Of a DNA stretch of 36,746 bases, positions 1 to 36,746 are shown piece after piece (positions within the stretch are counted from its first letter, which is position 1; every line of letters begins with the position of its first letter). Below the pieces are notes generated by a model. The model did no database searches. It was not told the DNA's origin and was given only the letters and a program-made list of their open reading frames with translations. The position numbers and the translations under genes were made by a program. Origin of the DNA: Verrucomicrobiota bacterium (GTDB lineage Bacteria > Verrucomicrobiota > Verrucomicrobiia > Opitutales > Opitutaceae); assembly GCA_026398065.1 (NCBI GenBank), contig JAPLTR010000727.1:2586-39331 (forward strand), given 5' to 3'.

Positions 1-65
1 ATTTAACTAATATCGCCTAAATCCGGCCCCATCTGTGCGTGCGGCGCCTGCTCCCTCAATTCACT

Positions 66-860
66 ATGAAATCCCTGAAAATCAAATTGTTGGCCGCCTC
101 CGCCGCCGCCCTTCTCGCGGTCAACTCCGCATTTGCCGGTGCCATGGTCGCAGGATTCAATTCGAACTCCATGGCCCGCAATGACGATGACTCGACCGGG
201 CTGGTGAGCATCGGGTTCAATATCAATTTTTTCGGCACCACCTACAACAATCTCTACGTCAATAACAACGGAAACCTCACCTTCAATACTCCGTGGGCGA
301 GCTGGGTTCCGTTCAACTTGTACACCACCGGTGTGCCGATCATTGCGCCCTTCTTTTCTGATGTCGACACCCGGGCCACGGCCTCGGCGGTCACGCAATA
401 CGGTGCCGGCACCTTTGCCGGCCACAACGCATTCGGCGCCACGTGGAACGGGGTCGGCTACTACAGCCAGCAGTCAAATCCCCTGAATAAATTCCAAGTC
501 CTGTTGGTCGACCGTAGCGACCTCTTGGACGGCGATTTCGACATCTATTTTAACTACGACCAGATCCTCTGGGATCACGGCGCCGCCACCCCGGAATCCG
601 CGCTGGCCGGTTTCTCCAATGGCACGGCGGAAGACAGCTACCAACTGGCCGGTTCGGGTGTCGCCAACGCGTTCAAGGACACCTCTCTCGCGACCAGCTT
701 GGTCGGCCACAGCAATGTGGGCGTAAACGGTCGCTACCTGCTCCTGGTCCGCAATGGTCTCGTTTATAGCAATCCGACCCTGGTGCCGGACAGCACCTCC
801 ACCCTGGGTCTCTTGAGCCTCGCCTTCGCCGGTTTGCTCGCCTTCCGCCGTCGTCGCTGA
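66..860 (+). CDS. Exported NIDO-domain protein with VPDSG-type CTERM anchor
   Basis: Predicted secreted, surface-associated protein of 264 residues. I chose the ATG at 66 over the track's GTG at 39 because it opens directly into a signal peptide (MKSLKIKLLAASAAALLAVNSAFA, cleavage near residue 24). The body from about residue 45 to 215 resembles the extracellular nidogen (NIDO) domain: it has the segment GFNINFFGTTYNNLYVNNNG followed by PIIAPFFSDVDTR. The C-terminus is VPDSTSTLGLL, then a hydrophobic helix, then FRRRR. This is the tripartite layout of the VPDSG-CTERM exosortase signal, with Thr where Gly is usual. By family knowledge such proteins are exported, processed by an exosortase and tied to extracellular polymer or the cell surface. 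The binding partner is unknown and no exosortase gene is in the window. There is no Shine-Dalgarno sequence. A strong hairpin follows, so this is probably a monocistronic unit. Confidence 0.85.
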   Translation: MKSLKIKLLAASAAALLAVNSAFAGAMVAGFNSNSMARNDDDSTGLVSIGFNINFFGTTYNNLYVNNNGNLTFNTPWASWVPFNLYTTGVPIIAPFFSDVDTRATASAVTQYGAGTFAGHNAFGATWNGVGYYSQQSNPLNKFQVLLVDRSDLLDGDFDIYFNYDQILWDHGAATPESALAGFSNGTAEDSYQLAGSGVANAFKDTSLATSLVGHSNVGVNGRYLLLVRNGLVYSNPTLVPDSTSTLGLLSLAFAGLLAFRRRR

Positions 861-891
861 TCGCCACAACCGGCCCCACTCCACTTCCCGA

Positions 892-931
892 ACAGCAAAA
901 GGGCGAGACCACGGTCTCGCCCTTTTGCTGT
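892..931 (+). terminator. Perfect 19-bp hairpin terminator after the NIDO gene
   Basis: The arms ACAGCAAAAGGGCGAGACC and GGTCTCGCCCTTTTGCTGT are exact reverse complements separated by AC, so a four-base CACG loop closes an 18-bp stem. It starts about 30 bases after the stop codon. The short T and A runs lie inside the stem rather than after it, so it could act on either strand, but only the plus-strand gene ends here. Confidence 0.8.
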
Positions 932-1030
932 ATAAGTATACCTGCCCCCTCGGCGCGCCTCCGTAACATCCACCTCCCACGGGTCGATTATGGGTTTGAG
1001 GTGACTGCCCACCCTTGAAGAAACTTGCCC

Positions 1031-2845
<1,815 letters not shown>

Positions 2846-2860
2846 ACTCCTCCCGCTCCC

Positions 2861-4090
2861 ATGCCCCGCCCTCCCGCCTCCGCCCTCGACCGCCGCCGCT
2901 TTCTTCAAACCTCGGGGCTGCTGGTCACCGGGCTGGCTCTGGGCCGTTCGCTCGGCCGCGCCGCGGAGCGCGTCACGCTGCCCTTTGCCAACGGTGGCCG
3001 CGAGCTCGTCGCCTATCCGCAGAAGCGTCCGCTGATCGTGCTGACCAGCCGGCCGCCCCAGCTGGAGACCCCGTTTTCCGTGTTCAACGAGGGCACGATC
3101 ACGCCCAACGACGCGTTCTTCGTCCGCTACCACCACAGCAACCACCCGACCTCGGTCGACCGCGCCGCCTTCCGCCTCCGCGTGCGCGGGAAGGTCAACA
3201 CCGAGCTCACCCTCTCCCTCGACGACCTGAAGCGCCTCGCCCCCCCGGTGGACGTGGTCGCCGTCAACCAGTGCTCGGGCAACAGCCGCGGCTTTTTCAA
3301 TCCGCGCGTCAACGGCGGCCAGCTCGGCCACGGCGCCATGGGCAACGCCCGCTGGACCGGCGTGCCCCTCCGCACCGTCCTGGAAAAGGCCGGGGTCGCC
3401 GCCGGCGCGCGCCAGGTGGCGTTCAACGGCCTCGACACCCCGCTCCTCGAGGCCACCCCCGACTTCGTCAAGGCCCTCGACGTCGACCACGCCCTCGACG
3501 GCGAGGTGATGCTCGCCTGGGCGATGAACGGCGCGGACCTGCCCATGCTCAACGGCTACCCGCTCCGCCTCGTCGTGCCCGACTACTTCGGCACCTACTG
3601 GGTGAAACACGTCAACGATATCGAGGTCTTGGATACGGTGTTCACCGGCTTCTGGATGGCCACCGGCTACCGCCTGCCGGACAATCCCAGCCACTCGGTC
3701 GAGCCCGGCACCGCGGCGAAGAAGACGCTCCCGATCGCGCGCTTCACCATCCGGTCCTTCATCACCAGTGTCGCCGACGGCGCCACCCTGCCGGCGGACC
3801 GCGACACCGTCGTGCGCGGCATCGCCTTCGACAGCGGCCACGGCCTCCGCGAGGTCGCGTTCTCCAGCGACGAGGGCCGGAGCTGGCGCGCCGCGACCCT
3901 CGGCCCCGACCTCGGCCGGTATGGCTTCCGCGAATGGTCCGTCGCCTTCCGGCCCGGGCGACGCGGCCCGCACACGCTGATGGCGCGCGCCTTCAACCGC
4001 ATCGGCGAGACCCAGCCGCTCGAACCGCTCTGGAATCCCGCCGGCTACGCCCGCAACGTCGTCGAACCCGTCCGCGTGGAGGCCGTCTGA
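2861..4090 (+). CDS. sorA: Sulfite dehydrogenase-like molybdoenzyme (SorA type)
   Basis: Periplasmic molybdenum-cofactor oxidoreductase of the sulfite oxidase family, 409 residues. A twin-arginine signal lies at residues 10-30 (DRRRFLQTSGLLVTGLALG), consistent with export of a folded cofactor enzyme. The central Moco domain has the Mo-ligand Cys138 in VNQCSGNSRGFF, followed by GGQLGHGAMGNARWTGVPL, and later VPDYFGTYWVKHVNDIEV. The last roughly 110 residues form the immunoglobulin-like Mo-co dimerisation domain (FSSDEGRSWRAATLG). In characterised SorAB enzymes sulfite is oxidised to sulfate and electrons pass to a c-type cytochrome; the next gene, two bases downstream, is such a cytochrome. 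The substrate is inferred from the family; other SoxC/SorA-like enzymes use different S or N oxides. In this glycan-rich setting, sulfite from organosulfur breakdown is a plausible source. Confidence 0.88.
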   Translation: MPRPPASALDRRRFLQTSGLLVTGLALGRSLGRAAERVTLPFANGGRELVAYPQKRPLIVLTSRPPQLETPFSVFNEGTITPNDAFFVRYHHSNHPTSVDRAAFRLRVRGKVNTELTLSLDDLKRLAPPVDVVAVNQCSGNSRGFFNPRVNGGQLGHGAMGNARWTGVPLRTVLEKAGVAAGARQVAFNGLDTPLLEATPDFVKALDVDHALDGEVMLAWAMNGADLPMLNGYPLRLVVPDYFGTYWVKHVNDIEVLDTVFTGFWMATGYRLPDNPSHSVEPGTAAKKTLPIARFTIRSFITSVADGATLPADRDTVVRGIAFDSGHGLREVAFSSDEGRSWRAATLGPDLGRYGFREWSVAFRPGRRGPHTLMARAFNRIGETQPLEPLWNPAGYARNVVEPVRVEAV

Positions 4091-4092
4091 CC

Positions 4093-4467
4093 ATGAAACT
4101 CTCACTCCGCCCCGTCGCCCTCGCCCTCACGCTCGCCGCCGCCGGCCCCGCCGGCGCCCTCGAGATCACGCTCCCGGTCGAGCAGGTCCGCCTCGCCGAC
4201 TCCCCGCTCCCCGGCGCCGCCCTCGCGGGCGCACTCTGCTACACCTGCCACTCCGCCGAGTACGTGCTCTACCAGCCCACCTCCTCGCGCACGTATTGGA
4301 AGGCCACGGTGACCAAGATGCAGAAGACCTTCGCGGCCCCGATCCCGGACGACGCCATCGACCCGATCGTCGACTACCTCGTGAAGCTCTACGGCACCGA
4401 GACCCCGCCCGCGCCGGCCCCGGCCAGGCCCGCGGCCCCCGCGCCCGGCGGCGTTCCGCCGAAATAG
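4093..4467 (+). CDS. sorB: Small monohaem cytochrome c, SorB-like partner
   Basis: Periplasmic electron carrier of 124 residues. A signal peptide covers residues 1-22. There is a single haem-binding CYTCH motif (Cys49, Cys52, His53), and Met76 in VTKMQKTF is the likely sixth ligand. The tail from about residue 104 is rich in Pro and Ala (PAPAPARPAAPAPGG), probably a flexible linker. The ATG follows the sorA stop by two bases, so the two are almost certainly cotranscribed and work together: electrons from the molybdenum centre would reduce this haem. The assignment as SorB rests on position and the CxxCH/Met pattern, not on strong sequence identity. Confidence 0.85.
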   Translation: MKLSLRPVALALTLAAAGPAGALEITLPVEQVRLADSPLPGAALAGALCYTCHSAEYVLYQPTSSRTYWKATVTKMQKTFAAPIPDDAIDPIVDYLVKLYGTETPPAPAPARPAAPAPGGVPPK

Positions 4468-4489
4468 CGCGGGCGTATCCGCCGTCTGG

Positions 4490-6580
4490 TTACTTTTTCA
4501 GGTAGCCGTCGAGCCACTCGAAGATCGTCTGGTGCCACAGCTCGCTGTTCTGCGGCTTGAGCACCCAGTGGCCTTCGTCGGGGAAGCTGAGGAACTTCGA
4601 GGCGATCCCCTTCCGCTGCAGCGTCGTGAAGAGCGCCTGGCCCTCGCCGATGGGCACCCGGAAATCGAGCTCGTTGTGGATGATCAGCGTCGGCGTCTTG
4701 AAGTTCGCGGCGTACAGGTGCGGCGAGAACTTCGCGCTCGCATGGTTTTCCCACGGCTTGCCGTGCTCCCACTCGTCGAACCACACCTCCTCGGTCGTGC
4801 CGTACATCGAGTCGAAGTTGTACACGCCGTCGTGGTTCACGATGCACTTGAACTTGTCCGTGTGCCCGTTGAACCAGTTCATCATGTAGCCGCCGTAGCT
4901 CGCGCCCGCCGCCGCCATCCGCGTGGTGTCGACATACGGCTGCTGCTCCATGTGCGCGAGGCAGGCCATCAGGTCCTCGTAGACCTTCCCGCCCCAGTCG
5001 TGCGAAATTTCGTCGGTGAACTTCTGGCCGAAGCCCGTCGAGCCGCGCGGATTCGCCATCGAGACCACGTAGCCCTGCGCCGCCCAGACCTGCACGTTCC
5101 ACCGCGTGGACCACGAGTCGAGAAACGCGCTCTGCGGTCCGCCGTGCACCCAGAACACCAGCGGATACTTCTTCGCCGGATCGAACCCCGGCGGTTTCAC
5201 GATCCACAGCTGCACCGGTGTGCCGCCCGCGCCTTTCACGGTCACCGACTCGGGCTTCGCCAGCGCGAGCATGGCGAGCTGGTCGGCGTTGGTCCGCGTG
5301 AGCGTCTGCGGCGCCGCGTCCCCGAGCCGGAAGCGCGCGATCTCGGTCGGCTGGGTCAGGCGCTGCTGGGCAAACGCGATCCATTTCCCGTCCGCCGACA
5401 CCGACACGTCGCTGTTCACGCCGCCGGTCACGAGGCGTTTCACCTCGCCGCCCGTCACCGCCACGCTCCAGACCGGCTCCGCGGCATTTTCCTGCGCCTC
5501 GATGAACAGGCTCTTGCTGTCCGGCGCCCAAGTGAAGCTGCTCACCGACTGGTCCCACGCACCCGTGACGCTGCGGCGCTGGCCCGTCGCGCGGTCAAGC
5601 ACCCAGAGCGACCACTTGTCGGCCTCGAAGCCCGCGCGGGCCTGCGCCCGGTAGGCGAGCAGTTTCCCGTCCGGCGAAAACCGCGGCAACCCGTCCGCCG
5701 CCGCATTGCCCTCGGTGAGGTTCTTGCGTGCGCCCGTCGCGAGGTTCACGGACCAGACATCGTGGTTCGTGCTCCACGCCTGCTCGCGCAGCACCGCCGG
5801 CGGCGCGGAAAAGACGATTTCCTTGCCGTCCGGCGAAAACGCAAACTCATCGCCCGCGCTGAACGTGCTCGAGGTCGGCACCGCGTCGTTCTCGCCCGGG
5901 GTCACATCCCGCGGCTCGCCCGGCGTGCCGTCCGCCGCGATCGGCACGACGAAGAGGTGCTGGCGCTTGTCCTCCACCCACGAATCCCAGTGGCGGTAGA
6001 GCAGCTTCGTGAAGATCCGCGCCTTCACCTTGCTCTTGTCCCGCGCGTCCTGCTTTTCCTTGTTCAGCTTGTCGGACTCCTTGAAGGGCTTGTCCGAAAA
6101 TTCGGGAAACACCGCCGACACGAACGCCAGCGATTTCCCGTCTGGCGCCCACACGGCCTGGCCCGCGCCCGTCGAAAGGGTCGTGACCTTCCGCGGCTCG
6201 CCGCCGCCCACCGGCAGCAGGAAGATCTGGCCTTCACCATCGCGCGTGGACTCAAACGCGATCCACTTTCCGTCCGGCGACCAGCGCGGATGCGCATCGC
6301 GCTTCGGCGAGGCGGTGAGCTTGCGCGGCTCGCCGGAGCCGTCGGCGTTGATCACCCAGATGTCGGCGTTCGTGCGGTTCTCGTCCTTCAACACGTCCGT
6401 CACAACATAGGCGACGCGCGTGCCGTCGGGGGAGATCTGCGGATCGCTCACGCGTTTCAGGCGGAAGAGATCCTCCAGCTCGATCGGACGCGTCTGCGCC
6501 AGCACGGGCGAGACAAGCAAACCCGCGGCGCTCGCAAGCAGCGCCACGCAAAGTCGGCGATACCAAGGGGAGGTTTTCAT
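4490..6580 (-). CDS. Exported S9-family (prolyl oligopeptidase-type) serine peptidase
   Basis: Acylaminoacyl-peptidase/dipeptidyl-peptidase-like enzyme of 696 residues. It has a signal peptide at 1-29 (ending PVLAQ), a beta-propeller at about 35-430 built of repeated SPDGKxIAF/TolB-like blades, and a C-terminal alpha/beta hydrolase domain. The catalytic Ser561 lies in GASYGGYMMNWF, Asp639 in NELDFRVPIGEGQ and His671 in PDEGHWVLKP; the HGGPQ oxyanion motif is at about residue 479. All catalytic residues are intact and the length is normal for S9C proteins. The propeller restricts access, so short peptides are the expected substrates, in the periplasm. The gene converges on sorB with 22 bases between the stops, and there is no shared operon partner. 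There is no Shine-Dalgarno sequence before the ATG. I see no specific link to the neighbouring sulfite or sugar genes. Confidence 0.92.
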   Translation of the reverse strand: MKTSPWYRRLCVALLASAAGLLVSPVLAQTRPIELEDLFRLKRVSDPQISPDGTRVAYVVTDVLKDENRTNADIWVINADGSGEPRKLTASPKRDAHPRWSPDGKWIAFESTRDGEGQIFLLPVGGGEPRKVTTLSTGAGQAVWAPDGKSLAFVSAVFPEFSDKPFKESDKLNKEKQDARDKSKVKARIFTKLLYRHWDSWVEDKRQHLFVVPIAADGTPGEPRDVTPGENDAVPTSSTFSAGDEFAFSPDGKEIVFSAPPAVLREQAWSTNHDVWSVNLATGARKNLTEGNAAADGLPRFSPDGKLLAYRAQARAGFEADKWSLWVLDRATGQRRSVTGAWDQSVSSFTWAPDSKSLFIEAQENAAEPVWSVAVTGGEVKRLVTGGVNSDVSVSADGKWIAFAQQRLTQPTEIARFRLGDAAPQTLTRTNADQLAMLALAKPESVTVKGAGGTPVQLWIVKPPGFDPAKKYPLVFWVHGGPQSAFLDSWSTRWNVQVWAAQGYVVSMANPRGSTGFGQKFTDEISHDWGGKVYEDLMACLAHMEQQPYVDTTRMAAAGASYGGYMMNWFNGHTDKFKCIVNHDGVYNFDSMYGTTEEVWFDEWEHGKPWENHASAKFSPHLYAANFKTPTLIIHNELDFRVPIGEGQALFTTLQRKGIASKFLSFPDEGHWVLKPQNSELWHQTIFEWLDGYLKK

Positions 6581-6700
6581 GGGCCAAGAATGACGCGCCG
6601 CCCCGGGGCGCCGCCAGTCCGATTTTCAGTTCCCCGGCACCGGGCCGCACAAAGAAGTTTTATAGCGTCCCCCGCTCCGCCGCCCAAATGGGCACCCTGC

Positions 6701-7552
6701 TCACACCCGGTAAAAGCTCTCCGCGTTGCGCACGTAGAGCCGGTGCAGTTCGTCCGGCGAGCTGCCCTTGAGCGCCTCGTCGAGCGTCGCCACCCAGCGG
6801 GGGTAGTCGGCCGCCTGCGTGCTCACCGGCCAGTCGCCGCCATACATCACCCGGTCAAACCCGAAGCAGTCGAACACGTGGTCGAGGTACGGTCTCAGGT
6901 CGGCCGGTTTCCACTTTGCATGGTCTGCCTCCGTCACCAGCCCGCTGACCTTGCACCACACGTTCTTTATTTTCGACAACTCGCGGAGCTCCGCGCGCCA
7001 GGGATCGAGCAGGCCCGCTTTGATGTCGGGTTTGGCGATGTGATCGAGGATGAAGCGCACGTTGGGACACTGGCGCACGAGCTTGATCGTGTTGGCGAGC
7101 TGCCGGTGGTTGACACAGATGTCGAAGCTCAGCCCATGCGCGTGCAGCGACTGCACGCCGCGCACAAACCCCGGTCTCAGGCAAAACTCCGGGTCCGCCT
7201 CAAACTGGATGATCCGCCGGATCCCCTTCACGCGCGGATTCGCCGCCAGCCGTGACAGGGCGTCGCCCGCCGCCTCGCCCTGTTCGAGCGGCGCCCACGG
7301 CACGATCCCGCGGATGCGCGGATCGGCCCGCGCCACCTCGGTCACCCAGTCCGCCTCCGCCTGAAACTGGGCGGGATCACACTCGCACTGGAGAAAGACC
7401 ATCTTCGCCACGGCCACCGGCCCGCACGCGCGGCGGTAGTCCTCGATGAAATGGTTGCGGTTGAGCGGCGGCACCCCCGCGAGCCACGGATAGCGCAGCC
7501 GGCCGAGGTCCCAGAGGTGCAGGTGCGTGTCGACGATCGGAAACTGGGGCAT
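6701..7552 (-). CDS. Amidohydrolase (COG3618-type sugar lactonase-like)
   Basis: TIM-barrel metal-dependent hydrolase of 283 residues in the amidohydrolase_2 family. The N-terminal metal motif is DTHLHLWD (His10, His12). ILDHIAKPD at about residue 173 and GGDWPVS at about 237 supply the later His and Asp positions. There is no signal peptide, so it is cytoplasmic. Family members of COG3618 include L-fucono-1,5-lactonase, L-rhamnono-lactonase and L-galactono-lactonase. It is the last gene of the dehydrogenase-SDR-lactonase set, 44 bases after the SDR stop. In that context it would open the lactone formed when a dehydrogenase oxidises L-fucose, L-galactose or a similar sugar. The exact sugar is not readable from the sequence. 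Confidence 0.82.
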   Translation of the reverse strand: MPQFPIVDTHLHLWDLGRLRYPWLAGVPPLNRNHFIEDYRRACGPVAVAKMVFLQCECDPAQFQAEADWVTEVARADPRIRGIVPWAPLEQGEAAGDALSRLAANPRVKGIRRIIQFEADPEFCLRPGFVRGVQSLHAHGLSFDICVNHRQLANTIKLVRQCPNVRFILDHIAKPDIKAGLLDPWRAELRELSKIKNVWCKVSGLVTEADHAKWKPADLRPYLDHVFDCFGFDRVMYGGDWPVSTQAADYPRWVATLDEALKGSSPDELHRLYVRNAESFYRV

Positions 7553-7596
7553 GGGATGAGGGTGAAATTAAAAAATGGATACGCCCTGCGCCGCGC

Positions 7597-8424
7597 CTAC
7601 CGCGTCCCGGCGATCTTCGTGTTCTGGCCGAGCCCCTCGGGACCGAGGCCGTTGTAGCCGCCGTCCACCGGCAGATCCGTGCCCGTGATGAACGCCGCGT
7701 CGTCGCTCAGGAGGAACAGCACCGGCCCGGCGATCTCCACCGGGTGCCCCATCCGCCCGAGCATGTGAAACTGGCCCCACACCGGGTCGTAGGTCGCGCG
7801 GTCCCCGCCCGCCGCCTTGTCGACCTCCCGCGTCCAGATCCATCCCGGGCTCACGCTGTTGACGCGGATGCGATGCGGCGCGAGATCGAGAGCGGCGCAG
7901 CGCGTGAGCTGGGCCACCGCGCCCTTGGCCATGTTATAGGTCCAGCGGTTCGGCTGCGCGATCCAGGCGGAAATGCTCGACACGTTCACGATCGCCCCGC
8001 CGCCCTGCCGCTTCATGGGCTCCGCCACCGACTGAGTGAGCAACGCGAAGGCCACCGGCCCCACGCCGAACGACCGCGCAAAATCCGCCGCCGTCGCGTC
8101 GAGCCCCTTCGCGAGAAACGAAAACGCATTGTTCACCAAACAATCCACGCGCCCATGTCGCGCGAGGGTCTGCGCGACCAAGTCCCGGCAGAAATTTTCG
8201 TCCGCCAGGTCCCCGGCCACGATCAGCGGCGCAAACCCTGCCGCCGCGAACGCCGCGCGCCCCTCCTCCACATCCGCCGGCAGCCCGCTCACGACGACCT
8301 CCGCCCCTTCGCGCAGCAGTTCCACTGCGATGGCCAGACCGATGCCGTGGGTGGCGCCGGTCACGAGCGCGACTTTGCCGTGGAAACGCCGGGCGACGGG
8401 AGTGCGGGTGGGAGCGGTGATCAT
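7597..8424 (-). CDS. Short-chain dehydrogenase/reductase, sugar oxidation candidate
   Basis: Classical SDR of 275 residues. The cofactor motif TGATHGIG is at 22-29, NNA at 98-100, and the catalytic Ser150, Tyr163 and Lys167 lie in NVSS and YNMAK. The C-terminal substrate segment ends with TGTDLPVDGGYNG, as in many NAD(P)-dependent sugar and polyol dehydrogenases. Its ATG overlaps the stop of the upstream zinc dehydrogenase (ATGA, 8421-8424), which implies translational coupling. Between an MDR enzyme and a lactonase, likely roles are L-fucose (or L-galactose) 1-dehydrogenase, or a later keto-deoxy-aldonate dehydrogenase. Which one cannot be decided from sequence alone. Confidence 0.88.
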   Translation of the reverse strand: MITAPTRTPVARRFHGKVALVTGATHGIGLAIAVELLREGAEVVVSGLPADVEEGRAAFAAAGFAPLIVAGDLADENFCRDLVAQTLARHGRVDCLVNNAFSFLAKGLDATAADFARSFGVGPVAFALLTQSVAEPMKRQGGGAIVNVSSISAWIAQPNRWTYNMAKGAVAQLTRCAALDLAPHRIRVNSVSPGWIWTREVDKAAGGDRATYDPVWGQFHMLGRMGHPVEIAGPVLFLLSDDAAFITGTDLPVDGGYNGLGPEGLGQNTKIAGTR

Positions 8425-9440
8425 GGGGTGAGGATGCACTTGAGGTCGGTGCCGCGGGCCGCGAGCGCCCGGTCGAAGGCCGTGGTGCCGTCGGCCAGCG
8501 CAAACCGCGTCGTCCACGTGCGCGCGTCGACCCGCCCCGTGCTCATCCAGTCGAGCGCAAGGCGCAGGTCGTCGAGCCTTGCCGCATAGCTGCCGAAAAT
8601 CTGTTTCTCCGGCAGCGTGACCCCGAAGCTGTCGAGCGTCAGCGGATTCTCGTGCAGTCCGATCCACACCGCCGCCCCGCCCGGTCGCACCACCTCCAGC
8701 GCCGAGCGCTTGGTCGCCGCGCCGCCCACCGCATCGACCGCGAGGTCCGCACCCTCGCCGCCGGTCTCCTCGCGCACGATCGCCTCGAGATCGCCCGTGC
8801 GCGGATTCACGACGCGCATCGCGCCCAGCCGCTTCGCGACCGCCAGCCGGTCGTCGCTCAGATCCGCCACGATTGTCCTCGCTCCGCGCAGCACCTGCAG
8901 CGCCTGCTGGCAAAACAGCCCGATCGGCCCCGCGCCGACGATCACCACGACTTCCGCGCGCAAATGCGCCGTCAGCCGCGCCACGTGCACGCCGTTGCCC
9001 AGCGGTTCGGCGAGACAGGCTTCCTCGGCGGTGAGGGTGTCCGGCCACGGCAACAGGCAGCGCGCCGGCGCATTGACCCGTTCCGCAAACGCCCCGGGCC
9101 GGTTCATCCCAAAGATCTGCCGCGTCGCGCACAGGTGCGTGTCGCCGCGCGCACAGCGCACGCACCGGAGGCACGGCACGAGCGCGTTGCACACCACCCG
9201 CGCACCCGGCGCCCAATCCCTCACCTCCGACCCGCAGGTTTCCACGACGCCGCAAAATTCATGACCCAGCACCAGCGGCGGGGGACGACGCGGACTGCGG
9301 AGCTTGAACGCCTCCAGTTCGCTCCCGCAGATCCCGCACGCCGCTACGCGCAGGGTCACCTCGTCGGCGGCCGGCGACGGCGGCGCAGGAACGTCGGCCA
9401 TTTCCATCCGGCCGAACTCGGGGTAGAGCAGCGCGCGCAT
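8421..9440 (-). CDS. Zinc-dependent medium-chain alcohol/polyol dehydrogenase
   Basis: MDR-superfamily NAD(P) dehydrogenase of 339 residues. I use the ATG at 9440 rather than the track's upstream start, because the extra 46 residues are low-complexity and MRALLYPEFG is a typical MDR N-terminus. Catalytic zinc ligands are expected at Cys38 (ACGICGSE) and His60-Glu61 (GHE). The structural zinc lobe is intact with Cys90, Cys93, Cys96 and Cys104. The Rossmann motif is VVIVGAGPIGLF (about 165-176). It resembles threonine, sorbitol and L-galactonate dehydrogenases. It is the first gene of a three-gene minus-strand unit, and its stop overlaps the SDR start. L-galactonate or a related aldonate or alditol is a plausible substrate; this is inference from context. 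Confidence 0.88.
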   Translation of the reverse strand: MRALLYPEFGRMEMADVPAPPSPAADEVTLRVAACGICGSELEAFKLRSPRRPPPLVLGHEFCGVVETCGSEVRDWAPGARVVCNALVPCLRCVRCARGDTHLCATRQIFGMNRPGAFAERVNAPARCLLPWPDTLTAEEACLAEPLGNGVHVARLTAHLRAEVVVIVGAGPIGLFCQQALQVLRGARTIVADLSDDRLAVAKRLGAMRVVNPRTGDLEAIVREETGGEGADLAVDAVGGAATKRSALEVVRPGGAAVWIGLHENPLTLDSFGVTLPEKQIFGSYAARLDDLRLALDWMSTGRVDARTWTTRFALADGTTAFDRALAARGTDLKCILTP

Positions 9441-9590
9441 CGGCGACCATTCCACGCAACGACCGCGCCGAGGCCAGACGATTTCCTCTGAATATTCTCG
9501 CGCCCCGCGCGTCCCGATTTTCTTCCTCCGACGTTTTCCGCTTTCGACACGCCGGCTTTCGCCAATTGTGCTGGGCATCGCCTACCCCGC
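9441..9590. promoter_or_regulatory. Divergent intergenic region, dehydrogenase cassette / methyltransferase
   Basis: 150 bases between two divergent start codons must hold promoters for both directions. The only AT-rich spot is around the palindrome GAATATTC at 9490-9497. No convincing -35/-10 pair or ribosome-binding site is visible on either strand. Confidence 0.4.
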
Positions 9591-10631
9591 ATGACCTCTC
9601 CCCTCGATCTAACCCGCTCCCCCGACACCGATCCGCTCGCGATCTACCGCTATCGCGACGGTCTCTACGCCGTCGACCTGCTCACGGCGGCCATCACCGA
9701 ATTCGATTTCTTCACCTGGCTCGGCGCCCATCCCTCCGACCACGCCGCGATCTGCCGCGAATTCGCGCTCACCGCGCGCCCCGTCGACGTGATGCTCACA
9801 CTTTTCACCGCCAACGGGTTCATCCAACGCGGTGACGACGGCGTCTTCACTGTCACTCCTCTGTCCCGCGAGCACCTCGTCAGCACCTCGCCCTATTTCC
9901 TCGGCCCGTACTACGCCTCCCTCAAGGAACGGCCCGTCGTGAAGGATTTCGTCACGATCCTGCGCACCGACAAGCCCGCCAACTGGGGCAGCTACAAGAC
10001 CGAAAAGACCTGGACCGAGGCGATGCTCACCGACGAGTTCGCCACCACGTTCACCGCCGCGATGGACTGCCGCGGCTTCACCCTCGGGCCCGCCCTGGCA
10101 CGGAAAATCCCCGCCGCCGGCCGGACGCGGCTCCTCGATATCGCGGGCGGTTCCGGCATCTATGCCTGCGCCATCGTGGCGCAGCACCCGCACCTCACGG
10201 CCACGGTTTTCGACCGCCCGCCGGTCGATGGTATTGCGCGGCGCATGATCGCGAAGCGCGGCTACGCCAACCGCGTGTCGGTCGTCGCCGGCGACATGTT
10301 CGCCGATCCTCTCCCTGCCGATCACGACATCCACCTGTTTTCCAACGTCATTCACGACTGGGACGTCGCCAAGGTCCGTCCGCTCCTCGCCGCCTCCTTC
10401 GCCGCGCTCCCGGCCGGCGGCCTGCTCGTGATCCACGACGCCCACCTCAACGCCACCAAGACCGGCCCGCTCCCCGTCGCCGCCTACTCCGCGCTGCTGA
10501 TGAGCGTGACCGAGGGGAAGTGCTACTCGGTCGCCGAAATGGAAACCCTGCTCACGGAGGCCGGTTTCCGCTCCTTCACGTTCGCCGAGACCGCCGCCGA
10601 CCGCAGCCTCCTCACGGCGCTGAAGCCGTGA
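9591..10631 (+). CDS. SAM-dependent O-methyltransferase (methyltransferase_2 family)
   Basis: Cytoplasmic class I methyltransferase of 346 residues. An N-terminal winged-helix dimerisation domain (about 15-95) precedes the catalytic domain. Motif I is LLDIAGGSGIYA (181-192), the acidic residue binding SAM ribose lies in TVFDRP (about 205-210), and HLFSNVIHDWD (248-258) matches the segment with the catalytic His of acetylserotonin/hydroxyindole-type O-methyltransferases. The substrate is unknown; small phenolic or secondary-metabolite hydroxyls are usual for the family. It stands alone between a divergent operon and a convergent sulfatase, with only 9 bases to the sulfatase stop, so the neighbours give no clue to its pathway. 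Confidence 0.88.
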   Translation: MTSPLDLTRSPDTDPLAIYRYRDGLYAVDLLTAAITEFDFFTWLGAHPSDHAAICREFALTARPVDVMLTLFTANGFIQRGDDGVFTVTPLSREHLVSTSPYFLGPYYASLKERPVVKDFVTILRTDKPANWGSYKTEKTWTEAMLTDEFATTFTAAMDCRGFTLGPALARKIPAAGRTRLLDIAGGSGIYACAIVAQHPHLTATVFDRPPVDGIARRMIAKRGYANRVSVVAGDMFADPLPADHDIHLFSNVIHDWDVAKVRPLLAASFAALPAGGLLVIHDAHLNATKTGPLPVAAYSALLMSVTEGKCYSVAEMETLLTEAGFRSFTFAETAADRSLLTALKP

Positions 10632-10640
10632 GGCCCCGAC

Positions 10641-12167
10641 TCAGCTCTTTTTCTTTTTCGCGCCGCCGCCCTCGGGAAACTCCCGCTTCGGATCCATGGC
10701 GCGCAGGTCCTCCGCCGTCGGCTCCACGCCAAACTGTTTCCAGTAGATTTCCTTGAAGGGGTTGTAGCGCGGCCCGGCCGCCTCCTCGTTGACCATCATG
10801 GGCCGCACCTCGCGCCACCATGCCTCATAGCCGGCCGCGAGCCGGCTCACGACCTCGGGATGTTCCTTGGCCACGTCCCGCTGCTCGCCCGGGTCAGCGG
10901 GCAGATCGAAGAGCTGCCACTGCGGCGTCGCGCCGCCCGCCATCGCCACGATCTTCCAGCGCGCATCGCGCGCCGCGCAGTTCCGGTATTTTGCCAGCGC
11001 CGGGTCGCTGCCCTTCGCCCAGCGGCCCACGTGGGTGAACAGCACCCGGTCGCCCCACGGCGCCTCGCGCTGTTCGAGCAGCGGCACGAGGCTGCGACCC
11101 TCCACCTGCGCCCGGGCCGCCTCGTTCAGTTTCGCCCCGGTGATTTCCGCCAGCGTGGGAAAAATGTCGATGTGCGCCGCCAGCGCCGCGACATCCGCCG
11201 GCCGCCACCGCGCCGGCCAGCGCCAGAACGAGGCGGCGCGCACGCCCCCGAGCCAGGGCGTGCCCTTTTGCGCCCGCATCCCCGCGTTGAAGACCTTCGT
11301 GCCGACCACGCCGCCGTTGTCGTTCATGAAGACGACCAGCGTGTCGCGGGCGATGCCCCACTCGTCGAGCTTCGCCAGCAACCGGCCGACGTTTTCGTCG
11401 ATGTTGTGGATCATCCCGAAAAAATTCGCCGTCGCCTCGTCCGGCGCCTTGCCCCGGTAGAGCGCCGCGTCCTCCGGGCGCGCCGTGTACGGTGCGTGCG
11501 GGGCGTTGGTGGCCACGTAGGCAAAAAAAGGGCCGCCGCGCGCCTTCGCGCCTTCGATCCACTTCGTCGCCTGCGCGAAAAACACGTCGGTGCAGTAGCC
11601 TTTCGTTTTCTCGAAGACACCGTTGTGCAAAATAGCCGGGTCGAAATACGTGTTGCCCGGCGCATCGCCGCACGAACCCGGATACGTCTGACCGATGCCC
11701 CCGCCCCCGTGGATGAACACCTCGTCGAAACCGCGCCGTCCCGGCTGGTAGGCCGCCTCGTCGCCGAGATGCCATTTCCCGAAAATACCCGTGGAATACC
11801 CCGCCGACTTCAGCACCTCCGCCAGCGTCGTCGCCGTCAACGTCAGCCGCTCCCGCTCCAGGATCGTGTGCGTCACGCCGTTCTTGAATTCATGGCGGCC
11901 GGTCATGATCGCGCTCCGGGTCGGCGCGCAGGTCGGGCTCACCTGAAAGTCGGTGAACCGTACACTCTGCGCCCGCAGCGCGTCGAGGTGCGGGGTCTTC
12001 AGCACGGGATTCCCGTGCGCCGAGATGTCACCGTAACCCTGGTCGTCGGTGATGATGAAAAGGATGTTGGGTCGCGCCACGCCCGGGTCCGCCGCCCGGG
12101 CCATGATCGCGCCACACACCGAGATGCCGACAAGGAGGGCCACGACTTTGACAAAAGGGTTCTTCAT
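10641..12167 (-). CDS. Exported type I (formylglycine) sulfatase
   Basis: Arylsulfatase-family hydrolase of 508 residues from the ATG at 12167. The track's extra 118 N-terminal residues lie in the intergenic region and were dropped; the chosen start gives a signal peptide at 1-26 (cleavage near ARA). Metal-binding Asp41-Asp42 lie in ITDDQGYGD. The CxPxR signature CAPTR has Cys80, the residue converted to formylglycine by a maturase, followed by SAIMTGR. GKWHLG (Lys131, His133) and MNDNGG complete the active site. All key residues are present. The tail ends in KKKKS. It is divergent from the GH2 gene, with 166 bases for both promoters, which suggests joint use in sulfated-glycan breakdown. The sulfate position and sugar are not predictable here. 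No sulfatase-maturating enzyme is in the window. Confidence 0.92.
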   Translation of the reverse strand: MKNPFVKVVALLVGISVCGAIMARAADPGVARPNILFIITDDQGYGDISAHGNPVLKTPHLDALRAQSVRFTDFQVSPTCAPTRSAIMTGRHEFKNGVTHTILERERLTLTATTLAEVLKSAGYSTGIFGKWHLGDEAAYQPGRRGFDEVFIHGGGGIGQTYPGSCGDAPGNTYFDPAILHNGVFEKTKGYCTDVFFAQATKWIEGAKARGGPFFAYVATNAPHAPYTARPEDAALYRGKAPDEATANFFGMIHNIDENVGRLLAKLDEWGIARDTLVVFMNDNGGVVGTKVFNAGMRAQKGTPWLGGVRAASFWRWPARWRPADVAALAAHIDIFPTLAEITGAKLNEAARAQVEGRSLVPLLEQREAPWGDRVLFTHVGRWAKGSDPALAKYRNCAARDARWKIVAMAGGATPQWQLFDLPADPGEQRDVAKEHPEVVSRLAAGYEAWWREVRPMMVNEEAAGPRYNPFKEIYWKQFGVEPTAEDLRAMDPKREFPEGGGAKKKKS

Positions 12168-12333
12168 CAGGACAGCGGGGTTGAAAGCCATTCCAGTCCA
12201 CGTCTCACCCGTCACGAAGGCGACCCCATTCTCCACCGCCCGCGCCCATCGCCGCGGAACCCCTGCCCGGCTGTTAACGACATAAGCAGGGACCCACTGG
12301 TGCAGCCTCGCCCGCCGCGCGTAGGATCGGGGC
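12168..12333. promoter_or_regulatory. Divergent promoter region, sulfatase / GH2
   Basis: 166 bases between the divergent starts of the sulfatase and the GH2 gene, so regulation may be shared. An AT-richer patch CTGTTAACGACATAAG lies at about 12270-12285, some 50 bases upstream of the GH2 start, and could be part of its promoter. No symmetrical operator is convincing. Confidence 0.4.
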
Positions 12334-15300
12334 ATGATTCGCTTCAACCCCGCGCGTCCGCTTCGGTGCGCGCTCCTCGCCTCCGCCCTGCTCGCGGCGA
12401 CCCTCTCCGCCGCCGAGCGTCTCACGCTCAATTTCAATCCCGACTGGCGTTTCCTGAAGGACGATCCCGCCGGCGCCTCCGCCCCCGGCTTCGACGACCG
12501 TGCGTGGTCGGTCGTCTCCACGCCACATACTTATAACGACACCGACACCTTCGACAACTGGTCCACGCCCGGCCACCGCGGCGAGCAGATCCAGTGGTCC
12601 GGCCGCACCTGGTACCGCAAGACCTTCACCGCCCCCGCCGCGTGGTCGGGCAAAAAGGTGTTCATCGAGTTCGAAGCCGCGCGCCAGGTCGCGGAGGTCT
12701 ACCTCAACGGCGCTCTCCTCGGGGTGGCCAAGATCGGCTTCACGCCTTTCGGCTTCGACCTCACGCCGCACCTGAAGATCGGCTCCCCCAACGTCCTCGC
12801 CGTGATGACGGACAACCGCTTCATGCGCGATCCCCTCGATCCCGCGACCGCCGCCGAGATCGCGAAGATGAATGGCACCGGCTCGACCGCGCCCGCGCTC
12901 AGCTCCGCCGCCAATCCCAATCTCGCGACGCTCCATGCCGAGATCAACAAGGGCATCCCGGAAAAACTCGAGGACCTCGCCGCCGACCAGATCCCGTGGA
13001 ACAACCCGCACTGGCATCCCGCGCATGGCGGCCTCTACCGCAACGTCCGCCTCATTGTCACCGACCCGCTCCATATTTCGCTCCCGCTCTACTCGTTCCT
13101 CGAGACCGCCGGACCCTACGTCTACGCCACCGACATCACCTCCGCCTCCGCCCAGGTCGGTCTCGAAGTCCCCGTCCAAAACGCCCGCGCCACCGCCGAG
13201 ACGGTCGAACTCCGCGCCGACGTGATCGATGCCGACGGCAAGGTCGCCCTCATTCTGAAACAGACGCAGTCCGTGGCCGCCGGCGCGAAGTCCGACTTCA
13301 AGGTCTCCGCCGCCCTCGCCTCTCCCCGGCTCTGGGAGCCCGCCTATCCCCACCTCTATCGCGTCGTCTGCACCCTTCGCGTGAAGGGCGCGATCGTCGA
13401 CACGACCGAGATCCCCCTCGGCATCCGCGCCGTCCGCTGGGACGTCGCCCAAGGATTCTTCATCAACGGCCAGCACCTCAAGCTCCATGGCTGGGGCCAG
13501 AAGCCCACCAACGAGTGGCCCGGTCTCGGCGCCGCCCTGCCCGACTGGCTGCAGTTCGAAACGCTCAGGCTCATGCACGAGGCGGGCGGCAACTTCGTCC
13601 GCTGGGGTCACACCGCGGCCGGCCCCGCCCAGATCGCCGCGGGCGACCGGCTGGGCCTCATCGCCGACCAGCCCGGCGTTGATGGCGAGGCTGACACCGT
13701 GCGCGCCGCGTGGCAGCTCCGCGTCATGGCGTTTCGCGACACGCTGATTTATTTCCGCAACCATCCGTCGATTCTTTCCTGGGAAGGCGGCAACCAGAAG
13801 GTCACCCGCGAGCACGCGAAGGAACTCCGCACCCTGATGGACAAATATGATCCGCACGGCGGCCGCGCCTACACGCACCGTCGCGCCGACCAGATCACGG
13901 CCGAGTTCATGGACATCGGCATCGGCACCGAGGGCGGGCGCGAGATCGCCAAGCTCCCGGTCTTCGAGGGCGAATACGACCGCGAGGAGGCCCCGCGCCG
14001 CGTGTGGGACAACGCCTCGCCGCCCAATTTTGGCTATCCCGAGGCGAAGGGCCAGACTTACCAGCTCACGTCCGAGCAGTTCGCCGCGAATCAGGTCAAC
14101 CACTACATGAAGAAGCTCGGCGCGCCCGAGCACAGCGGCGGCGCCAACTGGATCTTCTCCGACTCGACCAGCGGCGGTCGCGTCGCCGTCGAGGTCGCCC
14201 GCGCCAGCGGCGAGGTCGATGGCGTCCGCCTCCCCAAGGAAGCTTACTGGGTCTGCGCCGCGATGTGGCGCTCCGACCCGCAGGTCCACGTGATCGGCCA
14301 CTGGACCTATCCGGCCGGCACGAAGAAGAACGTCTACGTCGCCTCCAACGCGGAGGCCGTCGAGCTCTTCCTCAACGGCCGATCCCTCGGCCTCGGCAAG
14401 GTCTCCGACAAGTATCTCTTCACGTTCGCCGACATCGCTTACGAGCCCGGCGAAATCAAGGCCGTCGCCACCACCGCCGGCAAGAAGGTCGCCACCCAGT
14501 CGAAGCACACCGCCGGCCCCGCCGTCGCCCTCCGTCTCACGGCCATCACCGCCCCCGGCGGGCTCCGCGCGGACGGCTCCGACGTCGCTCTGATCGATGT
14601 CGAGGTCATCGACGCGCAGGGCAACCGCTGCCCGACCGTGCAGCAGCGCGCCGATTTCGAGACCTCCGGTCCCGCCGTCTGGCGCGGCGGCTACAACAGC
14701 GGAAAGATCAATTCGGTGAACAATACCTACCTCGACCTCGAGGCCGGCATCAACCGTGTCGCCGTCCGCACCACCCGCACGGCCGGACCGATCACAGTCC
14801 GCGCCAGCAGCGAGGGCCTCAAGCCCGCGAGCCTCACGCTCACCTCGGTGCGGTTCCCGGCCGACAATGGTTTGACCGCGACGCCGCCTGTCATGCCCGC
14901 CGTCGCGCTGCCGAAGAACGCTCCGGTGCGCACCTTCGACGCCTCGTTCGCCGCCGCCGCGAAGCCCACCGCCACGAAGAAATCCGCCCTCCTCGGCCAG
15001 TTCATCAAGACCCTCAACTACACCGGGCCCAACGCCTCCATCGTCCACGTCGAGACCAAGGCCCAGAACGGCAAATCCGTCTATGTCGACCGCGCCTACA
15101 CCTTCAGCGACCTTCCCGCCGCACTGGCCGGAGCCGACTGGCTCCAGATCGCCGACGACGACCAGCGCTACAGTGCGGTCGATCTCATCGAGTTCGCCGT
15201 GGGCGGCGGCACCACGGTCACCGTCGCCCACGACGACCGCGCGCCCCTGCCCGGCTGGCTCACGAAACAGTTCCAGGCCACGGGCCAGGCCATCACGGTG

Positions 15301-15423
15301 AACGGCGCGCCGATGAAGCTCTTCCAGCGCAGCATGGCGAAGGACGGCAGCCTCACGCTCGGATCGAACACCGACGGCGCGCCCGTCGTGGCCAATCACT
15401 ACATCGTCTTCGTGGGCAAGTAA
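12334..15423 (+). CDS. Exported multidomain GH2 glycoside hydrolase
   Basis: Beta-galactosidase-superfamily enzyme of 1029 residues. It has a signal peptide at 1-26, then a jelly-roll sugar-binding domain (about 35-240; RTWYRKTF, VYLNGALLG), an Ig-like domain (about 250-365) and a TIM barrel (about 370-660). After these come a DUF4982-like domain (VELFLNGRSLG, about 670-715), an Ig/GH2-C5-like domain (about 725-845), and a final domain of about 150 residues (from about residue 880; GPNASIVHVETKAQNG) that I do not recognise securely. The likely nucleophile is Glu547 in PVFEGEYD. The usual acid/base motif GNE reads GNQ (Gln488) in ILSWEGGNQKV, with Glu484 four residues earlier. It is divergent from the sulfatase and followed by a beta-propeller gene 123 bases downstream. 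The substrate is probably a beta-linked hexose or uronide, unspecified. Confidence 0.9.
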   Translation: MIRFNPARPLRCALLASALLAATLSAAERLTLNFNPDWRFLKDDPAGASAPGFDDRAWSVVSTPHTYNDTDTFDNWSTPGHRGEQIQWSGRTWYRKTFTAPAAWSGKKVFIEFEAARQVAEVYLNGALLGVAKIGFTPFGFDLTPHLKIGSPNVLAVMTDNRFMRDPLDPATAAEIAKMNGTGSTAPALSSAANPNLATLHAEINKGIPEKLEDLAADQIPWNNPHWHPAHGGLYRNVRLIVTDPLHISLPLYSFLETAGPYVYATDITSASAQVGLEVPVQNARATAETVELRADVIDADGKVALILKQTQSVAAGAKSDFKVSAALASPRLWEPAYPHLYRVVCTLRVKGAIVDTTEIPLGIRAVRWDVAQGFFINGQHLKLHGWGQKPTNEWPGLGAALPDWLQFETLRLMHEAGGNFVRWGHTAAGPAQIAAGDRLGLIADQPGVDGEADTVRAAWQLRVMAFRDTLIYFRNHPSILSWEGGNQKVTREHAKELRTLMDKYDPHGGRAYTHRRADQITAEFMDIGIGTEGGREIAKLPVFEGEYDREEAPRRVWDNASPPNFGYPEAKGQTYQLTSEQFAANQVNHYMKKLGAPEHSGGANWIFSDSTSGGRVAVEVARASGEVDGVRLPKEAYWVCAAMWRSDPQVHVIGHWTYPAGTKKNVYVASNAEAVELFLNGRSLGLGKVSDKYLFTFADIAYEPGEIKAVATTAGKKVATQSKHTAGPAVALRLTAITAPGGLRADGSDVALIDVEVIDAQGNRCPTVQQRADFETSGPAVWRGGYNSGKINSVNNTYLDLEAGINRVAVRTTRTAGPITVRASSEGLKPASLTLTSVRFPADNGLTATPPVMPAVALPKNAPVRTFDASFAAAAKPTATKKSALLGQFIKTLNYTGPNASIVHVETKAQNGKSVYVDRAYTFSDLPAALAGADWLQIADDDQRYSAVDLIEFAVGGGTTVTVAHDDRAPLPGWLTKQFQATGQAITVNGAPMKLFQRSMAKDGSLTLGSNTDGAPVVANHYIVFVGK

Positions 15424-15495
15424 CGCGCCCGCAAGCGGACGGTCTGAGCGGGGGAGGCTCGTGTTCTCCGCCAGGGAACGGTTAACTTGGTGAAT

Positions 15496-15525
15496 CGCGC
15501 GGCGCTCGCTCCGGCAGGCCGCGCG
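15496..15525. repeat. GC-rich inverted repeat upstream of the propeller gene
   Basis: CGCGCGGC (15496-15503) and GCCGCGCG (15518-15525) are perfect 8-bp arms around a 14-base loop, ending 21 bases before the ATG at 15547. It may be a weak terminator for GH2, a leader hairpin or a remnant of an intergenic repeat. There is no T tract. The trailing GCGCGGCTCCT recurs in the spacer near 29555, which hints at a dispersed element. Confidence 0.35.
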
Positions 15526-15546
15526 GCTCCTACCCGTACCACCCCC

Positions 15547-16605
15547 ATGACTACCCCGCTTCGCCTCGCCGTGTTCGGAATGGCGCTGGCCTGCTTCGCG
15601 CACGGCCAGACGCCCAAGGCTGCCGATCTCCCCTACCCCAGTCCGCCCGCCACGCTCCCCGGGCGCGGTCTCGCCCAGCACGATTTCCTCTACAGCGGCG
15701 AGTGGGACACGCGGAAGGAGGTCTGCACGATGTTCCTCGTCCGCGGCGGCAAGGTCGTGTGGACCTACCCGATTCCGCGCAAGGACGAGACCAACGGACA
15801 GGAGAGCGAATACTCCGACATGCACCGCCTCTCCAACGGCGACATCGTCTTCGCGTACAAGACCGGCTGGCGCAAAATCTCCGCCGACGGCAAAACGATC
15901 TTCGACTACAAATGCCCGCAGATCGGCACCACCCCCGAGGGCAAACCCATCTGGTCCGAGTGCCATTCCGCGCAGCCCATCGGCGCGGACAAGGTGCTGT
16001 TCATGCAAAACGGCCTCCCGGCGAAACTCCTGCTCTTCAACCTCGCTTCAGGGAAGATTGAGATGGAGCACGCGATGCGCACGAAGGAGCCGGTCGACGC
16101 CCGGTCGATCCACGGCCAGTTTCGCAACGTGCGGATGACCGCCGCCGGCACCTACCTCATCTCGCACATGAACCTCGGGAAGGTCATCGAATACGACCAG
16201 AGCTGGAAGGAGATCTGGTCCTGCGACGCCCCATCCGTCTGGCACGCCGTCCGGCTCAAGAACGGCAATACGCTCACCGCGGGCAACCAGCACGCCTTCG
16301 CGCGCGAGATCGATCCGGCAGGAAAGATCGTCTGGGAACTCAAGGACGGCGACCTGCCCGGCCTCAAGCTCAACAGCGTCCACCAGGCGATCCGTCTCGC
16401 GAACGGCAACACGGTGATCTGCAACTGGACCGCCGGCGTCAAAAAGCCCGACTGGCCGAAGATTGTCCAGGTCATCGAGGTGACGCCCGGCAAGCAAGTC
16501 GTCTGGGCCCTCAATGAGTGGACCCAGCCCGACCTCGGGCCCGCGTCCTGTATCCAGTTGTTGGATGAACCGGGCGTCCCGGAGAACCGCGAGCTGATGC
16601 GCTGA
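15547..16605 (+). CDS. Exported beta-propeller (PQQ-like) protein of unknown function
   Basis: 352 residues from ATG 15547; the track's upstream start adds 20 low-complexity residues. A signal peptide covers 1-20 (ending AHGQ). The body is a chain of propeller-like blades marked by repeated RLxNGNxx strands (HRLSNGDIVFAY, VRLKNGNTLTAG, IRLANGNTVICNW), each followed by an IxPxGKxVWE-like strand. This is the layout of PQQ-type or arylsulfotransferase-like propellers. I do not see PQQ ligands or a catalytic motif I can name. Its position directly after GH2 on the same strand suggests a carbohydrate-binding or isomerase/lyase-like role outside the cytoplasm, but that is guesswork. The gene ends 16 bases from the convergent glycosyltransferase stop. 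Confidence 0.8.
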   Translation: MTTPLRLAVFGMALACFAHGQTPKAADLPYPSPPATLPGRGLAQHDFLYSGEWDTRKEVCTMFLVRGGKVVWTYPIPRKDETNGQESEYSDMHRLSNGDIVFAYKTGWRKISADGKTIFDYKCPQIGTTPEGKPIWSECHSAQPIGADKVLFMQNGLPAKLLLFNLASGKIEMEHAMRTKEPVDARSIHGQFRNVRMTAAGTYLISHMNLGKVIEYDQSWKEIWSCDAPSVWHAVRLKNGNTLTAGNQHAFAREIDPAGKIVWELKDGDLPGLKLNSVHQAIRLANGNTVICNWTAGVKKPDWPKIVQVIEVTPGKQVVWALNEWTQPDLGPASCIQLLDEPGVPENRELMR

Positions 16606-16621
16606 GGCGGAGGCGTGGCGC

Positions 16622-18949
16622 TCAGGGACGGCGCGAGGCCTTCAGCCGCAGTCGCTCGGCTTCGTCGAAATGGTCCGCGGCCTCCAGGTTGCGGCCCAGC
16701 GAACGGAGGATCTGCGCGAGATTCGAGTGCGCATCGATGAAATCGGGGCGCAGCCGGAGGGCGTGCTGAAACTCCCCCACCGCCTCGGGCAGCCGGCCGA
16801 GCGTCGCCAGGGCCACGGCCAGATTGCCCCGGAGTTCGGGATCGTCGGGCGCCACGCGCACGCCGGCCTGAAACCGGGCCAGTGCCTCGTCCCACCGGCC
16901 CGCCTGCGCAAGGGCGTTGCCGAGGATCGCGTACGGCGCGGGGGCTGCGGGATCGAGGCGCACGACCTCCTCAAACTGGGCGATCGCCTCGGGCAGGCGG
17001 CCGGCGCGCGCGAGGGTCGCGCCATAGTCGTGACGGATCTTCGCGGAGCCGGGGGCGAACCGGACGGCCTCGGCGAAACTCGCCAGCGCGTCCGCCCGCC
17101 GGCCGGCGGCCTCGAGCGCCATGCCTCGGCTGCGGTGGGCCTCGGCAAAGTCCGGCTTGAACTTCAGCGCCTCGTCGTAGCGGGCGAGGGCCTCGGGGAT
17201 GCGGCCGAGGTTGCGGAGGGCGTTGCCCAGATTGCCGTGCGCCGCGGCATCGGTCGGGCTGATCCGGACCGCGCGCTCGAAACAGGCGAGCGCCTCGGCC
17301 GGACGGCCCCGCTCCATGAGCTCGCAGCCGAGATTGTTGAGCGCCGAGGCGTACTCCGGCTTCAGCTTCAGCGCCTGCTCATAATGCGCGATGGCCTCGT
17401 CGATCCGGCCGACGCTGCGCAGGGCGTTCCCGAGATTGTTGTGCACCTCGGGATAGTCCGGCTTCAGCCGGAGCGCGCGCTCCAGGAGCGGAATGGCCGC
17501 CGACGCCTGGCCGATGACGACCAGCTCGCAGCCGAGGTCGTTGTGGGTCGGCGCATCGTCCGGGCGAAGCTGGAGGCCGCGGCGAAAACAGAGGATGGCC
17601 TCGCGATGCCGCCCCTGCTTCATGAGGACGTCGCCGAGATTGGCCCAGGCCATGAAGGCCCCGGGATTCCGCTCGAGCGTGGCCCGCCAGAGCGCCTCGC
17701 TGCTCAGGTACTCCCGGGACTCGCGCCACGTCAGGACGGCGAGGGTCCCGAGCACGGCCGCGGGAAAGACCAGCCGAAAACGGGCGGCGGCGGCGGGCAG
17801 GCGTTCGCCCAGCCAGGCGAGCCCCGCTCCCGCCAGGGCCAGCGGGGCCATGCTCGCGAGGTATTGAAAATGGTCGCCGACGAAGGAATAGCGGAAGAAG
17901 TAGACGCTGAAGAAACCCAGGACCGGAAACAGCAACGCGCCGAAGAAAACCGCGGCGATCAACACCGGCCGCAGCGCCGTGCCCCGCCGCCACCAGAGCA
18001 GCGCCAACAACCCGAGAGCGGCGGCGAGCGGGGCAAAGGCCAGCGGGCTCGCGGTGTCGATCGACCACCGCGGATAGATGAAGATGAGATCGGCGGGCCA
18101 GACCAGTTTGCCGAGGTAGAACCAGAACACGCGACCCGCGATGGCGAAACGCTCCGGCCACGTCTGCGCCCACTCCGCGCCCTCCGCGCCGGAGTGGACC
18201 CGCTGCTCCCAGATCGTCCACCCAGCGGCGAGGGCGGAGAGCGCAAAAAAGGGTGCGAGCGACCCCAGATCCCGCCACGTGAGGCGCTCGCGACGCCACC
18301 AGGTGAGCAAGGCCAGCGCCTCGGGGAGCATGACGGTCGATGGTTTGCTGAGGATCGCGAGGCCGGCAAAGAGGAGGGCGAGCGCGCAGGGCCGGTGGCT
18401 GCGAGCGTCAGCGAGTGGCGGTCCGTCCACTCGCTCACGCTCGCGGCCACCCAATCCGATCCATCGCAGCCAGGCCCAGATCGCCGCCAGAAAGAACACG
18501 GCGGACTGGGTGTTCTTCAGTTCGCAGATCCAAGCGACCGACTCGACCTGCACGGGATGGAGCGCCCAGAGGGCCGCGCCGAGCCAGGCGCCGGGGACGC
18601 TCAGCAGCAGGAGCACGCGCCAGAGCAAGATCGCCGCGAGCGCGTGGCAGCCGAGGGTGACGAGGTGATAGCCGAGGGGATTGAGGCCCCAGAGCGCGTG
18701 CTGGACCCAGAAGTTCGTCAGGACGAGCGGGAAGTAGTTCGCCCGGGCGGAGGTCCAAATTTCCGTCAGGCCCAGTGGACCGATGATCGTCGGGTTGGCG
18801 GTGACGTGCAGATCGTCGTCCCACAGGAAATCGCCCCGCAGGGAGACCCAGTAGGCGGCGACGAGGGCGGCGACCAGCACCGCACCCAGCACGAACGGGC
18901 GCCCCAGGAGGGGACGGGCGGGCGGCGATTCGGAGCGGGGTGGACGCAT
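16622..18949 (-). CDS. Polytopic GT-C/TMTC-like glycosyltransferase with ten TPRs
   Basis: Integral membrane protein of 775 residues. I prefer ATG 18949 to the track's GTG at 18970. The N-terminal half (about 20-400) has around ten hydrophobic helices. The first loop carries FLWDDDLHVTANP, the acidic motif typical of GT-C glycosyltransferases that use lipid-linked sugars. ALHPVQVESVAWI further on is characteristic of TMTC/ArnT-like proteins. The C-terminal half is ten consecutive 34-residue tetratricopeptide repeats (NLGNALRxxGRxxEAxxxYxxALxLxP), likely periplasmic and protein-binding. The family adds sugars to proteins; the acceptor here is unknown. A 56-base palindromic element lies inside the gene and encodes the charged loop GRERERVDGPPLADARSHRP between two helices. 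The terminator of the upstream receptor gene ends about 25 bases before the start codon. Confidence 0.85.
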   Translation of the reverse strand: MRPPRSESPPARPLLGRPFVLGAVLVAALVAAYWVSLRGDFLWDDDLHVTANPTIIGPLGLTEIWTSARANYFPLVLTNFWVQHALWGLNPLGYHLVTLGCHALAAILLWRVLLLLSVPGAWLGAALWALHPVQVESVAWICELKNTQSAVFFLAAIWAWLRWIGLGGRERERVDGPPLADARSHRPCALALLFAGLAILSKPSTVMLPEALALLTWWRRERLTWRDLGSLAPFFALSALAAGWTIWEQRVHSGAEGAEWAQTWPERFAIAGRVFWFYLGKLVWPADLIFIYPRWSIDTASPLAFAPLAAALGLLALLWWRRGTALRPVLIAAVFFGALLFPVLGFFSVYFFRYSFVGDHFQYLASMAPLALAGAGLAWLGERLPAAAARFRLVFPAAVLGTLAVLTWRESREYLSSEALWRATLERNPGAFMAWANLGDVLMKQGRHREAILCFRRGLQLRPDDAPTHNDLGCELVVIGQASAAIPLLERALRLKPDYPEVHNNLGNALRSVGRIDEAIAHYEQALKLKPEYASALNNLGCELMERGRPAEALACFERAVRISPTDAAAHGNLGNALRNLGRIPEALARYDEALKFKPDFAEAHRSRGMALEAAGRRADALASFAEAVRFAPGSAKIRHDYGATLARAGRLPEAIAQFEEVVRLDPAAPAPYAILGNALAQAGRWDEALARFQAGVRVAPDDPELRGNLAVALATLGRLPEAVGEFQHALRLRPDFIDAHSNLAQILRSLGRNLEAADHFDEAERLRLKASRRP
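18395..18450. repeat. Palindromic REP-like element inside the glycosyltransferase gene
   Basis: Two 24-base arms (18395-18418 and 18427-18450) are reverse complements with two mismatches, separated by the 8-base loop CGGTCCGT. The arm core is GCGAGCGTCAGCGAGTGG. The 56 bases lie wholly within the coding frame without breaking it, in a region that encodes a hydrophilic loop between membrane helices. A perfect-length stem in a coding region is unlikely by codon use alone. Confidence 0.7.
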
Positions 18950-18974
18950 GCAGTGCGAAGTGGAGCGCACCGAT

Positions 18975-19002
18975 AAAAAAGCGCCAGCCCGAAGGCTGGC
19001 GC
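18975..19002 (-). terminator. Intrinsic terminator of receptor 1 (UUCG tetraloop)
   Basis: Read on the minus strand: GCGCCAGCC, loop TTCG, GGCTGGCGC, then six T. A 9-bp GC stem, a stable UUCG loop and a U tract make a textbook intrinsic terminator, 112 bases after the receptor stop. It ends about 25 bases before the glycosyltransferase ATG. Confidence 0.9.
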
Positions 19003-19064
19003 TGCGCAGGCGGAATCAAACCTGTCCTGGCGAGAAACCGCGACCTGCGCGGCGACGAAGCCTT

Positions 19065-19109
19065 CCAGCTGGATCGCCACGGCGCGCGTCGCGCGCCTCG
19101 CGATGACAG
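19065..19109. repeat. Dispersed-repeat-like palindromic sequence
   Basis: On the minus strand it reads CTGTCATCGCGAGG, then a GC-rich core, then CGTGGCGATCCAGC. The core GGCGCGCG-T-CGCGCGCC (19081-19097) is a perfect inverted repeat. The outline resembles the widespread bacterial interspersed repeat beginning GTCATTGCGAGG and ending GTGGCAATCCAG. It lies between the receptor 1 stop and its terminator. Only one copy is in this window, so repeat status is from memory of the motif. Confidence 0.5.
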
Positions 19110-19113
19110 AACG

Positions 19114-22100
19114 CTAGAACCGGCCGGCGACGCCGAACACCCAGCTCGCGCCGTATTCCTCCATCTGGCGGACGGCGGCGCCCTGACCTTCACGTTGGCC
19201 GGCGGGGGTCGCCATCCAGATATCGGGTTTGCCCGTGAAATTGCGCGCCTGCACGTAGAGCCGGTAGCGCGAGCTGAAGGTCCAGCCGAGCGAGAGGTCG
19301 AACTGCGTGAGCTCGCGGCGATACAGGCCGTAGGCCCCATCGGGACGGGCGGCGATCCAGACCATGCCGACGTTGCCGCTGAATTTCCGGTAGGTGTAGC
19401 TCAGGCGCGAGGAGATGCGATGCGGGGCCAGGCCGTTGCGGCGGACGCTCAAGTAGGAGCGGGTGTAGGAGACGTTAAAGCTGGTTCCGTTAAAGGGCTT
19501 CGGGAGGAAGCCGAGCTTTTGCGAGTAGGCGGCGGAGAGGCTGCGGTTGCGGCGGGTGCCGTTGCCGTTGCGGGTGGAGCGGAAGATGTAGTCCTTGAAA
19601 TCAGGGTCCGTCACCCCGAACTCTTCCGCAGTGTAGTCGAAGGTCTCGCGGAGGTTTTCCGTATTGACCTGCGTGCCGGTGAGGGTGGCCTGACCGGGGG
19701 ACTGCCCGCCGAAGTAGTAGGCGAAGCGGGCGTCGTAGCGGTCGATCTTTTCGGGCAGGAGGCCGGGATTCGGGGCGTCAACGCGATTGATGGTGCCAGC
19801 CGCATCCTCGACGATGGTCCAGACCCCGGTGAGGTTGTCGATCGGCGGCCGGCCGATCGCCTTGGTGTAACCGGTCTGGAAATCGAAATTGCTCAGAATG
19901 TTGTATTTCAAATTCACCGAGGGAAAGAGGTTGGTGTACTCGGACGTGCGCTTCACCTGCGGGCGACTCTGATACTGATACCGGACTCCGGCAAACGTCG
20001 TGGCACTCCCGGAGGTGTTGACGGGATAACCGGCCGCCACGATTTCGTCGCGGGTGCGGGGATCCCACTCCGTGGAGGCGATCTGGGTGCGTTCCCAACG
20101 CAGGCCGGCGACGGCGGTGAGTTTGTTCGTCACCCGCGTCTGTACCTGGCCGTAGCCGGCGGTGATGGTCTGCCGGATCTTGCGCTGATTGGTAATGGTG
20201 GTCGCGAGGTTGGCGGGGGTGCCGACATTCGTGAAGAGCTCGGGTTGCTCGTGGAAAAGGGTGGAGATCTGGTTGGCATTCGGCCGGCCGACCGTGGTCG
20301 GGAGCCCCGCCTGATTGAGCAAGGTCAGGGCGTTGGAGGCTCCCATGTCAAAGGGCTGCACGGCGACGAAGCCGAGCCGGGACCAGTTCCCGCTGCTGGT
20401 CGCGGTGGGAGTGCCGTTGACATCGCGGGTGACGGTATCGCCGCCGGGGCCGATGTAGCGCCAGACGGCCATCGCGTCGCCATTGCGATTGTTGCGGCTC
20501 TCCTCGGTCCATTTGCTGCCGAAGGAGACGACCGTGGGGAAGCGGGACAGGAAGGCGGGGGTCCAGCGGGCATTGAGCTGACCGGACCAGATGTCGGTGA
20601 TCCAGGTGCGGTCCAGATTTGTGACGGTGGTGCTGCCGGTCCAATTGGCGAGGTTGGCGGAATCGGGGCCGGAGGTCTGGCGAATGGTCCACTCGTAGGA
20701 CTCGGCACTCGGGCGGGTGGCCGCCCAACCAGCGGCGAGCGTGGTGGTGCCCGCCCCGGCGGCGAAGCCGCGCTCCAGGGCATCGTAATTGTTCACGGAG
20801 CGCGAATTGGAGGCGGAGCCGTCCACGGTGATGTTCGAGTACTTGTATTCGAACTTCTGCGCGAAGGTGCGGGTGTACGTGAGTTTGTCGCCGGGGCTGT
20901 TGGCGTAGGTGAAGGCAGGGACGGTGTTGGCGGTCGTGCGGGTGGCCGCGATGCTGGTGACGCCGTTGCCGACGAGACTGGGGCGGCCGTTATTGATGTT
21001 CGCGTTGTCGTTGGCCCCGACGAAGGTGAGCGTGCGGTTCCAGAATTCGGAGTCGGCATAGGTGTAGATGCCGGTGAAGGAGAGGACGAGGCGCGGGGTG
21101 GCCTTCCAGTCGGCGGTGAGCGTCGCGGCTTCTTTCACGACGGTGAGGGGACCGTCCTTGAAGGCGATCTGGCGGACGACCTGCGGACGGGGATCGGCGA
21201 CGGTGGAAGCGTTGCTGTAGGTGTTGGTCAGCAGGCGCTGCTCGGCATAGGAACTGGCCTTGCTCGCACTGGCCAGCAGGCCGAAGCGGTTGTTGAAAAA
21301 GGACTCGGCGTAATCGAGGGAGTAGTTGGGCTTTGCCTTCGACTCCTTGCCCTCGCGGTTGCCCCAGGTGCGGCTGGCGGTGAACTCCTCGTCGTTGAAG
21401 TTCATGCCGAAGTTGTAGGAGATGGAGCGGCCGCGGCGCTCGAAGGCGCGCTTGGTCTTCATGTTGATCGAGCCGCCGGGCGTATCGGCATCGGAGGCGG
21501 CGGTACGGGTGAAGTTCACCTCGATGGAATCGATGGCGTTGATGGAGAAGCCTTCGAAACTGGTGGCGCGGGAGGCGTCGCCGCCGCCGCGATTCGCATC
21601 GGCGCTGGCGGTGCGGATGCCATCGAAGGAGACGCCGACGTACTGGGACTCCATACCGCCGAGGGTGGGGCCGCGGGCCTGCGACTCGACGTAGTCGATG
21701 TCGACGCCCGGGAGGTATTTGAGAAATTCGCCGACGTTGCCATCGGTCACGTCGCCAAAGATGTCAGCCGAGACGGAGTTGCTGATGTTCATGCTGCGGC
21801 GCTGTTCCATGATGGCCTTGGAATTGCCCTCCCGCTCCGAGTCCACGGTGAAGGCCGCCAGTTGGACGACGCCGTCTTTTCTCACGGTTGGCTGGACGTT
21901 GTCGGTGCTGACGAGGTTGATCTCGCGCACGGCCGGCTGGCCGGCGGTGACCGTGAAGGACTCCTTCACGGTGTTGTAGCCCGAAAAGGTGACGGCGATG
22001 CCTGCCGGTCCGACCGCGACGTTGTTGAACTGAAACGTGCCGTCGGTCTCGGTGTAGGTCACCTGGTTGGTGCCATCGAGGCGCACCTCGGCGTTGGCGA

Positions 22101-22254
22101 CGTATTCCTTGGTCGCAGGATTATAAACGCGGCCCTGGATGGAGCCGGTCGCCGGGGCTTGGGCGCGGACGCAGAGGGTCGCAGCGAGCCAGCAGCAAAC
22201 GAAGGCGGTGAATCTCTGCCAATGCGGCAGCCGATGGTGGGTGGTGGTGGTCAT
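19114..22254 (-). CDS. TonB-dependent outer-membrane receptor 1
   Basis: Outer-membrane active transporter of 1046 residues. I start at ATG 22254 (MTTTTHHRLPHWQRF); the track's extra 165 residues cover the leader and the end of the neighbour. It has a signal peptide at 1-33, a carboxypeptidase-regulatory-like domain at about 36-115 (GSIQGRVYNPATKEYV), a TonB-box-like stretch VVQLAAFTV at about 126-134, a plug at about 145-290 (DGNVGEFLKYLPGVDIDYV, SINMKTKRAF), then the 22-strand-type barrel ending in Phe (WVFGVAGRF), the usual outer-membrane sorting end. No SusD-like lipoprotein is adjacent. Its C-terminal barrel is closest by eye to receptor 4, while its signal peptide and upstream sequence resemble receptor 2. 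An oligosaccharide ligand is inferred from the glycan-degrading neighbours. Confidence 0.93.
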   Translation of the reverse strand: MTTTTHHRLPHWQRFTAFVCCWLAATLCVRAQAPATGSIQGRVYNPATKEYVANAEVRLDGTNQVTYTETDGTFQFNNVAVGPAGIAVTFSGYNTVKESFTVTAGQPAVREINLVSTDNVQPTVRKDGVVQLAAFTVDSEREGNSKAIMEQRRSMNISNSVSADIFGDVTDGNVGEFLKYLPGVDIDYVESQARGPTLGGMESQYVGVSFDGIRTASADANRGGGDASRATSFEGFSINAIDSIEVNFTRTAASDADTPGGSINMKTKRAFERRGRSISYNFGMNFNDEEFTASRTWGNREGKESKAKPNYSLDYAESFFNNRFGLLASASKASSYAEQRLLTNTYSNASTVADPRPQVVRQIAFKDGPLTVVKEAATLTADWKATPRLVLSFTGIYTYADSEFWNRTLTFVGANDNANINNGRPSLVGNGVTSIAATRTTANTVPAFTYANSPGDKLTYTRTFAQKFEYKYSNITVDGSASNSRSVNNYDALERGFAAGAGTTTLAAGWAATRPSAESYEWTIRQTSGPDSANLANWTGSTTVTNLDRTWITDIWSGQLNARWTPAFLSRFPTVVSFGSKWTEESRNNRNGDAMAVWRYIGPGGDTVTRDVNGTPTATSSGNWSRLGFVAVQPFDMGASNALTLLNQAGLPTTVGRPNANQISTLFHEQPELFTNVGTPANLATTITNQRKIRQTITAGYGQVQTRVTNKLTAVAGLRWERTQIASTEWDPRTRDEIVAAGYPVNTSGSATTFAGVRYQYQSRPQVKRTSEYTNLFPSVNLKYNILSNFDFQTGYTKAIGRPPIDNLTGVWTIVEDAAGTINRVDAPNPGLLPEKIDRYDARFAYYFGGQSPGQATLTGTQVNTENLRETFDYTAEEFGVTDPDFKDYIFRSTRNGNGTRRNRSLSAAYSQKLGFLPKPFNGTSFNVSYTRSYLSVRRNGLAPHRISSRLSYTYRKFSGNVGMVWIAARPDGAYGLYRRELTQFDLSLGWTFSSRYRLYVQARNFTGKPDIWMATPAGQREGQGAAVRQMEEYGASWVFGVAGRF

Positions 22255-22287
22255 GGGTCGAGGGGTTGGTCCGGGAAGTTTCCACAA

Positions 22288-22305
22288 CGTCATCGTACGA
22301 TGACG
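22288..22305. promoter_or_regulatory. Perfect 18-bp palindrome in receptor 1 leader
   Basis: CGTCATCGTACGATGACG equals its own reverse complement over all 18 bases. It lies 34-51 bases upstream of the receptor 1 start codon, in noncoding DNA. It is a good candidate operator for a dimeric repressor; the GTAC centre does not match the usual CG-centred LacI sites, so I do not assign a regulator family. Confidence 0.65.
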
Positions 22306-22343
22306 GACGGAGGAGCGGAACGGACGTGGGAGACGGGGCAGGG

Positions 22344-22368
22344 TAAAAAATCGGCCGTCAGCGCCGAT
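22344..22368 (-). promoter_or_regulatory. Terminator-like hairpin in receptor 1 leader
   Basis: On the minus strand ATCGGC, a 7-base loop, GCCGAT and then a run of T. The 6-bp stem plus T tract lies about 90 bases upstream of the start codon, downstream of the block shared with receptor 2. It could be an attenuator; the short stem makes this tentative. Confidence 0.35.
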
Positions 22369-22373
22369 GATTC

Positions 22374-22412
22374 GCGGAAAGTGGGAAACAGTTCGGCGGA
22401 CAGCGCAAGTGC
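22374..22412 (-). promoter_or_regulatory. Upstream block shared with receptor 2
   Basis: On the minus strand GCACTTGCGCTG, then GAAC, then CCCACTT and TCCGC follow in the same order as at 25918-25955 upstream of receptor 2, at a similar distance (about 120-160 bases) from the start codon. This is probably the promoter or an activator site; TTGCGC could serve as a -35 element but no clear -10 follows. Confidence 0.5.
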
Positions 22413-22438
22413 TTTGATCACCCGGGCGTGGATCTGCC

Positions 22439-22468
22439 AAAAAAAAGCGCCAGCCCGAAGGCTGGCGC
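22439..22468 (-). terminator. Intrinsic terminator of receptor 2 (UUCG tetraloop)
   Basis: The stem and loop are identical to the receptor 1 terminator: GCGCCAGCC-TTCG-GGCTGGCGC followed by eight T on the minus strand, 74 bases after the receptor 2 stop. Confidence 0.92.
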
Positions 22469-22541
22469 CGAACCCCGCGTCCGACGGGAAGAGAAGACCG
22501 GTGCCGCGCGAAACCAATCGCCGAGCACCGGCGGCGATCAC

Positions 22542-25500
22542 TCAGAAGCGACCGCGGACACCGAAGATCCAGTTGTCGCCGTACTCCTCCATGTGGCGGA
22601 GGTGCTTGCCGACGCCCTTCGCGGCGCCCGGAGGCGTCTCGTAGCGCAGATCCTTTTGATTGGTGGGATTGCGGACCTGGAGGAAGGCCGTCGCGTAATT
22701 GCTGAGCTTCCAGGTGAGCGAGCCGTCCCACTTGGTCATCGCGCCCCAATAGCGGTAATTGACGCCGTCGATCGGGCGGTCATCGACCCAGATGAAGCTG
22801 ATGTTACTGCCGAAGCGACGGTAGTTGTAGCCGAAGCGGCCGGTCCAGCGGTGCGGCGCGAGGTTGTTGCGGATCTGGTTGGCGTACGAGCGGGTGTAGG
22901 TCGCGCCGACGTTGATGCCGCGCAGGTACTCGCTCTGGAGGAAGCCCAGGGTCTGCTGGTAATTCAACTCCATGTTCTTGTAGCGCTGCAGGCCGGGGAC
23001 ATTGGAGCGGACGTTGAACGTGTAGTTGGTGAAGTCGGGATCATCGACCCCGAACTGGGCCGCCGTCATCGTGACCGTCTGGATGAAGTTCTTCGTCTCG
23101 ACCATGTTGAACTGAGCGGTGAGCTGGCCGTTGGAACGGCCGCCGAAGTAGTAGGCGAGGCGCGTCTGATAGGACTTCAGGTACTCGGGGAGCAGATTGG
23201 CATTCGGGGTGGAGACGGTGAGCCCGTTGTCGTTGATGACCCAAAGGCCGGTGACATCGTCGACCCCGGGGCGGGAGATGCCCTTGTTGCCGCCCGCCTG
23301 CCACTCGAGATCCTTCGTGATCTGGTACTTGAAGACCGCCGAGGGGAAGAAGTCCGTGTAGCTGCCGCGGCGGGTCACCATCGGGTTGGTCTCAAACATC
23401 GTGCGCATGCCCTCGAAGGTCGTCGGGCGGCCGTTGTTGGTGCCGGGAGCGTTGAGCGGGACGTTCAGCGCAAGCAACTGGGCGCGGGTGAGCGGATCGC
23501 GCTCGCGATACTTGCCGAGGGTCTGCTCGACACGGGCCCCATAACGGAGCGTCAGCTTGTTGGTGATGCGGGTGTCGGCCTGCCAGTAGCCCGCATTGAT
23601 CGTCTGCACGAAGCGACGGGGGTTGGCGTATTCCTTCGTGTAGAGGTTTTCCGGGGTCGAGGTGTTGACGAAGAGCTCGGGGTGAGCGTGGAAGAGATTG
23701 GCCACTTCGGAACGGCTGACGCGCGGCGGGGTCTTCTCCTGGCCGTTGAGGCCGATGAAGTGCACGGAGTTGGTCGTGCCGTCGCCGAACGGGAGCGGAG
23801 AAATGTACTGTGGGCCGACATTGGCCCAGTTGCCGAAAGCGGTGTTGGTATAGACGCCGGTGGTGGCGTTGCGGGTGACGGTATTGCCGCCGGGCCCGAT
23901 GTAGGACCAGATGTCCATGTCGGAATCGGTGCGGTTGTACCGGTTCTCCGCGTCCCACTTGGCACCAAACTTCATCACCGTGGGAAATTTTTCGAGCCAC
24001 GGCATCACCCAGCGGGCGTTGACCGCCGCCGTCCACTTGGTCGTAAACCAGGTGCGGTTGTCGTTGTTGACGCGGGTGCCGCCCGAGCGGGTGTTGGTAT
24101 CGGAGTAGTTGCGCAGGTCAGTCCAGTCGGCGCCCTCGGTCTGGCGAACCGTCCACTCCCACGACTGGGCGTTGGGCCGGGTCATAACAAAGCCGGCAGG
24201 CATCGAGCCGCCCTCGCTGTTGATAAAGCCGCGCTCGATCGACTCATAGTTGTTCTGCGACCGGGCCCAGGCGAGGAAACCATCGAGGGTCCAGCGACCG
24301 TTCTTGTACTCGAAGCGCTCGCCGAACTGGCGGGAATAGGTCAGCTTGGCGGAGGAGCCGCCACCGTTGCCTATCGCGGCGACGCCGTTGTTGAGCACCG
24401 TGCCGTTGACGGCGCCGGTGGCCGCGCCCGTGTTGCGGGGCGCAACGAGCGTGAGAATGCCGTCGCCGCCGACCGTACCGCGGCCGTTGAGGGCGTTCTG
24501 GTTGTCGTTGGCGAGCGTCATGTCGAAACTGCGATTCCAGAAGTGACCCTCGAAATAGCTGTACGACATGTTGGTCGAGAGGACGAGGCGCGGGGTGGCC
24601 TTCCAATCGGCGGTCAGGAGCAGCGCGTCCTTGATGATGAACTTCGGACCGTCGCCGAAGCTGACGGAGCGGATCACCATCGGGCGCGTGTCGATCGGTC
24701 GGTTGAGCGTGGTGCCGGGCCCGACCGTGGCCGCCGTCTCCACACCACGGTTGTAGTTGATCGTCTGGGACAACTGCTCGGTGTAGGAAGCGCCATGGCT
24801 CGCGCTGAGCAGGATGCCGAACCTCTCGTTGAGGAACGACTCGGCGTAGTCCGCGGACCAGTTGGGCATCCACTTGTATGACTTCCAATTGTCCACGCCG
24901 TCCTGGATACCGGGCTGCTTCTTCAGGGTGAACTCCTCGCCGTTCATGTTGACGCTGTAGCTGTAGCTGAAGGCGCGGCCCTTGCGGTCGAAGGCGCGCT
25001 TCGTCTTCATGTTGATCGAGCCTGCCACGGAGTCGGCGTCGTTCTCGGGACTGGCCGTGCGGTTGATCTCAATGGACTCGACGGAGGTGATGGAGAAGCC
25101 CTCGAAGCTCGTCGCGCGGGAGGCGGCGCCGCCACCGCGGTTGGCATCGGCGTTGGCCGTGCGCATGCCGTCCATCGCCACACCGACATACTGGGTGTCC
25201 ATGCCGCCGAGGCGCGGGCCGCGGGGCTCGGACTCGACGTACTCGAGGTCGACACCCGGGAGATATTTGAGGAACTCGCCGACGTTGCCGTCCATCACCT
25301 CACCGAAGATGTCGGAGGAGACGGCCGTGATGATGTTCATGTCCTTGCGCTGGGCGGCGATCGCCTTCGAGTTGCCCTCGCGCTGGGAGGAGACCGTGAA
25401 GGCCTCAAGCTTCACCGTGCCATCCTTGCCGATGGCCGAGGGCAGAGTGGTGGCCTGGACGTTGATCTCACGGACCGCCGGCTGCCCCGCGGTCACATTG

Positions 25501-25793
25501 AAAGACTCCGTGACGGTGTCGTAACCCGAGTAGACAATCGTGATGGTGGCGGGACCGGCCGGCACATCCATAAGGCTAAACGAGCCGTCCTGCGCCGAGT
25601 AGACCACCTGGTTCGAACCCTGGAGACGGATCTCGGCGTTGTTGACGTATTGTTTGGTGGCCGGGTTGTAGACCCGGCCTTGGATCGAGCCTGTCGTCTG
25701 GGCCGAGACCGAGAGGACAGCGGCAAGCCAGCAGCAGGCGAGCGCGACAAATCGCCGCCAAGATGACGGCATAGTTTGGGTGGTGGGTGTCAT
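22542..25793 (-). CDS. TonB-dependent outer-membrane receptor 2
   Basis: Paralogue of 1083 residues, started at ATG 25793 (MTPTTQTMPSSWRRF). It has a signal peptide at about 1-31 with CCWLAA as in receptor 1, a regulatory-like domain at about 33-113, the TonB-box-like TVKLEAFTV, and a plug containing DIFGEVMDGNVGEFLKYLPGVDLEYV. The last barrel strands read VRNPTNQKDLRYETPPG and EEYGDNWIFGVRGRF, nearly the same as receptor 3 (VRNPTNQKDLYYES). Loops in the middle of the barrel differ clearly from the other three, as expected if ligands differ. It has its own leader (425 bases to receptor 3) and terminator, so it is probably transcribed alone. The ligand is unknown. Confidence 0.93.
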   Translation of the reverse strand: MTPTTQTMPSSWRRFVALACCWLAAVLSVSAQTTGSIQGRVYNPATKQYVNNAEIRLQGSNQVVYSAQDGSFSLMDVPAGPATITIVYSGYDTVTESFNVTAGQPAVREINVQATTLPSAIGKDGTVKLEAFTVSSQREGNSKAIAAQRKDMNIITAVSSDIFGEVMDGNVGEFLKYLPGVDLEYVESEPRGPRLGGMDTQYVGVAMDGMRTANADANRGGGAASRATSFEGFSITSVESIEINRTASPENDADSVAGSINMKTKRAFDRKGRAFSYSYSVNMNGEEFTLKKQPGIQDGVDNWKSYKWMPNWSADYAESFLNERFGILLSASHGASYTEQLSQTINYNRGVETAATVGPGTTLNRPIDTRPMVIRSVSFGDGPKFIIKDALLLTADWKATPRLVLSTNMSYSYFEGHFWNRSFDMTLANDNQNALNGRGTVGGDGILTLVAPRNTGAATGAVNGTVLNNGVAAIGNGGGSSAKLTYSRQFGERFEYKNGRWTLDGFLAWARSQNNYESIERGFINSEGGSMPAGFVMTRPNAQSWEWTVRQTEGADWTDLRNYSDTNTRSGGTRVNNDNRTWFTTKWTAAVNARWVMPWLEKFPTVMKFGAKWDAENRYNRTDSDMDIWSYIGPGGNTVTRNATTGVYTNTAFGNWANVGPQYISPLPFGDGTTNSVHFIGLNGQEKTPPRVSRSEVANLFHAHPELFVNTSTPENLYTKEYANPRRFVQTINAGYWQADTRITNKLTLRYGARVEQTLGKYRERDPLTRAQLLALNVPLNAPGTNNGRPTTFEGMRTMFETNPMVTRRGSYTDFFPSAVFKYQITKDLEWQAGGNKGISRPGVDDVTGLWVINDNGLTVSTPNANLLPEYLKSYQTRLAYYFGGRSNGQLTAQFNMVETKNFIQTVTMTAAQFGVDDPDFTNYTFNVRSNVPGLQRYKNMELNYQQTLGFLQSEYLRGINVGATYTRSYANQIRNNLAPHRWTGRFGYNYRRFGSNISFIWVDDRPIDGVNYRYWGAMTKWDGSLTWKLSNYATAFLQVRNPTNQKDLRYETPPGAAKGVGKHLRHMEEYGDNWIFGVRGRF

Positions 25794-25885
25794 GGGGGTA
25801 AAGTGACCAACCCTTCCGGGTGCAAACACGCCACGCAGTGGCAGTCTGGGGTTCGGGCGGGGTGGTGGGGAAAACCGAAGGGGTA

Positions 25886-25912
25886 AATTAGAGACACTAA
25901 TTGCAGCTAGTG
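25886..25912. promoter_or_regulatory. AT-rich overlapping inverted repeats in receptor 2 leader
   Basis: AATTAG-N5-CTAATT (25886-25902) overlaps CACTA-N8-TAGTG (25895-25912). This AT-rich island in GC-rich DNA, about 95-120 bases upstream of the start, may be the promoter core or an operator. On the minus strand TTCACT and TAATTT with an 18-base gap would be a weak sigma-70-like pair. Confidence 0.4.
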
Positions 25913-25917
25913 AATCT

Positions 25918-25955
25918 GCGGAAGAAGTAGGGAGTTCAACGTGCAGCGCAAGCGC
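25918..25955 (-). promoter_or_regulatory. Upstream block shared with receptor 1
   Basis: This is the counterpart of 22374-22412: on the minus strand GCGCTTGCGCTG, GAACT, CTACTTCTTCCGC. CTTGCGCTG is identical in both and flanking bases are largely conserved although the surrounding leaders differ. Confidence 0.5.
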
Positions 25956-26013
25956 ATAAATAACCAAAAATCGAACACTCATAAAAATGAACGCCGGCTC
26001 ACGGGCTCCTCGG

Positions 26014-26027
26014 TGAAAACGTTCTCA
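26014..26027. promoter_or_regulatory. LacI-family-like operator
   Basis: TGAAAACGTTCTCA is a 14-base palindrome with a single mismatched pair, centred on CG, the form of CcpA/GalR-type operators. It lies about 220 bases upstream of the receptor 2 start and beyond the receptor 3 terminator. In this 425-base gap I otherwise see the shared block, the AT-rich repeats and the terminator, and no gene. Confidence 0.4.
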
Positions 26028-26125
26028 TTCATCGCCAGTTAGCCACGTCATCCACTGGCGTTCGGCGTGCCGTCGTTTCGGTCGGTCGTGGAACCGGAAC
26101 GCCAACCCTGGCCGCGAGCGGGCAC

Positions 26126-26156
26126 AAAAAAGCGCCAGCCGGTGATGGCTGGCGCT
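26126..26156 (-). terminator. Intrinsic terminator of receptor 3
   Basis: On the minus strand AGCGCCAGCC, loop ATCACC, GGCTGGCGCT, then a T run: a 10-bp stem. The stem sequence is the same as in the receptor 1 and 2 terminators but the loop differs. It begins about 60 bases after the stop. Confidence 0.9.
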
Positions 26157-26217
26157 CGAAATCAGATCGAAGAGGTTCGGTCCGCGTTCCGGAGAAGGCG
26201 GCGCCGAGCGTTCCGGC

Positions 26218-29200
26218 CTAGAACTGCCCTTTCACCCCGAACACCCAGTTGTCGCCGTATTCCTCGGTGCGGCGCAGCACCATCCGCTTCGGATCGTTGG
26301 GATAGGACTCATAGTAGAGGTCCTTTTGGTTCGTGGGATTGCGGACCTGGAGGTAGAGCGAGGCATACTTCGTCAGGCGCCAGCTGGCGGAGATATCCAG
26401 CTTCGTATTCGCACCGATGAAACGGTAGCTCAGGCTGTCGACGATCCGGTCATCGATCCAGATCGCACCGACCCGGCCACTGAAGCGCTTGTAGTTATAG
26501 CTGAGGGAGGCGGTGGCCCGATGCGGCGCGAGGTAGTTGCGCTGCTGGTTCGCGTAGGACCGGCTGTAGGTCACACCGACTCCCAAACCCTTCAGATACG
26601 GGCTGGGCAGGAAGCCCAGCGTCTGCGTGTAGTTGAAGTCGAAATTCCGGTACTTCTGGGGCGCCGGATCGTTCGTCTTCGAACTGAAGGTGTACGCCGC
26701 GTAGTCGGGATCGTCGACGCCGAACTCCGCGGCGGTGAACGTGTGGGTCAGGGTGAAGTTCTTGCCCTCGTCCTGGATGAAGGCGAGCGACACCTGGCCC
26801 GGCGCCTCGTTGCCGAAGTAGTAGGCCACACGCGTTTGCATGACGGTGTGATACTCGGGCAGCAGGTTGGGATTCGAGGTCGTGACCGTCTGATTGGCCT
26901 CGTTCACGTTCCAGAGGCCGGTGAGATCGTCGAGATTGGGCCGGGAGATGGACTTGTTAAAGCCGGCCTGCCACTCGAGATTCCGCAGGATCTGATACTT
27001 GGCGACGACCGAGGGGAACCAGGTGAGGTAGTCGGAACGGCGGGTGACCATGGGCTGGCTCTCATACTGGTATCTCAAACCGTCGATGGTGTTGGCCCGG
27101 CCGTTGTTGGTGGTGACGGGATCGGCCGTGTAGCCGGCTGCGAGCACCTGGGCGCGGGTCAGTGGATCGAATTCCCGAAACGCATTCTTCGTTTGCTCGC
27201 CACGGACGCCAAACAGGAGGCGCAGCTTGGAGGTGAGACGCGTGTCGAACTGGGTGTAGCCGGCGTTGACCGTCTGCACGATGTGCTTCGTATTGACATA
27301 ATTCGCCGTCCAGAAATTCGTCGGCGTCACCGTGTTCACAAACAGCTCCGGATGGGCGTTGAACAGGTCGGCGATGGCCGAGCGGCTCACCCGCGGCATC
27401 TGCGCCTCGACGCCGTTGACGCTGATGGTGTGCAGGATGTTCGTCGTGCCCGTGTCAAACGGCAGGCCGGAGACGAACTGCGGGCCGACGTTGGCCCAGT
27501 TGCCGAAGGTCGCGTTCTGATACACCTTGGTCGTGGCGTTCTGGACCACCGTGTTGCCGCCCGGCCCGATGTAGGACCAGGTGTTCTGCGGCGTATCCGT
27601 GCGATTGTTACGGGTCTCCTCATCCCATTTGCCGCCGAACTTCACCGAGGTCGGGAAACGCTGGAGGAACGGCACCACCCACTTGGCATTCAGGTTGCCG
27701 GTCCATTTTTCGGTGATCCAGAGTCGGCCCTCGTTGTTGGCGCGCGTGCCGCCGGTGCTGACATCGGTGCTGGTCCAGTTGCGGAGGTCGTTCCAGTCCG
27801 CCCCGGAATTCTGCCGGATCACCCATTCCCACGACTGCTCATGGGGCCGGGTGGCGGTCCAACCGCCGGCCACGCCGCCGCCCTCGGAAGCGGCGAGTCC
27901 CCGCTCCAGGCCCTCGTAGTTGTTCAGCGACTTGGAGAAGCCGAAGGCGCCGTCCACCACCAGCCCGCCCACCTTGTACTCGAACCGCGGGACGTACTGG
28001 CGGTTGTAGACGAGCTTCACGAAGTCTCCGCCGCCACTGTTCACCGTGGACACCGTGGAGGTGGTGGTGCGGGCAGGCGCGACGACGGTGAGGAGGCCGT
28101 CCCCGCCGACGGTGCCGCGGCCGTTGTTCACGTTCGCGTTGCTGTTGGCGGCAATGAAGGTGAAGTTCCGGTTCCAGCACTCCCCCTCGTAATAGCTGTA
28201 GATGAGATTCAGGGAGAGGACGAGGCGGGGCGTCACCTTCCAGTCGGCGGTGAGGAGCAGCGAATCCTTGACGATCAGCTTGGGGCCGTCGCCCACGTCG
28301 ATCTGGCGCATCACCATCGGCCGTGGGTCGGCGGCCGTGGGCGAGCGGTTGTAATCCATCGTGACCTGGTGCTGCTCGGTGTAGGAATCCGCATGGGAGG
28401 CGCTCAGCAGGATGCCAAAACGGTTGTCGAAAAAGGACTCGGAATAGCCGAGCGAGTAGTTCGGCTTCCATTTGTAGCTCTTCTCGCCCGGATGATCGCG
28501 CAGCCCCGGCGTCTTCCGGAGGGTGAATTCCTCGGCGTTGAAGTTGACGCCGTAGTTGTAGTCGAAGCGGCGGCCCTTCCGGTCGAAGGCGCGCTTGGTC
28601 TTCATGTTGACGGAGCCTGCCGGCGAGTCGGCGTCATTTTCGGGGCTGGAGGTGCGGTTGACCTCGATCGAGTCGATGGCGGTGATGGAGAAGCCCTCGA
28701 AGCTCGTGGCGCGACCGGCCGCTCCGCCGCCGCGCAGGGCGTCGGCACTGGCGCTGCGCATGCCGTCGAAGGCGACGCCCACATACTGGGAATCCATGCC
28801 ACCGAGGCGCGGACCGCGCACCTCGGACTCCACGTAGTCCAGGTCGACGCCGGGAAGGTATTTCAAAAATTCGCCGACATTGCCGTCCGTCACGTCGCCG
28901 AAGATGTCGGAGGAGACCGAGGTGCCGATGTTCATGTTGCGCCGCTGGGCCATGATCGCCTTGGAGTTGCCCTCGCGGTCGCTCGAGACGGTGAACGCGG
29001 CGAGTTGAATGACCTCGGCGCCTTTGGCCGCGACTTCGGCACTCGTGAGATTGATCTCGCGTACCGCCGGCTGCCCCGCCGTCACCGTAAAGGATTCCTT
29101 CGCGGGAGTGTAACCGGTAAAGTTGACTGTGAGGGAGGCCGAGCCGACCGGAACATTCTCAAAGCGGAAGGATCCGTCGCTCTCGGTGAAGGTGACCTGA

Positions 29201-29382
29201 TTGGTGCCGTCCAGCCGTACTTCGGCGTTGCCGACATATTCCTTGGCGGCCGGGTTGTAAACCCGGCCTTGGATCGACCCGGTCGCGGCGGCTTGCGCAT
29301 AAAGCCCGCTGGCGAACAGCCAGCCGAGGGCAAAGATCAAAGCCGGCCAGAAGAGCCGGGGGCGTTGCTTGGTAGTTTTCAT
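26218..29382 (-). CDS. TonB-dependent outer-membrane receptor 3
   Basis: Paralogue of 1054 residues from ATG 29382 (MKTTKQRPRLFWPALI). It has a signal peptide at 1-30 (ending LYAQ), a regulatory-like domain at about 33-113 (GSIQGRVYNPAAKEYV), the TonB-box-like VIQLAAFTV, a plug with DIFGDVTDGNVGEFLKYLPGVDLDYV, and a barrel ending NWVFGVKGQF. The mid-barrel segment REFDPLTRAQVLAAGY matches receptor 4 (REFDPLLRAQVLAAGY), whereas the C-terminal strands match receptor 2. An inverted repeat lies about 40-60 bases upstream of the start. There is a separate terminator and no SusD gene. An oligosaccharide ligand is inferred only from context. Confidence 0.93.
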   Translation of the reverse strand: MKTTKQRPRLFWPALIFALGWLFASGLYAQAAATGSIQGRVYNPAAKEYVGNAEVRLDGTNQVTFTESDGSFRFENVPVGSASLTVNFTGYTPAKESFTVTAGQPAVREINLTSAEVAAKGAEVIQLAAFTVSSDREGNSKAIMAQRRNMNIGTSVSSDIFGDVTDGNVGEFLKYLPGVDLDYVESEVRGPRLGGMDSQYVGVAFDGMRSASADALRGGGAAGRATSFEGFSITAIDSIEVNRTSSPENDADSPAGSVNMKTKRAFDRKGRRFDYNYGVNFNAEEFTLRKTPGLRDHPGEKSYKWKPNYSLGYSESFFDNRFGILLSASHADSYTEQHQVTMDYNRSPTAADPRPMVMRQIDVGDGPKLIVKDSLLLTADWKVTPRLVLSLNLIYSYYEGECWNRNFTFIAANSNANVNNGRGTVGGDGLLTVVAPARTTTSTVSTVNSGGGDFVKLVYNRQYVPRFEYKVGGLVVDGAFGFSKSLNNYEGLERGLAASEGGGVAGGWTATRPHEQSWEWVIRQNSGADWNDLRNWTSTDVSTGGTRANNEGRLWITEKWTGNLNAKWVVPFLQRFPTSVKFGGKWDEETRNNRTDTPQNTWSYIGPGGNTVVQNATTKVYQNATFGNWANVGPQFVSGLPFDTGTTNILHTISVNGVEAQMPRVSRSAIADLFNAHPELFVNTVTPTNFWTANYVNTKHIVQTVNAGYTQFDTRLTSKLRLLFGVRGEQTKNAFREFDPLTRAQVLAAGYTADPVTTNNGRANTIDGLRYQYESQPMVTRRSDYLTWFPSVVAKYQILRNLEWQAGFNKSISRPNLDDLTGLWNVNEANQTVTTSNPNLLPEYHTVMQTRVAYYFGNEAPGQVSLAFIQDEGKNFTLTHTFTAAEFGVDDPDYAAYTFSSKTNDPAPQKYRNFDFNYTQTLGFLPSPYLKGLGVGVTYSRSYANQQRNYLAPHRATASLSYNYKRFSGRVGAIWIDDRIVDSLSYRFIGANTKLDISASWRLTKYASLYLQVRNPTNQKDLYYESYPNDPKRMVLRRTEEYGDNWVFGVKGQF

Positions 29383-29418
29383 GTGTAGCGGTGTTTTCGG
29401 GGGCGCAAAAGCCCGCGG

Positions 29419-29443
29419 AGGTCGTCCGAAAAACGGACCACCT
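29419..29443. promoter_or_regulatory. Inverted repeat in receptor 3 leader
   Basis: AGGTCGTCCG and CGGACCACCT are 10-base arms (one mismatch) around AAAAA, 37-61 bases upstream of the receptor 3 start. Candidate operator or leader hairpin. The rest of the 279-base spacer shows no recognisable terminator for receptor 4. Confidence 0.45.
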
Positions 29444-29661
29444 TCGGAAGGCTCCCGCACGTAGGGTTCCCCGTGGTTGACCACCATCATAGTCCAAACC
29501 CGCTGGCGCGGCTCAGCATCGCTTGCGTGAGTGTGCGCGCGGATTGCGCGGCTCCTCGACGGCGGGCAAAGTGCGCTCGCGGCCCACTCCCGCACCAACC
29601 GGTCTGAGCCCGCCGCTCACGCGTCGCGATGGGTGCGCCCGGCGGTGGACGCGCCGCCGCC

Positions 29662-32600
29662 TCAGAACTGCCCTCTCAGGCCGAGGACCCAGTTGGCCCC
29701 GTATTTCTGCATTTCACGCAGGTAGCGGTTCTGGCCCTCGACCGAGCCGGTGGGCGACTCATACCAGAGCACGGGCATGCTGGTGATGTTGCGGCCCTGG
29801 ATGTAGGTGGTGAGCCGGCTGTTCAGCTTCCAGTTCAGGGAGAGGTCAAACTGCGTGAGCTGACTCGCGAAACGGCCATAGACCCCGGTGTCGCTGGGGG
29901 TGTCGGGGCGCCAGACCATGCCGAGGGAACCGCTGAATTTCTTGTAGCTGTAGCTAAGGCGGGAGGAAACGCGATGCGGGGAAAGGCCGCCGCGGCGCTC
30001 GCTGGCATAGGCGCGGGTGTAGGCGACGTTGTAGCCGATGCCACGGAGCACTTCGTAGGGGAGGAAACCGAGCGTCTGGTTGTAGGACCACTCCATGGTG
30101 CGGAATTTGCGCATGTTCGCGCTGTTGCGGGTGGCCCGGAAGGTGTAGCCGGAGAAATCGGGGTCATCCACCCCGAACTCGGCGGCCGAATAATCGAACG
30201 TCTCGCGCAGATTGGTGATCTCGGTCTGCGAAAGGTCGACGGTGAGCTGTCCCGGGGAGCGGCCGCTGAAATAATACGCCAGCCGGGCCTGGTATTTCTT
30301 GGTGAACTCCGGCAGCAGCGCGGGGTTGGGCGCGGAGACGCGGGAGTTGACCTCGTCGACGACCCACAGGCCGGTGAGGTTGTCGATGGGCGGGCGGGAG
30401 ATGCCCTTGTTGAAGCCGGTGTGAAACTCGAAATTGCGCAGGATATTGTATTTCGCGGTCACGGACGGAAACCAGTTGCGGTAGGAGGAGTGCCGCGTGA
30501 TCCGCGGCTGGCTCTCGAACTGATAACGCAGGCCCTCCAGCGTCTGTGCCCGCCCGCCATTGGTATTGGCGGCATAAACGGCGTAGCCGGCGGCGAGCAC
30601 CTGGGCGCGCAGGAGGGGATCGAACTCGCGGACAGCATTCTCGGTTTCCTCCAGGCGCACGCCGAAGCGAACCTGCAGCTTGGAGGTCGGGCGGGCGTCG
30701 AACTGCGTGTAGCCGGCCTTGACCGTCTGCCGGAAGAAGCGGGGGCTGGCGTAGTAGTCGGTGTAGTAGTTCTCGGGCGTGGCCGTATTGACGAATTGTT
30801 CGGGATGCGCGTGAAACAGGTCGGCCACGGCATAGCGGTTGACGCGCGGCGGCATGCCCTGCTCCCCATTGATATTGTAAACCGTGAGGGCGTTGGTCGT
30901 GCCCATGTCAAAGGCGTGGGGGGAGACAAACTGGGGTCCGACGTTGGCCCAGTTGCCGTAGGTCACGTTCTCGATGGCACCGGTGGTGGGGTTGACCCGC
31001 ACGGTGTTGCCGTTCGGCCCGATATAGGACCAGATCTGGGTGTTGTTGTAGCCCCGGTTGTCGCGGTTCTCCTCATTCCACTTCCCGCCGAACTTCAGGG
31101 ACACCGGAAATTTCCGGATCGGGAGAACCCACTTGGCATTGAGCTGGCCGCTCCAGATTTCAGTCACCCAGAGGTTGGTGCTGTTGTCGGCCCGGGTACC
31201 GCCATTGCGAGCATTGTTGTTGGTGAAGCTGTGAAGGTCGAACCAGTCAGGGCCGGAGGTCTGGCGGATGGTCCACTCCCACGACTCGGCATGCGGACGG
31301 GTCGCCGTCCAACTGCTGGCGACACCGCCGCCCTCGGAACTGATGAACGCGCGTTCGAGGGCTTCGTAGTTGTTGACCGAGCGCGAAAAGCTGGCCGCGC
31401 CATCGACCAGCCAGCTGTCGACCTTGTATTCAAACCGGGGTGCGAAAGTGCGGGTGTAGGTGAGCTTCGAGGCCGAGCCATCGCCGTTGTTCACGGTGGC
31501 GACGTTGTTGGTCTTGCTGGTCGCGGTGCTGCCGCTCGAGACGCGCGTGGCGACCACGTTCAGCAGACCGTCGCCGCCGACGCTGGCGCGGCCGTTCGCG
31601 ACGGTCGCGTTGGAGTTGTCGTTGGACGCAACCCAGGTGAAGCTGCGGTTCCAAAACTCCCCCTCGGTGTAGGTGTACATGGCGTTGAAGGACAGCACGA
31701 GCCGGGGGGTCGCCTTGAAGTCGGCGGTGAGCAGCAGGGAGTCCTTCAGGATGAACTTCGGGCCGTCCTTGAAGAAGAGCTGGCGAACCACCAGGGGACG
31801 CGGGTCGTTCGCATTGGGTGTGCGCTGGTAGTCCGCACGGGAAATGTACTGCTCGGTGTACGATTCGGCGTGGCTGGCGCTCAAGAGAATGCCCAGCCGC
31901 TGGCCCATGAATGCCTCGGCGTAGTTCAATTCATAGTTCGGCTTGACCTTGGATTCCTTCTTGTCCGTCGGGCCGTAGGTCTTGCTGAGGGTGAACTCCT
32001 CGTCGTTGAAGTTAAGACTGGTGTTGAAGCCGTAGTGGCGGCCCTTCCGGTCGAAGGCGCGCTTGGTCTTCATGTTGATCGTGCCGGCGGGGGAATCGGC
32101 GTCGGATTCGGGGCTGGTGGTGCGGCTGACTTCGATTGACTCGATGGCGGTGATGGAAAACCCCTCGAAACTGGTCGCGCGGGAGGCGTCGCCCCCACCG
32201 CGGTTGGCGTCGGCACTGGCCGTGCGCAGGCCGTCGAAGGAGACGCCGACATACTGACCCTCCATGCCGCCGAGCCGCGGGCCGCGGGCCTCGGACTCGA
32301 CATAGTCGATGTCGACCCCCGGGAGGTATTTGAGGAATTCGCCCACATTCCCGTCGGTGACGTCGCCGAAGATGTCGGACGAGACCGAGGTGGAGATGTT
32401 CATGTTGCGCCGCTGATCCATGATGGCTTTGGAGTTGCCCTCGCGCTCGGAGGACACGGTGAACGCGGCGAGTTGGACCACGCCGTCGGAGGACTTGGTC
32501 GGCGTGAGCGCGGCGGAGCTGATGAGGTTGATCTCGCGCACGCTGGGCTGACCGGCGGTGACGGTGAAGGACTCCTTCACCGTGTTGTAGCCGGTGTAGG

Positions 32601-32862
32601 TGACCGTGATGGCGGCGGTGCCGGCCGGGACGTTGGCAAATTGAAACGAGCCGTCATTCTCGGTGTAGGTCACCTGATTGGTGGCATCGAGACGCACCTC
32701 GGCGTTGCGGACGTATTCCTGGCTGGCGGGGTTGTAGACCCGGCCCTGGATCGTGCCCGTGGCCGCGGGCTGGGAGAAAAGTCCGGCGGTCGTGAGCAAC
32801 CAGCCGAGGACGACGACAAAGATCGACGCGATTCGCCGATGGTTTCCTAGGGTGTTTTTCAT
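29662..32862 (-). CDS. TonB-dependent outer-membrane receptor 4
   Basis: Paralogue of 1066 residues; the track start is kept because MKNTLGNHRRIASIF opens a good signal peptide (1-31, ending LFSQ). It has a regulatory-like domain at about 34-115 (GTIQGRVYNPASQEYV), the TonB-box-like VVQLAAFTV, a plug with DIFGDVTDGNVGEFLKYLPGVDIDYV, and a barrel ending NWVLGLRGQF. The C-terminal third matches receptor 1 (NLRETFDYSAAEFGVDDPDF against NLRETFDYTAEEFGVTDPDF; QLTQFDLSLNW against ELTQFDLSLGW), but the mid-barrel matches receptor 3. It is first in transcription order and divergent from the GH95 gene, sharing a 220-base regulatory region with it, which ties it most directly to fucosylated or L-galactosylated glycans. 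Confidence 0.93.
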   Translation of the reverse strand: MKNTLGNHRRIASIFVVVLGWLLTTAGLFSQPAATGTIQGRVYNPASQEYVRNAEVRLDATNQVTYTENDGSFQFANVPAGTAAITVTYTGYNTVKESFTVTAGQPSVREINLISSAALTPTKSSDGVVQLAAFTVSSEREGNSKAIMDQRRNMNISTSVSSDIFGDVTDGNVGEFLKYLPGVDIDYVESEARGPRLGGMEGQYVGVSFDGLRTASADANRGGGDASRATSFEGFSITAIESIEVSRTTSPESDADSPAGTINMKTKRAFDRKGRHYGFNTSLNFNDEEFTLSKTYGPTDKKESKVKPNYELNYAEAFMGQRLGILLSASHAESYTEQYISRADYQRTPNANDPRPLVVRQLFFKDGPKFILKDSLLLTADFKATPRLVLSFNAMYTYTEGEFWNRSFTWVASNDNSNATVANGRASVGGDGLLNVVATRVSSGSTATSKTNNVATVNNGDGSASKLTYTRTFAPRFEYKVDSWLVDGAASFSRSVNNYEALERAFISSEGGGVASSWTATRPHAESWEWTIRQTSGPDWFDLHSFTNNNARNGGTRADNSTNLWVTEIWSGQLNAKWVLPIRKFPVSLKFGGKWNEENRDNRGYNNTQIWSYIGPNGNTVRVNPTTGAIENVTYGNWANVGPQFVSPHAFDMGTTNALTVYNINGEQGMPPRVNRYAVADLFHAHPEQFVNTATPENYYTDYYASPRFFRQTVKAGYTQFDARPTSKLQVRFGVRLEETENAVREFDPLLRAQVLAAGYAVYAANTNGGRAQTLEGLRYQFESQPRITRHSSYRNWFPSVTAKYNILRNFEFHTGFNKGISRPPIDNLTGLWVVDEVNSRVSAPNPALLPEFTKKYQARLAYYFSGRSPGQLTVDLSQTEITNLRETFDYSAAEFGVDDPDFSGYTFRATRNSANMRKFRTMEWSYNQTLGFLPYEVLRGIGYNVAYTRAYASERRGGLSPHRVSSRLSYSYKKFSGSLGMVWRPDTPSDTGVYGRFASQLTQFDLSLNWKLNSRLTTYIQGRNITSMPVLWYESPTGSVEGQNRYLREMQKYGANWVLGLRGQF

Positions 32863-32915
32863 GGGGGTAGTTGGCTTGAGCTGGTCAGGGAACGAGCACT
32901 AGACCGGGAAGCGGA

Positions 32916-32970
32916 CGACGGAGGGGTTCCGTCGCAGGGATTTCTTCCCGGGGCAGGTGAACTGATTTTA
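32916..32970 (-). promoter_or_regulatory. Candidate promoter and operator of receptor 4
   Basis: A -10-like TAAAAT is at 32965-32970 (minus strand), about 103 bases upstream of the start, with no good -35. Downstream of it a perfect inverted repeat CGACGGA-N5-TCCGTCG occupies 32916-32934. A second small palindrome, GTGCATTGCAC, lies near 33017-33027 toward the GH95 gene. The elements are suggestive only. Confidence 0.4.
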
Positions 32971-33082
32971 GGGCCATCCGCGGCCTGAAGCTCGCCATCG
33001 GTTGTCCGAAAGTGTGCGTGCATTGCACCATGCTTGCCTGCCACGCCGCCCCGCGACACGTCTATGCGGTCCGTCGCCATCC

Positions 33083-35560
33083 ATGAAACTAAAATCCCCC
33101 GCCCCCGTTGCGTTTCTCGCGAGCCTTTGCGTCTTTCAATTCGCGCTCGCCGCCGCCCCCGCCCCGCAGCCGCTGCTCCTCTGGTACGCGCAACCTGCGC
33201 GCCTGTGGACCGAGGCGCTTCCGCTCGGCAACGGCCGTCTCGGTGCGATGGTCTTCGGCGGAACCGCCGAGGAAAAACTGTCGCTCAACGAGGACACCGT
33301 CTATGCCGGCGGGCCGCATCACAACAACATGCCCGAGGCCCGCGACGGCATCGCCGAGGCCCGCCGCCTCGTGCTCGCCGGTGACTACGCCGGCGCCGCC
33401 CGCGTCGCCGATACCAAGGTCCTCCCCGGCAAGACCCGGCCCAACGGCATGCCCTACCAGCCGGTCGGCGACCTGCTCCTGAAATTCCCCGGCCATGACG
33501 GCGCCACCCACTACCGCCGCGACCTCAGCCTCGACGAGGCGGTCGCGCATGTGAGCTACGAGGTCGGCGGCGTCCGCTACACGAGGGAACTGTTCGCCTC
33601 GCTCGCCGACAACGTCATCGTCGTCCACCTCACCACGAGCAAAGCGGGGGCACTGACCTTCGCGACCGAATGGACCACGCCGCACGCGAAATCCGCCACG
33701 CGCAACGATCCAGCAAACACCCTCGTCCTCGCCGGCACCACCAGCGACCACGAGAGCATCCCCGGTCAGGTGAAGTTCGAGGCCCACCTCCGTCCGCTCG
33801 CCCCCTCCCGCGCCGATGACACCGAGACCACCCTCCTCGTCGCCATCGCCACCAACGTCGTCAACTACCACGACATTTCCGCCGATCCCGCCGCCCGCGC
33901 CCGCGCCGCGCTCGATGCCGCCGGCAAGAAAGACTACGGCACCCTCCGCGCCGCGCACGTCGCCGCGTACAAAAAGCAGTTTGACCGCGTCCGTCTCGAC
34001 CTGGGCGTCTCCGCCCCCGAGGTGCTCGCAAAGACCACCGACGAACGCGTGCGCGATTTCGCCCGGAGCCGCGACCCGCACCTCGCCGCCCTCTACTTTC
34101 AGTTCGGTCGTTACCTCCTGATCAGTTCGTCCCAGCCCGGCACCCAGCCCGCCAACCTCCAGGGCATCTGGAACGACAAGCTGCTCCCTTCGTGGGACAG
34201 CAAGTACACCGTGAACATCAATACCGAGATGAACTACTGGCCGGCCGAGACCACCAATCTCGCCGAGCTCCACGAGCCGCTCATCGCGATGGCTCGCGAT
34301 CTCAGTGTCACCGGCGCGCTCACGGCGAAATCCCTCTATGGCGCGGGTGGCTGGGTCCTCCACCACAACACCGACCTCTGGCGCATCGCGGGTCCGGTGG
34401 ACGGCGCCGGCCCGGGCATGTGGCCCACGGGCGGCGGCTGGTTCGCGCAGCACCTCTGGAACCGCTATCTTTTCTCCGGCGACGAAAACTACCTCCGCGA
34501 CATCTATCCCGTGCTCAAGGGCGCCGCGCAGTTCTTTCTGGATACGCTCGTGGAGGAGCCGACCCATCATTGGCTCGGCCTCGCTCCTTCCGTCTCGCCC
34601 GAAAACACCCCGAACGCCCGGCCCAACAACGGCGGCTCGCGTTTCGATTTTGGCGTCACGATGGACAACGAGATTCTCTTCGAGACGTTCACCAACGTCG
34701 CCCGCGCCGCGGCCACGCTGGGCCTCGATCCTGAGTTCCAAAAGCAGCTCCTCGCCGCCCGCGACCGCCTGCCTCCGCTCCAGATCGGCCGCCACAACCA
34801 GCTTCAGGAATGGCTCGGCGACTGGGACAACCCCAAGGACAACCACCGCCACATCTCGCACCTCTACGCGTTGCACCCCGGCAACGAGATCTCCCCGCGC
34901 CGCACGCCCGCGCTCTTCGCCGCCGCACGCCAGTCGCTGGAATATCGCGGCGACGTTTCCACCGGCTGGTCGATGGGCTGGAAGGTGAACTGCTGGGCCC
35001 GTTTCCTCGACGGCAACCGCGCCTACAAGCTCCTCACCGACCAACTCAAACTCGTCGGCGAACCCGGCGTGAACACCAGGGGCGGCGGCACCTACGCCAA
35101 CCTCTTCGACGCCCACCCACCCTTCCAGATCGACGGTAACTTCGGGTGCACCGCGGGTCTCGCCGAGCTCTTCGTGCAAAGCCACGACGGCGCCCTCGAC
35201 CTCCTCCCTGCCCTGCCCGACGTCTGGCCGGAGGGCAGAGTCTCCGGGCTGCGCGCGCGCGGGGGGGTGGAGGTCGCCTCGCTCGCGTGGGCCGCCGGAA
35301 AGATCACCGAGGCGCGCATCGCGTCGCGTCTGGGCGGCACCCTCCGCGTGCGCTCGCGGGTGGCGCTCGTTCGCGCTGATGGCACCGCCCTTCCGGTCGC
35401 GAAGGGCGAGAACCCCAATTTATTCTACTTCACGCCGCCGGTTCCGCCGCAGTTGGTCTCCGCCGAAGCGAAGCCCGTCGACTACACCGCGCCGAGAGAA
35501 TACGCCTACGACGTCGTCACCCGCGCAGGCGAAACGATCATCCTCCACGCTGCTCCCTGA
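33083..35560 (+). CDS. GH95 alpha-L-fucosidase / alpha-L-galactosidase
   Basis: Exported glycoside hydrolase of 825 residues from ATG 33083; the track's 27 earlier residues were dropped. It has a signal peptide at 1-24. The N-terminal beta-sandwich begins [30 protein letters not shown] (about 32-260) and is followed by an (alpha/alpha)6 barrel (about 290-700) and a C-terminal beta domain. Family motifs are clear: [14 protein letters not shown] with Asn378 and Asn380, the acid Glu507 in APSVSPENT, and Asp684 in IDGNFG. GH95 inverts at alpha-L-fucosyl or alpha-L-galactosyl linkages. Thr376 stands two residues before Asn378, where fucosidases of the family carry His, which may favour L-galactose. 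It is divergent from receptor 4 and followed by a small membrane protein gene. Confidence 0.93.
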
Positions 35561-35566
35561 TCTCAC

Positions 35567-35830
35567 GTGCGTTTCAATCTCTTCAAGCTCCTCGGCATCG
35601 GGTTTCTCCTGCTCACGCTCTTCATTGCGTGGCGCACGCGCCGTGACATCGCGAGCGAGGAGACCCAGTGGGGCCGCGCGCTCTTCAACAAATCAGCGCC
35701 TCTCCGGCGCTCCGAGTCTCCGCTGCGCTACTGGCTCGCCACCGCGCTCAACGTCGCGGTCGTGCTCCTCTTCGCGCTCGCCGCCGTGCTGATCCTTCGT
35801 GTCGGGATCCTGCGTCTCGCCGGGCGCTGA
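35567..35830 (+). CDS. Small two-helix membrane protein
   Basis: 87 residues, GTG start six bases after the GH95 stop, so probably cotranscribed with it. Transmembrane helices lie at about 5-21 (LFKLLGIGFLLLTLFIAW) and about 57-82 (ALNVAVVLLFALAAVLIL), separated by a charged loop (RTRRDIASEETQWGRALFNK). I recognise no family; it may be a conserved lineage-specific hypothetical. Its start has no visible Shine-Dalgarno sequence. It ends 19 bases from the convergent anti-sigma factor stop. Confidence 0.65.
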   Translation: MRFNLFKLLGIGFLLLTLFIAWRTRRDIASEETQWGRALFNKSAPLRRSESPLRYWLATALNVAVVLLFALAAVLILRVGILRLAGR

Positions 35831-35849
35831 CGGCACCGGCCCGACGGCG

Positions 35850-36317
35850 TCAGCCGCCCTTCGCCGCCGGAGCGGACGCCCATACGACCAGCCAGCCGCT
35901 CTTGTCGTCCACATAGACGACCGACGAGGCGTCGCCGGGCACCTCGACGAATTCCGCGCGCGCCACGCTCTGCGACACAAGGTCGTCGTCCGACGGCGCC
36001 CAGGCCAAAATCACCGCCAGCGTGGCCGCGGCGCCGAGGGGCAACGCCCATTTGACGGGCCCCCACCAGGCGCGCGTGGCCTCCGGCCGCGCGGCGCGGA
36101 TCTCGCGGTGGATGTCCTGCCAGGCGCGCTCCTCGTCCGGCACCGGCACCCGCGCCGCGGCGCTCCGCAGGCGGTTGCCCGCCTCACCCAGTGCCGCCTG
36201 AAACTGCCGGCACTCTGCACAACCGGCCACGTGGGCGGCGAGACCGGCGCGCTCGGGGGCGGCGAGCGCGCCGTCTCGTTCGGCGGACAGCAGACGTTGG
36301 GCGGTGCGGCAGTTCAC
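35850..36317 (-). CDS. Zinc-finger anti-sigma factor
   Basis: 155-residue single-pass membrane protein. The N-terminal zinc-finger anti-sigma domain shows Cys3 and the HVAGCAEC motif (His29, Cys33, Cys36). A transmembrane helix at about 88-107 (VKWALPLGAAATLAVILAW) divides it from a short C-terminal part ending YVDDKSGWLVVWASAP. By family, the cytoplasmic domain holds an ECF sigma factor inactive until a periplasmic signal releases it. The partner sigma gene is usually immediately upstream, but here the upstream gene is an exported protein; the sigma gene may lie outside the window. Confidence 0.87.
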   Translation of the reverse strand: MNCRTAQRLLSAERDGALAAPERAGLAAHVAGCAECRQFQAALGEAGNRLRSAAARVPVPDEERAWQDIHREIRAARPEATRAWWGPVKWALPLGAAATLAVILAWAPSDDDLVSQSVARAEFVEVPGDASSVVYVDDKSGWLVVWASAPAAKGG

Positions 36318-36350
36318 GTTGAAAACTCGGGCAGGTTACCGGATCGGGGC

Positions 36351-36746
36351 TTAACCGCGGCCGTAGGCGTAGCCGCCACGGGGACCCGCATCGGCGACCC
36401 ACACGCGATCGGTCCGATAGGTGAAGTAGCCGGGCCGCAGCGACCGCACTTCGCAACCGCGGCGATCACGGGTCACGATCCACTCGGCGGGCACCCAGAC
36501 CTTGACCGCGATTTCCTTCCAGTAGCCGCGCGGCGCCGGAGGAGGACAATCGCGATAGTCCGGCGCCCGGCGCACCTCGTAACCATAACCGTACACCGGC
36601 GCGACCGGCACCGGGGCGTAATGCGGGGCCACGATCACCGGACCGGGCCGGCCGCCGATGCCGATGTTGAGGTGGATGTCGGTCCCGGCACTCGCGGTAT
36701 TCGCAAGGCCGGCGAAGCCGCTCACGGCGGCGAAAACAGAGGCGAG
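36351..36746 (-). CDS. Exported hypothetical protein, start beyond window
   Basis: 131 residues are visible; the reading frame is open to the window edge, and its first residues (LASVFAAVSGFAGLANTASAG) look like the core and cleavage site of a signal peptide, so the true start is just outside. The mature part begins with a Gly/Pro/Tyr-rich stretch (PVPVAPVYGYGYEVRR) followed by YWKEIAVKVWVPAEWIVTRDRRGCEVRSLRPGYFTYRTDRVWV, a small beta-rich domain of unknown function. It is 33 bases upstream of the anti-sigma factor on the same strand and may be cotranscribed with it. Confidence 0.75.
   Translation of the reverse strand, partial: LASVFAAVSGFAGLANTASAGTDIHLNIGIGGRPGPVIVAPHYAPVPVAPVYGYGYEVRRAPDYRDCPPPAPRGYWKEIAVKVWVPAEWIVTRDRRGCEVRSLRPGYFTYRTDRVWVADAGPRGGYAYGRG

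Follow-up and report, generated by a model that had tools for sequence, protein, structure and literature searches.

Four tandem TonB-dependent receptors of old, separate lineages, with discordant signal-peptide leaders, in an Opitutaceae genome

The window (the whole stretch of DNA analyzed, 36,746 nucleotides) carries four related TonB-dependent receptor genes, R1 to R4, whose bodies follow one tree, from which their signal-peptide leaders depart. The receptors represent four old and separate lineages, and orthologues of every one occur in other species. We think it probable that the array is part of a conserved carbohydrate-uptake locus evolving by birth and death, through turnover of whole genes and swapping of leaders. 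Ordinary homologous recombination between paralogues at conserved edges would add, remove, or replace receptors and leaders, and the receptors would import related oligosaccharides containing fucose- or galactose-type residues without a SusD partner, a substrate suggested by the neighboring GH95 and GH2 enzymes and by the literature on TonB-dependent carbohydrate utilization (CUT) loci (PMC5615132). The turnover of whole receptors between species at a single locus is a more informative result than the mosaic pattern that an earlier note, made from the sequence of the window, had proposed.

The receptor array and its host

The window lies on contig C262 of a fragmented metagenome-assembled genome (MAG) of the Opitutaceae (Verrucomicrobiota; 7.2 Mb in 1004 contigs, 89.5% complete, 5% contaminated), and the named relatives of the host are Opitutaceae/Opitutae. 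The four receptor genes stand head to tail, all on the minus strand and transcribed in the order R4, R3, R2, R1, and each encodes CarboxypepD_reg, plug, and barrel domains, as expected from the earlier description of four tandem TonB receptors. Pairwise amino acid identities among them are 50 to 61%; the open reading frame of R1 opens at 22749, and its signal peptide starts at 22254. The array and its principal neighbors are as follows.

33002..35560, plus strand: glycoside hydrolase of family GH95, transcribed divergently from R4; left flank that recurs in relatives
29662..32862, minus strand: receptor R4 (1066 aa), first in transcription order; signal peptide, CarboxypepD_reg, plug, and barrel
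26218..29382, minus strand: receptor R3 (1054 aa)
22542..25793, minus strand: receptor R2 (1083 aa)
19114..22254, minus strand: receptor R1 (1046 aa), transcribed last; a long-stemmed lineage
16622..18970, minus strand: membrane protein with many TPR repeats, immediately downstream of R1; right flank that recurs across Opitutaceae
12334..15423, plus strand: GH2 beta-galactosidase-like enzyme, a conserved neighbor
9591..10631, plus strand: O-methyltransferase, a conserved neighbor (81 to 82% in L031, L037, and L040)

The plug domain (PF07715) exceeds its curated cut-off in all four receptors, and the barrel (PF00593) does so in R1 to R3 when proteins are scanned singly (R4 reaching 20.9 bits against a Pfam cut-off of 27) and in R1 to R4 in the scan of the genome, where about 80 barrel-family matches occur. 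A PDB search by sequence returned only a weak match, to a CarboxypepD-like domain. The AlphaFold model of R4 (mean pLDDT of 70, with a poorly modeled plug region) has the predicted fold of a TonB-dependent barrel, the best 50 PDB matches listed for it all being TonB-dependent transporters, with E values down to 4e-24. All four proteins match the NCBIfam model TIGR01782 (TonB-Xanth-Caul) over nearly their full length (E of about 1e-66 to 1e-76), but their scores of 252, 224, 256, and 244 bits fall under its curated cut-off of 310.

Like the SusC/SusD polysaccharide utilization loci of Bacteroidota, the array combines an N-terminal CarboxypepD domain, ahead of plug and barrel, with glycan-related neighbors; unlike them, it belongs to a genome without a SusD family protein, as both PF07980 and PF12771 are absent beside the receptors and across the whole host genome, which upholds the prior view of these genes as receptors without SusD. 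Another parallel is provided by the CUT loci of freshwater Verrucomicrobia, in which TonB-dependent receptor genes accompany glycoside hydrolases for fucose-containing and other polymers (PMC5615132). The window likewise has GH95 and GH2 genes by its receptors, an association recurring in other genomes, but it differs in that as many as four related receptors form a tandem at a single conserved site, where the receptor content varies between species. Among the main open reading frames of the window that were scanned or read, no inner-membrane sugar transporter or CUT-type regulator was recognized near the array.

GC-rich hairpins followed by runs of T lie 3' of R3, R2, and R1.

26130..26157, minus strand: terminator hairpin after R3, GAGCGCCAGCC-ATCACC-GGCTGGCGCTT TTTT
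22446..22469, minus strand: terminator hairpin after R2, the point from which the window is collinear with genome G006 in the R1 region
18980..19003, minus strand: terminator hairpin after R1, sharing 28 identical nucleotides with the hairpin after R2

Since no such hairpin follows R4, the predicted transcription units are R4-R3, R2, and R1, and we infer at least three transcripts. The exact hairpin (CGCCAGCC-loop-GGCTGGCG plus a T run) occurs seven times in 38 genomes searched, each time after a receptor of this family, and variants with compensatory changes exist in other genera. A covariance model of the hairpin, run on 95 genomes, places its top 14 matches behind family receptors without exception, most of these sites having served to train the model; weaker matches are ordinary terminators with similar GC-rich stems. 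Two other readings of the hairpin, as a new family of RNAs and as a signal for mobility, were rejected in view of these ordinary terminators and the lack of any Rfam match in the window, and we regard it as an inherited terminator marking the 3' edge of the gene.

Ancestry of the receptor bodies

Each of the four receptors has counterparts elsewhere: R1 in L031 (88%) and L032 (87%), R2 in L036 (78%), L043 (72%), and L057 (70%), R3 in a clade with L075 and an own-genome sequence (82 to 85%), and R4 in L031, L037, L039, and L043 (76 to 78%), which form a clade of their own with it. The own-genome sequence is a fifth member of the family, an R3-type receptor standing alone at C236:4422-7068 and C59:1-645 (L144 and L145), probably one gene split by a gap; it may represent either a second copy or contamination, this MAG being 5% contaminated. 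Genome G008 also has a stand-alone R3-type receptor.

Repeated duplication is supported, and for R1 to R4 these orthologue clades refute duplication of a recent kind. A scenario in which local tandem duplication was recent and rapid diversifying selection came after it, with neither old lineages nor exchange, would account for the head-to-tail arrangement and for a pair of sister receptors in L058 that arose by local duplication, but it is very improbable for R1 to R4, each of which is nearer to receptors of other species than to its array-mates and whose synonymous sites are saturated. Moreover, predicted strands and loops of the barrel vary to the same degree; loop hypervariability was sought in the barrel and none was seen, and there is thus no sign of a diversification system based on hypervariable loops.

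The earlier note held that the receptors had repeatedly recombined or undergone gene conversion, leaving signal, mid-barrel, and C-terminal segments on different trees. For the bodies (CarboxypepD domain, plug, and barrel), we find instead a single tree with accumulated divergence and without swapped segments. Among 70 informative four-taxon sites, 42 unite R1 with R4 and R2 with R3 (14|23), 18 support 12|34, and 10 support 13|24, and the types of site follow one another at random along the protein, conflicting sites showing no clustering (P = 0.47). When orthologues of R1, R2, R3, and R4 type are added (a 14-taxon set used for topology tests by segment), 14|23 leads overall by 87 lnL units; in each segment from residue 36 to the C terminus it is either the best topology or statistically tied with the best, and none of these segments rejects it. 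Trees of the full family built from residues 36 to 860 and from residue 866 to the end are congruent: both recover the R1-, R2-, R3-, and R4-type clades and a 22-member group containing R2 and R3 (support of 100 in each). The comparison by segment that had been proposed as a check thus leaves 14|23 best or tied throughout the body, and only the signal block has a different tree.

The C-terminal pairing of R1 with R4 and R2 with R3 reported from the window is real, and the same pairing is the best one from the CarboxypepD domain onward.

29662..30267, minus strand: C-terminal block of R4 (residues 866 to 1066), with homologous blocks in R1 to R3 forming R1/R4 and R2/R3 types

The C-terminal segment strongly rejects the rivals of 14|23, which other body segments reject weakly or not at all; the C-terminal signal is strong because the branch dividing the R1/R4 and R2/R3 groups is three to four times longer in this block (0.166) than elsewhere (0.051). 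Import of the R2/R3 C-terminal block from outside the family was also considered and set aside: these blocks are nearer to group I than they are to distant receptors and give the same tree.

The mid-barrel resemblance of R3 and R4, which had been taken to mark shared ancestry, does not do so: the motif concerned, REFDPL.RAQVLAAGY, is family-wide, occurring also in receptors outside the R3 and R4 types, and the segment favors 14|23. Windows of identity among the four receptors alone are misleading, in that R3 and R4 seem closest over much of the protein because the branches of R1 and R2 are longer. More generally, when four paralogues are examined without their orthologues, an appearance of mosaic ancestry can arise from unequal rates (here, rapid evolution of the C-terminal block, the long branch of R1, and conserved motifs).

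Gene conversion among R1 to R4 fares no better. Four-fold synonymous identity among them is about 0.5, near the expectation from base composition and the level of most orthologues; these sites are saturated within and between genomes, so recent conversion is not seen, and a search for conversion tracts among R1 to R4 found none. The longest GENECONV-like run between R3 and R4 (42 nt, P = 0.002) lies at the conserved end of the plug, where R1-R3 and R1-R4 identities peak as well, and we read it as conservation. A chimeric origin of R3 is suggested by bootstrap, which places R3 with L050/L053 in the N-terminal half (99%) and with R2 in the C-terminal half, but receives no support from AU tests of the partner shift (p of 0.19 to 0.23); one old recombination in the R3 lineage is conceivable.

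Ancestry that changes segment by segment is thus unlikely for the array. It accommodates the separate tree of the signal block, the locally highest identity of R3 and R4 in the mid-barrel, the bootstrap shift of R3, and the chimeras of related species described below, but no body segment rejects 14|23, the two long-region trees are congruent, the R3 conflict is not significant by AU, and synonymous similarity within the genome is not in excess. The pattern of similarities recorded earlier was itself largely right; its mosaic interpretation holds for the leader only. Separately, five outgroup receptors (L055_2381, L059, L060_363, L073, and L089) show conflict between N- and C-terminal trees with high bootstrap, and older recombination among them is possible.

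Signal-peptide leaders and chimeric receptors

The leaders pair as had been described, R1 with R2 (68% nucleotide identity) and R3 with R4 (64%), on a tree that differs from that of the body.

22144..22254, minus strand: R1 signal-peptide block, pairing with R2 and with a history unlike that of the body
25689..25793, minus strand: R2 signal-peptide block, pairing with R1 and nearer to R3/R4 orthologues elsewhere than to most R2 orthologues
29278..29382, minus strand: R3 signal-peptide block, pairing with R4
32758..32862, minus strand: R4 signal-peptide block, pairing with R3

The further upstream block said to be shared by R1 and R2 does exist (131 nt at 69%) but consists mainly of the terminator of the preceding gene and the region of the start codon and signal peptide. 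With the chimera L097 removed beforehand, the signal block (about 126 nt) rejects monophyly of the orthologue groups (delta lnL of 62.5, AU of 0.0006), and it rejects the R2-, R3-, and R4-type clades individually (p < 0.04). Body windows of the same size accept the orthologue clades in four of five cases, the exception being residues 84 to 122 (AU of 0.004). The departure of the leader from the body tree is therefore established, and part of the conflict may be homoplasy, since signal peptides are short and fast-evolving.

Two receptors of related species switch partners along their length. In L097 (genome G003), the leader is identical to that of the R2-type receptor L034 at 148 of 150 nt (99%) up to about residue 51, after which identity to L034 drops to about two-thirds; the middle of the body belongs to a lineage other than R2-type, and the last codons, the terminator, and the downstream DNA match the R2-type L057 at about 91% and 87%. 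In L067 (genome G001), identity is about 90 to 95% to L034/L070 up to about residue 115 and then about 90% or more to L031. The switch points fall in conserved stretches (IQGRVYNP, TAGQPAVREINL, and the C-terminal EYG.NW motif), and the edges of the chimeras lie after about residue 51, near residue 115, and in the last 6 to 17 codons up to the terminator. Because both sequences come from MAG contigs, misassembly is possible. As to the recombination originally proposed for this array, the signal-peptide block and these two chimeras thus speak for it, and the bodies of R1 to R4 do not.

Receptor turnover between conserved flanks

Across relatives, the locus has a shared order of GH95, receptors, TPR protein, GH2, and methyltransferase, and the number and kind of receptors vary. 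In other Opitutaceae, the flanking genes accompany, partly or jointly, one, two, or three receptors; the contigs of these relatives are often too short for the whole locus and, like all loci compared, derive from MAGs. In the window, the flanking genes accompany four. The comparison of copy number and chimeras proposed in the earlier note thus turned up, across related species, a varying number of receptors and two chimeras. On contig C49 of G006, a GH95 remnant is followed by an R4 remnant, an X-type receptor, an R4-type receptor, R1, and then the TPR, GH2, and methyltransferase genes. In the interval separating the R4 position from R1, X and a further R4-type gene of G006 therefore occupy the place of R3 and R2 in the window. 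The R4 remnant comprises the last 130 codons and is 74% identical to R4 of the window and 67% identical to other R4-type genes; collinearity between the window and the R1 region of G006 starts at the R2 terminator (22468). On the same contig, the C-terminal remnant of GH95, on the opposite strand, adjoins the R4 remnant (L149:8174-8976), as a single deletion would leave them.

Receptor order is mostly collinear between genomes (X, R4, R2/R3, R1, TPR gene), which would suit a stable ancient array subject to lineage-specific losses only, with fast evolution or homoplasy behind the leader conflict and assembly artefacts behind the chimeras; that signal peptides are the most variable part of the protein (entropy of 2.43, versus 1.32 in the barrel) would suit it too. 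We nevertheless hold such stability to be quite improbable, given that the L097 leader is all but identical to an R2-type leader and its body is not, that L067 changes partner sharply near residue 115, that the order is reversed in L038, and that R3-type receptors also occur on their own.

Birth and death with whole-gene turnover and leader swapping, the reading we prefer, might take a more specific form. Tentatively, the locus could be a receptor-exchange site, in which whole receptors serve as cassettes, with intact bodies, between the fixed flanks of GH95 and the TPR protein. A cassette would be bounded at its 5' end by the leader (from the signal peptide to about residue 51 or 115) and at its 3' end by the last codons and the terminator hairpin specific to the family. 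Homologous recombination at such edges would let lineages swap, drop, or gain receptors. If so, the Opitutaceae would provide, in versions of this locus that carry from one to four receptors, a natural series for relating receptors to substrates. More broadly, the locus shows how receptors for glycan uptake vary in a bacterium that lacks SusD partners: entire receptors change at a single conserved place, and barrel segments are not shuffled. Our literature search found no paper on recombination between tandem TonB receptors of this kind.

The notion of a swappable set of receptors accordingly applies to whole receptors when species are compared, given that the receptors enclosed by these flanks differ, but not to switching within a genome: no inverted repeats of at least 24 nt were found at 16600 to 35600, which makes switching by inversion unlikely. 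The phase-variable, invertible surface loci of Bacteroidales (PMC12118408) are similar in comprising sets of alternative surface proteins but differ in that the array in the window is without inverted repeats and its variation is seen between species.

A sulfatase at 10641 to 12140 has no close homologue beside the receptors of the relatives examined, and the protein at 15487 to 16605, encoded between GH2 and the array, which gives weak matches to Mala_s_1-like and arylsulfotransferase models, does not accompany the locus in those relatives. At the far end, two tandem proteins with VPDSG-CTERM sorting signals, 58% identical to each other, are encoded at 39 to 860 of the window and upstream of it at contig positions 1475 to 2365 (L147).
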